Shown here piece after piece: positions 1-64,000 of a stretch of 64,000 nt of DNA; within the stretch, counting starts at the first letter, position 1, and every line of letters starts with the position of its first letter. The stretch covers positions 1 to 64,000 of the forward strand of contig JAFGHO010000092.1 of NCBI GenBank assembly GCA_016930085.1, in the 5' to 3' direction. The notes under the pieces are model-generated. The model had not been told where the DNA came from. It worked only from the letters and a program-made list of their open reading frames with translations, and did not search any database. The position numbers were made by a program, and so were the translations under genes. Source of the stretch: Spirochaetales bacterium. Lineage in GTDB: Bacteria > Spirochaetota > Spirochaetia > SZUA-6 > JAFGRV01.

Positions 1-87
1 GAATTTCCGTGGAGGACGGAATTTCCGTGGAGGACGGAATTTCCGTGGAGGACGGAATTTCCGTGGAGGACGGAATTTCCGTGGAGG
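1..87 (+). repeat. 18-bp in-frame tandem repeat (minisatellite)
   Basis: Unit gaatttccgtggaggacg, repeated almost five times and perfect to base 87; it continues past the left edge, so the copy number is unknown. Being a multiple of three, it encodes the hexapeptide DGISVE repeatedly at the visible start of the WD40/caspase protein. Such arrays change length by slippage or recombination without breaking the frame. Confidence 0.95.
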
Positions 88-3000
88 CTGAAATTCTTCT
101 CGTTCTTCTCTGGTACAAGGGAAACTCGTATTATTTTCTAGACCGATACAACGAAGCCCGGGAATGTTATCGGCCCGTCGCTGATCATTATCCCTATCCG
201 GACGGTTATCTCTATGCGTATTATGCCTCCGCCTTTTTCAAGGACGGGAAGAAGGATGAGGCGGTCTCATTGCTGGACGAGGCACTTTTAAAGCTCGAAG
301 ACAACGGGGCGAAGGCTGTCGTTTACTGGTATCTTTCCTCGTTTCATTATGCAGAGGAAAATTATGAAGGGGCGATAGAGGCGGCAAACAGGGGATATGA
401 AGCCGATCATAGCCTGATGGGACCCGTCTATTTCGGACTTCTCTCACACCTTACCCAACGCAGTAATACCGATGCACTCCGCTCATTGCTTATCATTATC
501 AACCACTGCTTCCATAATCGCGTCTTCGACTACCTCCCTGAAATCTATGACGACATTCTCCTCTTCACGAAAAGCGATCCCGGACATAGCGGGGCATACA
601 CATGCCTCTGGTTCCTCGCTTGTGCCATGGAAAAGCCCGACGAAACCGGGATTTTCAAAAATATCGACCACTCGCTCGTAAGCATGGACCTCCTGAACGG
701 CATCGATTATCCCCATGGCATCCTCTACTCATTACTCGGCCGGTATTACTCCCTTACCGGAAACGACACTATGAAGAAAGCGTGCGCGTATTATTGTTAT
801 ACCACGCCATCCGGTCTCGCCGGATATGACGGCAGTCCGGATGGATATTTTTTCATCTGGGAGGAAAACGGCAGATTGCCATGGTCAGCCGAAAATTATC
901 TCCTTACCCGGGCTCGCGCTGCAGGGAGACATTTCCCATCCGATCATACAAAAGAGGCGGAACTTGTCGTGCAGCAGGGCCACTCCCATGCCGTCTGGGG
1001 CCTTGATTACAATCGTGAAGGAAACCTTATCCTCACCGCATCCCTTGACAACACAATCAGACTCTGGCGGACGGACGGAAGGCTTCTCAGAATAATGAAG
1101 GCCCATACGGATGACGTAAACAAGGCCGTCTTTATTCCCGGAAGCAACCTCATCGCGTCGGCGGGCCAGGATCGTACGATCCGTTTCTGGGACATGGAGG
1201 GGAGACTCCTTTCGACAATCGAATCCGCTCACCCGGATGACGTGGATACGATCGCAGCGGCGCCTGACGGTTTGAGTCTCGTTACGACCTCGACATTTTA
1301 CAAAGCCGAATCGAATGACGAGGTGTCCTTCGATTCGACGGCAAGTAATAACGTGATGATAAAGTTCTGGTCTGTCGAAGGGGACTGCCGTAAAACCGTC
1401 GAGATCGAAAATATGGAACGGATCAACGATATCGCATGGAGTCCCGACGGCTCTTTTTTTGTTACCGGACACGGCCATTTCTTCCTCGGCCGGGGAGATA
1501 ACGCGGTCAGGCTCTGGAACCCGGACGGCGTGCTGCTGGCGGAAATGACAGAACATATCGATGCGGTCAATTGTGTGGCCCTCAGTCCCGACGGCATGAC
1601 AATCGCATCGGGCTCGAAGAATGGGGAGATCATTCTCTGGAATCCGGAAGAATCGGGAAACCCGCCCCGCATTATCGGCGGAAGCACCGACAGCATCAAC
1701 GATATCGCCTTCAGCCCCGACGGAAAACTCTTTGCAACGGCATCGGGTGCCTTTTCAGGCGGCGATGGAGACAATACCGTGAAGCTCTGGACTCGTGCCG
1801 GAAAACTTCTCAATATCATGGAAGGTCATATCGACAGCGTCATGACCGTTTCATTCGAGCCGGAAGGACATATACTGGCATCAGGCTCCAAGGACGGGAC
1901 GGTTAAACTCTGGACCCTGGACGGTTCCCTCATCCGTACCTTCGAAGCCAACTGGAACTTCCTTTACTGTTGCGCATGGAGTCCCGCGGGAAATATCATC
2001 GCGACAGGATCGAATGAAGACCGGATCTCATTCTGGGAAACTTCCGGGGCACTCTATTCATCGATCGACCCGACATCCGAATATGTCGGTGTCCTCGATT
2101 ACAACCCGGACGGCACAATCCTCGCGTCCGGTTCGGGCGACGGTAAAATAAGGTTGTGGGACAGGGAAGGAAGACTGCTTTCGTCCTTCCAGGCCCATGA
2201 AACGGGATTCAACGATCTGAAGATAAGTCCGGACGGGCGCATGATCCTCTCCTCGGCATTCGATAATACCGTCTGCCTCCGGGATATGAACGGCGGGATC
2301 CTCCATGATTTCGGCAAACCGGATTCGAGTGCGGAAGCCATCGGGTTTACACCGGACTGCACACACATAGTCCTCGGTATAAAAACGGAGATAGTCTTTT
2401 ACGGTCTCGACGGAAAAGAACGCAACCGTATCCGGTACCAGGACGAGATAGAAGACTTCAAACGGCCTTTCGATTATATACGCTCCCTCGCCGTCAGTCC
2501 GGACGGCCGCTATGTGGCCGCAACCGCCGACGATCCATTCGGCAATGGAAATCATGCGGTAAAGGTGTTCGACATCTCGGGGAGACTCATCCGCGATTTC
2601 AGGGGTCATACGAACGGTATCGCCCGAATCACCTTTTCACCCGATTCGCGGCTTCTCGCTTCAGGTTCCATCGACACGACGGTACGGTTGATGAATGTCG
2701 AAACGGGAGAGGTAATGGTCCTTTCCGGCCATCACGATAAAATCGAGGACCTTGATTTCAGTCCGGACGGAAGGTTTCTGGCAAGCACCGGCTATGACGC
2801 GACACTCCGCATCTGGAATACGCAAACGGGAAAAGGATTCGCGATACTCAGTGAAGGCGATGAATGGATATCCTATACGGATACCGGGTACTTCGACTCA
2901 TCCCGCGGCGGGGGTGAGTTGATCAATATGGTAGAAGGTTTGAACGCATACGGTATCGACCAGTTTTCCGCATTCAAAAACAGGCCCGATATCGTGCTTG

Positions 3001-4457
3001 AAAGCGCGGATATCGCCGAAGATGCCGAAATGCAGCACTTCCGGATGCAATATATAAAACGCCTGCTGAAAAACGATTACGTCCCCGACCGGATACCCCT
3101 CTCCGCTTTCAGGAAGATACTTGAAGAAGTGACTGACGCGGTATGGAAGGATCTTCTTTCATCGTGCTACGCTTTCCGGGAAGGTGATACGGTGATCCGT
3201 TCCCGTGATCTGTCATACGGGGAAAAACTTGATCTCCTCCGGATACCTCCTTATCGCCTTTATATTGAGACAACATCGGTCCATGATTACCATGTTCCCC
3301 GCGCCGTGATTACCGGGACGCGAAAGTCCGGCAATCGTCTTTTTCTCGAGTTCACGTTAAGCGACTCACGTTACGATATTACCGGCTATAATATTTTCGT
3401 CAATGACGTCCCCGTCTTCGGTTCCGGCGGCCACATCCTCGAAAAAAGCGGAAGACGGGTGTACGCACACAGAATGCTCGAGCTGACACCGGGGAGGACC
3501 AAAATCGAAGTAAGCTGTATCAACGAAAAACTCACCGAGTCCTACAGGGATCTTCTGATCATCGATCATAAAGGCATTGAAAGGGGCGATCTCTATTTTA
3601 TCGGCTTTGGCGTGTCGAACTACCGGGACCCGTTACTGAACCTCCTCTACCCCCGCAAGGACGTCGAAGACCTTGCATCCCTTTTTGGAAAAATGCGCGA
3701 CGGTTTTGAGAATATTTACTGCCGCACCGTGACCGACACCGATTGTACGGTACGGGCCATTAAAGAGGCGACGTCATTTCTCGATGATGCACAACCCGAA
3801 GATACGGTCGTGCTGTTTATTTCCGGCCACGGCGTCCATGAACGGAACGCCGAGGCAACCTATTATTTCCTCACGAATGAGACGGATGTTTCCGATCTTG
3901 CCGGCAGTGCGGCCGAATTCGGCCTGATCGAAGACATTCTCGACGACATCAAGCCGAGAAAAAAACTCTTTCTCATGGACACCTGCGAATCCGGTGAAGT
4001 CGACGAAAACTATGTCGATGATTTCATGACTGCCTCGGAAATCGAGGGAATCAGACCGAGGGCGATTATCCGCCTCAGGGAGGGTAAACGGGAACAAACG
4101 GGAATGATGCGTGCAGACGGCAGGACTTACCTCTTGAACAAAAACCGGTTCATCTACAACGATATCTTCCGCAGAACCGGGGCGATTGTTTTTTCCAGTT
4201 CACGCGGGGGAGAATATTCTTACGAACCCGGCGTCTATATGGAAAACGGAAACGGCTTTTTCACCGCAGCACTTCTCGAAGCCCTCTCAGCCGGGGAAAC
4301 GGATACGAACGGGGACATGAGGATTTCGATGGATGAACTGAAAACATATGTGATCGGCGCGGTTTCCAAACGGAGCGGGGGCCTGCAGAACCCCACGGTC
4401 GACAGGGACAATATTTTCATCAAACTGGGCTTTCCGCTTGTGGAAGAAAATCAATAG
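1..4457 (+). CDS. TPR / WD40 / caspase-fold (peptidase C14) protein, 5' partial
   Basis: The reading frame is open from base 3, so the true start lies left of the window; the first possible start inside is GTG at 9 (1482 codons from there). The N-terminal 300 residues are helical and TPR-like. Residues about 323-965 contain roughly 14 WD40 repeats ending in motifs such as IRLWRTDG, VKLWTLDG and LRIWNTQT, enough for two seven-bladed propellers. The C-terminal 300 residues are a caspase-like domain: His in FISGHGVH (H1274 counting from the GTG) and Cys in LMDTCESGE (C1326) form the expected His-Cys dyad. An EF-hand-like loop, DTNGDMRISMDE, follows near 4305-4340. Related bacterial proteins combine sensor propellers with a protease effector; signalling, death or defence roles are inference. 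No transmembrane segment is visible in the part seen. Confidence 0.88.
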   Translation, partial: ISVEDGISVEDGISVEDGISVEDGISVEAEILLVLLWYKGNSYYFLDRYNEARECYRPVADHYPYPDGYLYAYYASAFFKDGKKDEAVSLLDEALLKLEDNGAKAVVYWYLSSFHYAEENYEGAIEAANRGYEADHSLMGPVYFGLLSHLTQRSNTDALRSLLIIINHCFHNRVFDYLPEIYDDILLFTKSDPGHSGAYTCLWFLACAMEKPDETGIFKNIDHSLVSMDLLNGIDYPHGILYSLLGRYYSLTGNDTMKKACAYYCYTTPSGLAGYDGSPDGYFFIWEENGRLPWSAENYLLTRARAAGRHFPSDHTKEAELVVQQGHSHAVWGLDYNREGNLILTASLDNTIRLWRTDGRLLRIMKAHTDDVNKAVFIPGSNLIASAGQDRTIRFWDMEGRLLSTIESAHPDDVDTIAAAPDGLSLVTTSTFYKAESNDEVSFDSTASNNVMIKFWSVEGDCRKTVEIENMERINDIAWSPDGSFFVTGHGHFFLGRGDNAVRLWNPDGVLLAEMTEHIDAVNCVALSPDGMTIASGSKNGEIILWNPEESGNPPRIIGGSTDSINDIAFSPDGKLFATASGAFSGGDGDNTVKLWTRAGKLLNIMEGHIDSVMTVSFEPEGHILASGSKDGTVKLWTLDGSLIRTFEANWNFLYCCAWSPAGNIIATGSNEDRISFWETSGALYSSIDPTSEYVGVLDYNPDGTILASGSGDGKIRLWDREGRLLSSFQAHETGFNDLKISPDGRMILSSAFDNTVCLRDMNGGILHDFGKPDSSAEAIGFTPDCTHIVLGIKTEIVFYGLDGKERNRIRYQDEIEDFKRPFDYIRSLAVSPDGRYVAATADDPFGNGNHAVKVFDISGRLIRDFRGHTNGIARITFSPDSRLLASGSIDTTVRLMNVETGEVMVLSGHHDKIEDLDFSPDGRFLASTGYDATLRIWNTQTGKGFAILSEGDEWISYTDTGYFDSSRGGGELINMVEGLNAYGIDQFSAFKNRPDIVLESADIAEDAEMQHFRMQYIKRLLKNDYVPDRIPLSAFRKILEEVTDAVWKDLLSSCYAFREGDTVIRSRDLSYGEKLDLLRIPPYRLYIETTSVHDYHVPRAVITGTRKSGNRLFLEFTLSDSRYDITGYNIFVNDVPVFGSGGHILEKSGRRVYAHRMLELTPGRTKIEVSCINEKLTESYRDLLIIDHKGIERGDLYFIGFGVSNYRDPLLNLLYPRKDVEDLASLFGKMRDGFENIYCRTVTDTDCTVRAIKEATSFLDDAQPEDTVVLFISGHGVHERNAEATYYFLTNETDVSDLAGSAAEFGLIEDILDDIKPRKKLFLMDTCESGEVDENYVDDFMTASEIEGIRPRAIIRLREGKREQTGMMRADGRTYLLNKNRFIYNDIFRRTGAIVFSSSRGGEYSYEPGVYMENGNGFFTAALLEALSAGETDTNGDMRISMDELKTYVIGAVSKRSGGLQNPTVDRDNIFIKLGFPLVEENQ

Positions 4458-4530
4458 CACCGGTTGAATAAATGCATGGAATGTGAGAAAATAATGTGAA
4501 CAAGACATCGCGTAATCAAAGGAAATCGTC

Positions 4531-5256
4531 ATGTCATTCATTAAAAGCAAAATTGTTATCGCCCTGCTTTTGATTTCAGCTTCCGTCGTATTGTACTTTT
4601 TTCATTATCTGATGTTTCATGATTCACATCATATATTCATCTACCTCCTCGGAGATATCGCCTTTCTTCCCCTCGAGGTACTCCTTGTCAGTCTTGTTAT
4701 TGAAAACCTCCTCAGCCGCAAGGAGAAACGGGAAAAACTAGAGAAACTCAATATGGTTATCGAAACTTTTTTCAGCGAGTTCGGAAAAGACGTACTGAAA
4801 CAATTTTCGGCCTGCGACAGAAACCTGAATCAGGTACGAAAATATCTTGTTATCGAAGACTGTACGAAAAAGACCGATTTCAAAGCGATCAAAACCCTCA
4901 TGAAAACATACAATGCGAATATCGATATCGCGACTGTCGATTTGCCGGAACTCTCACACTTTCTCAGTGAAAAACGGCATTTCCTCCTCAACCTGCTTCA
5001 AAATCCGAACCTTCTCGAACATCAGTCGTTTACCGAAACCATCATGGCGATCTTCCATATCACCGAGGAACTCGCAGCGCGCGATCTATCCCGCCTTTCC
5101 GAAGACGATCGCTCACACACGAAACAGGACATCGAACGGGCATACCGGCATCTGATCTTCCAGTGGCTGGGTTACATGTCGTTTATTCAGAAGCATTATC
5201 CGTATTTTTTCCTTTTCGCAGCGAAAACGAACCCGTTTAATAGAGAGCGTCAATAA
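4531..5256 (+). CDS. Hypothetical membrane-anchored protein (241 aa)
   Basis: I do not recognise the family. Two hydrophobic segments lie near the N-terminus (about residues 8-28 and 36-62), then a charged helical stretch starting SRKEKREKLEKLN and a soluble, mostly helical C-terminal domain of about 170 residues. The architecture is that of an inner-membrane protein with a cytoplasmic helical domain. ATG at 4531 follows a modest purine-rich site (aaagga). It sits 74 bp after the caspase-fold gene on the same strand and 25 bp before the esterase gene, so co-transcription is possible. No function can be assigned. Confidence 0.7.
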   Translation: MSFIKSKIVIALLLISASVVLYFFHYLMFHDSHHIFIYLLGDIAFLPLEVLLVSLVIENLLSRKEKREKLEKLNMVIETFFSEFGKDVLKQFSACDRNLNQVRKYLVIEDCTKKTDFKAIKTLMKTYNANIDIATVDLPELSHFLSEKRHFLLNLLQNPNLLEHQSFTETIMAIFHITEELAARDLSRLSEDDRSHTKQDIERAYRHLIFQWLGYMSFIQKHYPYFFLFAAKTNPFNRERQ

Positions 5257-5281
5257 TAATGGAAGCAGGAGTAAGAAAATC

Positions 5282-6289
5282 ATGATAAAAAACAACCGTT
5301 TTCTGTGTATGGCGGCTTTTTTGTTTGTCTGCCGCATCCTCACAGCGCAAAACGGCGGTCCCGTCGTATTTATCCTCGCGGGACAGTCCAACATGGTCGG
5401 GACGGGAAACATTATGGATCTGCCTGAGGCATTGAAAGCGGAACAGGTGAATGTTCTCATCTATACGGCAGGAACATCGGAATACGGCTGGACGACGTTA
5501 CAGCCTGGTGTCGGGGCGCAGACCGGGTCGTTCGGTCCGGAGGTAACATTCGGCCGCGATATATCGCGGGGTCTTCCCGGAAAGACAATCGCACTCATCA
5601 AGGTCGCATGGAGCGGGTCCAGTCTCGCCTATGATTGGCGTCCCCCTTCAGCCGGCGGAACATTGGGAAACCTCTACACCGAGTTCGTCGATCATGTACG
5701 GAACGCGTTGAATACACTCCCTTCAGGCGGGGGAGCCGGGATCGCGGGTATGTGCTGGATGCAGGGGGAATCGGACGCGTGTAATATCTACCCCGCAAGC
5801 GAGTACAAGACAAACCTCACCTGTTTCATCAATGACGTGAGGGCGGAGTTCGGCGTCCCGCAGATGCCGTTTGTCATCGCCATGATCGAACGCACCGATG
5901 TCTGGCAGGAATACGAGGTCGTACGCGAAGCCCAGGCAGCGGTTGCGGCGGAGCTTCCCGATGTCGGAATTTTCGACTGCGACGGGTTCCCTTCGGACGG
6001 TTCCCACTATCAAGCCGCGGGATTGATCCTGATGGGCGAGGCCTTTGCCGATGCGATGCTCGGTCTTTTGCCCGGAATTGTCGAACCGGAAATCACCAAA
6101 GGCGACGTCAACGGAAACGGCGGCATCGATATAGTCGACGCCCTCCTGATAGCCCGGTACTACGTGGGACTCGGACCGTCCGGCTTTCCCGCAAACGCAG
6201 CAGATACCGACTGTAACGGCCGGATCGATATCGTGGACGCACTCCTGGTCGCGCAATACTATGTCGGTCTTAGAAACGGTTTTTGCTGA
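5282..6289 (+). CDS. Secreted SGNH-type carbohydrate esterase with C-terminal dockerin
   Basis: An N-terminal signal peptide ends near residue 22 (RILTAQ). The SASA / carbohydrate acetylesterase (CE6-like) domain has the nucleophile block FILAGQSNMVG (Ser36), the block WMQGESDA, and a C-terminal catalytic Asp-His pair in SDGSHY (D239, H242). It probably removes acetyl groups from sialic acids or hemicellulose-type glycans; the substrate is not readable from sequence. From about residue 277 a type I dockerin follows: two calcium-binding repeats, GDVNGNGGIDIVDALL and ADTDCNGRIDIVDALL, each followed by the helix A(R/Q)YYVGL. ATG at 5282 has a good ribosome site (aggag). A second dockerin protein occurs at 63012, and no cohesin is in the window. 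Confidence 0.88.
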   Translation: MIKNNRFLCMAAFLFVCRILTAQNGGPVVFILAGQSNMVGTGNIMDLPEALKAEQVNVLIYTAGTSEYGWTTLQPGVGAQTGSFGPEVTFGRDISRGLPGKTIALIKVAWSGSSLAYDWRPPSAGGTLGNLYTEFVDHVRNALNTLPSGGGAGIAGMCWMQGESDACNIYPASEYKTNLTCFINDVRAEFGVPQMPFVIAMIERTDVWQEYEVVREAQAAVAAELPDVGIFDCDGFPSDGSHYQAAGLILMGEAFADAMLGLLPGIVEPEITKGDVNGNGGIDIVDALLIARYYVGLGPSGFPANAADTDCNGRIDIVDALLVAQYYVGLRNGFC

Positions 6290-6412
6290 CGCCGTCGAAC
6301 CTCGCCGGCCGGCTGCCGTTATATTTCTTTCGGGGATTTCCGCGATTTTTTTATTAACCTATGGCCGGTTTCTGATGAAAAGTGGTATTATTAATACGAA
6401 CGGGACCGGATT

Positions 6413-7060
6413 ATGAAAAATACCCTCATTGTTACCGCTTTCACGGCGCTTACACTCATACTCTTTGTTTTTTTCTGCTGCGACCTCTCTTTCCCGCCTG
6501 CTTCTTTCGAAGGACCGTTCGATGCGCCCACCCCCACCCCGACCTTCCCTCCCGTTCTTTCACCCTCACCGACCCCCACCATCCCCCCGGACGGAAACAT
6601 GATCTACAATGCCGATTTTGATAACGGCATGGACAGGTGGTCGCAATGGATCAATACCGGTGAAGGGACAAACGCATCGATCGCTTTGGATTCGGGTGCA
6701 TGTCTCATCGATATTACCGACGGAAGGGATACAAGCTGGTATATTCAATTGTATCAGCATTCGCTTACTATCGTAGCCAATAAAAAATATAGCCTGTCGT
6801 TTGACGCACGTGCGGCTTCACCGAGGATTATCGATATCGGGATACAGGAAAACGACAGGGACAATAACGGCGACGGCAACAATTACACGGGATACGGCTG
6901 GTTTGTCGTCAATCTGTCGAACACCATGACGCATTACGACGGCCTTGAATGTGTGATGAACGAGATCACCGACCCGGCCGCACGGCTTATATTTAATTTT
7001 GGAGCTGATAATAATAATGTCTGGCTGGACAATATCATGCTTGTGGAATCAGACCCATAG
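6413..7060 (+). CDS. Secreted carbohydrate-binding-module-like protein
   Basis: 215 residues: a hydrophobic export signal (about 5-23) ending in FFCCDL, so it may be a lipoprotein although the lipobox is not canonical. A Pro/Thr linker (PTPTPTFPP, SPSPTPTIPP) follows at about 40-60, then a beta-sandwich resembling CBM4/9-type modules: it opens NMIYNADFDNGMDRW, contains YSLSFDARAA and closes VWLDNIMLVES, all hallmarks of that fold. There is no catalytic domain, so it is probably a surface sugar-binding protein or the remnant of a larger enzyme. It ends 16 bp from the convergent CotH-like gene. The CBM assignment rests on motif pattern alone. Confidence 0.72.
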   Translation: MKNTLIVTAFTALTLILFVFFCCDLSFPPASFEGPFDAPTPTPTFPPVLSPSPTPTIPPDGNMIYNADFDNGMDRWSQWINTGEGTNASIALDSGACLIDITDGRDTSWYIQLYQHSLTIVANKKYSLSFDARAASPRIIDIGIQENDRDNNGDGNNYTGYGWFVVNLSNTMTHYDGLECVMNEITDPAARLIFNFGADNNNVWLDNIMLVESDP

Positions 7061-7076
7061 AGAATTTTACACCCGC

Positions 7077-8426
7077 TCAATAAGAGTCTTCGACATCTTG
7101 AAGAACAAAATCTTTTCTCGCCGTGATATAGGGTTTGATACCGTGAACCCATGAAAAGTTTACCTCGATCGCATTATCGAGATCCGATTCCGTGATATTC
7201 TGATACGTATCTTCCAGCGCGGCATCAACGATAAGGGCTTTGATCCTTTCGATACGGGGATAGAGGTAGTCTTCATTGAAAAAATGTTCGATATGATATT
7301 TCAGGCATTGCCGGTAATACTGGCGAAACGAGGGAACGAGCAGGATTCTGTCGATCAACGGCCGCCTGCCCTCGGAACTATCTGTATTTCTTGGTTCGAA
7401 CGCATAAACGTCGGAGGTCTCCACTTCGAATCCCGCCCACATAGCCCCGAAACAGTGATCGAGGTCCCAGGGTATCCACATAAATCGCCCGCCATAATTA
7501 TAGAGGAAGAAATTATGCGCATAGTACCAGTAATCATCGATCGTTCCGATGAGTGCATTGATTGCGAGCGCGGAGAGAAACTCATGGACACAGAAATAAT
7601 ACTGTATCCTCTCTTCAAAACTGCCGTCCACCGTATTGTTCAATACCGATATGAACCCGGCAATATCGGTACAATCGAAGCTGTCCGCATTTGTCATTAT
7701 TTCGAGTGCGGGGGAAGGATTCGCGGCGGTTGCGATATAGGATTGCCGGTCTGCAGAAACCCAGCTGAGTTCACTCCAGTTGTCCTTGTAACAATTACCG
7801 ACGGGATTCCCGAAACGCGACTCGAAAAAACGGTGTTTCACCTGCTCGACGACCAGATACAGGCCTTTATATTCATTATTGATGTACAACCGGGCATAGG
7901 CCGTTCTTCCGGAAGGAATCCCCGCGGCGTTAAACAGATCGTATGCGAGCTTTTCCCTCATCATCGAGTTATCGCCATAGTTCGAATTAAGATTTATCCG
8001 TTTTAAACCCATAAAAAGATTTCCCTCGTCGGGGAAAATTATTTTGTATTTCTTTTTCGTCGCATTGTCGAATGAATATCCGCCCCTGCCCCTCATTCCG
8101 ATACCTTCGATCACGACAGGTGTACCGTACCCTTCCTCGCTCCAGTAGAAGGAAAACACGGCAGGAGAAAAATGGTCGCTTGCGAGATAGGTATAATCCA
8201 CCCCGTCATCGTTATCCCAATCAAAAAGATCCTCTGCAACATCGACCTCGATACGGTACACATCTTCCTGCGGTCCAAAAAAGAAAGCGGCTTCATCATC
8301 GATATATCCCTGATAAGCGACGGGGACAAAGGGAACGGGTTTCATGGAGGGGAAATCGTAGGGTGTACATGAAGAGAGCACCAGATATACGATTATTATC
8401 AAAAAGCCGCGGCCATATCTGCGCAC
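7077..8426 (-). CDS. CotH-kinase-domain lipoprotein
   Basis: 449 residues with a lipoprotein signal (FLIIIVYLVLSSC). CotH-family landmarks run through the protein: a G(M)RGRGGYSFD block, the Lys-containing KKKYKIIFPDEG block, the NSNYGDNSMMREKLAYDLF helix, YINNEYKGLYLVVEQV, and near residue 330 WIPWDLDHCFG, which contains the expected metal-binding Asp. CotH proteins are atypical kinases known from spore coats, but many bacterial members are secreted surface proteins near lamin-tail and cellulosome-like proteins. Here a lamin-tail lipoprotein is encoded divergently 169 bp away, a recurring pairing. A phosphorylation target is unknown. Confidence 0.85.
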   Translation of the reverse strand: MRRYGRGFLIIIVYLVLSSCTPYDFPSMKPVPFVPVAYQGYIDDEAAFFFGPQEDVYRIEVDVAEDLFDWDNDDGVDYTYLASDHFSPAVFSFYWSEEGYGTPVVIEGIGMRGRGGYSFDNATKKKYKIIFPDEGNLFMGLKRINLNSNYGDNSMMREKLAYDLFNAAGIPSGRTAYARLYINNEYKGLYLVVEQVKHRFFESRFGNPVGNCYKDNWSELSWVSADRQSYIATAANPSPALEIMTNADSFDCTDIAGFISVLNNTVDGSFEERIQYYFCVHEFLSALAINALIGTIDDYWYYAHNFFLYNYGGRFMWIPWDLDHCFGAMWAGFEVETSDVYAFEPRNTDSSEGRRPLIDRILLVPSFRQYYRQCLKYHIEHFFNEDYLYPRIERIKALIVDAALEDTYQNITESDLDNAIEVNFSWVHGIKPYITARKDFVLQDVEDSY

Positions 8427-8595
8427 ATTGCTAATATACTATCTAAACGTTTATTTTTCAATTTTTTCATCCTTTCAGACACCCGCCATTCGGACTGATA
8501 TGCCGTCTTCGTATTCTTTTATTGCATAAAGCCCCCGGATATGGTATAGTAACGTGACATACCCGATAAGGCTGTCTTTGGAAAGCATAACAATT

Positions 8596-9123
8596 ATGAA
8601 TAAACGGTTTCATTTACCTGAATTCACATCAGGCCTTTTTACTTGCATCGTATTACTGATGAACCTTTATGGCTGTGCAGGGGAATACGGTGCGGAACGC
8701 ATACATGCCGATCTCGAGGGATACCTGTTCATCAATGAACTCGTCGCCGCCTCCTCGGACTCATCGGACTGGATAGAACTATACAATCCGACCGATACTG
8801 CAATCGACCTCTCCGGTTTTTATTTGAGCGATACCTTCTCGAAACCCCTCAAATGGGCATTCCCCGACGGTACGATTATCGAAAAAGAGGGTTTCCTGGT
8901 TGTCGAAGCGAACAATCCCGAAGCGGAGATACAGATCGATTTTCGTCTGGATAACGATGAGGCGGTGATCCTCACCACACCGGGAGGAACAACGGTCATC
9001 GACAGTGTGGATTATCTCAGTTTCCATGTTCCCGAAGACATGTCATACGGACGTCATCCGGACGGCGGGGCGATCTGGATGACCTTCCCCGACCCGACAA
9101 AAGGAAAACCGAACAAACCATGA
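8596..9123 (+). CDS. Lamin-tail-domain (LTD) lipoprotein
   Basis: The frame is open from GTG at 8554, but ATG at 8596 gives a clean lipoprotein signal, basic MNKR followed by a hydrophobic run ending LYGC, and is preferred (175 aa). The body is a single lamin-tail Ig-like domain: LFINELVAASSDSSDWIELYNP, then LSGFYLSDT, then a closing block with GRHPDGGAIW. Such domains occur in extracellular bacterial proteins beside CotH and nuclease modules and are thought to bind surfaces or partners. The stop overlaps the porin start by four bases (ATGA), indicating translational coupling. Confidence 0.85.
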   Translation: MNKRFHLPEFTSGLFTCIVLLMNLYGCAGEYGAERIHADLEGYLFINELVAASSDSSDWIELYNPTDTAIDLSGFYLSDTFSKPLKWAFPDGTIIEKEGFLVVEANNPEAEIQIDFRLDNDEAVILTTPGGTTVIDSVDYLSFHVPEDMSYGRHPDGGAIWMTFPDPTKGKPNKP

Positions 9124-10157
9124 AAAACACCGTCGTTATTTTCTTTATTATCCGGTTGCTTGTGACGGCACATGCCGCGGGTGCGGCCGGTTTTAAACTC
9201 GTCGACGACAATGACGCCGAATTAATCCTGCACATGGGATACGAGATTTCCGGAGAATACGAAATCGATGATGAACAATATACATTATCTCTTTCAACGA
9301 TCTCCTTTTCCCTGAAGAGTGAATTGTATAAATCCCTTTCACTCAAACTCTCAATGGAATTCGTAGAATCTCCGTCCGGAGAACCTGATGTCTACCTCCT
9401 TCAGCTGGAAGACCTCTATGCCGGCTACGGGTTCCACGATTTCCTCTCGATGCGTATCGGCAGATTCAAGGTGCCTTTTGGTGAAGAAGTGTTCGACGGC
9501 GCGGATGAGCGGCCGTATATCGATCACCCGGACACGACGGAAAAAATCGCGTGCGGCCGCGATCTCGGAATTATGGCGTCGGGCGAAAATATCTTCAATC
9601 TTTTCGGTTATGATGCGTGTCTTTCCTCGGGAAGACTCGAAACGGTGTCTGAAGACGCAGAATCCGCCTTGCTTTTGACGGGAAAGATCTTCATGCGTCA
9701 TTCGATACATGATATAATCGATATCAGGGCCGGCTATTACGGATATTATCATTACGTCAACGATATCGTCTCCCGGCAAGGCCTGGCCCAGGGAATGTTC
9801 GCTTCACTTGCATGGGAACCGGCAGCCTTGCATACCATATCGCTACATATCGAATATATGGAACGGCTTCGCATGAGAAACGTCAGCAACCGGACCATGG
9901 ATTGGCGCCGCGGGCTTTTCGGGATTCTGTCGTACCGCTACGATTTCATCGAACCGGTGGTCGTCATGGACTGGTACGACAGAAGCCTTCTCGACACGGA
10001 CAGTGACGAGGGACTGGTGACGACATCGATAGGCGCTGCCGCCTATTTTCTCGAAGATGATATCCTTATCTTCAAACTTCTCTATGTGTGCTCCTGCCCG
10101 CTATCCGGCGCCCCCTCCGAAAATATCGTCTCCGCCGTCGTCCATCTTGTATACTGA
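9120..10157 (+). CDS. Outer-membrane beta-barrel porin (OprP/OprO-like)
   Basis: 345 residues with a signal peptide (VVIFFIIRLLVTAHAAGA). The rest alternates polar and hydrophobic residues in short strands typical of a 16-18-stranded barrel and ends in an aromatic residue (VVHLVY), as beta-barrel proteins do. The segment LSMRIGRFKVPFGEEVFDG with a following RDLGIMASG matches the phosphate-selective porin O/P family layout. The substrate cannot be told; the family includes polyphosphate- and phosphate-selective channels and broader ones. Translationally coupled to the lamin-tail lipoprotein upstream. Presence of a porin implies an outer membrane. Confidence 0.75.
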   Translation: MKNTVVIFFIIRLLVTAHAAGAAGFKLVDDNDAELILHMGYEISGEYEIDDEQYTLSLSTISFSLKSELYKSLSLKLSMEFVESPSGEPDVYLLQLEDLYAGYGFHDFLSMRIGRFKVPFGEEVFDGADERPYIDHPDTTEKIACGRDLGIMASGENIFNLFGYDACLSSGRLETVSEDAESALLLTGKIFMRHSIHDIIDIRAGYYGYYHYVNDIVSRQGLAQGMFASLAWEPAALHTISLHIEYMERLRMRNVSNRTMDWRRGLFGILSYRYDFIEPVVVMDWYDRSLLDTDSDEGLVTTSIGAAAYFLEDDILIFKLLYVCSCPLSGAPSENIVSAVVHLVY

Positions 10158-10239
10158 AAACCCCGGGGCAGCAGACGCATTTCACGATACAAACGATCCG
10201 AAGGGCATCGTAGCGTTCTCGTATCCGTTATACGGTAAT

Positions 10240-12393
10240 TTATTGAACCGGAGAAAGCACGACGATATACGCATCGTCTTCACCCGCCTCCGGTAATACG
10301 ATAACGATCCGTCCGCCTGAGACTTCATCGATATAATCGGCGACGGCAACCGGTGCGGATAAATTGTTTCCTGCCGTATACGGTATTTTCTTTATCACAA
10401 CGCGCACCATGCCGTTCAAAGCCGAATCCGGCGGCAAGGAGGCAATGGCCAGCCGCACGTCTCTCGCTTCGCCGTTCCGTCTCATATAACGGCCGACAAT
10501 GACGGATACCGTACCTGCTTCCGGATCATAAGCGGCGACACCCTCAACGGCAAGCGGCGTATTCGAAACGACGACATCGCATTCGTATCCGGCCACATCC
10601 GCATACTCCCTGAACGTCCACCAGACGGACCTCGGCTTTCCATGGACGGGATCCAGCAGGCCGTCGAGTGAACAGATACCGCAATTGCTTATACCGTCGT
10701 TCGGAAACGGTTCCGTCCAGCAGCTCTTGGCGGCCGCCTCGATCCCCGCACGGTGGATTTTCGCCATGACGCCGACCGCATGGCCCGGCGAATGCTGATA
10801 TGAAGCGTCGATGACTTCCGTGATCATGATACGGGAAACCGGATAGGCGCGTTCAGCGACATGAGTCTTTACCGATTGAACGCGCCCTGGAATCGTATCG
10901 ATCATCGACGGCGTCAATTCGTGCCAGTTCAGTATGTCGGGGAGAACATTGTTACGCGATGCATAATCAAGAAAGTCGATTATTTTTTCCCTGTCGAACA
11001 CCGACAAACTCGGACCCGTAACGAGCGCGTCCGGGTCGAGTTTTTTAATTTCAACGACCCCGCGCCTGTATGTTTCGAGATACTGCTTCCAGCTCCGTTT
11101 CCAGAAATCCCGTATGTCCGGTTCGTTCCAGATATCCCAGACAACCCCGTCATATCCTTTTGAAAGGGACTTTTTCACCGTATCCCCGACACACGTCTCC
11201 CAGGCATCCCAGTCGCCGCCGTCGCCCGGCCATCTCCCGTCTCCGATTCCCGTTTCAAAGCTTCCGCCTTTCAGATACAATGCCGCGTACGCGACCGGGA
11301 AGAAATATAAAAACTTCGCATGCAAACGCCGGGCGCGTTCATATACGTCCAAATTCGTGCTCCGTATGATCGACGGCTTCAATGGGACGATGTACTCATC
11401 GGGGGGTTCGCTGTTTGAAAGTGAATCGAGAACACCGTATGCGTGATTCCGGAAGGGTCGTTCCGTATCAGAAACGAAAACGGTAATGTCCGCTTTTGCC
11501 GCATTATCGGCCAGCGCCGTTATCCGCGCATGCGAAAGCGCATCCGAGTATATCCTCACTTCATCGATAATACCGTGCGCCGGGTAAGGATAATCGGGAT
11601 TTGAAGGAGAGGCAATACCGATACGAACCCGGTTGCGGCCAAGCGGCTGCGCTATCGCTCCCGGATCGAAAAACCGTTCTCCGAAAAGCAATCCGTTCAC
11701 ATAAAGGCGGACGAATCCGTTTTCGCGGTCGACACTGCCCGCAATATGATAAAAAGTCCCGGGCTCGAGGGGTGTTTCCGAGGTAACGCCCGCCCACACT
11801 CCCCCTTCCAGAAAATGATACATGGAAAACTTCATGGCATAATCGTAGGCCAGACCGATATGATACCCTTCCTGCATCACGATACCGAATGAAGGATTTC
11901 CGGATGCCGGGGTTACTTCGGGAACCGACAATGGCATAAACCATGCACATATCGTAAAGCTGCCCCCTTCCATGTCAGTCAGTGAAACGGAATCGGGAAG
12001 TTCGACATAATCGACTCCGTCGGACGGATCGCATTGCAGTCCACCCCCGATAACACCCTTTGTCCACAGGGGATTCCCCCTCAAAACGCCGTGATTGCCG
12101 TTGTCTGAAGCGTCGTGAACGGAAGTCCCCCGTCCCTCGTCGAAACTCCAGTAACCGACGAGTGCTTTCGACATCGTTTTGTCCGTATCCGGTCCCTCCC
12201 GATCACTCCTTCGCCGGTCTGTGCCGGACATACAGGTCACAAGGAAAAAGACAATACAGAAACAGAAGACGAGTTTACCTGCCGGTTTCAAGTTGGCGTT
12301 TTCCCCGCCTGTAGATCTTTGAGTGCGACATGTCACGAGAGGGTGAACGACCGGTAATGTGTTCATGCCGCGGGTCTTTTCCGTGCATTTCAT
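10240..12393 (-). CDS. LamG-domain glycoside hydrolase (clan GH-A-like) lipoprotein
   Basis: 717 residues. A late hydrophobic segment ends FFLVTC, giving a lipobox about 54 residues in, so translation may begin at a later codon than the ATG at 12393. A LamG/concanavalin-like domain follows (LVGYWSFDEGRGTSVHDAS, FTICAWFMP, IDEVRIYSDALS). The C-terminal half looks like a TIM-barrel glycosidase: DIWNEPD carries the presumed acid/base Glu and RIMITEVID the presumed nucleophile Glu, as in GH39/GH5-type clan A enzymes. A C-terminal beta domain closes the protein. It probably cleaves polysaccharide at the cell surface. The ATG overlaps the stop of the glutathione peroxidase gene by four bases. Confidence 0.8.
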   Translation of the reverse strand: MKCTEKTRGMNTLPVVHPLVTCRTQRSTGGENANLKPAGKLVFCFCIVFFLVTCMSGTDRRRSDREGPDTDKTMSKALVGYWSFDEGRGTSVHDASDNGNHGVLRGNPLWTKGVIGGGLQCDPSDGVDYVELPDSVSLTDMEGGSFTICAWFMPLSVPEVTPASGNPSFGIVMQEGYHIGLAYDYAMKFSMYHFLEGGVWAGVTSETPLEPGTFYHIAGSVDRENGFVRLYVNGLLFGERFFDPGAIAQPLGRNRVRIGIASPSNPDYPYPAHGIIDEVRIYSDALSHARITALADNAAKADITVFVSDTERPFRNHAYGVLDSLSNSEPPDEYIVPLKPSIIRSTNLDVYERARRLHAKFLYFFPVAYAALYLKGGSFETGIGDGRWPGDGGDWDAWETCVGDTVKKSLSKGYDGVVWDIWNEPDIRDFWKRSWKQYLETYRRGVVEIKKLDPDALVTGPSLSVFDREKIIDFLDYASRNNVLPDILNWHELTPSMIDTIPGRVQSVKTHVAERAYPVSRIMITEVIDASYQHSPGHAVGVMAKIHRAGIEAAAKSCWTEPFPNDGISNCGICSLDGLLDPVHGKPRSVWWTFREYADVAGYECDVVVSNTPLAVEGVAAYDPEAGTVSVIVGRYMRRNGEARDVRLAIASLPPDSALNGMVRVVIKKIPYTAGNNLSAPVAVADYIDEVSGGRIVIVLPEAGEDDAYIVVLSPVQ

Positions 12394-12884
12394 TCGCCCA
12401 ACGCCGCTTCAATACGCTTCGTTACCGCCTCATCATCCGGTTTTGTTTTCGGTTCGAAACGGCCTATGACCGTGCCCTTTCTGTCAACAAGAAACTTCGT
12501 GAAGTTCCATTTGATCGAACCGTGAAAACGGGGATTGGTTTTTTTTCCCGTCAAAAACCCGTACAATGGAGCGATATCCTTTCCTTTTACCGATATCTTT
12601 TGAAACATTGGAAAACCGACATTGTAGGTCAGCGAACAAAACTGTTTGATTTCTTCGTTACTGCCGGGCTCCTGCCGGAGAAAATTATTCGCGGGAAACC
12701 CGAGGATATATAATCCTCTCTCCCGGTAGTGTTCGTATATGTTTTGAAGTCCTTCGTATTGGGGCGTGAAACCGCACTTGCTTGCGACATTGACGATAAG
12801 CAGCACGCTTCCTTTAAAACGCTCAAGCGACACGTCGTTGCCGTCGATGTCGGTAACCGTAAAATCATATATCGTATGTTCCAT
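12390..12884 (-). CDS. Glutathione peroxidase family (thioredoxin-dependent peroxidase)
   Basis: 164 residues, full family length. Catalytic Cys37 in NVASKCGFT, Gln71 in FLRQEPGS and Trp126-Asn127 in KWNFTK form the tetrad of Cys-type GPx enzymes that reduce hydroperoxides. Cys83 in QFCSLTY is at the resolving-cysteine position of thioredoxin-dependent members; the frequent FPCNQF Cys is Ala here (FPANNF). No signal peptide, so cytoplasmic. The downstream glycosidase overlaps its stop by ATGA, an odd coupling of a stress enzyme with an exported lipoprotein. Consistent with peroxide defence in a low-oxygen organism. Confidence 0.93.
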   Translation of the reverse strand: MEHTIYDFTVTDIDGNDVSLERFKGSVLLIVNVASKCGFTPQYEGLQNIYEHYRERGLYILGFPANNFLRQEPGSNEEIKQFCSLTYNVGFPMFQKISVKGKDIAPLYGFLTGKKTNPRFHGSIKWNFTKFLVDRKGTVIGRFEPKTKPDDEAVTKRIEAALGE

Positions 12885-12992
12885 ATCCCATGGCCTCCCG
12901 GTTCATGTATGACAATACTTTATCCCTTTTGACGGCGATAGGCAAGCCTTCTTTTTTACATGAGGGGAATAGTGAAAATCATTTGATGAGGC

Positions 12993-13021
12993 TTGACAGA
13001 TGTGACGCAGCCTGGTATAGT
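12993..13021 (+). promoter_or_regulatory. Strong sigma70-type promoter for the methyltransferase gene
   Basis: Perfect -35 TTGACA (12993-12998), exactly 17 bases, then -10 TATAGT (13016-13021). Transcription would start near 13028, leaving a leader of about 110 bases before the ATG at 13137. Confidence 0.75.
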
Positions 13022-13136
13022 TACATAACATTATTAAATCAGTGTACATACCGGTTTGAACCTTCCCGAATTAAACGAAAATCAGGCAATAGCATTGCAT
13101 GAAAGAAACTTGATAATCAATCACGAGGAGATAACA

Positions 13137-14141
13137 ATGGAATCACCTATTATCGACGAAATGATGCGTATTATAACCTCTCAATGGATTTCCGCCCCGC
13201 TTTATACGGCGGTCAGACTGGGAATTCCCGACCTGTTACTGGATTCATCCCGTTCTGTCACCGATTTGTCCCGGGAAACCGGCGCAGATGAATCCTCCCT
13301 CTATCGCATACTCAGGGGATTGGCTCACGTCGGTATTTTCAGTGAAGAAAGGGACCGCATTTTCAGTAACACGGAAAAATCCCGTCTTCTTGTTTCCGAT
13401 TCGCTTGCCCCTATCGCGCTCATGTTCCTTTCAGAATGGCATACCGATGCAATGAAAATGCTCTGTGACGGTGTGCTCAACGGAAAATGTCCGTTTGAAC
13501 TGGCATTCGGAAAGGACGCCTCGACCTGGCTTTCACAACACCCCGAAGCCGCATCAATCTTCAACAGGGCTAATTCAATAAAAACAAAATCGATTGTTTC
13601 ATCTTTATTGGAAGCATACGATTTTTCCCGAATTCGAACGGTCACCGACATCGGCGGGGGGACGGGCGGCCTTCTCGCCGGGATCCTTTCGGCTTACCCC
13701 TCGCTTTCAGGTACAATCCTGGAGCTTCCGCATGTCATTCCGCAGACACGAGATGAAATCGGAAAAGCGGGGCTTGAAAAAATATGCGGCGCGGTATCCT
13801 TTGATTTTTTCAACGATGTCCCCGAATCCTCGGACCTTTTTCTTCTCGTCAATATCTTACATGACTGGGATGATATACGCTGCGGAAAACTATTGGACAA
13901 TTGCGGAAAAGGGATGAAGCGGGACACCCGGCTGCTTGTTATCGAAATGCTTATCCCGAACTCCGGCAACCGTTCGTCCGCCGTTTTTATGGATATCGAA
14001 ATGCTCGTCATGGGGAATGGAAGGGAACGGACAAAAGACGAATTCGAGTGTCTGCTTGTAAAAAGCGGACTTGCCCTTTCCGCATGCATTCCCTGCGGCG
14101 ATTATCATATTCTTGAATGCACGCTGTCCGATAACACCTGA
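13137..14141 (+). CDS. SAM-dependent O-methyltransferase (AdoMet_MTase, hydroxyindole/plant OMT type)
   Basis: 334 residues from ATG 13137, chosen because AGGAG stands ten bases before it; the frame is open further upstream without such a site. The N-terminal part is the winged-helix dimerisation domain of class II O-methyltransferases (LSRETGADESSLYRILRGLA). The Rossmann core has the SAM-binding loop TDIGGGTGGLLAG and the catalytic-base motif LVNILHDWDD, followed by LLVIEMLIP. Such enzymes methylate hydroxyl groups of small aromatic or polyketide-type substrates. It has its own strong promoter and lies 44 bp upstream of the amylase gene, with no obvious functional link to it. Confidence 0.88.
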   Translation: MESPIIDEMMRIITSQWISAPLYTAVRLGIPDLLLDSSRSVTDLSRETGADESSLYRILRGLAHVGIFSEERDRIFSNTEKSRLLVSDSLAPIALMFLSEWHTDAMKMLCDGVLNGKCPFELAFGKDASTWLSQHPEAASIFNRANSIKTKSIVSSLLEAYDFSRIRTVTDIGGGTGGLLAGILSAYPSLSGTILELPHVIPQTRDEIGKAGLEKICGAVSFDFFNDVPESSDLFLLVNILHDWDDIRCGKLLDNCGKGMKRDTRLLVIEMLIPNSGNRSSAVFMDIEMLVMGNGRERTKDEFECLLVKSGLALSACIPCGDYHILECTLSDNT

Positions 14142-14185
14142 AAAGCGTTTATTCAGAGATCGACGAAAGCGGGAAGGAGAAGAAA

Positions 14186-15529
14186 ATGAGTCATTGGAGT
14201 GATAATGCCATATTTTACCATATCTACCCCCTCGGTTGCTGCGGCGCGCCGTTTGCCAATGAACACGGTAAAGCGACGGAGGTCCGCCTTGCGGGATTGA
14301 AGGAGTGGATTCCGTATCTGAAAGACCTGGGGGTTAATGCCCTGTTTCTCGGGCCCCTTTTTGCTTCCGACACGCACGGGTATGACACTATCGATTATTA
14401 TTTTGTCGACAGAAGACTCGGGGCCAATGAAACACTTGCCGATCTGGTCCGGACATACCATGATCACGGATTCAAGATCATCGTCGACGGCGTATTCAAC
14501 CATACGTCCCGTCATTTTTGGGCGTTCCGGGATATCGTCCGCAACGGACAGACCTCACCCTATGTCGGATGGTATGCGAAAATCGATTTTTCCGGCCGCA
14601 GCCCCTCGGGCGATCCCTTTTCTTACGACTGCTGGGAAGGGCACTACAATCTCCCCAGACTGAACCTTGAAAACGGCGATGTCGTCCGGCACCTTTTCGG
14701 GGCGGTCAAAAAATGGATAACCGAATTCGGCATCGACGGTCTTCGTCTCGACGCTGCCTACCACCTGAATCATGCCTTCCTGCGGCAATTGAAAACGTAC
14801 TGCCGCTCCCTGAACCCCGATTTCTGGCTTATGGGCGAGGTGATCCACGGCGATTACACCATCTGGGCGAATCCGGGAATGCTGGACAGTACGACCAATT
14901 ATGAAACCTACAAGGGACTTTATTCTTCACACAACGACCGCAACTTCTTCGAAATCTCCTATTCGCTGAACAGGCAATACGGCAATTCGGGGATCTACAA
15001 AAACCTGATGCTCTATAATTTTGCGGACAATCACGATGTCGAGAGGATTTCAAGCAGACTCGCCGACGTCAATCACCTCACGACACTTTACGCGCTTCTT
15101 TTTACCATACCCGGTATTCCCTCGATCTATTACGGTAGTGAAACGGGCATCGAAGGCGTCAAAAATCACGATGATTCGGGTTTACGTCCACGACTGAGCG
15201 CCGAAAAGATAAACGGGCTGGCGCGCGATAATCCGCTGCACGAGTGGATTAAAACACTGATCGCGGCAAGAAAATCCCACCCTGCGCTTCAAACCGGAAG
15301 CTACCGCCAGCTTTACGTTTCACACCTGCAATTCATCTTCAGCCGGTCACGTGCGGACGAGGAAATCGTCGTCATCCTCAATGCCGACAGCGCAGAAAGC
15401 CGTGTTCGCTGCATGTGTCACGGCCGATACATCGAATTGACCGGCCCTCACCGTACGTTTTTCTTCGATCATCCGCAATCCGAACTGACACTCGCCCCGT
15501 ACTCGGCGATGCTTCTCAAACGGGTTTGA
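14186..15529 (+). CDS. GH13 alpha-amylase-family glycosidase (cytoplasmic)
   Basis: 447 residues, no signal peptide; ATG 14186 follows gggaaggaga. All four conserved GH13 regions are visible: DGVFNHTS (I), GLRLDAAYHL with the nucleophile Asp near residue 189 (II), MGEVIHG with the acid/base Glu near 218 (III), and FADNHDVERI with the stabilising Asp (IV). The short C-terminal beta domain ends FFFDHPQSELTLAPYSAMLLK. The type resembles cytoplasmic maltodextrin-acting enzymes; the exact bond specificity is not readable. The last 61 bases overlap the 3' end of the convergent radical SAM gene. Confidence 0.92.
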   Translation: MSHWSDNAIFYHIYPLGCCGAPFANEHGKATEVRLAGLKEWIPYLKDLGVNALFLGPLFASDTHGYDTIDYYFVDRRLGANETLADLVRTYHDHGFKIIVDGVFNHTSRHFWAFRDIVRNGQTSPYVGWYAKIDFSGRSPSGDPFSYDCWEGHYNLPRLNLENGDVVRHLFGAVKKWITEFGIDGLRLDAAYHLNHAFLRQLKTYCRSLNPDFWLMGEVIHGDYTIWANPGMLDSTTNYETYKGLYSSHNDRNFFEISYSLNRQYGNSGIYKNLMLYNFADNHDVERISSRLADVNHLTTLYALLFTIPGIPSIYYGSETGIEGVKNHDDSGLRPRLSAEKINGLARDNPLHEWIKTLIAARKSHPALQTGSYRQLYVSHLQFIFSRSRADEEIVVILNADSAESRVRCMCHGRYIELTGPHRTFFFDHPQSELTLAPYSAMLLKRV

Positions 15530-17148
15530 TGCACCTGATTATCGAGGATGACCTGATCCAGGGAATATCCCCGCGAACGTGAGGCATAAAGAAGGTAATG
15601 TTCGGCGGGGAGTATCTCGTATATCGACGGGGCCGGCATCCATTTTTTGCGCGTTTCCCAGAGGGAGAGTTCATGGTGCGTTCGCGGCTTTCGCGGAACA
15701 CCCGTTCGGGATACTTCCCTGTAAAACAGCCTGTTCGACCTGATCGTGCGTCCTGAAACCGCACAAAGTACTTCCCGCCCATCGATGATCAACCCGTAAG
15801 CGCGCGCGTTTGCGGCAAAGGGGGTGTTTTTATAGAGAACGAATCCGCTTTCGGTGAACCTGTCCGTATACGGCGCCGCGCGACCGATAAATTCGAAAGT
15901 AAGTTCGAGATCTTCGTCGGTGCCGCCGGGAAGACCGAAAATCATCATGCAGAGATTGTTGATCCCCGCCTCGTGGGATTGCTGCAACACGGCGGCGATA
16001 TGGCGTGCGGACGTTCCCTTGTTTGCCGTATCAAGCAGTCTTTGGGAACCGCTTTCGACTCCCCAGCTTATCCAGCGGCAGCCTGCCCGATATAGTTTTT
16101 GAAAAAGGTCGTATGAATAATCCGCAGAAGGCCGTCCCATGAAATGAAAAAAAATCGGCAGGTTTTTATATAGCAAAGCGTCTGCGAGACGGTGAAGATC
16201 ATGCGTATCGATATACTGATCGGTGAAATAAAAATGGCGTGCCCCGTTTTTTTCGATATGGGATTCCAGTTCGCCCGTAAAATTACCGATATCCTTTATC
16301 CGATAACCAGAGAAAGAATGATTATGGGCGCAAAACCGGCATTTTCGCCATCTGCACGACCGCGATAATTGCACGGGCAAAACCGGAACAGGATTGGCGT
16401 AGCCTCCGGTATGTATCAATCCGCTGAAATCCTGAACCGGTAGTGTTTTCAGACTGAGTGTTACCTGGTATGAAGAACGGATGATCCTGCCTTCCGCCCG
16501 GTAAACGATACCGGGAATCGTCGCAAGTGGCCTGTTTTGACAATATGCGGCGATCCCGATCTCCGCTTCACCGGTAAATACGACATCTATCCAGTTGCAG
16601 GCCAACAGGATGTCATCGCTTGAAAGCGCCGACATCGCGGCGCCGCCCATGATAATTCCGGGGTCCCCGTTTGTATTGAGGGTTCTTATTTTTTTTGCAA
16701 GGGCAATTGAATAGATAAGCTGTGAATAATACATGACGGAAAACCCGACAAACCTCGGTTTACAGCCGGCGATTTGTTTCAGGTGCCTTTCGGTGACCGC
16801 TTTAAATTCTTCCGACTCACGGCCCGTATCGCAATAATCAGCTGCATCCAGGAGAAGTCGACCGCATTCTTTCGATACACGATGAATAAACGGATGGATC
16901 CGGGTTCTATAATCGGTTTCATTGAAAAAAGCTTCATCACGATGCAAAAGTATCGACCTGAAATCATAAACATCGTTCGTTGTGTGCGCGTAATGATTCC
17001 AGACTTCGATATTGAGATCGAGAACTACCGGTTCTATACAAGGGACATGCCGATTCAGATATGCGGCAATCGATGTTATCCCAAACGGTATGTATGTCGG
17101 ATGCACTTTCGGAGGGAATACCAGGACGATTCGTTTTTCATTCTTCAT
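15469..17148 (-). CDS. B12-binding-domain radical SAM protein
   Basis: 559 residues. The first 200 residues form a cobalamin-binding-type Rossmann domain (VLVFPPKVHPTYIPFGITSIA near the start, then PGIIMGGAAMSAL). The radical SAM core carries the cluster motif SCRWRKCRFCA, spacing CX4CX2C rather than CX3CX2C, as seen in some B12-dependent members. Further core blocks are YFTDQYIDTHDL, ISWGVESGSQRLLD and MMIFGLPGGTDEDLE. Members methylate unactivated carbons or remodel small molecules; the substrate is unknown. Its 3' end overlaps the convergent amylase gene by 61 bases. No neighbouring precursor peptide was recognised. Confidence 0.88.
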   Translation of the reverse strand: MKNEKRIVLVFPPKVHPTYIPFGITSIAAYLNRHVPCIEPVVLDLNIEVWNHYAHTTNDVYDFRSILLHRDEAFFNETDYRTRIHPFIHRVSKECGRLLLDAADYCDTGRESEEFKAVTERHLKQIAGCKPRFVGFSVMYYSQLIYSIALAKKIRTLNTNGDPGIIMGGAAMSALSSDDILLACNWIDVVFTGEAEIGIAAYCQNRPLATIPGIVYRAEGRIIRSSYQVTLSLKTLPVQDFSGLIHTGGYANPVPVLPVQLSRSCRWRKCRFCAHNHSFSGYRIKDIGNFTGELESHIEKNGARHFYFTDQYIDTHDLHRLADALLYKNLPIFFHFMGRPSADYSYDLFQKLYRAGCRWISWGVESGSQRLLDTANKGTSARHIAAVLQQSHEAGINNLCMMIFGLPGGTDEDLELTFEFIGRAAPYTDRFTESGFVLYKNTPFAANARAYGLIIDGREVLCAVSGRTIRSNRLFYREVSRTGVPRKPRTHHELSLWETRKKWMPAPSIYEILPAEHYLLYASRSRGYSLDQVILDNQVHQTRLRSIAEYGASVSSDCG

Positions 17149-17565
17149 ATGTAGACACTTCCAGCCTTTCTTGAAAGAGGGGTGTTTTGATTGTGTGGAG
17201 GAGATGGTTTATAGATAATCTAAAACGATATCGTATAATCGTTGTATTCGCTTCATGATATATTCCTGCAGCAAGAAAATAACTATATTTCCGAATTTTG
17301 GCAAGATGCCGGCCTTTTTAAGCATCCTGGTTAGGTTACGGGTAACGTCTTTGACCGTCACCTTAAGAGTCCGCTCGAAATCCGGCCGTTTCCGCCTGCA
17401 TTCAGGCACGGAGTGCGCGTCAATGAATGAAATACGACAATTGTCGTAATAAACGATCTATCGAAGGTATATAAAAAGACCTTACGCCGCCGTAATCGTT
17501 TGAATCATGAGGTTTTTCTCTACACTTTTTTCCTCGAGTGATGTACACTGTAAACAGGTGAAAGC
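17149..17565. other. Intergenic region between divergent genes
   Basis: 417 bases with no convincing gene. It must hold the promoters of the radical SAM gene (leftward) and the zf-TFIIB gene (rightward); no strong sigma70 box was identified. It contains the 16-bp palindrome at 17433-17448 described separately, and a smaller palindrome, acgatatcgt, near 17225. Confidence 0.6.
17433..17448. promoter_or_regulatory. Perfect 16-bp palindrome, copy 1 (putative operator)
   Basis: TACGACAATTGTCGTA, a perfect dyad. An identical sequence is at 54119-54134. It lies 117 bases upstream of the zf-TFIIB start and 285 bases upstream of the divergent radical SAM start. The dyad and its recurrence suggest a dimeric repressor site; the regulator is unknown. 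Confidence 0.55.
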
Positions 17566-18180
17566 ATGGACGATTATTCGATAATCAGGGATGAATATTT
17601 CTATATCAAGGAAAAAGCCTTCAAGGATATCGGTAAACTGGTCAATACCGACAACACGCATCCGGTGAGGGAGCACGAAGAAAATGTCCCTGAAAAACGG
17701 AAAAAATCGGAAAAAAACAGGGAAGCATCCCTCGACACGAACCGGACGGATTTTTCTGAGAAGAAAGACCGATCCAGAGGATTATTCTGTCCGATGGACT
17801 CGGCCGAGATGAAAACACTCCTCCTTGAAAATATTTACATCGATTACTGCCCCGCATGTTATGGCATATGGCTTGATTTCGGCGAACTGGAACGGCTGTT
17901 GCAGAAACGGCTCGACAAAACAGCGCTTTTCAGGGAAAAATTATTATACAAGGTTCACGACAAACCGGAACGCCCGCTCAGGTGTCCGCTATGTGACGCT
18001 GAACTCGACAAACACAGGCATTACGAGGCCGGTATCACAAGCGATGTCTGTTCGGTATGCGGCGGCGTGTGGCTGGACAGCGGCGAGTTCGCGGCCCTCT
18101 ATCTCGAAAAGCGGCATGAAGAGTCCGCCCGGGAAATTCTTGCCGGTGTACTCGGACGTTATGTCGATATCGATGCGTAG
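17566..18180 (+). CDS. Double zf-TFIIB zinc-ribbon protein
   Basis: 204 residues. A charged, low-complexity N-terminal 75 residues precede two zf-TFIIB-type ribbons: one starts LFCPMDSAEM and ends CPACYGIWLDFGELERL; the second starts LRCPLCDAEL and ends CSVCGGVWLDSGEFAAL. Each supplies CX2C pairs or CX-type equivalents followed by the signature (G)xWLDxGE. Note that the first ribbon has only one Cys in its first half (CPMD), so its metal site may be incomplete. The role of this widespread family is unknown; despite the name it is not linked to transcription in bacteria. A terminator follows directly. Confidence 0.82.
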   Translation: MDDYSIIRDEYFYIKEKAFKDIGKLVNTDNTHPVREHEENVPEKRKKSEKNREASLDTNRTDFSEKKDRSRGLFCPMDSAEMKTLLLENIYIDYCPACYGIWLDFGELERLLQKRLDKTALFREKLLYKVHDKPERPLRCPLCDAELDKHRHYEAGITSDVCSVCGGVWLDSGEFAALYLEKRHEESAREILAGVLGRYVDIDA

Positions 18181-18199
18181 GGGCTGGCGGTCAGGTTCG

Positions 18200-18223
18200 A
18201 TCCGTTCCGGGACGGATTTTTTT
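18200..18223 (+). terminator. Intrinsic terminator after the zf-TFIIB gene
   Basis: Stem atccgt / acggat around a six-base loop, followed by a run of six T. Situated between the convergent zf-TFIIB and P-type ATPase genes. Confidence 0.7.
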
Positions 18224-21069
18224 CATCCCGCTTTCTTTTTTCGTTTCAGATATCCCCGTATCCAGAGAAGCGTCTGTCCCGCGAAAAAGGGGATGATACT
18301 CGCGGTAACGGCGATTGCCCACCCTGCAGGCGGTAATGCCTGTAATCCGAGAAAAGCGCAGAGTCCGGGAACAAAAACGGCGAACAGAATCAGCGCGACA
18401 CACAGGGTAATGGCGCACCAGACGAAACTGTTTTTCACGATCCGGTTGTCGCGCAATGTCGTATCCTCGTCCCTCATATTAAAGACATGCCATAACCGTG
18501 CAAATGCGATCGATAAAAACGCCACCGTGTTGCTGTGAGCGTGATCCATGCCGAATATAAAATGTACGACTGCGTATACCCCGAATACGGCGGCGAAAAT
18601 AATGAATCCAAAAACGAGAAGGTGAATCCAGCTGCGTTTCGTTAAAATCGCTTCATTCGTGTCCCGCGGCGGGACTCCCATTATTTTCTCGTCTTCGCCG
18701 GTCAATCCCAAAGCAAGCGCCGGAAAAACGTCATTAATCATGTTGAGATACAATATCTGAAGGGGCAGCAGCGGTATCGGAAGTCCGAGAAGCGACGCCA
18801 GGGTCACTAGCATGATTTCTCCGAGATTGCCGGATATGAGATAAATAACGAACATCCGGATATTGTTGAAAACACTACGGCCGTATTTTACGGCATAGAC
18901 GATACTGTTGAACGAATCATCCAGGAGAATAATATCGGATGCGTCCCTGGCGCTTTGTTTTCCCCGTTTACCCATGGCAATACCGATATCCGCTTTTTTC
19001 AATGCGGGCGCGTCATTCACACCGTCCCCGGTCATGGCGACGATTTCACCCGATTTCTGAAAACGTGATACGATGTCAAGCTTTTGCGCCGGTGTAATCC
19101 GGGCGAACACGGAGGTCCGGCTTATTTCCCCGGCCGACGGGAACCCTCCGTTGCCTTCTTCGTTTTCGAGTTCCTTTCCCGTCATGACCTTTATATCCCC
19201 GTCAGTCAATTCCAGGGTTTTCGCGATGTAGCGGGCGGTGTGTTCCTGATCTCCCGTGACCATCACCACCCTGATTCCCGCATTCCGGCATTGCCGGACA
19301 GCGGACCTGATTTCCTCCCGCGGTGGATCGATCATGCACAAAAGCCCGTAGAAGACCAGACCCTCATACGGGGCTTCAAAAGCCCCCCCGCTTTCCTTTC
19401 CGGCTGCGGCAAGCACCCGAAGTCCCTCAGCGGCAAACCGTTCGTTTTTATCAAGCCATTCTTTCCTCAATTCACTGGTCAACTCATGCATCCCGTCCAC
19501 GTCCGAATAACGCGTACATGCGGGCAAAACGGCGACGGGGGCGCCTTTTACCGCGGTAAAAAATTTTTCTTCCGATCCATGTATCGTCGCCATCATTTTC
19601 AATTCCGGATCGAAAGCGACTTCCCTCACTTCAGGACTTTTTTCAAGCAGTGACGGCCTTTCGATATCCGCCTTTTTGCCGGCTTCAAGGAGACCGATCT
19701 CGGTCGGATCGCCGACGGCCCCTGTCTCCGGTTCTTCTTTATCCGGCAGCACTGCGTTATTGCAGAGGACCGCCGTCTCGAGAAGTCTGCGAAGGAGTGA
19801 CGGAAAGTCCCTGCCGGCCGATACATCGTTCCCGTCTTCGCCGTTGAACCGGTCTCCCTTTATAAAAAAAGTCTGCCCCGGAACAATGATTCTGGTTACC
19901 GTCATTCTGTTTTCCGTAAGCGTTCCCGTCTTGTCGGTGAAAATCGTGGTGACCGAACCGAGAGTCTGAACGGCTGATAACCGCCTGACGAGTGCCTGCC
20001 GCTTAGCCATGCGCTGCATCCCCCTGGCGAGGGCGAGGGACTCGACGATCGGCAAACCTTCCGGGACGGCCGCGACGGCGAGGGCGATCATCAGCTTTAT
20101 CATCAGCAGCATGTCCCGCTGCATGAGAATTCCCGACACGCCGCTTACCCCCACGATAGCGAGAATCAGCCATATGAGTTTTTGACCAAGGCGCCTTATC
20201 CGTTCTTCAAGAAGATCTTTCTCCGTTTCCGCCTCTTCCACCATGCGGGCTATCCCGCCCAACTCCGTTTCTTCTCCCGTTCCGGTCACGACTGCCTTGC
20301 CGCTGCCGGCCTCGACGGACGTCCCTTTATAAAGCATATTCTTTCTGTCCGCCAGAATCGTTGTTTCCTGAAGGGTATCGGCCGTTTTCAGGACAGGGCG
20401 GGACTCCCCCGTCAGCGCCGATTCGTTCACCGTTATATTATTCGATTCCATCAGCCGCATATCGGCGGGAATCCCCTGTCCGCTTTCGACGAGGACGATA
20501 TCGCCGGGTACCACCTTCACGGATGCAACAGATACCGTCTTCCCTCCGCGGAGAACCGTCGTTTTACGTTTATCGAGGTGCTGCAATCTTTCCATTGTTC
20601 TCACGGCCTTCAATTCCATGAAAAAGCCGATTCCCGCGTTCAGAAATATCGCGATGATGATGGCAACCCCGTCCGTCCAATGGGTAAACATGAATGCCAG
20701 AAGGGAGGCCGTCATCAATATAAGCATGATAATACTCTTGAATTGATTGATAAAAACAGCGGCTGCGGGCGTCTTTTGTTTCGTCTTCATACTGTTCGGA
20801 CCAAAAAGGCGCGTTCGCGAAGCAACCGCCTTCCTGTTCAATCCTTTGGAGGGATCGGTCTGTAACTTTTGCAGCACCGACCTGACGTGAAGGCTCCACG
20901 GCGTATCCATATTGTAATACGATGTTATATGATTCTTATTTTCTTCCATACATAATTCACACAAATTCGATGCCGCCCGGGATTCCCTGTCAATCGGGTC
21001 GACGCCTCGCTTATGGTACAACAAAAAAGAATTTCTTTTCACGGTTTCATTTCTCCAATATGTTGACAT
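18223..21069 (-). CDS. P2-type cation-transporting ATPase (Ca2+-ATPase-like)
   Basis: 948 residues. Visible landmarks: actuator TGES (LTGESRPVL), M4 motif PEGLPIVESLALARGM, phosphorylation site DKTGTLTENRM, hinge MVTGDGVNDAPALKKADIG-type block (TGDGVNDAP), and M6 NMINDVFPALALG. About ten membrane helices are predicted. The PEGLP motif and the Asn/Asp pair in M6 fit SERCA-type Ca2+ pumps, but related bacterial pumps carry other cations, so the ion is tentative. The start is uncertain: ATG 21069 follows agggaac closely, while Met41 (MEENKN) would remove a non-conserved extension. Divergent from the N-ATPase operon across 169 bp. Confidence 0.88.
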   Translation of the reverse strand: MSTYWRNETVKRNSFLLYHKRGVDPIDRESRAASNLCELCMEENKNHITSYYNMDTPWSLHVRSVLQKLQTDPSKGLNRKAVASRTRLFGPNSMKTKQKTPAAAVFINQFKSIIMLILMTASLLAFMFTHWTDGVAIIIAIFLNAGIGFFMELKAVRTMERLQHLDKRKTTVLRGGKTVSVASVKVVPGDIVLVESGQGIPADMRLMESNNITVNESALTGESRPVLKTADTLQETTILADRKNMLYKGTSVEAGSGKAVVTGTGEETELGGIARMVEEAETEKDLLEERIRRLGQKLIWLILAIVGVSGVSGILMQRDMLLMIKLMIALAVAAVPEGLPIVESLALARGMQRMAKRQALVRRLSAVQTLGSVTTIFTDKTGTLTENRMTVTRIIVPGQTFFIKGDRFNGEDGNDVSAGRDFPSLLRRLLETAVLCNNAVLPDKEEPETGAVGDPTEIGLLEAGKKADIERPSLLEKSPEVREVAFDPELKMMATIHGSEEKFFTAVKGAPVAVLPACTRYSDVDGMHELTSELRKEWLDKNERFAAEGLRVLAAAGKESGGAFEAPYEGLVFYGLLCMIDPPREEIRSAVRQCRNAGIRVVMVTGDQEHTARYIAKTLELTDGDIKVMTGKELENEEGNGGFPSAGEISRTSVFARITPAQKLDIVSRFQKSGEIVAMTGDGVNDAPALKKADIGIAMGKRGKQSARDASDIILLDDSFNSIVYAVKYGRSVFNNIRMFVIYLISGNLGEIMLVTLASLLGLPIPLLPLQILYLNMINDVFPALALGLTGEDEKIMGVPPRDTNEAILTKRSWIHLLVFGFIIFAAVFGVYAVVHFIFGMDHAHSNTVAFLSIAFARLWHVFNMRDEDTTLRDNRIVKNSFVWCAITLCVALILFAVFVPGLCAFLGLQALPPAGWAIAVTASIIPFFAGQTLLWIRGYLKRKKKAG

Positions 21070-21226
21070 CGTTCCCTATTTTGAATATGTATACCCGCAG
21101 GCAGTTAACAATCGATATTAGGGAATTCCGTCAATGACTTGTTACTTTCACTCAATGATTTTCCGTTGTTGTTCCGTGATAATAAAGTAAACACTGTTTC
21201 AGGATGAATGTATTCTCCGTACGTGA

Positions 21227-22787
<1,561 letters not shown>

Positions 22788-22904
22788 AATGTATCGGGAG
22801 ATGCATATGATTCAGTTTTTATCACACATACGACCCGTATTCGTTCGATTTCACGACGACAGACGATATCGATCAAGGCGATTATAAATTCAGACGGAAG
22901 AAGT

Positions 22905-23288
22905 ATGATGAAAGCGAGGATTAATTTACCGACAGGGATATTCATGGAAAAAGAGATCGTAAAGATCTCATCCGAAGCTTCTCATGGTTCATTCACCATG
23001 TATCCCCGCCATATCGACTGCGCGATGTCGTTGAGTCCGGGGATTCTTATCCTCGACGACGGGAACTCGGAAACCTATATCGGTATCGACAGCGGCATTC
23101 TCGTTAAAAAAGCCGACGATGTATCGATTTCCGTTCGTTATGCGATTAAGGGTGAAAATCTGCATACCCTGGATACCGCCATGGAGAAAGCCTTCGCGGT
23201 ACGGGAAGAAAAAAACAGGGACGTACGAACGGCTCTCGCGAAACTCGAAATCAGTTTTTCCAGACGGCTTTTGGAGTACGATCGATGA
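22905..23288 (+). CDS. atpC: N-ATPase F1 epsilon subunit
   Basis: 127 residues, short epsilon type. The N-terminal beta-sandwich (INLPTGIFMEKEIVKISSEA, then GSFTMYPRHIDCAMSLSPGI) is followed by a helical tail (EEKNRDVRTALAKLEISFSR). It links the gamma subunit to the c-ring. Two consecutive ATGs (22905, 22908) can serve as start. The stop overlaps the atpQ start by four bases. The 268-bp gap after atpD is unusually wide for this tight operon. Confidence 0.88.
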   Translation: MMKARINLPTGIFMEKEIVKISSEASHGSFTMYPRHIDCAMSLSPGILILDDGNSETYIGIDSGILVKKADDVSISVRYAIKGENLHTLDTAMEKAFAVREEKNRDVRTALAKLEISFSRRLLEYDR

Positions 23289-23647
23289 CAAAGAATAAAG
23301 GCGATTTGAATAAAGAATACAACAGGTCGGTACTCGAAACAATACGAAACAGGAAAAAAAGAAAAGAATACGCGCGCAGGCACCGGCCCGATCATATATG
23401 GTTCGGCCTGGGTATGTTCGGATTAATCGGATGGTCTGTCGCCGTCCCGACAATCGTTCTGACATTGGCCGGTATATGGATCGATGCAAGCTTCAAATCA
23501 CGATTTTCATGGACGCTGATGATGATCACAGCGGGAATCATTCTGGGATGCCTTAATGCCTGGTTCTGGATTAAAAAGGAAGAAGAAGCGATCCGGAGGG
23601 AAAGAGACCTCCCGGACGACACGGCGAAAAAAAACGGGGAGGAATAA
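23285..23647 (+). CDS. atpQ: N-ATPase accessory membrane protein AtpQ
   Basis: 120 residues: a basic N-terminus (RNRKKRKEYARRHRPDHIW) then two membrane helices (FGLIGWSVAVPTIVLTLAGI and TLMMITAGIILGCLNAWFW) and a charged tail. This matches the AtpQ/AtpZ family (putative F0F1-ATPase subunit, gene 1-like) found only with N-type or related ATPase operons, where a role in assembly or ion transport is proposed but not settled. Overlaps atpC by ATGA and is three bases from atpR. Confidence 0.88.
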   Translation: MTKNKGDLNKEYNRSVLETIRNRKKRKEYARRHRPDHIWFGLGMFGLIGWSVAVPTIVLTLAGIWIDASFKSRFSWTLMMITAGIILGCLNAWFWIKKEEEAIRRERDLPDDTAKKNGEE

Positions 23648-23650
23648 CCG

Positions 23651-23956
23651 ATGAGTATCATGAATATGTTCGTCAACAGTTTTCTCGGATTCACCGCCGG
23701 CGCTGCGGCAGGAATCATTTTTTTTCTTGGCTTATGGTTGACCGTAAAACAAAGCGTTTCGAAAAAATCCGGTAAATCCCTGTTTGTCATCAGCTTCGTT
23801 ATCAGGTTCCTTCTTGTCGCGGTCTTTTTTTATCTGAGTTATTCTTTCGGTTCGGCTGTTTCCCTGATAGCCGGATTAACCGGATTTTTGACCGCTCGCA
23901 TCGTCGTCACAAAACACGTGAAGCAGGCCTCGAGAAAGGAAGAAACGGGCGTATGA
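23651..23956 (+). CDS. atpR: N-ATPase accessory membrane protein AtpR
   Basis: 101 residues with three hydrophobic helices (NSFLGFTAGAAAGIIFFLGL, FVISFVIRFLLVAVFFYLSY, VSLIAGLTGFLTARIVV). Its length, helix number, Arg in the second helix and position between atpQ and atpB identify it as AtpR, the other N-ATPase-specific subunit. Its polar membrane residues have been suggested to interact with the c-ring; no activity is proven. Overlaps atpB by ATGA. Confidence 0.87.
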   Translation: MSIMNMFVNSFLGFTAGAAAGIIFFLGLWLTVKQSVSKKSGKSLFVISFVIRFLLVAVFFYLSYSFGSAVSLIAGLTGFLTARIVVTKHVKQASRKEETGV

Positions 23957-24675
23957 GCGATACGACTATAAACCTCACACCCGATTCGATCGTCTTTTGC
24001 CGTATCGGTCCTTTCACGATTTCGGGTACGATCGTGTTCTCATGGATCGTGATGGGCATTATCGTGGTCGTTTCGATTTTAGCGACGATGAGGCTCAAAC
24101 GGGGACCCGATATTTCACGCCGTCAGGCGCTCCTCGAAGCCATCGTCGGTATGATCAGGGATCAGATCACAACCATCATGCACGTAAAGACGGATGACTA
24201 TATCGCCTTTCCCGGCACATTGTTTCTGTTTATATCGATTTCGAATCTGCTTGATTTCATCCCCGGCTATTCGGCCCCGACCGCTTCTCTCTATACGACC
24301 GGCGCTCTCGCGGTGTGTGTGTTTTTCGCGGTTCCTTATTACGGCATACGGAGCGGCGGGTTTTCCGTTTATTTCAAAAAATACATAACACCGAATCCCC
24401 TCATGCTGCCGTTCAACATCATCAGCGAAATATCGCGGACATTGTCTCTGGCGATTCGACTCTTCGGCAATGTGATGAGCGGAAGTCTCGTCGCCGGAAT
24501 ACTGCTTTCCGTCGCTCCGCTTTTCGTTCCGGTTATCATGCAGGCATTGGGGCTTTTGATCGGGCAGATTCAGGCATATATTTTCGCGGTGCTGGCAACG
24601 GTGTATATTGCTTCGGCCGTTCGCGCGCACAACGACAAAATAAACAAAAACATGAAAGGAGATACACATGAGTGA
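23953..24675 (+). CDS. atpB: N-ATPase F0 subunit a
   Basis: 240 residues with five or six membrane helices. The essential stator arginine lies in LAIRLFGNVMSGSLV, and the C-terminal block QAYIFAVLATVYIASAV is typical of subunit a. With the c-ring it forms the ion half-channels; the matching c subunit is of the Na+ type, so Na+ is the expected ion. The start overlaps atpR by four bases and its end overlaps atpE by eight. Confidence 0.95.
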   Translation: MSDTTINLTPDSIVFCRIGPFTISGTIVFSWIVMGIIVVVSILATMRLKRGPDISRRQALLEAIVGMIRDQITTIMHVKTDDYIAFPGTLFLFISISNLLDFIPGYSAPTASLYTTGALAVCVFFAVPYYGIRSGGFSVYFKKYITPNPLMLPFNIISEISRTLSLAIRLFGNVMSGSLVAGILLSVAPLFVPVIMQALGLLIGQIQAYIFAVLATVYIASAVRAHNDKINKNMKGDTHE

Positions 24676-24937
24676 CATCTCTCTTATCGGTTCGATATCG
24701 ATCATTATCGCGGGGTTGACCATCGCCATCGGTTCCATAGGGCCGGCCCTGGGGGAAGCGAAGGCATTGGCGCAGGCGCTTACGTCGATCGCCCAGCAGC
24801 CGGATGAATCACAAACCATTACCAGAACACTGTTCGTCGGACTGGCGATGATAGAATCCACCGCGATATATTGTTTCGTCATCTCGATCATTCTGATTTT
24901 CGCGAATCCGTTCTGGAACAGCGTCACGGGCGGTTGA
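24668..24937 (+). CDS. atpE: N-ATPase F0 subunit c, two-carboxylate Na+ type
   Basis: 89 residues, two membrane helices. The outer helix has the Na+-coordination signature ESTAIY (Glu63, Ser64, Thr65, Tyr68). In the first helix, IGPALGE places Glu30 where Ilyobacter-type Na+ rotors have Gln32, so each site has two carboxylates, as reported for the Fusobacterium rotor. This predicts Na+ as coupling ion, with a possible extra proton. Good ribosome site (aaaggagat). Overlaps the end of atpB. Confidence 0.95.
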   Translation: MSDISLIGSISIIIAGLTIAIGSIGPALGEAKALAQALTSIAQQPDESQTITRTLFVGLAMIESTAIYCFVISIILIFANPFWNSVTGG

Positions 24938-24947
24938 GGAGTCTCGA

Positions 24948-25724
24948 GTGAATATAGACTGGTTTACCATCGGCGCCCAGATCGTCAATGTCCTCATCCT
25001 CGTTATCCTTCTCCGGCTGATTCTTTTTAAGCGGCTATTAAAGGTTATGAAGGAGCGAAAGGCCCATATCGCAGATCGATTTTCCGAAATCGAATCGAAA
25101 AAAAAGGAAGCGGACGACCTTCACCAAAGATACGGAGAGAAACTCTCAGGGTGGGAAAAAGAAAAAGAAACATTGATAAAAGAAAACGAAAAGGAACTGA
25201 AAGCGCATTATGATAAACAATTCGCCGAACAGAAAGACACGGTGAATGAATTGAAGCTGCAATGGATACGGACACTGGAAGAAGAAAAAGCATCATTTCT
25301 CATCGATTTGCGGAACCACATCGCAAAAGAAGTAATATCCGTGGCAGGCAGAATTTTCAATGACCTGGCCGGCACCGATATCGAGGACCATATCGCCCGC
25401 GCGTTCATTGATAAACTCGACGGTTCGGATATCGAATCGCTTTTGGGAAACGGTGCCGGTCAAAGCGGCGGCGTTATTACGATTCACTCACGATCTGAAA
25501 TAAAGACCGGCGCAAAGAGGGAAATCGAAAAAGCGATTGCCGCACGGACCCATCGGAAACCGGAAATCGTGTTCAAAACGGGAACGGAACACGGCTATGG
25601 AATAAGCGCGGAATGCGGCGGGAAGCGGCTATCATGGAACGTGGACGATTATCTCGACGATCTCCTAAAAAAGATCGAGGGTCTCATCGATGAAAACTCA
25701 CGCTCACATAAAACGGAAGCGTAA
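24948..25724 (+). CDS. atpF: N-ATPase F0 subunit b with fused delta-like domain
   Basis: 258 residues, starting at GTG 24948 after a gaggag site. One N-terminal membrane helix (TIGAQIVNVLILVILLRLI) is followed by a long charged coiled coil (about 40-160) and a C-terminal domain, VITIHSRSEIKTGAKREIE through GYGISAECGGKRLSWNVDDY, which resembles the C-terminal part of the delta/OSCP subunit. This explains the lack of a separate atpH gene, a standard N-ATPase trait. It forms the peripheral stalk between subunit a and the alpha/beta head. Confidence 0.92.
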   Translation: MNIDWFTIGAQIVNVLILVILLRLILFKRLLKVMKERKAHIADRFSEIESKKKEADDLHQRYGEKLSGWEKEKETLIKENEKELKAHYDKQFAEQKDTVNELKLQWIRTLEEEKASFLIDLRNHIAKEVISVAGRIFNDLAGTDIEDHIARAFIDKLDGSDIESLLGNGAGQSGGVITIHSRSEIKTGAKREIEKAIAARTHRKPEIVFKTGTEHGYGISAECGGKRLSWNVDDYLDDLLKKIEGLIDENSRSHKTEA

Positions 25725-25766
25725 TACGTCCCCAAAGCTCATAACCCGGAGGAAAAAGGAAAAATA

Positions 25767-27317
25767 ATGGAAAAACCGATGACGCAGGAAATGAATAACA
25801 CGATGTCCATCATCGACGGCGCCCTTACCGGGCATACGCCGCGACTCGGGAAAGAGGAGACGGGAACGGTGACCGCCATGGGCGGCGGTATCGTGCATGC
25901 GGACGGCCTGCCCGGTGCATCCTATCTAGAGGTCATGGAGTTTCCCGACGGCAGTCTCGGCATGGTTTTCAATCTCGAACCCGAAGATACGGCGATCGTC
26001 CTCTTCGACAACAACCCCGGTTTCCGTATCGGCGACAGGGTCAAGAGGACGGGGCGCCTGCTGGACGTTCCCGTCGGCGGGGGTCTTCTCGGGAGGGTGA
26101 TCGATCCGCTCGGCCGTCCTCGCGACGGAAAAGGCGTAATCCGCGCTTCCGAACGGATTCCCGTCGAACGGACCGCCCCGCCGATCATGGAACGTCTGCC
26201 GGTCACGGTCCCGCTTCAGACGGGAATCGCCGTCATCGATGCCCTTATCCCGATCGGCCGCGGGCAGCGGCAGCTCATACTGGGCGACCGCCAGACAGGT
26301 AAAACGGCGATCGCCCTGGATACGATCATCAACCAGAAAGACACGGGTGTCGTGTCCGTTTACTGCGCCATACGGCAGCGAAGCGCGGCCGTAAGCGGGG
26401 TTATCAAGGACCTCGAAAACCATGACGTGATGGACCGGTCGATCGTTGTCGTATCCACAGGCGACGATACGCCCGGATTGAGCTTTGCCGCCCCTTACGC
26501 GGCGGCGAGTATCGCCGAGTATTTCATGCACCGGGGACGGGATGTTCTCGTCGTTTACGACGATCTCACCAAACATTCGAGGGCCTACAGGGAAATATCC
26601 CTGCTGCTTCGCAGGCCGCCCGCGCGCGAAGCCTACCCCGGGGATATCTTCTATATCCATTCACGGCTGCTCGAACGATCGACCCACCTCAAAAAGGAAC
26701 TCGGCGGCGGTTCGATGACGGCCCTTCCGATATGCGAAACCCAGGCTGAAAACATATCCGCCTATATACCGACAAATCTCATATCCATTACCGACGGACA
26801 GATATACCATTCACCGTCATTGTTTCAGGAAGGGGTCCTGCCGGCCGTCGACATAGGAAAGTCCGTTTCCAGGGTCGGAGGGAAAACGCAGCTTCGGGCG
26901 TACCGGCATGTAGCGGGAGATCTCCGCCTCGCCTATTCACAGTTTATGGAACTGGAAAGCTTCTCCCGTTTCGGAACACGACTCGACGAGAAAACCATGA
27001 AAACGCTGGAACACGGGAAACGCGTACGGGAAATATTGAAACAGGACCGGTATAGTCCGCTTTCGGTTACCCAGCAAATCATAATACTCCTCGCCGTCAA
27101 GGAAAACATGCTCGATGATATTCCACTTACAGACATCAGGGAAGTGAAAACGGAGATAACCGGGATGGCGCGCGACGAATTCGGCAGTCTCGATGAGGTC
27201 TTCAATCGGGGAAGCGATCTGATGGAGGACATGGAGAAAAAAATCATCGATGCGATACGGTATCTGCTTGAAAACTTTCAAACGAAAGGCGGTCATGGAA
27301 CAGATCCAGGGGATTAA
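25767..27317 (+). CDS. atpA: N-ATPase F1 alpha subunit
   Basis: 516 residues. P-loop GDRQTGKT, the VVVSTGDDTPGLSFAAPYAA block and the arginine-finger region SVSRVGGKTQLRAYR mark the non-catalytic nucleotide-binding subunit. The N-terminus has a short extension before the beta-barrel (TGTVTAMGGGIVHADGLPG). ATG 25767 follows cggaggaaaa. Overlaps the start of atpG by 23 bases. Confidence 0.95.
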   Translation: MEKPMTQEMNNTMSIIDGALTGHTPRLGKEETGTVTAMGGGIVHADGLPGASYLEVMEFPDGSLGMVFNLEPEDTAIVLFDNNPGFRIGDRVKRTGRLLDVPVGGGLLGRVIDPLGRPRDGKGVIRASERIPVERTAPPIMERLPVTVPLQTGIAVIDALIPIGRGQRQLILGDRQTGKTAIALDTIINQKDTGVVSVYCAIRQRSAAVSGVIKDLENHDVMDRSIVVVSTGDDTPGLSFAAPYAAASIAEYFMHRGRDVLVVYDDLTKHSRAYREISLLLRRPPAREAYPGDIFYIHSRLLERSTHLKKELGGGSMTALPICETQAENISAYIPTNLISITDGQIYHSPSLFQEGVLPAVDIGKSVSRVGGKTQLRAYRHVAGDLRLAYSQFMELESFSRFGTRLDEKTMKTLEHGKRVREILKQDRYSPLSVTQQIIILLAVKENMLDDIPLTDIREVKTEITGMARDEFGSLDEVFNRGSDLMEDMEKKIIDAIRYLLENFQTKGGHGTDPGD

Positions 27318-28212
27318 AAAGAAAATCAAAAGCACGAATGAAATGCATGGCATCGTCAAAACCATGAAGACGCTCTCTGCCGTGAACATCAGACAATACG
27401 AACGCGCGCTTGAGTCTTTGCGGCACTATTCCAAAACCATATTCCGGGGATTTCATATCGTCCTGAGGGCGTTATCGGAACAAGCCGGTAGTCCCGGAAA
27501 TTCACCGCCATCGTTTTTCCCCGCGGCGGGGAACGGACGGAGAAAGGCACTTCACATCATCATCGTTATAGGAAGCGAACAGGGTCTGGTCGGCCGTTTT
27601 AATCAACGGCTTCTGGACTTTCTCAAAGAAAAGGGTAATCTTGTCGCCCTGTCCGAAGGCCGTCTGCGCTCCGTGAGTATCGGTTATAAAATCGGCGGAC
27701 TGCTCCGAAACGAAGGAATCGCGGTGAACGAGGAGTTTCCCATGGCCGGAAGCCTGGACGATATCACCCCTTTGCTTGCCGATATATTGCAGATTATCCG
27801 TGTATGGCTTGAAAGGGATAATGTCGGGCGGATAACCATCTATTACAACAGACTGCATCAACATCCGTTCTACTTTCCGTCGTCATTGACGATCTATCCC
27901 CCGTCTCCGGAGGAACTGAACGGACTAGGCGGCAAACCATGGGAAGGCGGAAGTCTCCCCGTATTGTTCGACCAACCGGAAAAGATCCTCAAGGCGATGA
28001 TCCGCGAATATATCTACATCGAATTATTCAGGACGCTTGTCGAATCCTTATCGAGTGAGAACTCGAGCAGGCTCGCGACAATGGACAACACGGAAAAAAC
28101 CATAGGCCGCCGTCAGAAAGAGTTGACTGCCGCATACAATCGTCTCCGCCAGACGGCGATTACCGGCGAACTTCTCGATATCGTTTCAGGTTTCGAATCG
28201 ATCACCGGATAG
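27295..28212 (+). CDS. atpG: N-ATPase F1 gamma subunit
   Basis: 305 residues from ATG 27295, chosen over an in-frame upstream start because the family begins exactly here (MEQIQGIKKKIKSTNEMHG) and aaaggcgg precedes it. The two ends form the coiled-coil rotor shaft: the N-terminal helix just quoted and the C-terminal RLATMDNTEKTIGRRQKELT block. The middle globular domain (IIIVIGSEQGLVGRFNQRL) is intact. Last gene of the operon; no clear terminator was found in the 136 bp after it. Confidence 0.92.
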   Translation: MEQIQGIKKKIKSTNEMHGIVKTMKTLSAVNIRQYERALESLRHYSKTIFRGFHIVLRALSEQAGSPGNSPPSFFPAAGNGRRKALHIIIVIGSEQGLVGRFNQRLLDFLKEKGNLVALSEGRLRSVSIGYKIGGLLRNEGIAVNEEFPMAGSLDDITPLLADILQIIRVWLERDNVGRITIYYNRLHQHPFYFPSSLTIYPPSPEELNGLGGKPWEGGSLPVLFDQPEKILKAMIREYIYIELFRTLVESLSSENSSRLATMDNTEKTIGRRQKELTAAYNRLRQTAITGELLDIVSGFESITG

Positions 28213-28348
28213 GCGCCACCGACGGATCCCGAAGAAAGAGGAATTATGCGGGAGAAAAAACGAATATAACCATTAACGGCGGAAAGCCCCGTCATTATAC
28301 TGTTATACATGAAGGGAATATCATATTCAGGAAATGGAGGAAACAATC

Positions 28349-28708
28349 ATGAACACCGTAAAAAGCGCTTTGAAAGACCGCCGCTGCGTGCAGCCAAGGG
28401 AAGGGGACGAACCGCTGCGGGAGGACAGGGTGAAACTTATGAAAAAGGAAATACATCCGGATTGGGAATTAAAAGACGGCCATCACCTTGAACGAACGTT
28501 CAGGACAAAGGATTTCAGGGACGCCCTTGGATTGACGATCAGTATCGGTAAACGCTCGGAAAAAGCGGGCCATCATCCCGATATATCGCTTTCATGGGGA
28601 AAAGTAAAGGTGACGTTGTGGACGCATAAAATAGGGGGCTTGAGTGAGAATGATTTCATCCTCGCCGCGAAAATCGACGATATCAAGACGCCGGCATCGG
28701 CATTTTAA
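28349..28708 (+). CDS. Pterin-4a-carbinolamine dehydratase family protein
   Basis: 119 residues from ATG 28349; ggagg eight bases upstream favours this over the ATG at 28334. The signature EKAGHHPDISLSWGKVKV and the closing THKIGGLSENDFILAAKID match the PCD/DCoH fold and its active-site His-His pair. The enzyme dehydrates 4a-hydroxytetrahydropterin; in bacteria without aromatic hydroxylases the role is unclear, molybdopterin-linked functions having been suggested. Separated by 136 bp from the N-ATPase operon and convergent with the ferredoxin gene. Confidence 0.9.
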   Translation: MNTVKSALKDRRCVQPREGDEPLREDRVKLMKKEIHPDWELKDGHHLERTFRTKDFRDALGLTISIGKRSEKAGHHPDISLSWGKVKVTLWTHKIGGLSENDFILAAKIDDIKTPASAF

Positions 28709-28724
28709 TAACCGGTGAGTCTGA

Positions 28725-28973
28725 CTACATTTCGAAGGGCAGCCTGCCGTTTTCGATGACAATCGCTTCTTCGGGGCACGTTTCAACAGCCTCCCGTACG
28801 CACACCTCGATGTCATAGGGAACCCTGTTATTGCCGCTGTAACCGGGGGAGGCATCGATTGTGTTGCAGCATACGGTCACGATGCCCCCCTCCACTCTGA
28901 ATGTATCCGGACATAGTTCTGCGCACAATCCGCATCCTTCACATAGATCATCTTCGATCCATATATTAATAAT
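28725..28973 (-). CDS. [4Fe-4S] ferredoxin with probable AUU start
   Basis: About 82 residues. Cluster motif CEGCGLCAELCPDTF plus the distal TCPEEAI Cys suit a single [4Fe-4S] cluster, with AELC available for a disulfide as in Desulfovibrio ferredoxins; there is an insertion between the halves. No ATG, GTG or TTG exists at a sensible site: a strong aaaggagg (28986-28979) is followed 5 and 8 bases later by ATT ATT AAT, so translation probably starts at AUU (28973 or 28970). The ribosome site overlaps the stop of the SDR gene. Probably the electron donor for an enzyme of this operon, for instance the radical SAM enzyme. Confidence 0.82.
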   Translation of the reverse strand: MINIWIEDDLCEGCGLCAELCPDTFRVEGGIVTVCCNTIDASPGYSGNNRVPYDIEVCVREAVETCPEEAIVIENGRLPFEM

Positions 28974-28984
28974 CGAAACCTCCT

Positions 28985-29752
28985 TTATTTCACAATAAAT
29001 CCGCCGTCGGCGACAAGACAATGACCGGTCACGAACGAGGACGAATCCGAACACAGCCACAAAACCGCCGACGCTATTTCGTCCGGCCTGCCCATCCGTC
29101 CTATCGGTTCGAGTCCGATAAAGGCTTTTTCCTTTTCAGGGTCCCCGCCGGTCACCCTGTCGATCATCTCCGTGCGTATGACGCCGGGACAGACGGCATT
29201 GATTCTGAGACCGTTCGCCGCGTAATCCAGCGCCGCCGTCTTTGTCAGGCCATTGATGCCGTGTTTTGAAGCCACATACGGGGCGAGGCCGGTGAATCCC
29301 ACCTTCCCCGCGACCGAAGACGTGTTGACGATCGCCCCCTTTCCCCTTTCAAGCATGTGCCTGATCTCGTATTTCATGCTCAGCCAGACACCCTTGAGAT
29401 TGATTGAAATAACCCTGTTCCATTCTTCTTCGCCGTATTCGGCGATCTTTCCCTGTCCGCCTTCTATCCCTGCGTTATTGAACGCGTAATCGACACAACC
29501 GAATCTGTTAATGGTCTCTTCGATCATCTGCCTGACATCGTAGTCCGACGAAACATCGGTCTTGATAAAATACCCCGCACCGGGTTTCCCTTCCATCAAA
29601 AGAAGCGTCTCTTTCGCTTTATCTTCCTGCACGTCGGCGATTGCGACATTGACCCCGTTATCCGCGAAAGCGAGGACCGCCGCCCTGCCGATACCCGCGG
29701 CGCCGCCGGTGACGACGGCCGTTTTCCCCTTTATGTCTTCATATAATGTCAT
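28985..29752 (-). CDS. Short-chain dehydrogenase/reductase (SDR)
   Basis: 255 residues from ATG 29752, eight bases after aaggag; an ATG six bases earlier is too close to that site. Classical SDR: NAD(P)-binding TGGAAGIGRA, NNAG motif (FNNAGIEGG), catalytic Ser in VNTSSVAG and YVASKHG (Tyr-x3-Lys). An Asp after beta2 (IADV) suggests NAD+ preference. The type is like 3-oxoacyl-ACP reductases and glucose dehydrogenases; the substrate is not predictable. Lies 163 bp after the DUF169 gene and directly before the ferredoxin, at the tail of the biosynthetic block. Confidence 0.92.
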   Translation of the reverse strand: MTLYEDIKGKTAVVTGGAAGIGRAAVLAFADNGVNVAIADVQEDKAKETLLLMEGKPGAGYFIKTDVSSDYDVRQMIEETINRFGCVDYAFNNAGIEGGQGKIAEYGEEEWNRVISINLKGVWLSMKYEIRHMLERGKGAIVNTSSVAGKVGFTGLAPYVASKHGINGLTKTAALDYAANGLRINAVCPGVIRTEMIDRVTGGDPEKEKAFIGLEPIGRMGRPDEIASAVLWLCSDSSSFVTGHCLVADGGFIVK

Positions 29753-29921
29753 CTTCATCTCTCCTTTCTTCGTGAAGTGCGCCGGAAGCGCACATATGAA
29801 TAACCGGTTATGATACTATACGAAGGGCAGATGTTCTTGATAATCACGAGGTTCGTTAATTTACTGATGATTATCCCCGGAGGGAACGGGGAAAATACGC
29901 TTTCTCCTCATATCCGGATTC

Positions 29922-30803
29922 TCAATGATGACGATTGAGTCCTTTCGCCCTTCTTCTTACTGCGGGCCAGCCCGGAACCGCTTCCTTGATAATTCCCCCT
30001 TTTATCCTGTCCGAGTAGATGAAACTTCTTTTATAGGCAACGAGTGTTTTTTTAAAGAGTCCGTAGGACATACTCAAGGTCATCTCTCCCGGCGTCATAT
30101 ACGGGCGGGCCGCCGGATCGAATACCCCGATAACGGCGTTTTCCTTGTTTTCCTGTTTGAATTTCATGGGCCAGCTGAATATCGACGCGCATCCGGATGA
30201 AAAAGGAGAACAAACCGCGTCCGCGCGGTCGGTCGTGAACCGCACGAGGCCCACGAGTCCCGCGAGGGCTTCGGCGTTGCAGAAAAAAACGACGATGGCC
30301 GGGTCGACATCCGGCGGAAGGTTGTCCATGGCGTCGAAGACAAGGTATCTCCCCCCCGGCATTAGTCCTTCGAGCAGTTTGGCATGACGTTGGGACGAGG
30401 AGGGTGACGGCGCGAACCGCTCCCCCTTATAGAGCATCGGGAAACCGGTGGACGTAAAAAAGTGATTGAACAACGGAAGTTTTTCCGTATAACCGCTGTA
30501 AAATCGAAAGCCGGGGCAGCCGAAATTATCCTTATCGAAGACCGATGGAATATGGTCCTTCCTCGTTATCGCCAAAAACTGAAACAGACAACGAAAGCGC
30601 TTCCGTTTTTCTTCCATCAGGGAGGCCCCCTTGCCGGCCAGACGAAACAGGTCGCCCGGCCCTTTTATATCGATCGAAAATCCCCCCCGCGGTCCCACGG
30701 AACCTTGCGGTTTCGTATCGGTATAATAGACGGCGAGGGGGTCCGGACAGCAATCGAACACCGACATGAACTCCCTGAACTTCCTGTATATTCCGTGCTT
30801 CAT
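29922..30803 (-). CDS. DUF169 family protein
   Basis: 293 residues from ATG 30803, preceded by aaggcgg; the frame is open upstream but would overlap the carrier-protein gene. Family landmarks: VVFFCNAEALAGLVGLVRF, the Cys motif FSSGCASI and the closing GEMTLSMSYGLFKK. DUF169 (COG2043) has no established function; conserved cysteines suggest redox or metal binding. Ten bases after the carrier-protein stop, so part of the same transcript. Confidence 0.82.
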   Translation of the reverse strand: MKHGIYRKFREFMSVFDCCPDPLAVYYTDTKPQGSVGPRGGFSIDIKGPGDLFRLAGKGASLMEEKRKRFRCLFQFLAITRKDHIPSVFDKDNFGCPGFRFYSGYTEKLPLFNHFFTSTGFPMLYKGERFAPSPSSSQRHAKLLEGLMPGGRYLVFDAMDNLPPDVDPAIVVFFCNAEALAGLVGLVRFTTDRADAVCSPFSSGCASIFSWPMKFKQENKENAVIGVFDPAARPYMTPGEMTLSMSYGLFKKTLVAYKRSFIYSDRIKGGIIKEAVPGWPAVRRRAKGLNRHH

Positions 30804-30813
30804 GCAAACCGCC

Positions 30814-31074
30814 TTACGTTTCCCCTGCGACGACACGGCGGGTTTTTGATTGTATAAATCCCGCAATCGTTCCGACATCCCTGAAATTATCCTCGATGAG
30901 TTCTTCGGGCCTGATGACGATCCCGAAGGCCTTTTCGATGAATGTCATCATCTCGAGAAGTCTCAACGAGGAAACGATCCCCGAATTGTATATCGGCAGG
31001 CGGTCATCGATATCTTTTTCTGGCAGATGTGCCGCTTTTGCTATGAAAGGCACCAGTCGCTCCTGTATGGTCAT
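30814..31074 (-). CDS. Acyl/peptidyl carrier protein (free-standing)
   Basis: 86 residues, a four-helix carrier protein. The 4'-phosphopantetheine site is NSGIVSSLRLLEM, with Ser36 replacing the Ser of the usual DSL motif; the preceding Asp is Ser here. Overlaps the radical SAM gene by ATGA. Its position beside a stand-alone adenylation enzyme and an acyl-CoA-dehydrogenase-like enzyme suggests it carries the aminoacyl thioester those enzymes make and oxidise. Confidence 0.85.
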   Translation of the reverse strand: MTIQERLVPFIAKAAHLPEKDIDDRLPIYNSGIVSSLRLLEMMTFIEKAFGIVIRPEELIEDNFRDVGTIAGFIQSKTRRVVAGET

Positions 31075-32498
31075 GTTTTTACTCCCTGTATGGTTGTTTT
31101 CTTTATCGGAACGCGCGGCATCGTCTTATGGCCGCTGCGGTACCATGAATCGAAGACATGGGCGATATGACGGGCGAAAAACAGGCCGGTCGGGGTGATC
31201 TTCACGATGTCATCCGAAGTAAAACAGAGGAGACCGTCTTTTTCGTATTCACGCAGCTCCTCACACTCACGGGCGAAATATCGGTCGAAATCGATCGAGT
31301 ACATCGCATTGATATGGTTTTTATCGATCTCTCCATCGCTTAATATACTTTTTTGAATAACGCCGTTCCTAATCATATCGTCCGGCGACATCATGTGCGA
31401 CATGTCCGGCCGGAGTGGAAGCCTGCCTTCGTCAATCGCGGTGAAATAGTCTTTGATCGAAGTTGCATTGTGAAAATAACCGTTTCCGGAAAAACTGATG
31501 GCGGAACTGCCGAAACCGATAAAGGCACGCCGGGCGTCCCGGGAATACCCCATGAAATCCTTGACGATTCTTTTTTCACAAGCCGCACGCCAGAGGGGAT
31601 TTTCGGGTTTCACGAAATGGTCGATACCGATTTTCCGGTACCCCGCGGATATCAAAGCCGCTTCACACTCCATGAAGACAAGCACCTTCATAAATGAATT
31701 CGGAACGCCCGATTGAGGTATGAAACGCTGCATCGGGAAAAGCGCCGGATAATGGGCGTACGGAAAGAGCGCGATACGGTCCGGATTCATGTCGATCACC
31801 GTCCGTATCGTCGTTTCGCTTTCGTGCAATCCCTGAAACGGGAGTCCGTAACAAAGATCGATGTGAACCCGCAATCCGGCTTTTTTGGCATTCGTGACGA
31901 TCCGCCGGACCGTTTGTTCGTTACAATCCCTGTTGATCGCACGCTGGATACGGTTGTCGAAATCCTGAATCCCGAAACTGATTTCATTAAAGCCAAGGTC
32001 GCGGAGGAGTTTCAATTTATCGAACGGGAGGTCCGTTTCATCCGGATAGGCCTCGATCGATATCCCACCCCCTCCGGCGTTCTCTACCCGTATATTATCC
32101 GTAATGGCGGTAAAGACATCCTCGATCTGTTTGCAGCCGAGATAGGTGGGGGTTCCCCCTCCCCAATGCATCTCACGGAGTCCGCCGCGGATGACGGATG
32201 AAATAAGGGGAAGTTTTTGCAGCAACTCCTTCTTGATATACCGGATGTAGGTTTCCTTTTTTTCTTCATCCCCGGTCGCTTCCGAATAGCAGCAGCAGTA
32301 ATAGCAGTGTTTTTTACAATAGGGAAAGTGAAAATAAAGGAACGATACGGACTCATCTGAAAACGAACGATAATAGACATCATCATCAGACCTCGACCCC
32401 CAGAAGGCGGTCGTCGGATAGCTGAGATAAAGGGGTATATTCGTTTCATTATATTTTTTGCAGAGATATTCCAATGCCAGAAGATCACGCGTATTCAT
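31071..32498 (-). CDS. HemN-like radical SAM enzyme
   Basis: 475 residues. Cluster motif HFPYCKKHCYYCCC (CX3CX2C plus extra Cys), GGGTPTYL, SIEAYPDETD and the FGIQDFDNRIQRAINR block match the HemN family, and a C-terminal HemN-type domain follows (FIGFGSSAISF). True coproporphyrinogen oxidases belong to haem synthesis, but no haem gene is near. HemN-like proteins in natural-product clusters are class C methyltransferases or cyclopropanases using two SAM molecules, which fits this operon better. Overlaps both neighbours by ATGA. Confidence 0.85.
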   Translation of the reverse strand: MNTRDLLALEYLCKKYNETNIPLYLSYPTTAFWGSRSDDDVYYRSFSDESVSFLYFHFPYCKKHCYYCCCYSEATGDEEKKETYIRYIKKELLQKLPLISSVIRGGLREMHWGGGTPTYLGCKQIEDVFTAITDNIRVENAGGGGISIEAYPDETDLPFDKLKLLRDLGFNEISFGIQDFDNRIQRAINRDCNEQTVRRIVTNAKKAGLRVHIDLCYGLPFQGLHESETTIRTVIDMNPDRIALFPYAHYPALFPMQRFIPQSGVPNSFMKVLVFMECEAALISAGYRKIGIDHFVKPENPLWRAACEKRIVKDFMGYSRDARRAFIGFGSSAISFSGNGYFHNATSIKDYFTAIDEGRLPLRPDMSHMMSPDDMIRNGVIQKSILSDGEIDKNHINAMYSIDFDRYFARECEELREYEKDGLLCFTSDDIVKITPTGLFFARHIAHVFDSWYRSGHKTMPRVPIKKTTIQGVKT

Positions 32499-34171
32499 CG
32501 TGCCGCTCCTGCAGCGTATTCCTCCGCCGTCTGCCGGTTGTTCGCCCGTTCCTGGAGTTTCAGACGGTCCGTTTTTCCGTTTGTATTTTTCGGCATCGAC
32601 CCTAAAACGATTATCTCTTCCGGAATCATGTACCGGGGGATGACACCTGCCAGAAACGATTTCAGTTCGATCGCCCTGATTTCAGCAGTTCCCGTTACCG
32701 TAACGAATGCCGCCAGGTACCCGGCATTGATCCGGTCCGAGTCATATACCGGAACAACGACGGCCTCCCCCACCCGGGCATGTTTGAGAAACGCCGTCTC
32801 CACTTCCTGCAACTCCACGCGAAATCCCGAACATTTGACCATCAGATCCTTCCTGCCGACATACCGGTACTCCCCTTCACCGACAACCCTCACGATGTCC
32901 CCCGTCCGGTAGAACAACGCCCGGTTGTGGCGGGGAAGCGGACTCTCCCTGAAACACGCCTCTGTCCTCACCGGATCCCCGTAATAACCACTGCACACGA
33001 GCGGTCCCCTTACCAGAAGTTCCCCTTCTTCGCCTGGTAAAGCCTCGGTATCGTCAACCTTGACGACGATCGTTTCCGTGCCCCGGCACGCGCTTCCGAT
33101 CGGGACTGGGATATCGGTAACGGAATCCCTGTCACGGACGTGATAAAACGTACAAACATTCGTTTCCGTGGGGCCGTAGAGATTGTAATACTCGGCGCGG
33201 GGAATCAGGCCCATGAGCCGTCTGAGATGCCGTGGCGGGAAGACCTCGCCCGCGAACAATATGTGGGTGAGGCTTTGCATCGAATCCCGGTGAATATTCG
33301 CATAGTGCAGTATCGAAATCCAGACGGAAGGAACCGAATAAAAATAGGTAATCCGGTTTTCTTCGATCCAATCCACAAGAGCACGGGGATTGCCGCTCGC
33401 CGTCTGAGGAAGAATCCTCACGGACGCGCCGCAGGCAAGTGGGACGTAAATATCGAAGACCGAAAGGTCGAAATGCAGCGGCGCTACATTGGAAAACACA
33501 TCACGATTGCCGGGTCTGAAGGTCGAGAGCGCCCAATCGACGAATGCGCGTGCGTTCCGGTGTGAAATGACCACCCCCTTCGGATCTCCGGTCGACCCGG
33601 ATGTATAGAGGATATACGCAGGATCGCCATCCGTGACAGCAGGATCGATATCGATCGCATCCGCGTCCGATCCGTCACAATGATGAAAACACACGAGGCC
33701 GTCGTTTTTTGATACCGCCCGGGGTGTTCCCCCGCCCGCGCCTGCGTCTTTTTCGAGAAGATTATCGACCAGAATGACATGCATTCCGGAAATAAGGCCC
33801 GATTCCACGCCGGAGATCTTTGATACAAAGCCTCCCCATAATCCCGATGTCGTGACGATATACCTCGTCCCGCTTGATGCGATAATATTCTTGATGCGGG
33901 CGGGCGGCGAATAGAACGCATCGAGCGGGATATAGATGCCGCCGGTTTTCAGAACCGCAATCATTGTGACGATAGCCTCAATCGACTTGTCGATGTATAC
34001 TCCCGCGGTACTTCGTGGCCCGAAGCCCAATGCGATCAGCCGGCGTGCGAGGGCGTTGCTTTTCTCCCGTAATACCCGATAGGTGATCTCGATATCGCCG
34101 GCCCCGACGGCAACCGCACCGGGATAACGCCGGGCTGATTTTTCAAAAAGATGATGCAACAGACGATTCAT
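32495..34171 (-). CDS. Stand-alone amino-acid adenylation enzyme (NRPS A-domain type)
   Basis: 558 residues. Adenylation core motifs: ILYTSGSTGDPKGVVISH (A3), FDLSVFDIYVPLACG (A4), NLYGPTETNVCTF (A5), LFYRTGDIVR (A7), and the C-terminal Lys region MPKNTNGKTDRLKLQ (A10). It resembles enzymes that load an amino acid such as L-proline onto a separate carrier protein more than acyl-CoA ligases. The amino acid cannot be read with certainty. Overlaps the dehydrogenase gene upstream and the radical SAM gene downstream by four bases each. Confidence 0.88.
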   Translation of the reverse strand: MNRLLHHLFEKSARRYPGAVAVGAGDIEITYRVLREKSNALARRLIALGFGPRSTAGVYIDKSIEAIVTMIAVLKTGGIYIPLDAFYSPPARIKNIIASSGTRYIVTTSGLWGGFVSKISGVESGLISGMHVILVDNLLEKDAGAGGGTPRAVSKNDGLVCFHHCDGSDADAIDIDPAVTDGDPAYILYTSGSTGDPKGVVISHRNARAFVDWALSTFRPGNRDVFSNVAPLHFDLSVFDIYVPLACGASVRILPQTASGNPRALVDWIEENRITYFYSVPSVWISILHYANIHRDSMQSLTHILFAGEVFPPRHLRRLMGLIPRAEYYNLYGPTETNVCTFYHVRDRDSVTDIPVPIGSACRGTETIVVKVDDTEALPGEEGELLVRGPLVCSGYYGDPVRTEACFRESPLPRHNRALFYRTGDIVRVVGEGEYRYVGRKDLMVKCSGFRVELQEVETAFLKHARVGEAVVVPVYDSDRINAGYLAAFVTVTGTAEIRAIELKSFLAGVIPRYMIPEEIIVLGSMPKNTNGKTDRLKLQERANNRQTAEEYAAGAAR

Positions 34172-35322
34172 GCGTACTCACTCCTTATTTTTTCCGAAAT
34201 TATTCTCCTTTGAATCTCCGATGTCCCGGAATACACGGTCGCCGCGATCGAATCACGCAATTGTTTTTCGACCCTGCTTTCTTTCATGTACCCGTATGCG
34301 CCGAAAATATGCGATGCCGACATACTGTTGGCCACCTTCGATTCGGAAGCGTACAGCTTCACCATCGCGGCGTCCGGGAGATCCGCCTTGCCGCGATCAT
34401 AATCCCAGCACACGCGATAAAGAAGCAGCCGTGCGGTTTCGATCCTCATTTTCATATCCACGAGCCTGTCCGCCACGCTCTCGAACCCGATGATACTTCG
34501 GCCGAATTGTTTGCGCATCGAAGCGTACCCGGCGGTCAGTTCGTATTGCTGTTCCATCGAACCGATATGATAGGCCGCCATAATGACCCGTTCCCACATC
34601 ATACTGTCATTGAATATCTCCATTCCCATACGTTCCCTCCCCAGAAGACCGTTTTCATCAACCGCACACTCATCCAGAACAATCTCACTCAGGGGAGCCG
34701 TACGCAATCCCATTTTTTTGAACACCTGCCCCACGCGTAATCCCGGGTTATCCGTTCCCACGATAAACGCCGAAACGTCGAGCATCTTCATTCCCTGCGG
34801 ATGTTTCGCGTATATGACAAGCAGGTTCGCGACGGGACCATTCGTAACGAATATCTTTGTTCCCTCAAGCCGGTACCCGCCGGCCGTTTTTTTCACCGTT
34901 GTTCGCATTGACGACACGTCCGATCCTGCTTCCGCTTCGGTGATACCATTGCCCCCGATATACTCCCCGCTGCAAAGCTTCGGAAGGAATCGCCGCTTCT
35001 GTTCCTCCGTTCCGAAACGGAAAACGGGGACAACGCATGTAAGCATGTGGGCGCAGAGTGAAAAAACAAGTCCCTCGTCGTGACAGCCATACCCGAACGC
35101 CCGAATCGCCATTGCGGTCGAAAGCATATCAAGGCCGATACCGCCGTATTCCTCGGGGATGGGCAATCCCGGCAGACCGAACTCGCCGCACGCCTTCCAT
35201 TTTTCCGAGGGGAAAACCGAGGTTTCATCATCTTCATGGACATGATGGTTCAGCCGTTTGCCGCAAAGCGTGAGGATTGCCTGCCGTATTTCATCCTGTT
35301 CTTCCGTTATCGTAAAATCCAT
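34168..35322 (-). CDS. Acyl-CoA-dehydrogenase-like flavoenzyme (aminoacyl-carrier-protein dehydrogenase type)
   Basis: 384 residues from ATG 35322, with aaagggg upstream. Flavoprotein landmarks: GLVFSLCAHMLTCVVP, NGITEAEAGSDVSS, KIFVTNGPVANLLVI, RKQFGRSIIGFESV and ATVYSGTSEIQRRII. The pattern of residues around CAHML, NGITEAEAGSD and MWERVIMAA resembles prolyl-carrier-protein dehydrogenases (PltE/RedW type) that convert prolyl to pyrrolyl thioesters, as much as fatty acyl-CoA dehydrogenases. Next to a stand-alone adenylation enzyme and carrier protein, oxidation of a carrier-bound aminoacyl group is the favoured role; this is inference. Confidence 0.85.
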   Translation of the reverse strand: MDFTITEEQDEIRQAILTLCGKRLNHHVHEDDETSVFPSEKWKACGEFGLPGLPIPEEYGGIGLDMLSTAMAIRAFGYGCHDEGLVFSLCAHMLTCVVPVFRFGTEEQKRRFLPKLCSGEYIGGNGITEAEAGSDVSSMRTTVKKTAGGYRLEGTKIFVTNGPVANLLVIYAKHPQGMKMLDVSAFIVGTDNPGLRVGQVFKKMGLRTAPLSEIVLDECAVDENGLLGRERMGMEIFNDSMMWERVIMAAYHIGSMEQQYELTAGYASMRKQFGRSIIGFESVADRLVDMKMRIETARLLLYRVCWDYDRGKADLPDAAMVKLYASESKVANSMSASHIFGAYGYMKESRVEKQLRDSIAATVYSGTSEIQRRIISEKIRSEYA

Positions 35323-35400
35323 TCCGTTGTCCCCTTTCATACATTCCGTATCTATCGATCCATGACGCTCCATAGCCGAATCCAAAAACGATCCGCCGTA

Positions 35401-37110
35401 TTAACCGACGCCGGCGATCGGGATATCGTTAAAAAGCAGACGGTTCCGCACGGGAATCCCGATTACGGCCCATTCGGCGAGTACGTTTTTGCGTACCTTT
35501 CCCGACATCAGTACCGGAAATTGCGAAACAAAATAAACTTCATCGGGTATTTTGTAATTGGCGATTTTGCCACGGCAGAAAGCCTTCACTTCCCCCGGCG
35601 TCATGCCGAAGTGCGGGTCCGGTATGACAAACGCGACAATGCGTTCCCCTAAAATATCGTCCGGCCTTCCGACCACTGCGGCGTCCTCGATACCCCGGCA
35701 GGATAAAAGGCACTCCTCGACGTCGATGGGATACACATTGAAGCCGCCCCTGATTACCATATCCTTGCACCTGCCGACGATTTTAATGTTGATCCCGTCG
35801 TCGTGGTAGCATGCGAGATCACCCGTGTACAGCCACCCGCCGTCGTCGATGACTTCCGCGGTTTTCGCCCCGTTTTTATAATAGCCCGCCATCAGGTATC
35901 CCCGTACCGCGAGTTCACCTACTCCGCCCTTCCCTACTTCCCGCCTGTTTTCATCCACTATCTTCACCTCCACACCCGGTATCGGCCTGCCGACCGTGTT
36001 CAAGCGGATCTCCTCATCGTCGTCCGGCCGTGTCGCGGTGACGACGCCGGTCGCCTCTATCAGGCCGTACGCGTTGAGAAGCGGGCACCCCACGGCTTCC
36101 CGTATTCGGGAAGCAAGGTGAGAAGAACAGAGAGAACCCGAGACGACGACTTTTCTCAGGTGAGAGAAATCGATATGGCGGAACGCCGACAGGGACACAA
36201 GAATGGCCCACATTGTCGGTTGCGTATGAAACGCGGTCACTTCTTTCCGGGCCAGATGCTCGAGGATATCATTCGGGTTGAAACGGGATATCCATTTCAT
36301 CGTCACGCCGGCGACAAGATCGATCAACACGGCGAGAAATCCCTGAGCAGCATAAAGGGGCGCGACGGAAAAAGCGACTTCGTCTTCGACCTCCCAAAGC
36401 GCAGCCGTATAACAGGACGTCAGCACCAAATTCTTGTGCGGAATCATCACACCTTTCGGTGTTCCGGTCGTCCCCGATGTATATGCCAAAAGCGCGATAT
36501 CGTCGGGGTCGACGGCCTCTTCCCCGTCTTCGGACACCCGGCCGTCGTCTCCTGCCGTCAAATCGCCGTCTTCGATTGTCAAATCGCCGTCTTCGATTGT
36601 CAAATCAACGTCTTCGATTGTCAAATCGCCGTATTCGGTTTCGGATTCCCGAATCAACCTGTAAAACGGCACACTTCCCGGCAGGGTACCCAGACCCAGA
36701 CATACGGTGACATGGATGCGCGGCGATGATTCCGTTATCCCGGCCAGGATATCGTTATAATCGAATGTTCCGACCCTGTCCTGATAGACAATTGCGACCG
36801 CGTCCGAATCGTCAATGACGGATCTCAGTTCATCGAGTTCATAACGGGTACTCAAGGGAACCGCCCATGCGCCGATCATAAACAACGCGAAATAGACATA
36901 CATGTATTCGAGGCAATTGGGAAGCAGTATGGCGACTTTATCATGCTTCTTTATACCGAGACGCCGCAGCGAACGCGACAACCTGTTCGAATGCGCATGA
37001 AGTTCCCGGTAGGTGATTCGTTTTTCGCAGAATATGATCGCCGGTTTATCCGCATATTTTTTCGCGACGGACGAAAGCACACAGTCCAATGTCGGTGTTT
37101 CAAACATCAT
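35401..37110 (-). CDS. AMP-dependent acyl-CoA synthetase/ligase
   Basis: 569 residues. Core motifs: LLAYTSGTTGTPKGVMIPH, NAYGLIEATGVV, WLYTGDLACYHDDG, VIRGGFNVYPIDVEE and the catalytic Lys region PVLMSGKVRKNVL. It activates a carboxylic acid (fatty or aromatic) to a CoA or carrier-protein thioester. Unusual is an acidic heptapeptide repeat, DLTIEDG-like, inserted about residue 158-185 just before the ATP-binding loop. Lies 35 bp after the unknown 349-residue protein and 78 bp before the dehydrogenase gene. Confidence 0.9.
   Translation of the reverse strand: MMFETPTLDCVLSSVAKKYADKPAIIFCEKRITYRELHAHSNRLSRSLRRLGIKKHDKVAILLPNCLEYMYVYFALFMIGAWAVPLSTRYELDELRSVIDDSDAVAIVYQDRVGTFDYNDILAGITESSPRIHVTVCLGLGTLPGSVPFYRLIRESETEYGDLTIEDVDLTIEDGDLTIEDGDLTAGDDGRVSEDGEEAVDPDDIALLAYTSGTTGTPKGVMIPHKNLVLTSCYTAALWEVEDEVAFSVAPLYAAQGFLAVLIDLVAGVTMKWISRFNPNDILEHLARKEVTAFHTQPTMWAILVSLSAFRHIDFSHLRKVVVSGSLCSSHLASRIREAVGCPLLNAYGLIEATGVVTATRPDDDEEIRLNTVGRPIPGVEVKIVDENRREVGKGGVGELAVRGYLMAGYYKNGAKTAEVIDDGGWLYTGDLACYHDDGINIKIVGRCKDMVIRGGFNVYPIDVEECLLSCRGIEDAAVVGRPDDILGERIVAFVIPDPHFGMTPGEVKAFCRGKIANYKIPDEVYFVSQFPVLMSGKVRKNVLAEWAVIGIPVRNRLLFNDIPIAGVG
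36557..36640 (-). repeat. Four-copy 21-bp in-frame tandem repeat inside the acyl-CoA ligase
   Basis: Four units of 21 bases (plus-strand unit begins gtcaaatcgccgtcttcgat) differing by one to three bases; they encode heptapeptides such as DLTIEDG. The array sits in a surface insertion of the ligase and keeps the frame whatever its copy number. Confidence 0.92.
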
Positions 37111-37145
37111 AATCTTCTCCTCGCCTCTTGTTGTGATCGATCCCC

Positions 37146-38192
37146 TTATATGAGATCGCCGGTATCGAATCCCGGGAAATAGACAGAGGCCTCCTTTTGA
37201 TCAAGCACGGACCCGATACACAACGGCACTTCATCGTTTCTCTGTAATGCGGTGAGGACGTGCATGATATAGCGGTAATTATCGTTGAAAAGCCGGATCG
37301 CGATCGATTGAACCAGCATCCCGATATACGCCCCCGGATACAGATTCGTGTTGAAAAGACGGTGACGGGGCCCGATACAGAAAAAACGCTTCATATGTGA
37401 AATACACATAAAAAGAAACCTGCCTATATCAACATGACCTGTTTCCTGATTGTTGACCGATACAGTCCCGCTTTCAATAAGGGTTCCGTTCAGACTGAAA
37501 TCGGCCCCGATGCCGCCTGAAGTTTTCAGGATTCCGCCGGCGCTGAACCCGACATTCTTCATGATGTCGTGCAGGACCAGCCTGTAACGAACGGGCGGCT
37601 TGTTTTTTAAAAGGTACACCCCTTCCGAACATAGGGTGTCGCCGTCGATCACGCTGTCAATTACTTCTTCTTCAAAGGCGAAGGATTCCGGCCGGCAAAC
37701 CTCATACCCGTTTTTTTTCATCAGCGTATCGCAGGAGTACATTCCGCTCAACACCTCGAATACATGAAAACAATGGGTATTTCTCACCTTCGCTTTGTTG
37801 ATGATTGTTCCGTCAAACACATGGCCGGTCAGCTCGCGCTGCAGCCGCCGGTTCAGATGATTCCGGGAACACATCAGTCCCTTGCTGCCCCTAAAAGAAT
37901 CGTCGAGTTCGACGGATTCGATCCTGTGCTTTTCGTTCAGAGCCACCGTTATAACAGCCGGCAAAGAAACATCCATGCCACCTATCCTTCCAACGTTTCG
38001 CTGCCATCCCGTTATCCTCGGACGGGCCTCCCCCTCCCGCAGATCGACCACCGTTCCGCGATACCTGCATGTGGGTGACGTCCGATCCATCGTGACGGCC
38101 GGCGAATCAAGCACCTTCTTTCTCAGATCATCGACAGCATCATATTCTCCGATCAACAACCCGGCATTCTTCTTTTCCATTATTGTTCTCAT
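37146..38192 (-). CDS. Hypothetical protein of the biosynthetic operon
   Basis: 348 residues from ATG 38192, chosen because aaagga precedes it; this leaves 22 bases after the KAS III stop. I do not recognise the family with confidence. A cytoplasmic, soluble protein. The middle part (DVSLPAVITVALN, MCSRNHLNRRLQRELTG, VRNTHCFHVFEVLSG) has the order of Cys, RRL and Cys/His elements seen in DUF2889 proteins, but the match is loose. A Gly-rich block, FSAGGILKTSGGIGADFSL, lies further on. Its place between KAS III and acyl-CoA ligase argues for a role in the same pathway. Confidence 0.7.
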   Translation of the reverse strand: MRTIMEKKNAGLLIGEYDAVDDLRKKVLDSPAVTMDRTSPTCRYRGTVVDLREGEARPRITGWQRNVGRIGGMDVSLPAVITVALNEKHRIESVELDDSFRGSKGLMCSRNHLNRRLQRELTGHVFDGTIINKAKVRNTHCFHVFEVLSGMYSCDTLMKKNGYEVCRPESFAFEEEVIDSVIDGDTLCSEGVYLLKNKPPVRYRLVLHDIMKNVGFSAGGILKTSGGIGADFSLNGTLIESGTVSVNNQETGHVDIGRFLFMCISHMKRFFCIGPRHRLFNTNLYPGAYIGMLVQSIAIRLFNDNYRYIMHVLTALQRNDEVPLCIGSVLDQKEASVYFPGFDTGDLI

Positions 38193-38214
38193 ATATTGTT
38201 TTCCTTTACCGTCA

Positions 38215-39288
38215 TTACCATAATATGTGAAGGAATGAATAGGAGAGGCCGCACGCACTGCTTATGAGTATGACCGAATCTCCTTTGTCGATACACCCGC
38301 GTTCCCGGGCTACAGCAAGATTGACCGGAAGATTGGCACTCCCCATATTTCCGTATTCGGAGAATGTGTTGACGGGGGCTTTACTTCCTGGAACCTTAAG
38401 CGCATCGAGTGTTCCGAACGTCACATTGTTTCCGAGTTGATGCATCACAAAAAGATCGAAATCTTCCGTCTTCATTTTCCACTCCGCTAATGTCCGGCCG
38501 AAAAATACCGGAATATCCTTTATAACCTGTGCCGCGATCAGTCGCGCGTTCGTCAGCATGCCGGGACTTCCCGGACCCGACGATGAACCGGGTACTGAAA
38601 TACCGGGAACGGTCAAAATCGATGCGTCCCATTGCCGTGTTCCCTTTTTTTCACCGGTATTGACGATCCGTTTCCCGGTTTGACCGCTGATAACGGCGGC
38701 CGCGGCACCGCTTCCGGCAATAAAACCGGAAAACCGAACATCCGCCTCCTCCACCGTTTCGAGCCGGTAATCGATACCGAGACCCGCAGCGAGTTCATAG
38801 GGATTTTCACTCGAAACGACCAGAACATTGCCGTATTTTCCCGTCCGAATGTATTGGGATGCGATATCAATGCTTTTCATGAAGCCGTTACAGGTATCAT
38901 TGATATCGAAGTAATCCGCCGGTTCCATTCCCAAAGAGGCGGCGACCGCCAGCGACAGGGGGGGTTCGCGGAAAGGATTGGTCACGCCGCAGACGATGAC
39001 GCAGTCGATATCCCTTCTATCCAGAGACGCATCTCCGAGTGCCAGTACGGCCGCTTTCCGGGCCATGGAGACCGAGTTGTCATCGCTTTCTTCCGGACAG
39101 AAACTCCGCGTCCGGATGCCCAGGAACTCGAACTTTTTTCCCGTGCCGTAGACCAGCAGGCGGAGATCATCCTTACCCATATGGCCTTTATTCGCTTTTT
39201 CGAGTGCATGAAGCACATCGTCATTCGTCAGTCTTCCTTCCGGTATATAATAGCCCAAAGATCTGATATATACATTATCAGTTCTCAT
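38215..39288 (-). CDS. 3-oxoacyl-ACP synthase III (KAS III/FabH-like)
   Basis: 357 residues. The catalytic triad of FabH-type enzymes is complete: Cys133 in DINDTCNGF, His in FVMHQLGNN and Asn in EYGNMGSANLP. It condenses a primed acyl thioester with an ACP-bound extender, or acts as a transferase. It is not in a fab operon but in a cluster with two carrier proteins and two acid-activating ligases, so a starter-unit role in a small-molecule pathway is likely. Overlaps the upstream carrier-protein gene by 11 bases. Confidence 0.9.
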   Translation of the reverse strand: MRTDNVYIRSLGYYIPEGRLTNDDVLHALEKANKGHMGKDDLRLLVYGTGKKFEFLGIRTRSFCPEESDDNSVSMARKAAVLALGDASLDRRDIDCVIVCGVTNPFREPPLSLAVAASLGMEPADYFDINDTCNGFMKSIDIASQYIRTGKYGNVLVVSSENPYELAAGLGIDYRLETVEEADVRFSGFIAGSGAAAAVISGQTGKRIVNTGEKKGTRQWDASILTVPGISVPGSSSGPGSPGMLTNARLIAAQVIKDIPVFFGRTLAEWKMKTEDFDLFVMHQLGNNVTFGTLDALKVPGSKAPVNTFSEYGNMGSANLPVNLAVARERGCIDKGDSVILISSACGLSYSFLHILW

Positions 39289-39619
39289 TCAATACCGCCT
39301 TTACCTTGTTGATCGATTCTTCGCCGTTTTCGGGTGCTTTTGAGGGATCCTTTTCCCGGAAAAATACCCTGTAAGCGTCGCCGACATTCTTTATCGTCCA
39401 TAATGTGTCCATTGCACAGTCGATCTTGTATTCCGTTTCGAGCCTGATGATGAAATTCATGAGACTCAACGAATCAATTCCCAAATCCTCGACGAACAAC
39501 GCGGTATCCGTTACGCTGTCCCGGTCAACCCCGAGATATTCCGCGACCATCGCTTTAAAGGATTGAAAACTTACATCCCCTTTAAAACGTCCGGAATCAT
39601 GATTCATGTCGCTTTTCAT
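39278..39619 (-). CDS. Acyl carrier protein (second)
   Basis: 113 residues, with a non-conserved N-terminal 15 and a C-terminal extension around an ACP fold; the phosphopantetheine Ser50 lies in DLGIDSLSLMNF, a canonical site. ATG 39619 follows a strong aaggaggaaaa and overlaps the stop of the DUF2807 gene (ATGA), linking the biosynthetic genes to the transporter/regulator genes upstream. Presumed partner of the KAS III encoded next. Confidence 0.88.
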   Translation of the reverse strand: MKSDMNHDSGRFKGDVSFQSFKAMVAEYLGVDRDSVTDTALFVEDLGIDSLSLMNFIIRLETEYKIDCAMDTLWTIKNVGDAYRVFFREKDPSKAPENGEESINKVKAVLNEN

Positions 39620-40335
39620 TTTTCCTCCTTGCGGATAAATCCGGCACCTTCAAAAAACTCTATGGAATGTTCGCCGATGATCCCGCCGCAGGTAACGGTA
39701 ATACCGCCTCTCACTCTGCCGTCCAGCACACCCCCGGACATATTCAACGCGATATTCCCTCTGCCCGTAAGGTCAAGTGTCGCATTGGATATGGCGCAGT
39801 CATCAAAATCGAAATCCAGCACACCCGTTCCGGTGACCGACAAATCAGTTATCCGTGAATCGCTTCCCCTGATCCGTTTACTGTAGCCGGTCGTCTCGAT
39901 AGAGAGAGACGATTCGTCGAATCCGGAAAAGTCTATGTCGGCACCCCCACTGCATGTTATTCTTTTAAGCCCCGGCATAGAAATCGTAATTGCGATCTCT
40001 TTCGGGGGTATGCCGGTAAAAAATGCCTGGTTTACTTTAAGCGTACGGTCCACGCTCGCTATCCTTATGTATTTTATAACATATTCGGGCCCCACAACTG
40101 TTACCCGGTATGCTTTATCCGATTCTATCTTCGTTTTCCAGAAACCGGTCAGGTCAATCACGTCGAAGTCTTTGATCTCATACTCCTTTCGAACGATTGT
40201 TTTCGTACCTTTTTCAATTTTGACGAGATCGGAATTATTATGAATAAAGAATAATCCGATACTGACGATCATCACCCCCGTGATCACGCACACTATGGCG
40301 ATCGTTACCAGCAAGATGGAAGTGCTTGTTTTCAT
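39616..40335 (-). CDS. Membrane-anchored DUF2807 protein
   Basis: 239 residues: one N-terminal membrane helix (SILLVTIAIVCVITGVMIVS), then an extracytoplasmic beta-solenoid of DUF2807 type (FDVIDLTGFWKTKI near the start, IAITISMPGLKRITCSGGAD, repeated LDLTGRGNIALNMSG-like strands). Such domains occur with ABC transporter/GntR or sigma factor loci and probably sense or bind envelope ligands. Overlaps GntR upstream and the carrier protein downstream by four bases each. Confidence 0.85.
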   Translation of the reverse strand: MKTSTSILLVTIAIVCVITGVMIVSIGLFFIHNNSDLVKIEKGTKTIVRKEYEIKDFDVIDLTGFWKTKIESDKAYRVTVVGPEYVIKYIRIASVDRTLKVNQAFFTGIPPKEIAITISMPGLKRITCSGGADIDFSGFDESSLSIETTGYSKRIRGSDSRITDLSVTGTGVLDFDFDDCAISNATLDLTGRGNIALNMSGGVLDGRVRGGITVTCGGIIGEHSIEFFEGAGFIRKEEK

Positions 40336-40763
40336 GTTTTCTCCTCTGATGCAGGTCTCGTTTTTTCCGAAGCCCCGTCCTCCTGACCGTCTTTGTGCAG
40401 ACGGGCGCTTTTATATTCTTTATACATCTTCTTCAGTTCGGCAATATCGATATCCAGAAGGATCATACTTTTGAGCATCCGGGGTAACTGCTCGTGGAAA
40501 AAGGCTTCCCTCCCCAGTTTTCGGGTGCTTTGCAGCGCCTCCCCGGCGATAAAATAGCCGATACCGCGCTGGTTATAGACAATCCCCTTTTCCTGCAGAT
40601 AATTGTATGTGTGCATCACCGTATTCGGATTGACCTCGATACTGACGGCCAACTCCCTGACGGACGGCAGACGGTCGCCTTCGCGCCAGTCCCCGGACAG
40701 AATATGCTCGGTAATATAATCCGCTATCTGCAGGTATATCGCCCTGTCCTGCTTGAAGTTCAT
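40332..40763 (-). CDS. GntR-family regulator, YtrA type
   Basis: 143 residues. A standard GntR winged helix (IYLQIADYITEHILSGDW, LPSVRELAVSIEVNPNTVMHTYNYL, GIGYFIAG) with only a short C-terminal dimerisation tail, the YtrA subfamily. These are local repressors of ABC transporter operons, often induced by envelope-active compounds. The 11-bp inverted repeat at the operon head is its likely operator, giving autorepression. One base separates it from the permease gene. Confidence 0.92.
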   Translation of the reverse strand: MNFKQDRAIYLQIADYITEHILSGDWREGDRLPSVRELAVSIEVNPNTVMHTYNYLQEKGIVYNQRGIGYFIAGEALQSTRKLGREAFFHEQLPRMLKSMILLDIDIAELKKMYKEYKSARLHKDGQEDGASEKTRPASEEKT

Positions 40764-40764
40764 T

Positions 40765-41559
40765 TTACACCTCTATTTCTTTCAGACGGAAATATGATGT
40801 GACCCACAATAACGGCGCAAGGCCGAACCAGAAGAAAATATTGGCATTATATGCAAGCAGGACGGCGATCGTACGGATAACGGACGGTTCACCGAAACCC
40901 TTCGGCCCTGTTTGAGTAAAAAGTTCGAATGAAAAATAGATATGACCTCCGGCAGACAACACCAGATACATGGTTAAAAAGACCGCCGCGGCGAAAAGCA
41001 CGTAACATGTCGCCAGACCGAACAATCCCAGGATCGTCTTGACAAATGCGCTTCTTCTAAAAAAAACCGCGCCGAACAGAAAGACGGACTGCGTAATGCA
41101 GTACACCCTGATGCAAAGCCATATGACCGGGTGAAACGGATTGAAGATACGGTGCGCAAGCCCGAATATGAGGGTATTGACAAAGAAAACCAAAACGGAA
41201 AAAAGAAAATAGACAACAAGGGAAAAAATGACATACCCGATACTCGTGATAATAAGTTTGCTTGAGAATTTTTCCAAAACCGATGCGGGAATGACGATAT
41301 AGGAAACTCGGCCCTGCTCGTGATAGAGTTCATTGAAACCGAGACTGGTAAAAATAAAACCGCCGATAAAAAGGGTAAGCGGATAAAATACCAGGTTGAA
41401 ATTCCAGTATTTGGCACTTGCTATGGAAGCGACATTGACAATCATGAGAATACAGAAAATCGCACCCAGCCCGATGAGATACGTCCGGTATTGCATATAC
41501 ACATCCCGTTTTATCAATAACCAGAATCGCTTGATATTAAAAAAATCGGTGATTCTCAT
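40765..41559 (-). CDS. ABC transporter permease
   Basis: 264 residues with six hydrophobic helices and no extracellular domain, ABC-2-like. Helices include IGLGAIFCILMIVNVASIAS, FSLVVYFLFSVLVFF and TIAVLLAYNANIFFWFGLAPL. Encoded with, and overlapping by 23 bases, the ATPase gene; the two form an exporter of unknown substrate. In YtrA-type operons such exporters concern antimicrobial resistance or product export. Confidence 0.85.
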   Translation of the reverse strand: MRITDFFNIKRFWLLIKRDVYMQYRTYLIGLGAIFCILMIVNVASIASAKYWNFNLVFYPLTLFIGGFIFTSLGFNELYHEQGRVSYIVIPASVLEKFSSKLIITSIGYVIFSLVVYFLFSVLVFFVNTLIFGLAHRIFNPFHPVIWLCIRVYCITQSVFLFGAVFFRRSAFVKTILGLFGLATCYVLFAAAVFLTMYLVLSAGGHIYFSFELFTQTGPKGFGEPSVIRTIAVLLAYNANIFFWFGLAPLLWVTSYFRLKEIEV

Positions 41560-42418
41560 TTTTTTCCTCCGGCTGCTTCTCTTTTTTCATAAAAATGGCA
41601 TTCATTCTTTCCCTGTCGCTAATCACTGCGTTAAAGAGTATTTCGAGATCGACCGACGATACTCCGTTTACCGTATCGTCACAGAGCGCCGCGTACCCGC
41701 CGATCACCTTTTCGTAAAAAATACATTGTCCGGGGCCGGGAGTATCGGGAAGAAGCTTTACGGTCAGCCTGTCGTTCACCTCTTCCATCGATTGATGGAA
41801 GATAATCTCCCCATCATCGAGGATAAGAATCGGGTCGATCAATTGCTGCATGTCCCTCGCCTGATGTGTCGATACCAGAAAAATGCGATCGTCTGTGACA
41901 TTTGAAACCAGTAATTTTCGAAACTGGCTTTTACTCGGGATATCGAGTCCATTGGTAGGTTCGTCCATGATAAAAAGGCGGCAGTTCGTCGCAAGCCCGA
42001 ACGCAATCAGGAATTTCTTCCGCTGCCCGTATGAGAGACCGGTCAATGTATCCTTTTCGGAAATTGCAAACTCTTGCAGATAACCTTCGAGTTCATTCCT
42101 GCTGAATCGCGGATAAAAAGGGCCGTAGAGAAATATGTATTCTCCGACGGTTAAATTCGGCGTGAAAAACTCCTCTGTAATGAAATAGATATCTGAAAGA
42201 AGGACAGGATTTCGATCTTTCGACATATATCCCATTACCCGGCACTCGCCATTATGAGGGAACAGGGTGCCGCAGACGATCTTCAGGAGGGTTGTTTTCC
42301 CCGCCCCGTTTTTACCCAGCAATCCGTAAATGTTGCCCGCGGCAAGATTGCAGTTGAGCTGCGAAAAAAGCCTTTTCTTTTTTCGATAGCCGAAAGAAAG
42401 ATTGGTAATCTGTATCAT
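41537..42418 (-). CDS. ABC transporter ATP-binding protein
   Basis: 293 residues. Walker A GLLGKNGAGKTTLLK, signature LTGLSYGQRKKFLIA (LSYGQ form), Walker B RLFIMDEPTNGLD and H-loop FLVSTHQARD are intact. The last 80 residues form a small accessory domain. First gene of the minus-strand operon: its ATG lies just downstream of the promoter and the inverted-repeat operator. Energises the adjoining permease. Confidence 0.93.
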   Translation of the reverse strand: MIQITNLSFGYRKKKRLFSQLNCNLAAGNIYGLLGKNGAGKTTLLKIVCGTLFPHNGECRVMGYMSKDRNPVLLSDIYFITEEFFTPNLTVGEYIFLYGPFYPRFSRNELEGYLQEFAISEKDTLTGLSYGQRKKFLIAFGLATNCRLFIMDEPTNGLDIPSKSQFRKLLVSNVTDDRIFLVSTHQARDMQQLIDPILILDDGEIIFHQSMEEVNDRLTVKLLPDTPGPGQCIFYEKVIGGYAALCDDTVNGVSSVDLEILFNAVISDRERMNAIFMKKEKQPEEKNENHRFF

Positions 42419-42431
42419 TGCTTCCCTTTCC

Positions 42432-42457
42432 TACTGTACTAGACCACTAGTACAGTA
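42432..42457. promoter_or_regulatory. Perfect 11-bp inverted repeat, probable GntR operator
   Basis: Arms tactgtactag and ctagtacagta separated by four bases. It lies immediately downstream of the -10 box and 14 bases before the ABC ATPase ATG, the place where YtrA-type repressors bind; the core resembles GTACTA-TAGTAC sites described for that subfamily. Confidence 0.78.
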
Positions 42458-42459
42458 AT

Positions 42460-42488
42460 AATGTAGCACATGAATAACAGGAAGTCAA
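42460..42488 (-). promoter_or_regulatory. Promoter of the ABC/GntR/biosynthesis operon
   Basis: On the minus strand: -35 TTGACT (42488-42483), 17 bases, -10 TACATT (42465-42460). The start of transcription would fall within the inverted repeat. Confidence 0.72.
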
Positions 42489-42607
42489 GAGAAAAAAGAA
42501 TTTTTTTTGGGGAATGAAAAGAATTATCCGCCCGGATATATTTGTATTTTAAAAAAAGTCATGGATATCATTTATTTTTCAATGCGTGTCTGCGCGCAGG
42601 CTTTACT

Positions 42608-43780
42608 TTATCGTTCTTTGCGGTTATCTTCCCTGTATTCCGACGGCGACCGGCCTTCCTGCATCTTGAAGATATTATTGAAATACGAGGTACTGTTGAA
42701 TCCAAGATTAAATGCGATATCGGTAATTCTGAGATCGGTCTCCTTGAGCAGCCGCTTTGCTTCCTCGATCCGCATTTCATTGATGATTTGCTTGAATGTA
42801 CGATTATATTCTTTTTTCAATACCTCGAATACCCGTGAAGAAGGAATACCGAGCGCCTTGTATACCATCGTGGTCGATATCTGCGGATCGATGTAATGTT
42901 CCTCCAGATAGGTGTTGATGCGGTGAAGTTCCTGTTCCCGGTATGAAGCGAGTGCGAGTGATTTTGGCCTCGGTATTTGACTTTTCCGCTTTTTTATCAA
43001 CCACCGCACTCCCATGACGGCAAGAAAAATATAAAAAAGAACCGCCGCACCTGAAAGCAGGGCGGTGGCAAGCGAAGGGTTGTGCTGAAAGGTAATCCGT
43101 TCGATAACGATATGTTCCGGTTTGTCGATGATATAATCGGACCCCTCCCTGTTGAACTGAATATCGAAGGCAATCACTTTTTTAAAAGATTCTTTGGGAA
43201 GGAGGCTTTTATTCACCTTCATCATCGTAATCCACCAGGGGGGAGTCATAAAATCCTCGAGCGGGATATTATATTCAATCTTTTGAGGATCAAGCTTAAG
43301 GATATATTGATTATGCCTGAGTGTATGCGCGTTGGCGGCTTCCGGCATGGATACACCCGGCACAAAGGTTTTCAGAAATATCTGTATCCGCTTCATTGTC
43401 GCCTCCCTGATATACAGGGAAAGCGTGTCATATGAGGAAAGATCGAGAGGATGTTCGACCGTCCCTATATTAAGGGTAAAAAACACTAAGACATTTTGCG
43501 GCTCCTCTTTTAAGGTATATTCTTTCAGGGTATAATCGAGTTCTATCACTCCGCCGTCAAATGAAAATTCCTGAATCCGGGAATTTCCGTCCCAGATATT
43601 ATCGGTAAGTGCGGCAAGCCGGTTTTCCAGGTTCTCTGCGGGAAAAACCGTCAGTGGCTGTCTCAAGAAATCAAGGAGCGGGAAAACGGATAAAACCAAA
43701 GCCGCGACGATAATGCAAAAGAGTATAATACTTTTTTTATTAAAAATATCGTTTTTGTTTTTCTGTTGTATCGAAGTCAT
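42608..43780 (-). CDS. Membrane-bound AraC-family transcriptional regulator
   Basis: 390 residues from ATG 43780, preceded by aggtggg. The N-terminus has one membrane helix (SIILFCIIVAALVLSVFPLL), then an extracytoplasmic domain of about 200 residues, a second helix (LLSGAAVLFYIFLAVMGVRWL), and a C-terminal double HTH AraC domain (VYKALGIPSSRVFEVLKKEY, ITDIAFNLGFNSTSYFNNIFK). It should read an external signal and regulate in one step. Divergent from the Fur-type gene; not evidently linked to the biosynthetic operon, from which it is 120 bp upstream. Confidence 0.88.
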   Translation of the reverse strand: MTSIQQKNKNDIFNKKSIILFCIIVAALVLSVFPLLDFLRQPLTVFPAENLENRLAALTDNIWDGNSRIQEFSFDGGVIELDYTLKEYTLKEEPQNVLVFFTLNIGTVEHPLDLSSYDTLSLYIREATMKRIQIFLKTFVPGVSMPEAANAHTLRHNQYILKLDPQKIEYNIPLEDFMTPPWWITMMKVNKSLLPKESFKKVIAFDIQFNREGSDYIIDKPEHIVIERITFQHNPSLATALLSGAAVLFYIFLAVMGVRWLIKKRKSQIPRPKSLALASYREQELHRINTYLEEHYIDPQISTTMVYKALGIPSSRVFEVLKKEYNRTFKQIINEMRIEEAKRLLKETDLRITDIAFNLGFNSTSYFNNIFKMQEGRSPSEYREDNRKER

Positions 43781-43947
43781 TGCCCACCTGTCACTACGAT
43801 CGGGAAATAGTATGATCCGGATTGATGCGGTAATCCTCTTTTTACTAAAAATAATGTAAAGCAGTGAAAAATGCAACTATCTTCATTCATTTGTCCTCTT
43901 TTTCTGCCATAAATTCAATATAAAAAATAAAAAAAAAATTCTATTCC

Positions 43948-43976
43948 TTGACTATTTTAATAAAATAGATTACTTT
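43948..43976 (+). promoter_or_regulatory. Promoter with 7-1-7 palindrome, upstream of the Fur-type gene
   Basis: -35 TTGACT (43948-43953), 17 bases, -10 TACTTT (43971-43976). The spacer holds a perfect 7-1-7 dyad, tatttta-a-taaaata (43953-43967), the geometry of Fur/PerR boxes, which suggests autoregulation. Confidence 0.6.
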
Positions 43977-44015
43977 AAGAATTATTCCGATTATTACCAT
44001 AATGAGGGTAGAGCG

Positions 44016-44414
44016 ATAGAAAAGGATAAAAATTTCAAGCGAAGCAGACAGCGGGACAAAATTCTCGCCCTGCTCAGGTCGACGGCATCGCACCCTACGG
44101 CGGACTGGTTGTACGGCCGTCTTAAAGACGAATTTCCACACCTTAGTCTGGGAACGGTCTACCGTAATCTCAATATCCTTATCCGGCAGGGTCTCGTGAA
44201 GAAAATAGACTTCGGGAGTACCTTTGATCGTTTTGACGCGAATATAGACAGGCATTATCACTTTGTCTGCGAACGGTGCGGTACGGTCATCGATCTTGCA
44301 ATTCCTTTTGACGAGGGATTGAACGAGCGTGTCGCCTCGGTCACACCCTTTACCGTCACCCGTCACCGGATCGAGTTTTACGGAATGTGCGATCAATGTA
44401 AGGAAAAAGAATAA
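44016..44414 (+). CDS. Fur/PerR-family regulator, non-ATG start
   Basis: About 132 residues. The family fold is complete only if translation begins well before the first TTG (44109): the upstream frame reads KRSRQRDKILALLRSTASHP, the expected first helices. No ATG, GTG or TTG is available there; gaggg at 44004-44008 points to ATA at 44016. The winged helix (LSLGTVYRNLNILIRQGLV) is followed by the metal-site residues DANIDRHYHFVCERCG and the second CX2C MCDQC, a structural zinc site. It precedes bacterioferritin, so iron or peroxide control is likely. Confidence 0.85.
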   Translation: MEKDKNFKRSRQRDKILALLRSTASHPTADWLYGRLKDEFPHLSLGTVYRNLNILIRQGLVKKIDFGSTFDRFDANIDRHYHFVCERCGTVIDLAIPFDEGLNERVASVTPFTVTRHRIEFYGMCDQCKEKE

Positions 44415-44431
44415 ATCAATCAGTATTATCA

Positions 44432-44460
44432 TTGTCTTTTACATTGTAATATCTGATAAT
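44432..44460 (+). promoter_or_regulatory. Promoter upstream of bacterioferritin
   Basis: -35 TTGTCT (44432-44437), 17 bases, -10 GATAAT (44455-44460). An 11-bp dyad, ttacattgtaa (44439-44449), lies in the spacer and could be a binding site for the adjacent Fur-type regulator. Confidence 0.5.
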
Positions 44461-44483
44461 AACAAAAAACAGGAGGTACATGA

Positions 44484-44954
44484 ATGAAAGGTAACAAAAA
44501 TCTGATCGATACGCTCAACTCCCTTCTTGCCGACGAGTTGACGGCAATAAATCAGTATATGGTGCATTCGGAAATGTGCGATGACTGGGGATATGAAAAA
44601 CTCCACAAACATTTCGAAAAACGCGCCATCGACGAGATGAAACATGCCGAAAGACTGATCGGCCGTATCCTTTTCCTCGAAGGAATGCCGACCGTCACCA
44701 ACCTGAACAAAATCATGATCGGCTCCGATATCACGAAGCAGCTCTCGAACGACCACCTTGCCGAAGAAGGCGCGATCAAGGCGTACAATAACGCGATCGT
44801 TTTAGCCGGTGAAGTGAAAGATTTCGCGACCCGCGATTTCCTGCAGCAGATTCTCAACGAAGAAGACGAGCACATGGACGGCATCGAGGAACTGCAGAGT
44901 CAGATCGAACAGATGTCGCTGCAGGTCTTCCTGACCACGCAGGTCAGTGAATGA
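44484..44954 (+). CDS. bfr: Bacterioferritin
   Basis: 156 residues, full length. All ferroxidase ligands are present: Glu18, Glu51, His54, Glu94, Glu127, His130. Met52 (DEMKHAERL) is the haem ligand of bacterioferritins. It stores iron and consumes peroxide in a 24-subunit shell. ATG 44484 has a strong caggagg site. It lies 69 bp after the Fur-type regulator, a typical pairing. Confidence 0.96.
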   Translation: MKGNKNLIDTLNSLLADELTAINQYMVHSEMCDDWGYEKLHKHFEKRAIDEMKHAERLIGRILFLEGMPTVTNLNKIMIGSDITKQLSNDHLAEEGAIKAYNNAIVLAGEVKDFATRDFLQQILNEEDEHMDGIEELQSQIEQMSLQVFLTTQVSE

Positions 44955-45141
44955 TCGCCTTATAGAAAAAAGCCCGCTTTGGCAATACCGTCGCTGCGGC
45001 GGGAAGAGACGTACCGTGCGGGATGGAAATCCGCCAAACCGAAACCTTGCCGAAACGGGAAGCGTTCGCGGTGAGAAATGCCCGGGTATCCGGAATTCCG
45101 TAACGGAAACCGCATAGAGAAAATCCGTATCGCAGACGGTA

Positions 45142-45180
45142 AAAAGCGGCAGCGGCCGCATGGTTCGCCGCAGCCGCTTT
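45142..45180 (+). terminator. GC-rich hairpin, possible terminator
   Basis: Arms aaagcggcagcgg and ccgcagccgcttt pair with one mismatch. The T run after it is poor (ttt), so termination is uncertain. It lies between bfr and the DUF454 gene. Confidence 0.4.
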
Positions 45181-45216
45181 CTCCGGCCCCCAAGGTGCTG
45201 CCGAAAGGAGACTGTC

Positions 45217-45714
45217 GTGAAAAAATTTATCCTGCTTGCGGCGGGAAACATATCGCTTTCGCTCGGTATCGTGGGGGTCTTCGTTCCGCTTCTTCCCACC
45301 ACGCCGTTTTTATTGCTTGCCGCCGGCTGTTACCTCCGCAGTTCCGATCGCCTCTATACATGGCTGATCCGACATAAACGTTTCGGCACGTACATCCGCT
45401 GCTATCTGAAATACAGGGCAATGGCGAAACATTCAAAAATCATATCCCTTTTTCTGCTTTGGGGCGCTATTTCCGTTTCCATGATTTTTTTTATTCCGAC
45501 TCTCTGGGTTCGGATTCTGCTTGCGGCCGTCGCCATTGGAGTGACCGTCCATATCGTCAGTCTCCGTACCCTTACACGGGAAATGATCGAGGAAGTAACG
45601 GTACCGCCCGTAAAAAACGTCTCCCGAAGGGAGCGGCATAATTGCCGAAACACCGGAAAACAAAACCTTGCGCATCAAATCCGTATCCCGCAAACGGGAA
45701 AACCGAACGCCTGA
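45217..45714 (+). CDS. DUF454 (YbaN-like) inner-membrane protein
   Basis: 165 residues from GTG 45217, placed by the gaaaggag site seven bases before it. Two pairs of membrane helices; the family signature GIVGVFVPLLPTTPFLLLAA and the following WLIRHKRFGTYIRCYL are clear. C-terminal tail basic and non-conserved. YbaN-type proteins are widespread; a role in haem-enzyme or acyl handling has been suggested only by association, so function is unknown. Confidence 0.88.
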   Translation: MKKFILLAAGNISLSLGIVGVFVPLLPTTPFLLLAAGCYLRSSDRLYTWLIRHKRFGTYIRCYLKYRAMAKHSKIISLFLLWGAISVSMIFFIPTLWVRILLAAVAIGVTVHIVSLRTLTREMIEEVTVPPVKNVSRRERHNCRNTGKQNLAHQIRIPQTGKPNA

Positions 45715-45982
45715 CACCCATACGCCCCACCCGTCCATGTAAAAACCTAAAAAAAAGCTCACTCATCGTAAAAAGATGAACTTGAAAAGAAAAGGGAGAA
45801 TAGTGTACACTCTCATACGGCATATAACGAAAAACCCGTTGCGGTAACGGTGAATGGCCGTCGGGGCGAGTGGACATCCGGTAACATCTTAATGACCTGC
45901 CGTGAAGAAACCGGCAGTCCGCCGTCTTTTTGTCAGTCGTCACGGCGGGCCGATGTTCCGAAAGGAGGTCGAAAGAAACGAT

Positions 45983-46357
45983 ATGAGTCTTTTCAAGCGG
46001 TATTTTCTTTATCTCCTCAGGTGGCAATTGTCGACGCCGATTCTCGCCGCATGCGTATACCTGTTGACTAAATCCCTCGGTCCGACCATTACGACGATCA
46101 TCGCGAATATCATCGGGGGCCTTCTCTTTTTCTGGGTCGATTCTTTTATCTTCAGAAGGTCGAATATCCTTTTTACCGGTGAACTGTGGGAAATCAAGGA
46201 CCATATTTCCTGCGCCGACTGTGAAAAAAAAGACATACGCGGCTACCGCCTGATCAAAGCGGCCAATTACGACAAGACGCAGGACAGGCACCCGGAGTTC
46301 CGCTGCCATGAATGTTCCCGCGCCAAATACGAAAGAAGGAAAAAAGGGGGCAGCTAA
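45983..46357 (+). CDS. Small membrane protein with CX2C pairs
   Basis: 124 residues from ATG 45983; a strong aaaggagg lies 14 bases upstream, rather far, and another in-frame ATG at 45953 precedes that site. Two membrane helices (QLSTPILAACVYLLTKSLG, ITTIIANIIGGLLFFWVDSF) are followed by a cytoplasmic tail with two cysteine pairs, SCADC and CHEC, spaced as in a zinc ribbon. Family not recognised. No partner gene is obvious. Confidence 0.65.
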   Translation: MSLFKRYFLYLLRWQLSTPILAACVYLLTKSLGPTITTIIANIIGGLLFFWVDSFIFRRSNILFTGELWEIKDHISCADCEKKDIRGYRLIKAANYDKTQDRHPEFRCHECSRAKYERRKKGGS

Positions 46358-46461
46358 GGTCCCTCACCGTCCTTCTAACCCCGAAGCCGGGAAAATCGTC
46401 ATGAGACGATAACGGCTCTGTGCGGGTCTGCTTAACAAATCGATTTCAAGGGGGAAAACGC

Positions 46462-47337
46462 ATGCCGAAAAACATGTTACATAAACTGTTTGACGATATC
46501 GAGGTACCGCCCGACCGGAAAGAAATAATTACAAGCCTCGCGGCCTTCGCGCTGACCGTTGTCGTTGCATTATTCGAGGACTGGAAAGCGGCGGATATCG
46601 TCTGGGCGTCATGGCTTTCGAGCCTCCTTGTCGGTCTTTCTTTTTATCTCATTATGACGGTTAAACTCTTGCGCGACAAATCCCGCGGCGCTCGCCTCAA
46701 GGAAGAAGAAGGTTCCGGCCCCGGCTGTCTCGGAACGGCGGTCTTCGTCTTTATGGGCCTTATCGCCTGGCTCGCGGGACCGGGGCTGCTTCGTATCGGT
46801 CTCATATGTCTGATGATCATCGATTGTGCCGGGATATTTCTTAATATCGCCGCATCGAAAAGCCTTTTTGGAATCGATCCTGAAAACCGGACGATCAGGG
46901 TTCTGCTTTTTATTCCCACCGCCCTTTTTATCTTCTTTTTCTTTCTCGCGCACTTCGGGGGATTTCATCTTGGCCATGCACTTTTCCTGAGTATTCTCGT
47001 TCCGCCGCAGATCGAGATTCCCGGCACCATGGAGACCCTCTCCGGCATGCGGGATGCCTTTCTCTCCTTTCTCGGCCTCCTCTTTCTCGCATACTGGCCT
47101 TACGTGCTTTCCGTAGCACTTTCACGTTTCAATGCATACAGAAAGGCGCTTGAGTCCAACGATAAAGATTATATGATCGGTCCATACCGCGCCGTGATCA
47201 GAATTCATATTCTCATTTTTATCCTTGCCCCGATTGCGATGGCCGGATTGGGAAAGGCGGTCATGCTCACGGCCCTTTTCTTTTTCCATTTCCCAATCGA
47301 ACGAACGGTCGCATGGTTGAAAACGAGAAACAAGTGA
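46462..47337 (+). CDS. Polytopic membrane protein of unknown function
   Basis: 291 residues from ATG 46462, after agggggaa. Six to seven hydrophobic helices are visible, including LLFIPTALFIFFFFLAHFGG and VMLTALFFFHFPIE. The helix with HFGGFHLGH carries several histidines and recalls DUF6498-type proteins, but I am not sure of that. No catalytic motif. Located between a small zinc-ribbon membrane protein and an AraC-type regulator, all on the plus strand. Confidence 0.7.
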   Translation: MPKNMLHKLFDDIEVPPDRKEIITSLAAFALTVVVALFEDWKAADIVWASWLSSLLVGLSFYLIMTVKLLRDKSRGARLKEEEGSGPGCLGTAVFVFMGLIAWLAGPGLLRIGLICLMIIDCAGIFLNIAASKSLFGIDPENRTIRVLLFIPTALFIFFFFLAHFGGFHLGHALFLSILVPPQIEIPGTMETLSGMRDAFLSFLGLLFLAYWPYVLSVALSRFNAYRKALESNDKDYMIGPYRAVIRIHILIFILAPIAMAGLGKAVMLTALFFFHFPIERTVAWLKTRNK

Positions 47338-47421
47338 AGCGGGACGGCGGCGGCGGCGCGAGGCAGGCGGTTATCGGGGCGTAAAATAACGCCCGGCATA
47401 ACACACAGGAGTAGCAGCAAT

Positions 47422-48363
47422 ATGTCGAATACGGCAAAAACAGATTATAAAAGCCGCATCAACCGCGTGATGGATTACATCGAGACGCACCTTCACGAAG
47501 ACCTCCCGCTTGCGCGGCTTGCCGATATCGCCTGTTTTTCCAGATTTCATTTCCATCGTATTTTCAGATCGATGACCGGTGAACGGCTGGCCGAATGCAT
47601 CCAGCGGATACGAATGGAGAAAGCGGCGGCTTTACTCAAACAAAATCCCGGCCGATCGATCACCGGAATCGCGATGCTCTGCGGTTTCGCCTCATCCGCA
47701 TCATTTGCCAATGCCTTCAGGAATCACTTCGGGATGTCCGCATCCAGGTACAGAAACGACCCGGCATCAGGCAGGCAACAGGGCTATATCGTGGTACCTG
47801 AAGAGGAAGTCGAGACGCTCGATATGCGTGTCGAACATCATAGAGAAAAACAGATCTTTCATATCAAGGGGAAGGATTACGAGCGAACGGTTTCGGTCGT
47901 CGATCTGCCGGTCCGGCATCTGGCCTATGTCCGTTATACCGGCCCGTATAAGGGCGATTCCGAGCTGTTTTCCTCACTCTGGAAACGTCTCATGAAATGG
48001 GCCGTCCCACACGGCGTTTTGAACAGGCCCGACAGCGTGTATATCGCCCTGTATCACGACAATCCCGAAATAACGTCGGAAGAAAACCTGCGGGTCAGCG
48101 TCTGCGTGAGTATCGATGAAAAAACGGAACCGCGGGGGGAGATCGGAAAATTGCGGCTTCCCGGGGGGAAATATGCCGTCGGCAGGTTTCTCCTCGGCGC
48201 CCGGGATTATTCTGCGGCATGGGGGTGGATGTACGGCGCATGGCTTCCGGCAAGCGGGTACGAACCGGACGACAGACCCGCATTTGAATGGTTTCCCGTC
48301 GATGAAGAAAAATGCGAAGGCAGAATGCCCGTCGACATCTGCATACCCTTAAAAAGCACCTGA
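47422..48363 (+). CDS. AraC regulator with GyrI-like effector domain
   Basis: 313 residues. The N-terminal AraC HTH pair (LARLADIACFSRFHFHRIFR and IAMLCGFASSASFANAFRNHF) is followed by a GyrI-like (AraC effector-binding, SOUL-like) domain from about residue 150 to the end, with VRHLAYVRYTGPYKG and PVDICIPLK. This Rob/SbmC arrangement is typical of regulators that bind lipophilic compounds or drugs and activate efflux or resistance genes. Followed by trmO. Confidence 0.9.
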   Translation: MSNTAKTDYKSRINRVMDYIETHLHEDLPLARLADIACFSRFHFHRIFRSMTGERLAECIQRIRMEKAAALLKQNPGRSITGIAMLCGFASSASFANAFRNHFGMSASRYRNDPASGRQQGYIVVPEEEVETLDMRVEHHREKQIFHIKGKDYERTVSVVDLPVRHLAYVRYTGPYKGDSELFSSLWKRLMKWAVPHGVLNRPDSVYIALYHDNPEITSEENLRVSVCVSIDEKTEPRGEIGKLRLPGGKYAVGRFLLGARDYSAAWGWMYGAWLPASGYEPDDRPAFEWFPVDEEKCEGRMPVDICIPLKST

Positions 48364-48457
48364 AAAAAGCAATCTCGATAAACCGTTTGGCAAACCCGAT
48401 AAAGTAAACCCTGCATGAATCCTGTAATATTTGGAAAAACAGAAACAGGAGGTATGT

Positions 48458-48946
48458 ATGAACAATGAACAGTTTACGGTAGAAAGCCTCGGCATTGTCG
48501 CTGCCGCGGGAAACGGATTCCGCCTCGTTTTCAGGCCGGAATACAGGGACGCATTGACAGGACTGGAAGGTTTTTCTCATCTACAGGTACTGTTCTGGTT
48601 TCATTTGCATGACACACCGGAACAGAGAAAAACAATAACATGCAGTAAACCCTACGCGAAAGCCCCCGATGTCCTCGGAATTTTTGCGACCCGCTCCGAT
48701 TATCGGCCCAACCCTATCGGTCTTTCCATTTGTCCGGTAAAAGGAGTTAACCGCGCGAAAGGATTTATCGAGTTGTTTTATATCGATGCCGAAGATGAAA
48801 CACCGATAATCGACGTCAAGCCGTATCATCCCGCCGTCGACCGCGTACGGGAGGCGGGGGTTCCCGGCTGGTGCCGCCACTGGCCGCAGTGGTATGAGGA
48901 TTCGGGTGATTTCGATTGGGGTTCGGAGTTTATGTTTCCGGCATAA
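48458..48946 (+). CDS. trmO: tRNA m6t6A37 methyltransferase TrmO family
   Basis: 162 residues from ATG 48458, directly after caggaggtatgt; an upstream TTG in frame lacks such a site. Signature blocks GIFATRSDYRPNPIGLSIC and TPIIDVKPYHPAVD define the TrmO (TsaA/YaeB) family, which N6-methylates threonylcarbamoyladenosine at position 37 of tRNAs reading ACY codons. The C-terminal lobe of the long E. coli form is absent; this is the short version. Some short homologues may act on other substrates. A terminator follows. Confidence 0.88.
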   Translation: MNNEQFTVESLGIVAAAGNGFRLVFRPEYRDALTGLEGFSHLQVLFWFHLHDTPEQRKTITCSKPYAKAPDVLGIFATRSDYRPNPIGLSICPVKGVNRAKGFIELFYIDAEDETPIIDVKPYHPAVDRVREAGVPGWCRHWPQWYEDSGDFDWGSEFMFPA

Positions 48947-49009
48947 CGGAACCACGCAGAAAAAACTCTGAAGCCGGTTTTTTTCGTCTCGCGGAAATAA
49001 CGCCTGCTC

Positions 49010-49058
49010 CCGCCGTCCGTTATGGAAGTTTCCATTTCCGGACGGCGGCTTTTTTTTG
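49010..49058 (+). terminator. Intrinsic terminator after trmO
   Basis: Perfect ten-base stem, ccgccgtccg / cggacggcgg, around a 19-base loop that can itself fold (tggaa/ttcca), followed by cttttttttg. Confidence 0.9.
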
Positions 49059-49129
49059 AATAGTGCAATCCGGCGGCGTCATGAGCCGATATTCCCTCTG
49101 AGTCACCCCGCCATATCTGAATGCCGGTG

Positions 49130-49501
49130 ACCCCCGTTTCCGCCTCCCTATCGCCGATCGCCCCGATCATTTCTTTCAATTTAAGCGAGAACCCGGAAAT
49201 CGTATTGATGCTCGCATTGCCCTTCTCGATGAGGGAACCTGTCTTCTCCATCGATTCGGTAACTTCCCCGGAAAGATTCATCACGCGGCTGACCCCTCCT
49301 GTCACGTCTCTTGTTCCCGCGGCCATCTCTTCAAAATTGCCGGCGATTTCGTGTTCGCGTATGTCTCTTCGGAAAGCTTCCTGATCTCATCGGCCACAAC
49401 GGCGAATCCCCTGCCGTATTCCCCGCGTGCGCAGCCCCGGTCGCGGCGTTCATGGCGAGCAGATCGGTCTGACTCGCGATATTCTCGATCATTCCGGCCA
49501 T
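49130..49501 (-). pseudogene. Remnant of a methyl-accepting chemotaxis protein
   Basis: Pieces of the MCP signalling hairpin lie in different frames. Reading leftward from 49501: IENIASQTDLLAMNAATGAA, then after a frame change EYGRGFAVVADEIRKLSEET, then after another change GNFEEMAAGTRDVTGGVSRVMN. In intact receptors these are one continuous helix. The sensor domain, membrane helices and start are absent. The fragment is between the trmO terminator and the tat genes; it looks decayed, unless sequencing errors caused both shifts. Confidence 0.75.
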
Positions 49502-49767
49502 AGCCACTCCTTTGACCCGGGAACACCGGTTTCGAAAAAAGAAGGGATTCGACCTTCAGTCGGTACCGATTTCCCGATTCATGAGATATCATGTCTCTGT
49601 ATTAATGATAGAAAAAGCTATATTCCGTGTAACGTCAATTTACCAAAAAAAAGTCGAGACGAACGTGTATTTTCGAGCCGGAATGAGCACCGAAGCATAA
49701 AACCGTCCATAACAGGCGTCAAACGGGCAACGGCACCGTATGCCGGGAATTTTAGCGGACGCCCGGT

Positions 49768-49962
49768 TTACGTTACCGCTTCATCCTTTTTGCCGTCCGC
49801 CTTCGCATGTTCCTCCGGGGCGTCTTTGATTCCTTCTTTGTAGCCTTTCTCGAGTTCGGCCCTGGCCTGTCCGAGTGATTTCATGAACTTGGGAATCGCC
49901 GTGGCGCCGAACAGGACAAGAACGACGATCGCAATGACCATAATCTCGGTTCCGTGCACCAT
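49768..49962 (-). CDS. tatA: Tat translocase protein TatA
   Basis: 64 residues from ATG 49962. One membrane helix (GTEIMVIAIVVLVLFGATAI), the hinge IPKFMKSLGQA with a Phe-x-Lys, then a short amphipathic charged tail: the TatA/E pattern. It polymerises to form the passage for folded twin-arginine proteins. Follows the tatB-like gene by one base, with a good site (aaaggagac). Confidence 0.88.
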   Translation of the reverse strand: MVHGTEIMVIAIVVLVLFGATAIPKFMKSLGQARAELEKGYKEGIKDAPEEHAKADGKKDEAVT

Positions 49963-49963
49963 A

Positions 49964-50203
49964 TCAGTCTCCTTTCTCTTTAACGGATGCCTCATCCCCT
50001 TCTTCCCGAGGGGGAACGATCCGTACATTGGTTTCCGTTTCAATTTCCTTTATTGTATTGACAACGGTTTTTTTCATATGTGTCATCTGTGCATAAAACC
50101 TGCCCAGACGCCGGAAAGCCTTTGGCAGGTCTTCCGGTTTTAGAAATACCATCGCGATTAAAACGATGAAAAGAATTTCAACAATATCGAGTCCAAACAT
50201 CAT
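49964..50203 (-). CDS. tatB: Tat translocase protein TatB-like
   Basis: 79 residues. The helix begins with GLDIVEILFIVLIAMVFL, and a Pro-containing hinge KPEDLPKAFRRLG is followed by a longer charged helix. The Glu near the start of the membrane helix is typical of TatB, which with TatC forms the signal-peptide receptor. ATG at 50203 overlaps the tatC stop by one base (TGATG). Confidence 0.85.
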   Translation of the reverse strand: MMFGLDIVEILFIVLIAMVFLKPEDLPKAFRRLGRFYAQMTHMKKTVVNTIKEIETETNVRIVPPREEGDEASVKEKGD

Positions 50204-50955
50204 CACCCTCCGAGTCTGAAAACCCTGGCAACCAATATTGCCGCGAAATAAAGCAGAACGAGCGGAACCGCCATGCAAAGCTGCGAAACGAAATCCGGCG
50301 GGGTCAGCACGGCGGCAATAATGAAAATGACGACGATCACATACCGGCTGAATTTCAGCAGATCCCTCCGCTTCACGAGATCCAAAGCCATGAGAATGAC
50401 GAGCACGATGGGTGTCTGGAAGATGATGATGAAGGCGAAGATGAATTGCAGGACATAGAGGATATTCTTCTCGAAATTGAGCAGCATACCCACAATCGAC
50501 GGGACGAACCCGCCGCCCGTCAATACACGGATTGAAAGAGGTATGACATGAAAATAACCGTAGTACAGGCCGAGTCCCGCGAGGACGCTTCCCGAAGCAA
50601 GCGTCATGATTACCACCTTTTTCTCTTTATTGCTCAATCCGGGGAAGAAAAAACGTATGAGATGAAAGGCGTAAACGGGAACATTCATGATGATGCCTCC
50701 CAAAAAGGCTATTTTCATCTTCATGACAAAACCCTCGAAGATCGTGGTGACATAGAATTTGTTCTGCAAGGATTCGAACGACTCCAGGTTCCGAAAGGGA
50801 TAATAAAGCAGATCGACGACGGTATTACTGAAAATGTAGCATACGATCCCGCCGGTCAGAGTGAACATCAGACTGATAATGATCCTCTTTCTGAGTTCCC
50901 TCACATGTTCGAGAAATGTCATCGCGCGTCCCGGCGCGTCCGCAATCCTGTTCAT
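50203..50955 (-). CDS. tatC: Tat translocase subunit TatC
   Basis: 250 residues, six membrane helices. Family blocks: FLEHVRELRKRIIISL at the N-terminus, FEGFVMKMKIAFLGGI, the Pro-rich PVYAFHLIRFFFPGLSNKEKK, and FQTPIVLVILMALDLV near the end. TatC is the receptor for twin-arginine signals. Its ATG overlaps the protease stop by four bases, so tat genes are coupled to the hydrogenase genes, whose small subunit has a Tat signal. Confidence 0.95.
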   Translation of the reverse strand: MNRIADAPGRAMTFLEHVRELRKRIIISLMFTLTGGIVCYIFSNTVVDLLYYPFRNLESFESLQNKFYVTTIFEGFVMKMKIAFLGGIIMNVPVYAFHLIRFFFPGLSNKEKKVVIMTLASGSVLAGLGLYYGYFHVIPLSIRVLTGGGFVPSIVGMLLNFEKNILYVLQFIFAFIIIFQTPIVLVILMALDLVKRRDLLKFSRYVIVVIFIIAAVLTPPDFVSQLCMAVPLVLLYFAAILVARVFRLGG

Positions 50956-51491
50956 ATGCCGCTTCTCTTTCGCTTCCCGGCGGAAACGGGATCTCCCCGC
51001 TTCGTTTTTTCCTGTTGGAAAAAACCGTCTATCTCCATTTTAACCAGGACAATCACCTCCGGTATCTTCTTCTCTATCACGGGTGAAAGATCGGTTCCCG
51101 TATCGATACGTCCGGGTTGTATGCCGATAAGTGATATCTCCGGTATTTTCATCTCCAGCAATAACGCCGCCTCGATGATGTGGCCCAGGGACTGCTCATG
51201 CATCGAATGGCTGTGCTTATTAAACATTCGGTTTCCTTCGCGCAGCGGCATACGAAACAGTGTGCCCGGCTTCTCCTTCGCATCAATGGCATCGATCAGT
51301 ATTATTTTTTTTCTCGCTTCCATCCAGGCCAGAAGCCCCAATCCGCCTGTCCCCCCGTCCAGAAGTTCAACCCCGACCGGAAGGGGTATCTTCCCGAGTG
51401 CCCCGATCACATGAATCCCGAACCCTTCATCCCGAAGGAGGACATTCCCCATTCCCATGACGAGTACGGGGGATCTCACGGGACGATCCAT
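50952..51491 (-). CDS. Hydrogenase maturation protease (HyaD/HybD family)
   Basis: 179 residues. The Ni-binding residues of the family are recognisable: VMGMGNVLLRDEGFG (Glu), ILIDAID (Asp) and the HSMHEQSLGHI histidine. It removes the C-terminal peptide of the large subunit after nickel insertion. Overlaps the large-subunit gene by 16 bases, consistent with dedicated service to that subunit. Confidence 0.93.
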   Translation of the reverse strand: MDRPVRSPVLVMGMGNVLLRDEGFGIHVIGALGKIPLPVGVELLDGGTGGLGLLAWMEARKKIILIDAIDAKEKPGTLFRMPLREGNRMFNKHSHSMHEQSLGHIIEAALLLEMKIPEISLIGIQPGRIDTGTDLSPVIEKKIPEVIVLVKMEIDGFFQQEKTKRGDPVSAGKRKRSGI

Positions 51492-53083
51492 TCTCTTATA
51501 TTGCCCTCCGGCGTATGAAGGTGCACGGCGCAGGCCAGGCAGGGATCGAAGGAACGGATCACACGGCCGATATTGACCGGATTGCTTATGTCCGCCACGG
51601 GCGTTCCGATCAGCGCCTGCTCGAACGGTCCCCTTATTCCTTCACCGTCAGCGGGAGAAGCGTTCCATGTCGTCGGAACGACACAGGAATAGTTTCCGAT
51701 GGTCCGGCCGTCGATCCTTACCCAATGTCCCAATGCGCCTCTGGGCGCTTCGGTCATGCCGTAGCCGATTCCGGTCTCGGGCGGATCCCAATGCTCGGTA
51801 TCGTGGATAATCACCCTGCTGCGATACCTGTCACAGAGGTCGGTCAACTCCGAAATCCATCGCACCATCGCGTCGCACAACATCGATGTTTCGAGTGCCC
51901 TCGCCGCATGCCGCGCAAGTGCCCCGGGCATCATCCCCCGGCCGAGAAGGGATATGAATTGCTGTACCGACGGATGCGTGAAGGAGAGATGTTCCTGCCG
52001 TCGAGAAGCGACCATCATTCTGGCCAACGGCCCCACTTCCATGGGCCTTCCTGCGAAACGCGGTGCCTTGACAAAGGTGTATGCCCCCGCTTTGCCCGGA
52101 TCGAATTCCTGGGTAGATATTGACGGATGTCCGTCCGTTCCCGCCTCATACCATGCTTTGGTCACATCCTCGTTGATAGCAGGTTCCATTTCCGCCCGTG
52201 TTCCGGCCGTCAATACATCCTCGACAATCGCTCCTTCAGGATACAAAAAACTCCCGTCCGAACAGGGGAATCCCCCGTATGAGAGGTAATTACGGTAGCC
52301 GGCACCAAGGTCCGATGCCGCAAGGGGCCACAGGGCTTCCGCCAGAAACACGACGTCATTCAGGTAAACATTATTGATAAACGAACCGACCTCTTGAAGC
52401 AGTGATTGATAAAGACCGATTTGCGCGGGATTGGGAAGCTGTGTCACCCCGCCAACGATAATGCCGGACTGGTGGGGCTGTTTGCCGCTGAAAACGGCAG
52501 ACATTTTTTTCGCCTTTGCCTGGACGGCGAGTGCGTCCAGATAATGCTGCACCAGGACAGCCACTGTCTTTACATCCTTGACGCAGTAATCGTCGGCGCG
52601 ATACGCGGGAAGGAAAGGTCCGGCGTATTCGCCTTCGACGGGCGGATTGTCCGTTTCATTGGTGATGAGGTCCTTTATTTTCAGAATGAACGGATCCGAG
52701 CCTTTGTAATTGATGAGAACACCCAGATCGAGGTAATCCAGCGCCGAAAGGTGGTAAAAGTGAAGAACATGGTCGTGCAGCCAGCATGCACCGACAATCA
52801 GATTCCTCAGGACACGTGCTGCGTCCGGAAGCGCGGCCGTACCATGCGCCATTTCAACCGCCAGGCTCGATGTCCATCCGTGCGCGGCGAAACAAACCCC
52901 GCAAATCCGTTCCGTTACATAGACCGCGTCCCGCGGGTCCCTCCCTTTGAGCAGTTTTTCAATGCCGCGCGCCATGGTGCCGCTGACACGGGCATCGGTG
53001 ACGCTGCCGTTATTCACATCGACTTCCACCTTCAGATGGCCTTCTATTCTCGTCAAAGGATCAATTATTATCGTACTCATCAT
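51476..53083 (-). CDS. [NiFe] hydrogenase large subunit
   Basis: 535 residues. Both nickel motifs are present: RICGVCFAAH (L1) and DPCLACAVH (L2). After the L2 His, 14 residues (LHTPEGNIREWIVP) form the tail that the maturation protease should cut. The N-terminus TIIIDPLTRIEGHLKVEV is standard. With the Tat-exported small subunit it forms a periplasmic group 1-type enzyme, probably for H2 uptake. No cytochrome b or c partner is encoded here, so the electron acceptor is unknown. Confidence 0.95.
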   Translation of the reverse strand: MMSTIIIDPLTRIEGHLKVEVDVNNGSVTDARVSGTMARGIEKLLKGRDPRDAVYVTERICGVCFAAHGWTSSLAVEMAHGTAALPDAARVLRNLIVGACWLHDHVLHFYHLSALDYLDLGVLINYKGSDPFILKIKDLITNETDNPPVEGEYAGPFLPAYRADDYCVKDVKTVAVLVQHYLDALAVQAKAKKMSAVFSGKQPHQSGIIVGGVTQLPNPAQIGLYQSLLQEVGSFINNVYLNDVVFLAEALWPLAASDLGAGYRNYLSYGGFPCSDGSFLYPEGAIVEDVLTAGTRAEMEPAINEDVTKAWYEAGTDGHPSISTQEFDPGKAGAYTFVKAPRFAGRPMEVGPLARMMVASRRQEHLSFTHPSVQQFISLLGRGMMPGALARHAARALETSMLCDAMVRWISELTDLCDRYRSRVIIHDTEHWDPPETGIGYGMTEAPRGALGHWVRIDGRTIGNYSCVVPTTWNASPADGEGIRGPFEQALIGTPVADISNPVNIGRVIRSFDPCLACAVHLHTPEGNIREWIVP

Positions 53084-53097
53084 GACTTTCCTTTCTT

Positions 53098-54006
53098 TTA
53101 TTTTTCTCCGGTATAAAGCGGACTCAATTCATCGTAGAAACGCGGCTCGGTACATCCGGAACAGGGGGCCCCGTTTGCAGTGCAATAATTGACCCCGTCG
53201 TTCCATTTTATCAGTGGGCAATCCCCGTATGTCGTGTATCCCTTGCAGCCTTTGTGCAAAAGACAGTAACTTTCTCTTTCCATCGGATTGTTCCAGTCCT
53301 CGAGGAATTTATTGGCATTATACCTCGGCCGCCGCGGACAATTATCGTGGATCGTCTCCCGGAAATGCCGTAGCGGACGTTTATACGCATCGAGTGAGAT
53401 GACCGACCCTTCGAGAAAGTCTGCAACCGTGTCGTAAAACCATAACGGATGACACGGACATCCCGGAAGATTAATCAACGTCTTGCCGATACCGTGTCTG
53501 GCGAGGAAAAACGAAACACTTTGTCCCCCGGTAACACCGGCACGGGGGATTCCGCCGTAGGATGCACAGGCACCGATCGCGATAATGACAACCGCTTTCT
53601 GTGCGGCCCGTATAAAGGTTTCCTCCACGCTTTTACCGCCGACCATGCAGAACCTGGCGTCAAAGGCTGGAATGGAACCTTCGACCACAAGGACATACCC
53701 TCCTTCTTCTATCGCCGCTTCAAGCGCCGATTCGGCAACGACACCTTCGGCCGCCATTACCGTTTCATGGTACCTGACCGCGACCGTATCGAGAAGGAAC
53801 GGCCGTATGTCGGGGGAAAGGCATGAAAGAACTGATTCCGTACAGCCGGCACAATCCTGTGCTTCAAGCCATACCACAGCAGGTTTTTTGGAAAGCGCCG
53901 GCGGGAAGAAATGCGATCCCCTTGCCCTTGGGGAAAGCCCCAACGCGGCAATGCCGCCGGAAACCATCTTGATAAACTGCCGGCGGGTGATTGTGTGAAA
54001 TTTCAT
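53098..54006 (-). CDS. [NiFe] hydrogenase small subunit with Tat signal
   Basis: 302 residues. A twin-arginine signal TRRQFIKMVSGGIAALGL directs the folded heterodimer across the membrane. Proximal cluster motif DCAGCTESVLS, then GACASYGGIP, NLPGCPCHP, and the medial and distal cluster region (CLLHKGCKGYTTYGDCP, CTANGAPCSGCTEP). No C-terminal membrane anchor, so the enzyme is soluble periplasmic or loosely bound. ATG 54006 follows ggaaggga. First gene of the operon; the palindrome at 54119 lies 113 bases upstream. Confidence 0.95.
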   Translation of the reverse strand: MKFHTITRRQFIKMVSGGIAALGLSPRARGSHFFPPALSKKPAVVWLEAQDCAGCTESVLSCLSPDIRPFLLDTVAVRYHETVMAAEGVVAESALEAAIEEGGYVLVVEGSIPAFDARFCMVGGKSVEETFIRAAQKAVVIIAIGACASYGGIPRAGVTGGQSVSFFLARHGIGKTLINLPGCPCHPLWFYDTVADFLEGSVISLDAYKRPLRHFRETIHDNCPRRPRYNANKFLEDWNNPMERESYCLLHKGCKGYTTYGDCPLIKWNDGVNYCTANGAPCSGCTEPRFYDELSPLYTGEK

Positions 54007-54118
54007 TTTTACTACTCCCTTCCATTTTTTTTACCTTTCGGGACACAATACCCCAATATGTCAATGATTTACGCAGGGAAGCGGGTCGCGGTTTCAAAAA
54101 ACTTCAAATCCGCACGAA

Positions 54119-54134
54119 TACGACAATTGTCGTA
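54119..54134. promoter_or_regulatory. Perfect 16-bp palindrome, copy 2 (putative operator)
   Basis: TACGACAATTGTCGTA, identical to 17433-17448. It sits in the divergent region between the hydrogenase operon (leftward) and the hypothetical gene starting at 54183 (48 bases away). Confidence 0.55.
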
Positions 54135-54182
54135 CGCCGGCCGGAAACAACGGCTGAAAAAGGAAACCGTCTCCTCCCATTA

Positions 54183-55043
54183 ATGAGGGAAAACGACGGT
54201 ATCAGGATTGCATATCGCGGCACCATACAGCGTGCGATCAACAAAATGTCCGAACAGAATTATTATTATAATATCGATATACTCGGCACGAAAAAGGAAT
54301 GGAGAAGCAAATACGTTTCCGAAACGTACTGGACGACGGAAAGGGTTCAGGTTTCCAAAACGAGATCGGTTCAAAAATATGTTCCGGTCACAAAAACCCG
54401 CCAGGTCTATGATTCGTTTACCAAAACCTGGACGACGGAATTCTACACCGATTACGAATGGCAGACGCAGATGGAAACCTATTGGGATTTGGAAGACAGG
54501 AGTATGCTGAAAACCCGGTGGGTATGGAAAGACGTTTCCGTTACAATCGTCGATATTCCCGAATACGATATTTATTTGTCCCAGCTCGATGACGGCAACA
54601 AGATAGCCGTCTATAAAATAGAAGAGGATGGTCAAACCGCCTGTTATTTTCAAAATGTCAGTTATCTCACTTCACGGGAAACCGAAGAAAGTATCTGGGG
54701 CAGCAAGGAAATCAAACTGATATTCATCGATACCGATTCCAATGGGATTTTCTTCGAAGACAATGACGCGATGCTCTTCAATACATGGAATCCGTACGCC
54801 GAAGATTCAAAATATCAGAATATCACCGCGTTTATGGATAACTACCGGTACAGGATGTCAGATTCGGAAAAAGAGGCTTTTCTCACATTCAACACTCCCG
54901 ATGATTATCATTCTCTTGTTATACGGAACGCGAATACCGCCTATATCGATACGGATAAAACGGGAACGATCAATATCGACAATGTCGATCCCTCGATGAC
55001 AATCCTCATCAATGGCAAAGAATACCCGATGGCAAAATCATGA
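54183..55043 (+). CDS. Hypothetical protein, possibly the 5' part of a broken gene
   Basis: 286 residues from ATG 54183; the frame is open about 190 bases further upstream but no better start is seen, and no signal peptide or ribosome site is clear. Unrecognised family. The body is rich in Tyr, Trp and Thr (SETYWTTERVQVSKTRSV, TWTTEFYTDYEWQTQMETYW) suggesting a beta-rich protein, with a calcium-loop-like DTDSNGIFFEDNDAMLF. It stops at TGA 55041, after which the same frame continues without interruption into the next entry, hinting at a nonsense mutation. Confidence 0.5.
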   Translation: MRENDGIRIAYRGTIQRAINKMSEQNYYYNIDILGTKKEWRSKYVSETYWTTERVQVSKTRSVQKYVPVTKTRQVYDSFTKTWTTEFYTDYEWQTQMETYWDLEDRSMLKTRWVWKDVSVTIVDIPEYDIYLSQLDDGNKIAVYKIEEDGQTACYFQNVSYLTSRETEESIWGSKEIKLIFIDTDSNGIFFEDNDAMLFNTWNPYAEDSKYQNITAFMDNYRYRMSDSEKEAFLTFNTPDDYHSLVIRNANTAYIDTDKTGTINIDNVDPSMTILINGKEYPMAKS

Positions 55044-55079
55044 TTTACCAGTAAAATCGAATACGGCATATTCCATCCG

Positions 55080-55412
55080 GTGATACGCTACAGGGGTTTC
55101 ATCGATTTCGAACAAACCTTTACCATCGATGATTCGCATCCCGTTTGCAGCATCACCTACAGTCAGACGGAACCGGCGGGAGTATGTCTTGTCGAGAATC
55201 ATAATTTTAGAAAATGGAAACTATCATTTACGGACTCAAGCGGTCATGTCGTCACTTTTTTCAACACGAATACCGTTTCCCTGAAACCCGGGGCATACAG
55301 TGTCAACTTTTCCGCGGACGGCAACTGTTTCATCAACGAGATACGGATAGACAAAGGGAAGACAATCGTTTACGATTTCACCCGCAATTCGATTTACGAA
55401 CGGAAAAATTGA
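55080..55412 (+). CDS. Hypothetical protein, in frame with the preceding gene
   Basis: 110 residues if started at GTG 55080. It is in the same frame as the upstream gene, separated only by TGA at 55041-55043; the 12 codons between (FTSKIEYGIFHP) are also open. The sequence looks like a beta-sandwich domain: YRGFIDFEQTFTIDD, then LKPGAYSVNFSADGNC, then IDKGKTIVYDF. It may be a separate small gene without visible ribosome site, or the C-terminal domain of one interrupted protein. Family unknown. Confidence 0.45.
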   Translation: MIRYRGFIDFEQTFTIDDSHPVCSITYSQTEPAGVCLVENHNFRKWKLSFTDSSGHVVTFFNTNTVSLKPGAYSVNFSADGNCFINEIRIDKGKTIVYDFTRNSIYERKN

Positions 55413-55531
55413 GTGGAAAGACATGGAAGTATCAATGATAGGGCTTGATAAAATAAAGCAATACAGTTAATGTAACAACATCATTATATGCTGGATTTCT
55501 TGAAAATCCACGGAAACCGAAAGGAATAAGG

Positions 55532-56587
55532 ATGATAACGGTCGGTATATTCGGCGGATCGGGCTATATGGGCGGGGAAGCGGTCCGCGTCCTCCTCGAA
55601 CACCCCGAAGCGGAAATCGCCTGGATCACCAGCAGGGGTGAGAAGCCGGTCGAATATTTTCACCGGAATCTGGCAGGCAAAGGGCTGCGGTTTATCAAAC
55701 CGGATGAGACCACACAATGTGATGTCGTCTTTGCCGCATTGCCTTCCGGCCATATCATGATAATGGCTGAAAGATTACTCGGTGAGGGAACGAAAATCAT
55801 CGACCTCGGCGCCGATTTCCGTTTGAAAAACAGATCCGACTGGGAAAGGAAATACGGCAAAAAACACGCCTGCTGGTATCTGGTCGAAGAAGCGGTGTAC
55901 GGTATCACGGAACTGCATAAGGAAGAAATTCGGAATGCACGCCTCATCGCCAATCCGGGATGCTATGCTTCGGCGTCAATCCTCGCGCTGGCCCCCCTGG
56001 TGAAGCACGGGGTGATCGATACCCGGCGTATCGTTGTCGACGGATTGTCGGGGACGACCGGTTTTGGCGCGGAACCGGACGTTCCCTCCCACCATCCCGA
56101 AATCGCGAACAACATCGTTCCCTATAATGTCGTCGACCACCGGCACACCTACGAAATCGAACAGGAACTGCAACACCTCTCCGCAGACCCCGTTACCATA
56201 CACTTCACCTCATCATATGTCCCGATTACACGGGGGATCCTCTCGATCTGTCACTGTTTTCCAAAAACATCCGTTTCCCGCAAAGCATTAATCGGGATGT
56301 ATGAAGCCTTTTATAACGAAGAGCCCTTTGTCACCATCCTCGATCTGCCAAAAGAAGAAAATGCGGCATGGCAATACCTGCCCTATCCATGGGTGGCCGC
56401 GGTTTCCGGATCGAATTACTGCCACATTGGTCTCGATATCGACGAAAAGCGGGGAAGGATCGTGGTCTTCAGCGTCCTGGACAGTATCGGTAAAGGCGGC
56501 GCCCAGGTCGGGGTCCAGAACATGAACATCATGTTCGGTTTGCCCGAGGAAACAGGGCTGAGGAGAGCAGGACTGCATCCATATTGA
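55532..56587 (+). CDS. argC: N-acetyl-gamma-glutamyl-phosphate reductase
   Basis: 351 residues. NADP-binding GIFGGSGYMGGE, catalytic Cys144 in IANPGCYASAS, and the block GLSGTTGFGAEPDVPSHHPE with the substrate-site His define ArgC, the third step of arginine synthesis (N-acetylglutamyl-phosphate to semialdehyde). ATG 55532 follows aaaggaataagg. No other arg gene is adjacent, so it is a solitary biosynthetic gene here. Confidence 0.96.
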   Translation: MITVGIFGGSGYMGGEAVRVLLEHPEAEIAWITSRGEKPVEYFHRNLAGKGLRFIKPDETTQCDVVFAALPSGHIMIMAERLLGEGTKIIDLGADFRLKNRSDWERKYGKKHACWYLVEEAVYGITELHKEEIRNARLIANPGCYASASILALAPLVKHGVIDTRRIVVDGLSGTTGFGAEPDVPSHHPEIANNIVPYNVVDHRHTYEIEQELQHLSADPVTIHFTSSYVPITRGILSICHCFPKTSVSRKALIGMYEAFYNEEPFVTILDLPKEENAAWQYLPYPWVAAVSGSNYCHIGLDIDEKRGRIVVFSVLDSIGKGGAQVGVQNMNIMFGLPEETGLRRAGLHPY

Positions 56588-56707
56588 CGGGATTTCGCTT
56601 CCGGCCATGGATAAAAGCCGATGTCCGCTATAAACCTCTTGCCTCACGTCGAGTTTTTTGGTATATCTTTTTATCTTCAATTTCCGGAAAAACAGGAGAA
56701 AAGCGAT

Positions 56708-57787
56708 ATGCGAATAGGACTCATCGGTCTTGAAAAAAGCGGGAAGACGACTATCTACAATGCCCTTACAAAACGGGAGATGAATACCGATCTCTTTGGA
56801 GGGCAACAGGATGAACCGAACATCGCGGTCATCGATGTACTCGATCCCCGTATCGAGGTTCTCTCTATGATGTACGAACCGAAAAAAACCGTGTATGCGA
56901 CCATCGAGGTCATTGACTTTGCAGGCGTCACATCAGGAAGCGGGAAAACCGGGCTGTTTACGCCCGTTGCGATGAACATGATCAAACAGAGTGACGCACT
57001 CGCCCTTGTTGTCCGGAACTTCCGGGACGAGGCGGTCACCGGCGCTTTCGGCCCCCCATCCCCGCTTGACGATATCGGGACGGTCATGACCGAACTCGTT
57101 CTCTCCGACCTCGTTATCGCCGAGCGGCGGCTCGAACGTATCGAATCGGAATATAAAAAGGGAAAGAAAACCCCGGAACTCCAGTCGGAGGAAAAAACGG
57201 TGCGGAAGGTATACGAGGCACTCATTACGGGCTCATCCGTCCGGAACATCTCCCTCACAGCGGAGGAGCTGAAACGCCTGAGCGGTTTTCAATTCCTCTC
57301 GATCAAGCCGATCCTGGTCATTCTCAATTCGGACGAAGACAATTACGGAAAAAACTCATCCCTGCTCGCCTCGATACATGAGACCTATGAAGCCGTCGAG
57401 TTTGCCGGAAAGTTCGAGATGGAACTCGGCCACCTCGATGCCGGTGAAGCCGGGGCTTTCATGGAAGATATCGGCATCACAGAATCCGCCCGTGCGCGCC
57501 TCACCACCGCCGCCTTCGACATTCTGGGCTGCATCAGTTTCTTTACCGTGGGAAAGGACGAGGTGAGGGCGTGGACAATACACAAAAGCGACAACGCGGC
57601 AGCGGCCGCGGGGGCCATTCATTCCGACCTTGCCAGGGGATTCATCCGCGCCGAATGCTTTACCTTCGACGATATCACCTCGTGCGGTTCGGAAAAGGGG
57701 GTGAAGGAAAAGGGGCTACTCCGGCTCGAAGGGAAAAACTATCTGGTACAGGACGGTGACATCCTGAGTATCCGCTACAGTGTGTAG
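56708..57787 (+). CDS. YchF/Obg-type NTPase
   Basis: 359 residues from ATG 56708 (aggagaa upstream). P-loop GLEKSGKTTI, switch region VIDFAGVTSGSGKTGLF and, in place of NKxD, ILNSDEDN, as expected for YchF relatives that often prefer ATP. A coiled-coil insert (about 140-175) and a C-terminal TGS-like domain (FTVGKDEVRAWTIHK, EKGVKEKGLLRLEGKNYLVQ) complete the family layout. YchF binds ribosomes and is linked to stress responses. It is shorter and more divergent than E. coli YchF, so it may be a paralogue. Confidence 0.85.
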   Translation: MRIGLIGLEKSGKTTIYNALTKREMNTDLFGGQQDEPNIAVIDVLDPRIEVLSMMYEPKKTVYATIEVIDFAGVTSGSGKTGLFTPVAMNMIKQSDALALVVRNFRDEAVTGAFGPPSPLDDIGTVMTELVLSDLVIAERRLERIESEYKKGKKTPELQSEEKTVRKVYEALITGSSVRNISLTAEELKRLSGFQFLSIKPILVILNSDEDNYGKNSSLLASIHETYEAVEFAGKFEMELGHLDAGEAGAFMEDIGITESARARLTTAAFDILGCISFFTVGKDEVRAWTIHKSDNAAAAAGAIHSDLARGFIRAECFTFDDITSCGSEKGVKEKGLLRLEGKNYLVQDGDILSIRYSV

Positions 57788-57803
57788 GGGCGAAAGACCG
57801 CGG

Positions 57804-59012
57804 TCAAACATCAATGTCTTTCCCCCAATCCATGCCGACCGCATAAGCTATTATGGTTTCAAACACCTCATATGAAAATCGTCTGCATTGGATACCATAC
57901 CCGGACAGTATTTCCGATGTATTGGTATGATCGAAAATTCGCTCGTCCTGCATATACGGTCCGTAAATCCTGATGTAATTATCGAAAAGAACCTCCAGTG
58001 CATTTCTTTCGACTTTCGTTTTATTGTCGATATCGACAACTTCGATTCCCGAAAAATGAAAATATTTCCTTACGAAGGAAACAAGTTCCCGTAATGTCCG
58101 GGATCGTGAATCGACGATATGGAAGATTCCTCCTTTGTCGGCATCAAGTATGATCGTTGCCACCGCATCGGCAAAAAAATCGATGGGAATAATATTGATA
58201 CGGCCCGTTTCCCTGCCGATGATACGCAGGGGAAGAAAAAGAGTCCCGTCTGATTCCTTTTTTACTCCAATCTCACCTGCCCTCGTCCCTCCATGTTCGG
58301 CAATATCGGCTTCATACATATTTCCTAGAAAACAGAGGGCTTTTATGGGAAAATAAAGGGCATTAAAACGGAGGCATTTTCCGGTACGGGAATGTCCATA
58401 GACGATCGATGGCCTGAAAATATTCAATGGTATATGATAGTGTCCGCAGAAATCAGTGACAATGTGTTCTCCCCTGCATTTGCTTTCTTCATATACATTA
58501 TTGAAACGGCCCGGCGCATGCAGTTTTTCAGGCACTCTGCCATTATGACATCCGGCTGAATAGGCAGTACTGATATGGTGAAAAAAATCGACCTGCGCAA
58601 TTCGGGCATATTCGAGAATGCGGTTCAGGCTGAAGACATTCGTTTTGAAAACCCCTTCACGTTTCCTCTCTGAAAATGATGTATCGGCCGCGCAGTGGAT
58701 AATCTGATCCGTTTCCCGAGCCAGCGAGTGATAATGATTACCCGTCAATCCGAAACACGGCTGATCCAGCCAGCCTTCCACGACGCGGTATTGCAAGGCG
58801 GTACTGTTTGCAAGGTTATGGAAGCGCAATAACGATTCGAAGCGTTTAAAAGCCGATTTTCTGCCGGAAGGACGGATCAAAACGATGACCCGATATCCCC
58901 GTTGCAGCAGTTCAGCACATAAAAACCCGCCTAAAAAACCCGTCGCACCGGTCAAAAAAAAAGTTTTTTTCTTTTTGTCTGTTCCCTTATGAAACATTAC
59001 GTTGTTCACCAT
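57804..59012 (-). CDS. NAD(P)-binding thioester-reductase / fatty-acyl-reductase-like SDR
   Basis: 402 residues from ATG 59012; a start at 59051 overlapping the upstream gene is also possible. Extended SDR of the NAD_binding_4 (male-sterility) type: TFFLTGATGFLGGFLCAELL, IIHCAADTSFS, the Tyr-x3-Lys in VYEESKCRGE, and NIFRPSIVYGHSRTG. Such domains reduce carrier- or CoA-bound acyl groups to aldehydes or alcohols. The downstream half diverges. It directly follows the FAD/Fe-S oxidoreductase gene and probably works in one pathway with it. Confidence 0.82.
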   Translation of the reverse strand: MVNNVMFHKGTDKKKKTFFLTGATGFLGGFLCAELLQRGYRVIVLIRPSGRKSAFKRFESLLRFHNLANSTALQYRVVEGWLDQPCFGLTGNHYHSLARETDQIIHCAADTSFSERKREGVFKTNVFSLNRILEYARIAQVDFFHHISTAYSAGCHNGRVPEKLHAPGRFNNVYEESKCRGEHIVTDFCGHYHIPLNIFRPSIVYGHSRTGKCLRFNALYFPIKALCFLGNMYEADIAEHGGTRAGEIGVKKESDGTLFLPLRIIGRETGRINIIPIDFFADAVATIILDADKGGIFHIVDSRSRTLRELVSFVRKYFHFSGIEVVDIDNKTKVERNALEVLFDNYIRIYGPYMQDERIFDHTNTSEILSGYGIQCRRFSYEVFETIIAYAVGMDWGKDIDV

Positions 59013-59020
59013 TCCCGGGA

Positions 59021-60865
59021 TCAGGTATATAAAAGGTTTTCGGATCTGCAAAACCCCTGATACAAGGTGTATTTAATCCATTTCAATCCTTTGTAACGTC
59101 CACTGAAGTCTTCGATCATTGCCGCAACCTCACCGATCGATGCACGCATTTTTTCGATTTCATGCTCATCGGTATGATCGATGTAATAATCATACTCGAA
59201 CACTCCCCGTTTTCCTTGATCGATGGGAGTCAAAAAACCAAAATCGGCCTTGATATCATGTTTATCCGCGATACGCTTGAATTGCTTATCAAGATCAAAA
59301 ATGATGATGGGATCGGCAAGCGGAACATACAGAATAAAGGCCACAACGTGTTTGTATCTGCCCATCCGGGAACTAAGTATACGGAACATGTTCAACCAGA
59401 CCAGGTCCGTCATTGCTTCATTTTTATAGACTTCGGTAAAGAATTCCCTCATATCTTCATCAAAAGCCCCGGCCAATACGTCGGGTGACGGCCTGATGGC
59501 CGCTTCGAGCAACGGATATAACTCTTTTTTAGCAATAATCTCAAAAGGATATGCATCATCATCAAAATCCTTGAGGATATCAAGCCATCCGCTTGAGGCT
59601 ATATTCGGAAATCCGAGAAACAGCGTCCTGAAAAGCCTGTTATCGATAACGGGAACACCCATTTTAATCACTGATTCGATACACCAGGAGTCTCCGATAA
59701 CAAGGACGAGATATTGTATCCCAACGTTCTTGCTGAATACTTCTTTCATCGTGGAAGCGAGGCCGGCTGTCGGTGCCATAAATGTGGAGATATATTCGCC
59801 GCCGAGGATACCGGCCGCGGATCCCATTCTCCGAATTGCCAGATCACGTATAAACGTTATCGCGGTGATAAAATCCGGAAAAGGTATTAGTATTCCCTTT
59901 TCATCTTCGAGCAACGGATACAACTTGATACTCACGCCGGTACATATCCCGGAAAGCGGTTTTTCTTCCTTATTATATGAAAACAAATTAGGCGCATCAA
60001 TCTGGTTTAAATTGAAGCGACTTCCGTCCGGGCCGACGAATCTCGCGTTGATATAATTATCGGCAGAAATACCGTATGAATGTGAAAAGAGGGAAAATAT
60101 TCCGGAACACATGAGATTTGCGGCGATCATCGCCGACGGTTCGGCCGTGTTTACCCTGAATCCTCTTTTCACCGCTTCACGCTGGACGTTAAAGGCGGTG
60201 ACGCCGGGCTCGACATGGACGCAGAAATTTTCTTCATCAAACTCGATGTTCTGCATGCGGTTGACATCAATGACGACTCCCTTACTCATCACAAACCCCA
60301 TGACACTGCCGCCATTGCCGCGGACGGTGTAGGGTACGTTATTATCCGCGCAGTATCGTACTATCAGGCTGATTTCCTCTTCGGTACCGGGAAGCACGAC
60401 ATGGCTGGGGAAAACGGGCTGTGACAGGGGGCAAGGATCATTTGCGTACGTACAAAGAATGGCGGGATCGTTCGAGGCGTTTTTACCACCGACAATATTC
60501 CGCAAGGCATCGAGTACATCATCGGATGCAACAGACACGGGCTTTTCATTCCGGCTTTTAAACGCAGCGACATACTCCTTGAGTGCTTTCATGACCACAA
60601 CCGGCCGTAATTCAGTGATAAAACAGCACTGTCTGTCACATATACCGCAAAGCGTACATGTATCGGCGATATCGATAAGCCCGGCGGTGACCGGTATCCG
60701 TCCTGCGGCAATATACGTATACAAATCCATACGGCCTTGCGGATAAAAGGAAACAAAGGCACCACCCGCAGCCGACGGACATAATCCGGTGCCAAGGTAA
60801 TCGATTTTGCACATCGCATAATGCCTGCACTGTGAAGCAATCATCGCCGCTTCTTTATTTATCAT
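59021..60865 (-). CDS. FAD-linked oxidoreductase with N-terminal Fe-S motifs
   Basis: 614 residues. The N-terminal 90 residues hold cysteine clusters CRHYAMCKIDYLGTGLC and CTLCGICDRQCC, enough for iron-sulfur centres. From about residue 120 a VAO-type FAD domain (FAD_binding_4) follows: PSHVVLPGTEEEISLIVRYC, VRGNGGSVMGFV, IDVNRMQNIEF and GVTAFNVQREAVKRG. The order, Fe-S before FAD, is the reverse of most glycolate or lactate dehydrogenase fusions. Substrate unknown; a hydroxy-acid or alkyl ether lipid type reaction is possible. Operon with the reductase downstream. Confidence 0.85.
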   Translation of the reverse strand: MINKEAAMIASQCRHYAMCKIDYLGTGLCPSAAGGAFVSFYPQGRMDLYTYIAAGRIPVTAGLIDIADTCTLCGICDRQCCFITELRPVVVMKALKEYVAAFKSRNEKPVSVASDDVLDALRNIVGGKNASNDPAILCTYANDPCPLSQPVFPSHVVLPGTEEEISLIVRYCADNNVPYTVRGNGGSVMGFVMSKGVVIDVNRMQNIEFDEENFCVHVEPGVTAFNVQREAVKRGFRVNTAEPSAMIAANLMCSGIFSLFSHSYGISADNYINARFVGPDGSRFNLNQIDAPNLFSYNKEEKPLSGICTGVSIKLYPLLEDEKGILIPFPDFITAITFIRDLAIRRMGSAAGILGGEYISTFMAPTAGLASTMKEVFSKNVGIQYLVLVIGDSWCIESVIKMGVPVIDNRLFRTLFLGFPNIASSGWLDILKDFDDDAYPFEIIAKKELYPLLEAAIRPSPDVLAGAFDEDMREFFTEVYKNEAMTDLVWLNMFRILSSRMGRYKHVVAFILYVPLADPIIIFDLDKQFKRIADKHDIKADFGFLTPIDQGKRGVFEYDYYIDHTDEHEIEKMRASIGEVAAMIEDFSGRYKGLKWIKYTLYQGFCRSENLLYT

Positions 60866-61084
60866 TCATATTCCTCCTGATTAAATCCTCCATCACCCGT
60901 CTTTTTTACTCCGTATACGGTTCTAAATATCTTTATTGAAATTTTTCAAAGTACGTATTGACGATACTATTCAATATATTTGCATATGATATGGAAAAAA
61001 TGATACTAACACGCGGACCCAGTCTACACGAAGATTACCTTAAAGTCAAATGAAACAAGCACATTATCTTTCGTTCGGCATCAT

Positions 61085-61294
61085 TCACCGCTTTAAATCT
61101 TTCCTGATCGATCCGTCGGGGAGCATGTTATCGGGATGATACTCCCCCCGTTCCTCGTATTTCTTTCTCACACAGGAAGGATTCGACACCCAACAGTAGC
61201 CGGCTACCCATTTTTCTTCGAGAAGGCCGCGTTCGTAAAAGTATTTCATCGGACAGACATGATACCATCTGCAGAGTTTACCTGTTTTTTCCAT
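61085..61294 (-). CDS. Small cysteine-rich conserved protein (69 aa)
   Basis: 69 residues with four conserved-looking cysteines in aromatic surroundings: LCRWYHVCPMKYFYERG, GYCWVSNPSCVRKKYEE, and a closing HPDNMLPDGS. I recall this pattern from short proteins in anaerobes, sometimes annotated as uracil-DNA glycosylase without support. The Cys spacing could bind a metal or a [4Fe-4S] cluster. Monocistronic, between the FAD enzyme and the ferritin-like gene, each on separate promoters. Confidence 0.75.
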   Translation of the reverse strand: MEKTGKLCRWYHVCPMKYFYERGLLEEKWVAGYCWVSNPSCVRKKYEERGEYHPDNMLPDGSIRKDLKR

Positions 61295-61396
61295 CCCTTG
61301 ATCTTACTGTTAATGAAAACCATTGGCAAGTGTTGACATCGATACCATTCACCGCTACAATGCATTCCATCACCATGGTACTGAAAGGAGTATGAT

Positions 61397-61702
61397 ATGC
61401 CTGATTTCGGAAACCCGTTTTCGGGATTGGCGAACAGCAGAAAGCTGACGGAACAGGAGCTGATACGCGCAATACGCTTTATGATCGCAGCCGAATACGA
61501 GGCGATCCAGCTTTATATGCAGCTCGCCGAATCGACCGACAACAAACTGGCGCAGGAAGTATTAAAGGATATTGCCGATGAAGAACGGGTCCACGCCGGG
61601 GAATTCCTGCGGCTTTTGAAAGAACTGGCGCCCGATGAAGAGAAATTTTATGCGGAAGGCGCAGAGGAAGTGGAAGAGGAAATCGAAAAACAACGGGGGT
61701 AG
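61397..61702 (+). CDS. Encapsulated-ferritin-like (EncFtn-type) protein
   Basis: 101 residues from ATG 61397, after gaaaggag. Two helices carry the half-ferroxidase site: Glu33 (IAAEYEAIQLY), Glu63 and His66 (ADEERVHAGEF), matching Glu32/Glu62/His65 of the Rhodospirillum EncFtn, which dimerises to complete a di-iron site. The C-terminal tail is acidic and lacks an obvious encapsulin-targeting peptide. Such proteins usually sit next to encapsulin shell genes or are fused to them; none is visible in the window. Confidence 0.8.
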   Translation: MPDFGNPFSGLANSRKLTEQELIRAIRFMIAAEYEAIQLYMQLAESTDNKLAQEVLKDIADEERVHAGEFLRLLKELAPDEEKFYAEGAEEVEEEIEKQRG

Positions 61703-61858
61703 CGACGTGAGGAAACCATAAGCATGCCCTTATATGAAAGCATGGAAACCTTCGAAAAATCCAAAACTCGAAGTACGGCAGGTTTTTTACCGGATAAATG
61801 AATTATCGAATAATGTATCTTGACGCTTCTTCCTCCTTCAGGTTATGCTGCACGTTAC

Positions 61859-62911
61859 ATGAAACGAATCGTTTTGCAAAACATCGTTCGATTGCTGTGG
61901 TGCGTAGCGGCTGTCTTTCTTGCATCATGTGCAATGAACCGGGATCTGGTCATTCGGATCGGCCCTATGGAGCGTTTATATTCTGATTCGGAGCTTCCTT
62001 TCTATTTCGATTCGTCGATGGCGACCGTCAGGCAGGATAAATCCCGCATGTTTTTTTTTCATACATCGGGACTCAAAACCTATAAATTTTCCGGCACCCC
62101 CGACGCACCGTTATCGAACCTCGTGTGGGTGAAAAACAATACCGATTTCATGGACCGCAACGGTCTGCTCGGTGAGTTCCCCGGCGTCAATTTCTGGATT
62201 CAGAATATCTTCATTATCCCCGGCAGGGGCTGGCTCAGTTTCAGCCATATCGAGAAATTTACGGGCTCAGGCGGTTATGACGGAACGGAGCAGTACTCGA
62301 TCGGCATCCTTTATTCGGACGATGAGGGGGAAACCTGGACCTTCTGCGGCGAGATTATCAAGCCATTCATTCATACGAGCGATGCGGGCAATGCCGGCGG
62401 GGTGCCGGTCCTGGTTGTGGGTAAATACTTTTACGTCTATTACAATGAGCATACCGGATCGAATGGCGTCGCGGTCGCCCGTGCGCCGGTAAGCGACGTC
62501 ATCAAAGCGGCAGTCAAACACAAGGTCGTTCCCTGGGTGAAGTACAACAACGGGTCCTGGTCGGAAAACGCCCTGACGGGAACCGGTTCTTTCGTCATGC
62601 CCTATGCGGATTCGCATACGGATGCAGCGGCTTCAAAATATCGCGGTGTGTACTTCTACCTCGCCCCCATGAACGGTTCGTTACGTCTTTTCAGTTCGAA
62701 AGACGGCATTGAATGGTGGGAGAAAGCCATCATCGATCAGGCATGGAATACCTGGTTTGTCTTTGGAATGTTCGCGAGCCTCGAAAGCGATGCCTCTGCT
62801 GACTGCATGACAGTGGGTAACAACTTCTCTATCATATGGCCGCGCAAAAACTCAACCGATTTCTTCATCGATACCCTGTACCGGCGTAAAGTCACTGTAA
62901 CAATGGAATGA
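61859..62911 (+). CDS. Lipoprotein with BNR/Asp-box (sialidase-like propeller)
   Basis: 350 residues from ATG 61859, giving a lipoprotein signal ending FLASC; the frame is open for 39 bases upstream. One Asp box, YSDDEGETWTF, is clear, and strands such as YFYVYYNEHTGSNGVAVARA and LRLFSSKDGIEWWEK fit a beta-propeller of the sialidase / GH43-like class. Catalytic residues cannot be assigned. Surface-exposed, probably glycan-related. Monocistronic, convergent with the dockerin protein. Confidence 0.72.
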   Translation: MKRIVLQNIVRLLWCVAAVFLASCAMNRDLVIRIGPMERLYSDSELPFYFDSSMATVRQDKSRMFFFHTSGLKTYKFSGTPDAPLSNLVWVKNNTDFMDRNGLLGEFPGVNFWIQNIFIIPGRGWLSFSHIEKFTGSGGYDGTEQYSIGILYSDDEGETWTFCGEIIKPFIHTSDAGNAGGVPVLVVGKYFYVYYNEHTGSNGVAVARAPVSDVIKAAVKHKVVPWVKYNNGSWSENALTGTGSFVMPYADSHTDAAASKYRGVYFYLAPMNGSLRLFSSKDGIEWWEKAIIDQAWNTWFVFGMFASLESDASADCMTVGNNFSIIWPRKNSTDFFIDTLYRRKVTVTME

Positions 62912-63011
62912 CTTCCATGATAATTGCCCCGGATCGCTCACATGCAGTATGATGAATCCGGGATTGCCGGCCGGCAATTCCCTTACTGCACTACCGGCCA
63001 ACGGCATGCAA

Positions 63012-64000
63012 TCAGGTCTGGAAATGTTGTTCGATATCGATGACTTCTCCGGTGACGACATCGATATACATGTCCCACATTCCGCCAGCGATCGAAACCT
63101 GCCAGCAATAGCGGTATTGGAGAGATTCCTCTGTTTCATAGGGTATAATATACTTCACCGAGGGCACTTCCGTTATATCTTCCGCCGTGACGCTGTATTC
63201 CACCGGTTCACCTGCAACATTGTAGTACGTGATGACCCGGCCGACGGATAATTCCATGGCTTTTTGCGGAGTGATTTTCTCTACCGGGGGGATGACGATA
63301 TCGAAGGGATAATAATAGTACTCGATGCAGAAGGCCTTCTGCGTGCCTTCGACGATGATAGTGGTTTCCCTGGCCGGAATACCGTTATTGACGGTACCAT
63401 ACTGTTCGTAGGAATCAAACCGGAATTCGACGGTCCAGTAGGAAGATCTATTGATAATCCTGTAATTATCGAGCAGGGCGTCGGTAAAAATATTGGTGAA
63501 GGTTATGTTCCTCATCAAAGCATTCGCCGCAGCCTCGAGAATTGCTTCTTCGTCGTTGAGAGGAGTGTTTTTCGGAACCTGCTCCAGGGGCACATAATGG
63601 TATTCAAGAAAACCAAATGGCCCCACGGTACCGTAAAAATCCGCGCCATTAATCCGTTCAAAATCCTGTTGAAGCGCTTTTTGTTCATCGCTTGTAAGGC
63701 GCATAATAGTCGTGGGATAATTGTCACCTTCGCATCCGGGAAGATCATCGATAACCCCCACGTAGTAGCGGGCAATCTGAAGGGCATCGACAATATTTAC
63801 AGTCTGATTGCAGTCCACATCAGCCACCACGAGGTTCTTCAACACGTTGTCGGGATTGACATAATACATGGCAACCTGCAAGGCATCGACGATATCCACA
63901 GTACCGCTTTCATTGACATCCCCCACAAGGACATTTCCCTGGGCATGTAGGATACATCCGAATAAAAACAGAAATAACAACAAATACAGGGTTTTCCCTT
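63012..64000 (-). CDS. Secreted dockerin protein, 5' partial
   Basis: The frame is open to the right edge, so the start lies outside; the visible part includes a signal peptide (TLYLLLFLFLFGCILHAQG). Directly after it comes a dockerin: GDVNESGTVDIVDALQVAMY and ADVDCNQTVNIVDALQIARY, each a calcium loop plus helix. The remaining 240 residues are a soluble domain of unknown family, ending YIDVVTGEVIDIEQHF, which is PepSY-like in its close. The dockerin is N-terminal, unlike the C-terminal one of the esterase at 5282. Partner cohesin not in the window. Confidence 0.8.
   Translation of the reverse strand, partial: GKTLYLLLFLFLFGCILHAQGNVLVGDVNESGTVDIVDALQVAMYYVNPDNVLKNLVVADVDCNQTVNIVDALQIARYYVGVIDDLPGCEGDNYPTTIMRLTSDEQKALQQDFERINGADFYGTVGPFGFLEYHYVPLEQVPKNTPLNDEEAILEAAANALMRNITFTNIFTDALLDNYRIINRSSYWTVEFRFDSYEQYGTVNNGIPARETTIIVEGTQKAFCIEYYYYPFDIVIPPVEKITPQKAMELSVGRVITYYNVAGEPVEYSVTAEDITEVPSVKYIIPYETEESLQYRYCWQVSIAGGMWDMYIDVVTGEVIDIEQHFQT

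Follow-up and report, generated by a model that had tools for sequence, protein, structure and literature searches.

A candidate operon for a pyrrole-containing small molecule, with OleA-like and HemN-type enzymes, in uncultured spirochaetes

Pathways that build a pyrrole from proline have been described in actinomycetes, proteobacteria and cyanobacteria, and the modules that serve prodiginines (PigI/PigA/PigG), pyoluteorin (PltF/PltE/PltL) and aminocoumarins (CloN4/N3/N5) each comprise a stand-alone proline adenylation enzyme, a prolyl dehydrogenase and a small carrier protein. In the clorobiocin/coumermycin set (CloN1-CloN7), these are accompanied by a second carrier, a KAS III homologue and a radical SAM enzyme; CloN2 is an acyltransferase, CloN6 is a B12-type methylase, and in the clorobiocin CloN1-CloN5 system the KAS III homologue acts as an acyl shuttle. 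The locus described here lies in a window of 64,000 nucleotides (positions 1 to 64,000 of contig JAFGHO010000092.1 of a Spirochaetales bacterium, assembly GCA_016930085.1) and carries the same three-part module, with the same adenylation code. Unlike the known prolyl-carrier pyrrole modules, it is found in spirochaetes, in an apparently anoxic setting, and its partners are an OleA-type KAS III, a HemN-type radical SAM enzyme and a protein of no known family (unk). It shares the two carriers, the KAS III homologue and a radical SAM enzyme with CloN1-CloN7, but has no sugar acceptor and contains an extra acyl-CoA ligase. An earlier note on this DNA read the genes as a small-molecule biosynthesis operon, which our results support in part; the more specific proposal that they would make a pyrrole-containing product in five steps, predicted from sequence, has in our judgement about an even chance of being correct.

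An ORF and family check of the window recovered all 15 minus-strand reading frames in the order first reported, and the family assigned to each holds, including that of the permease, which has no Pfam match and was recognised by homology (Table 1). The junctions had been described as mostly 4-base overlaps, which is overstated: five of the 14 are of this kind (40332-40335, 39616-39619, 34168-34171, 32495-32498 and 31071-31074), and at the others the neighbouring genes overlap to a different extent or are separated by 1 to 163 bp. The proposed single promoter is plausible from the ABC gene to the DUF169 gene; the SDR and ferredoxin genes, which are candidate members of the cluster, lie behind a 163-bp gap (29759-29921). 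When aligned with their homologues, the unk, flavoenzyme, DUF169 and ferredoxin genes appear to start later, and these are the starts used in Table 1. A 21-bp tandem repeat that keeps the reading frame lies within the acyl-CoA ligase gene at 36546-36637.

Table 1. Features of the locus, in the direction of transcription (window positions).
Feature	Position	Strand	Basis or remark
Promoter-like site TTGACT-17-TACATT, extended TG	42460..42488	-	sigma-70-like; 9/12 match
Putative GntR (YtrA-type) operator, perfect inverted repeat TACTGTACTAG-TGGT-CTAGTACAGTA	42432..42457	-	between promoter and ABC start
ABC transporter ATPase	41537..42418	-	PF00005; 58% identical in second cluster
ABC permease, no Pfam family	40765..41559	-	53% identical in second cluster; spirochaete homologues beside ABC and GntR
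GntR-family repressor, YtrA-type size and context	40332..40763	-	PF00392; 56% identical in second cluster
DUF2807 (head GIN) protein	39616..40335	-	PF10988
Acyl carrier protein 1, serine in DLGIDSLS	39278..39619	-	PF00550
KAS III-type condensing enzyme, Glu-base (OleA/PpyS-like)	38215..39288	-	Cys133, His283, Asn314, Glu108
unk, no family	37146..38192 (ORF open from 38258)	-	two genomes only
Acyl-CoA ligase (ANL superfamily)	35401..37110	-	64% identical in second cluster
Prolyl-carrier-protein dehydrogenase type flavoenzyme	34168..35322 (ORF open from 35385)	-	PigA, RedW, 4IRN, 5ZW0 matches
Stand-alone adenylation enzyme, code DLFYLALVCK (L-proline)	32495..34171	-	code; PDB 6o6e
HemN-type radical SAM enzyme, CxxxCxxC(C)C, altered HemN motifs	31071..32498	-	NCBIfam, structures, alignment
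Carrier protein 2, presumed prolyl/pyrrolyl carrier, serine in GIVSSL	30814..31074	-	PF00550; 53% identical in second cluster
DUF169 protein	29922..30803 (ORF open from 30878)	-	PF02596; 49% identical in second cluster
Classical SDR oxidoreductase	28985..29758	-	candidate cluster member; best match in second genome 38%
4Fe-4S ferredoxin	28725..28979 (ORF open from 29060)	-	PF13459; candidate cluster member

In a second spirochaete, belonging to a different genus, 13 of the 15 genes recur in the same order as far as the contig end, and because so many genes keep their order the arrangement is more than chance; it is real and not an accident of one genome. The earlier note had named homologues scattered singly in related genomes as evidence that would speak against an operon; this was looked for, and the core proved syntenic in both genomes. 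Its claim of rarity also stands, with the searched collections yielding just two species that carry the cluster; this rare cluster belongs to uncultured, probably anaerobic spirochaetes. Searches with the KAS and dehydrogenase profiles returned no further spirochaete pyrrole cluster at a comparable score, and the spirochaete dehydrogenase matches at 320-340 bits look like general acyl-CoA dehydrogenases. Similar dehydrogenases also occur in plasmid-borne clusters, mostly with an adenylation partner present, and the KAS, HemN-type, unk and DUF169 genes are absent from these. No characterised counterpart of the whole enzyme set was found, and the open-licence literature yielded neither a published cluster pairing prolyl/pyrrole dehydrogenase chemistry with HemN nor a relevant paper linking OleA-type synthases to pyrrole carboxylate.

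The adenylation code is identical in both clusters and is shared by three prolyl-dehydrogenase-linked enzymes from Microvirga, Streptomyces clavuligerus and Methylocystis, the last in a cluster that is prodigiosin-type by our reading; unlike the comparison clusters, the spirochaete locus has no prodigiosin-type KS/aminotransferase genes. PDB 6o6e, an L-proline--PCP ligase, is among the best single-domain matches of the adenylation enzyme. For the flavoenzyme, PigA is the best and RedW the second NCBIfam match, but it falls short of both equivalog cut-offs (420 bits where 500 are required, and 352 where 650 are), and the protein is not classed as an orthologue of either. Its best structural match is the prolyl-ACP dehydrogenase 4IRN (336 bits), followed by the L-prolyl-PCP dehydrogenase 5ZW0 (300 bits), and the active-site Glu265 of 'WER' is conserved in alignment with both. 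Taken together, a proline code and a dehydrogenase of the prolyl-carrier type point to conversion of L-proline to a pyrrole (or pyrroline) thioester, which gives an identity to the carrier-bound amino acid that had been proposed as the substrate of the flavoenzyme. This first step, in which the adenylation enzyme would load L-proline onto carrier 2 and the flavoenzyme would oxidise the prolyl group to pyrrole-2-carboxyl-S-carrier or stop at pyrroline, is strongly supported as a prediction. If two electrons only were removed, giving 1-pyrroline, the KAS III could instead join an acyl group to form an acyl-pyrroline or a bicyclic amine. This would agree with the ranking of the structures, as 4IRN is presumably AnaB of anatoxin biosynthesis, a maker of pyrroline rather than pyrrole, and AnaB performs a two-electron oxidation only; however, the NCBIfam ranking favours the pyrrole-forming PigA and the HemN-derived partner enzyme suggests a pyrrole, and we consider the pyrroline outcome unlikely.

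In the second and third steps of the pyrrole scheme, the acyl-CoA ligase would activate another acid, R-CH2-COOH, for joining by the KAS III; both roles had been proposed for these enzymes before and are supported here, the joining now as a Glu-base, head-to-head type. The four catalytic residues of the KAS III (Table 1) are present in both aligned cluster copies, and OleA structures top its profile search. Glu108 aligns with Glu117 of OleA, a position identified through a structure that has Asp there, and neither of the host's own FabHs, two in number, carries an acidic residue at this site. A tree with long branches, built without PpyS, places the cluster enzyme beside OleA and a further KAS that bears the Glu, at moderate support (90/84). 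Glutamate serves as the base for head-to-head condensation (PMC4578411), and a full Cys-His-Asn triad with Glu at the OleA/PpyS position predicts such joining between the ring acyl group and the ligase-activated acid. As predicted from the active-site residues and this small tree, Cys133 would take the acyl group and Glu108 would remove its alpha proton, and the carbanion would attack the carrier-bound pyrrolyl thioester, which can act only as the electrophile because it has no alpha hydrogen, to give the head-to-head product pyrrolyl-CO-CH(R)-COX. The locus differs from the OleA olefin/beta-lactone and PpyS/PyrS pyrone systems in having no recognisable OleB, OleC or OleD: OleB is absent from the cluster, no OleC is named among the 60 best structures for the ligase, which resembles acyl-CoA ligases, and the SDR is a classical one. 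It also differs from OleA in that one partner is predicted to be a carrier-bound pyrrolyl group as opposed to a fatty acyl-CoA. A CoA-based reaction of the OleA kind leaves carrier 1 without a clear task.

A CloN1-CloN5-like arrangement would use the KAS III differently: without forming a C-C bond, it would hand the pyrrolyl group of carrier 2 over to carrier 1, from which an alcohol or amine could later receive it, and the ligase would feed a separate branch. The occurrence of a proline adenylation enzyme, a prolyl dehydrogenase, two carriers and a KAS III-like protein in one operon is consistent with such a shuttle, which would also give carrier 1 a task; however, the full triad and the OleA-type base would be superfluous, and neither an acceptor scaffold nor an acyltransferase gene is present at the locus, so that we find a shuttle improbable and retain head-to-head condensation.

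In its native reaction, HemN abstracts a hydrogen next to a pyrrole, CO2 is lost and a vinyl group is formed. The cluster enzyme is homologous to HemN over its full length, scores 354.6 bits against the HemN equivalog cut-off of 324.95, and keeps all radical-SAM residues examined, including those of the SAM site. It also keeps the fourth cysteine of HemN (CxxxCxxCxC), which is absent in the HemW and HutW comparators and sets bacterial HemN apart from HemW (PMC10964404). Unlike HemN, however, it sits in a biosynthetic operon, and both cluster copies depart from three motifs that all seven HemN comparators share (PRYTSYP is PLYLSYP here, RNFQG is KDFMG and DHFA is DHFV). Each genome has this enzyme as its sole true HemN, and a search of both for HemB and HemC found neither gene; because HemB, HemC and any other true HemN are missing, heme synthesis is unlikely. 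The two genomes are 96% and 84% complete, and missing Hem genes could reflect assembly gaps. An ordinary coproporphyrinogen oxidase that salvages scavenged porphyrinogens and is merely located in the operon would explain the score and the kept residues, but the lack of HemB and HemC, the altered motifs, the 4 bases that its gene shares in the window with each of the flanking adenylation and carrier genes, and an unchanged neighbourhood in the second cluster make salvage very unlikely indeed.

It is also conceivable that the enzyme methylates or cyclopropanates in the class C-like manner of Jaw5, CoeI or NosN and does not decarboxylate. HemN-like enzymes of known biosynthetic clusters do catalyse these reactions (PMC9714029), and NocN is the second structural match; however, HemN is far nearer than NocN (259 vs 74 bits) or the HutW-type methylases (355 vs 124), and with the CxC cysteine present such chemistry seems distinctly unlikely. 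We infer that the HemN-type enzyme decarboxylates a small pyrrole acid: in the fourth step, the reduced intermediate pyrrolyl-CH2-CH(R)-COOH would become an alkenyl-pyrrole, with the SDR, unk or DUF169 as candidates for the reduction or dehydration that must come first. A freed HemN acting as decarboxylase after OleA-type head-to-head joining would constitute an oxygen-independent counterpart of the OleABCD route to an alkenyl-pyrrole, which we offer tentatively and regard as rather unlikely.

The candidate proteins for this step are poorly described. No relative of unk beyond the second cluster was found in the GTDB contig collection or in 393 spirochaete genomes; one borderline match (E = 0.001, 18 bits), in genome G244, was discounted, with stops present. 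An AlphaFold2 model built from the two sequences had a mean pLDDT of 39.6, too low for a fold search. Motifs of unk resemble DUF2889 by eye, but profile comparison gave no significant match (E = 0.1, probability 0.6%), and no DUF2889 match over the cut-off occurred in 61 genomes searched, so that the resemblance is a lead at most. DUF169 receives only passing mentions of function in the literature. The second genome has no close homologue of the SDR, and the second contig ends before the SDR position.

The upstream genes resemble YtrA-type GntR/ABC operons, in which a GntR protein with a short C-terminal part, an ABC ATPase and a permease follow a single long palindrome (PMC4494728); all of these are found here, but are followed, on that strand, by at least nine genes for biosynthesis. 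The promoter candidate is a 9/12 match from a scan that as a whole was not above chance, and promoter and terminator scans of the window were near chance level overall; a TTGAC...TTACATT-like sequence also precedes most other spirochaete copies of the ABC-permease-GntR module. The arms of the adjoining palindrome match at 11 of 11 positions, and a repeat of this quality turns up in 0.2% of 112-bp stretches drawn at random from the window. A related TAGTGTA..TAG....TAGTACACTA site occupies the same place upstream of nine of ten stand-alone modules, and the second cluster has a degenerate form of the putative operator. Of 61 genomes searched, 31 have a permease homologue (the two cluster genomes counted), and in many spirochaetes it lies beside ABC and GntR genes. 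The cluster had been credited with its own exporter and repressor, a claim that is not supported as worded, as the module is often present in spirochaetes that lack these biosynthetic genes and has a conserved operator there. Because the module is widespread as a free-standing unit and brings an operator of its own, a dedicated export role is unproven, and the module is tied to the pathway by position only. In the fifth step, this GntR-controlled ABC module may respond to or export the product. It is possible, though we think it somewhat doubtful, that two units are adjacent by chance, a generic ABC/GntR/DUF2807 operon for envelope stress and a biosynthetic operon unrelated to it. The module does stand alone in many spirochaetes, and a DUF2807 gene follows GntR in two of ten stand-alone modules tested as well; however, the adjacency recurs in the same order in two genera, the DUF2807 and carrier 1 genes overlap by 4 bases in the window, and within the host's family the permease occurs in two of five genomes, both of them cluster-bearing.

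To our knowledge, no proline-derived pyrrole product has been described from this spirochaete family, and we know of no earlier case of a pyrrole module combined with an OleA-type condensing enzyme and a HemN derivative. The locus gives unk, a new protein family, and DUF169 a concrete context, and it leads to a testable claim that HemN chemistry may have been borrowed outside tetrapyrrole synthesis, in genomes without HemB or HemC.

The cluster is real, conserved, rare and biosynthetic. All 15 minus-strand open reading frames (ORFs) are present in the window with the order and families that the earlier note described, while its statement that they have mostly 4-base overlaps applied at only 5 of 14 junctions. 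Sequence comparison suggests that the true starts of the family-less protein, flavoenzyme, DUF169 and ferredoxin genes lie later than their full ORFs; once these starts are adopted, the gap previously given between the ligase and flavoenzyme genes is recovered and the overlap between the short-chain dehydrogenase (SDR) and ferredoxin genes disappears. The ABC gene is preceded by a promoter-like site, then a perfect 11-bp inverted repeat, and the AraC-type regulator upstream could provide additional control of the operon.

Features in and around the cluster in the window
Feature	Position	Strand	Placement or detail
ATP-synthase alpha/gamma-like genes	25767-28212	plus	converge on cluster end
Pterin-4a-carbinolamine dehydratase gene	28334-28708	plus	converges on cluster end
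Ligase/flavoenzyme gap	35323-35400		with later starts
Tandem repeat in acyl-CoA ligase gene	36546-36637		in frame, 21 bp, about four copies, DLTIEDG-type
YtrA-type operator	42432-42457		
AraC-type regulator gene, long N-terminal part	42608-43876	same as cluster	189 bp upstream of ABC gene

The source genome is a 5.36-Mb draft (96% complete). Among 60 relatives searched, one, from another genus of the same family, contained a homologue of the family-less protein, and a pattern-based scan of approximately 85,000 genomes returned the same contig as its sole match (JAFGKU010000223.1, MAG Spirochaetales bacterium Zod_Metabat.353); no other credible match turned up across 393 genomes of the phylum. 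This second contig carries 13 collinear genes, running from the ABC ATPase through permease, GntR, DUF2807, acyl carrier protein (ACP), KAS, family-less protein, ligase, dehydrogenase, adenylation enzyme, radical SAM and second ACP to DUF169, all arranged and oriented as in the window. The shared proteins are 29-66% identical, a divergence which shows that the gene set has long stayed linked. For the SDR, a search of the second genome gave no close match (best 38%), but the contig stops after DUF169, before the expected place of the SDR.

The sequences give good support to the prediction that proline is converted to a pyrrole or pyrroline. The ten specificity positions of the adenylation enzyme, assigned by hand against the GrsA register, read D-L-F-Y-L-A-L-V-C-K. 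The adenylation enzyme of the second cluster has an identical code, as do enzymes from Microvirga, S. clavuligerus and Methylocystis that are encoded beside homologues of prolyl dehydrogenases; three other comparators differ at one or more positions. The flavoenzyme scores highest against PigA and RedW. Among structures, 4IRN (prolyl-ACP dehydrogenase) and 5ZW0 (L-prolyl-PCP dehydrogenase) are its best matches, and it shares their active-site Glu. Its scores fall below both the PigA and RedW equivalog cut-offs; therefore, it is assigned to the prolyl-dehydrogenase type, with orthology unproven. Its oxidation may stop at pyrroline.

The KAS III (catalytic residues Cys133, His283 and Asn314) likely performs an OleA-type joining. 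A two-sequence KAS profile matched OleA structures (3s21, 3row) best, tied with one FabH at 97 bits each. Glu108 aligns on OleA Glu117, a column that holds Asp in structure 5vxh and no acidic residue in the host's two ordinary FabH proteins. In a small tree with long branches, the cluster KAS fell together with OleA and a single further spirochaete KAS that bears the Glu (support 90/84). This Glu removes a proton from the acyl group on the Cys in OleA and PpyS, and PpyS lacking it yields no product (PMC4578411). A pyrrolyl thioester lacks an alpha hydrogen, which would leave the acyl group from the ligase as the nucleophile and the pyrrolyl-carrier that it attacks as the electrophile. A KAS III with an OleA-type Glu was observed in a distant spirochaete family (genome G193, contig C115, 17361-18374; loci L033 and L111).

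The radical SAM protein aligns along its length with E. coli HemN (259 bits), passes the HemN equivalog cut-off, and is the only protein to do so in either cluster genome. It contains the fourth cysteine that sets true HemN apart from HemW (PMC10964404). Neither cluster genome contains HemB or HemC, which are present in some relatives. Three motifs invariant in seven HemN comparators are altered alike in both cluster copies (PRYTSYP to PLYLSYP, RNFQG to KDFMG, and DHFA to DHFV), the second replacing E. coli Gln311, an important residue in HemN, with Met. The simplest reading is a HemN that would have a new substrate in the pyrrole pathway. Extrapolating from HemN's native chemistry, this derivative would decarboxylate toward an alkenyl-pyrrole, and such a step in the cluster pathway is possible. 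Elsewhere in the window genome's family, a nitrogenase-like set of NifH-, NifD- and NifK-like genes occurs with a NifB-like radical SAM gene and, adjoining, a 458-aa HemN-related radical SAM gene, as judged by eye from ORF sequences (L092; genome G002, contig C44, 1-9000). In one relative, DUF169 lies directly between a metal-ABC binding protein-like gene and hemB (ALAD) on the minus strand (L089; genome G006, contig C147, ~7400-10536), and this DUF169-hemB adjacency gives a mere hint that DUF169 may be tied to metal or tetrapyrrole.

Permease homologues occurred in 31 of the 61 genomes searched. Ten stand-alone loci examined had ABC, permease and GntR in order, followed by DUF2807 in two, and in nine a TAGTGTA..TAG....TAGTACACTA-like palindrome lay between promoter and start codon, its placement in the window as well. 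Since ABC-permease-GntR is found alone with its own palindrome, the biosynthetic genes sit behind an independently existing regulatory and transport module. The operon had been credited with its own exporter; the module occurs without the cluster genes, leaving a dedicated exporter unproven. Export of the product by the ABC module is possible, with no specificity pointing that way. Within the window genome's family, no genome other than the two with the cluster gave a permease match, which weakly links module and pathway. YtrA-type regulators are reported to come with long palindromes and single ABC operons (PMC4494728). Across spirochaetes, the conserved YtrA-type operator that precedes free-standing ABC-permease-GntR operons (loci L057-L065), and that is also present in the window, could serve as a regulon motif.
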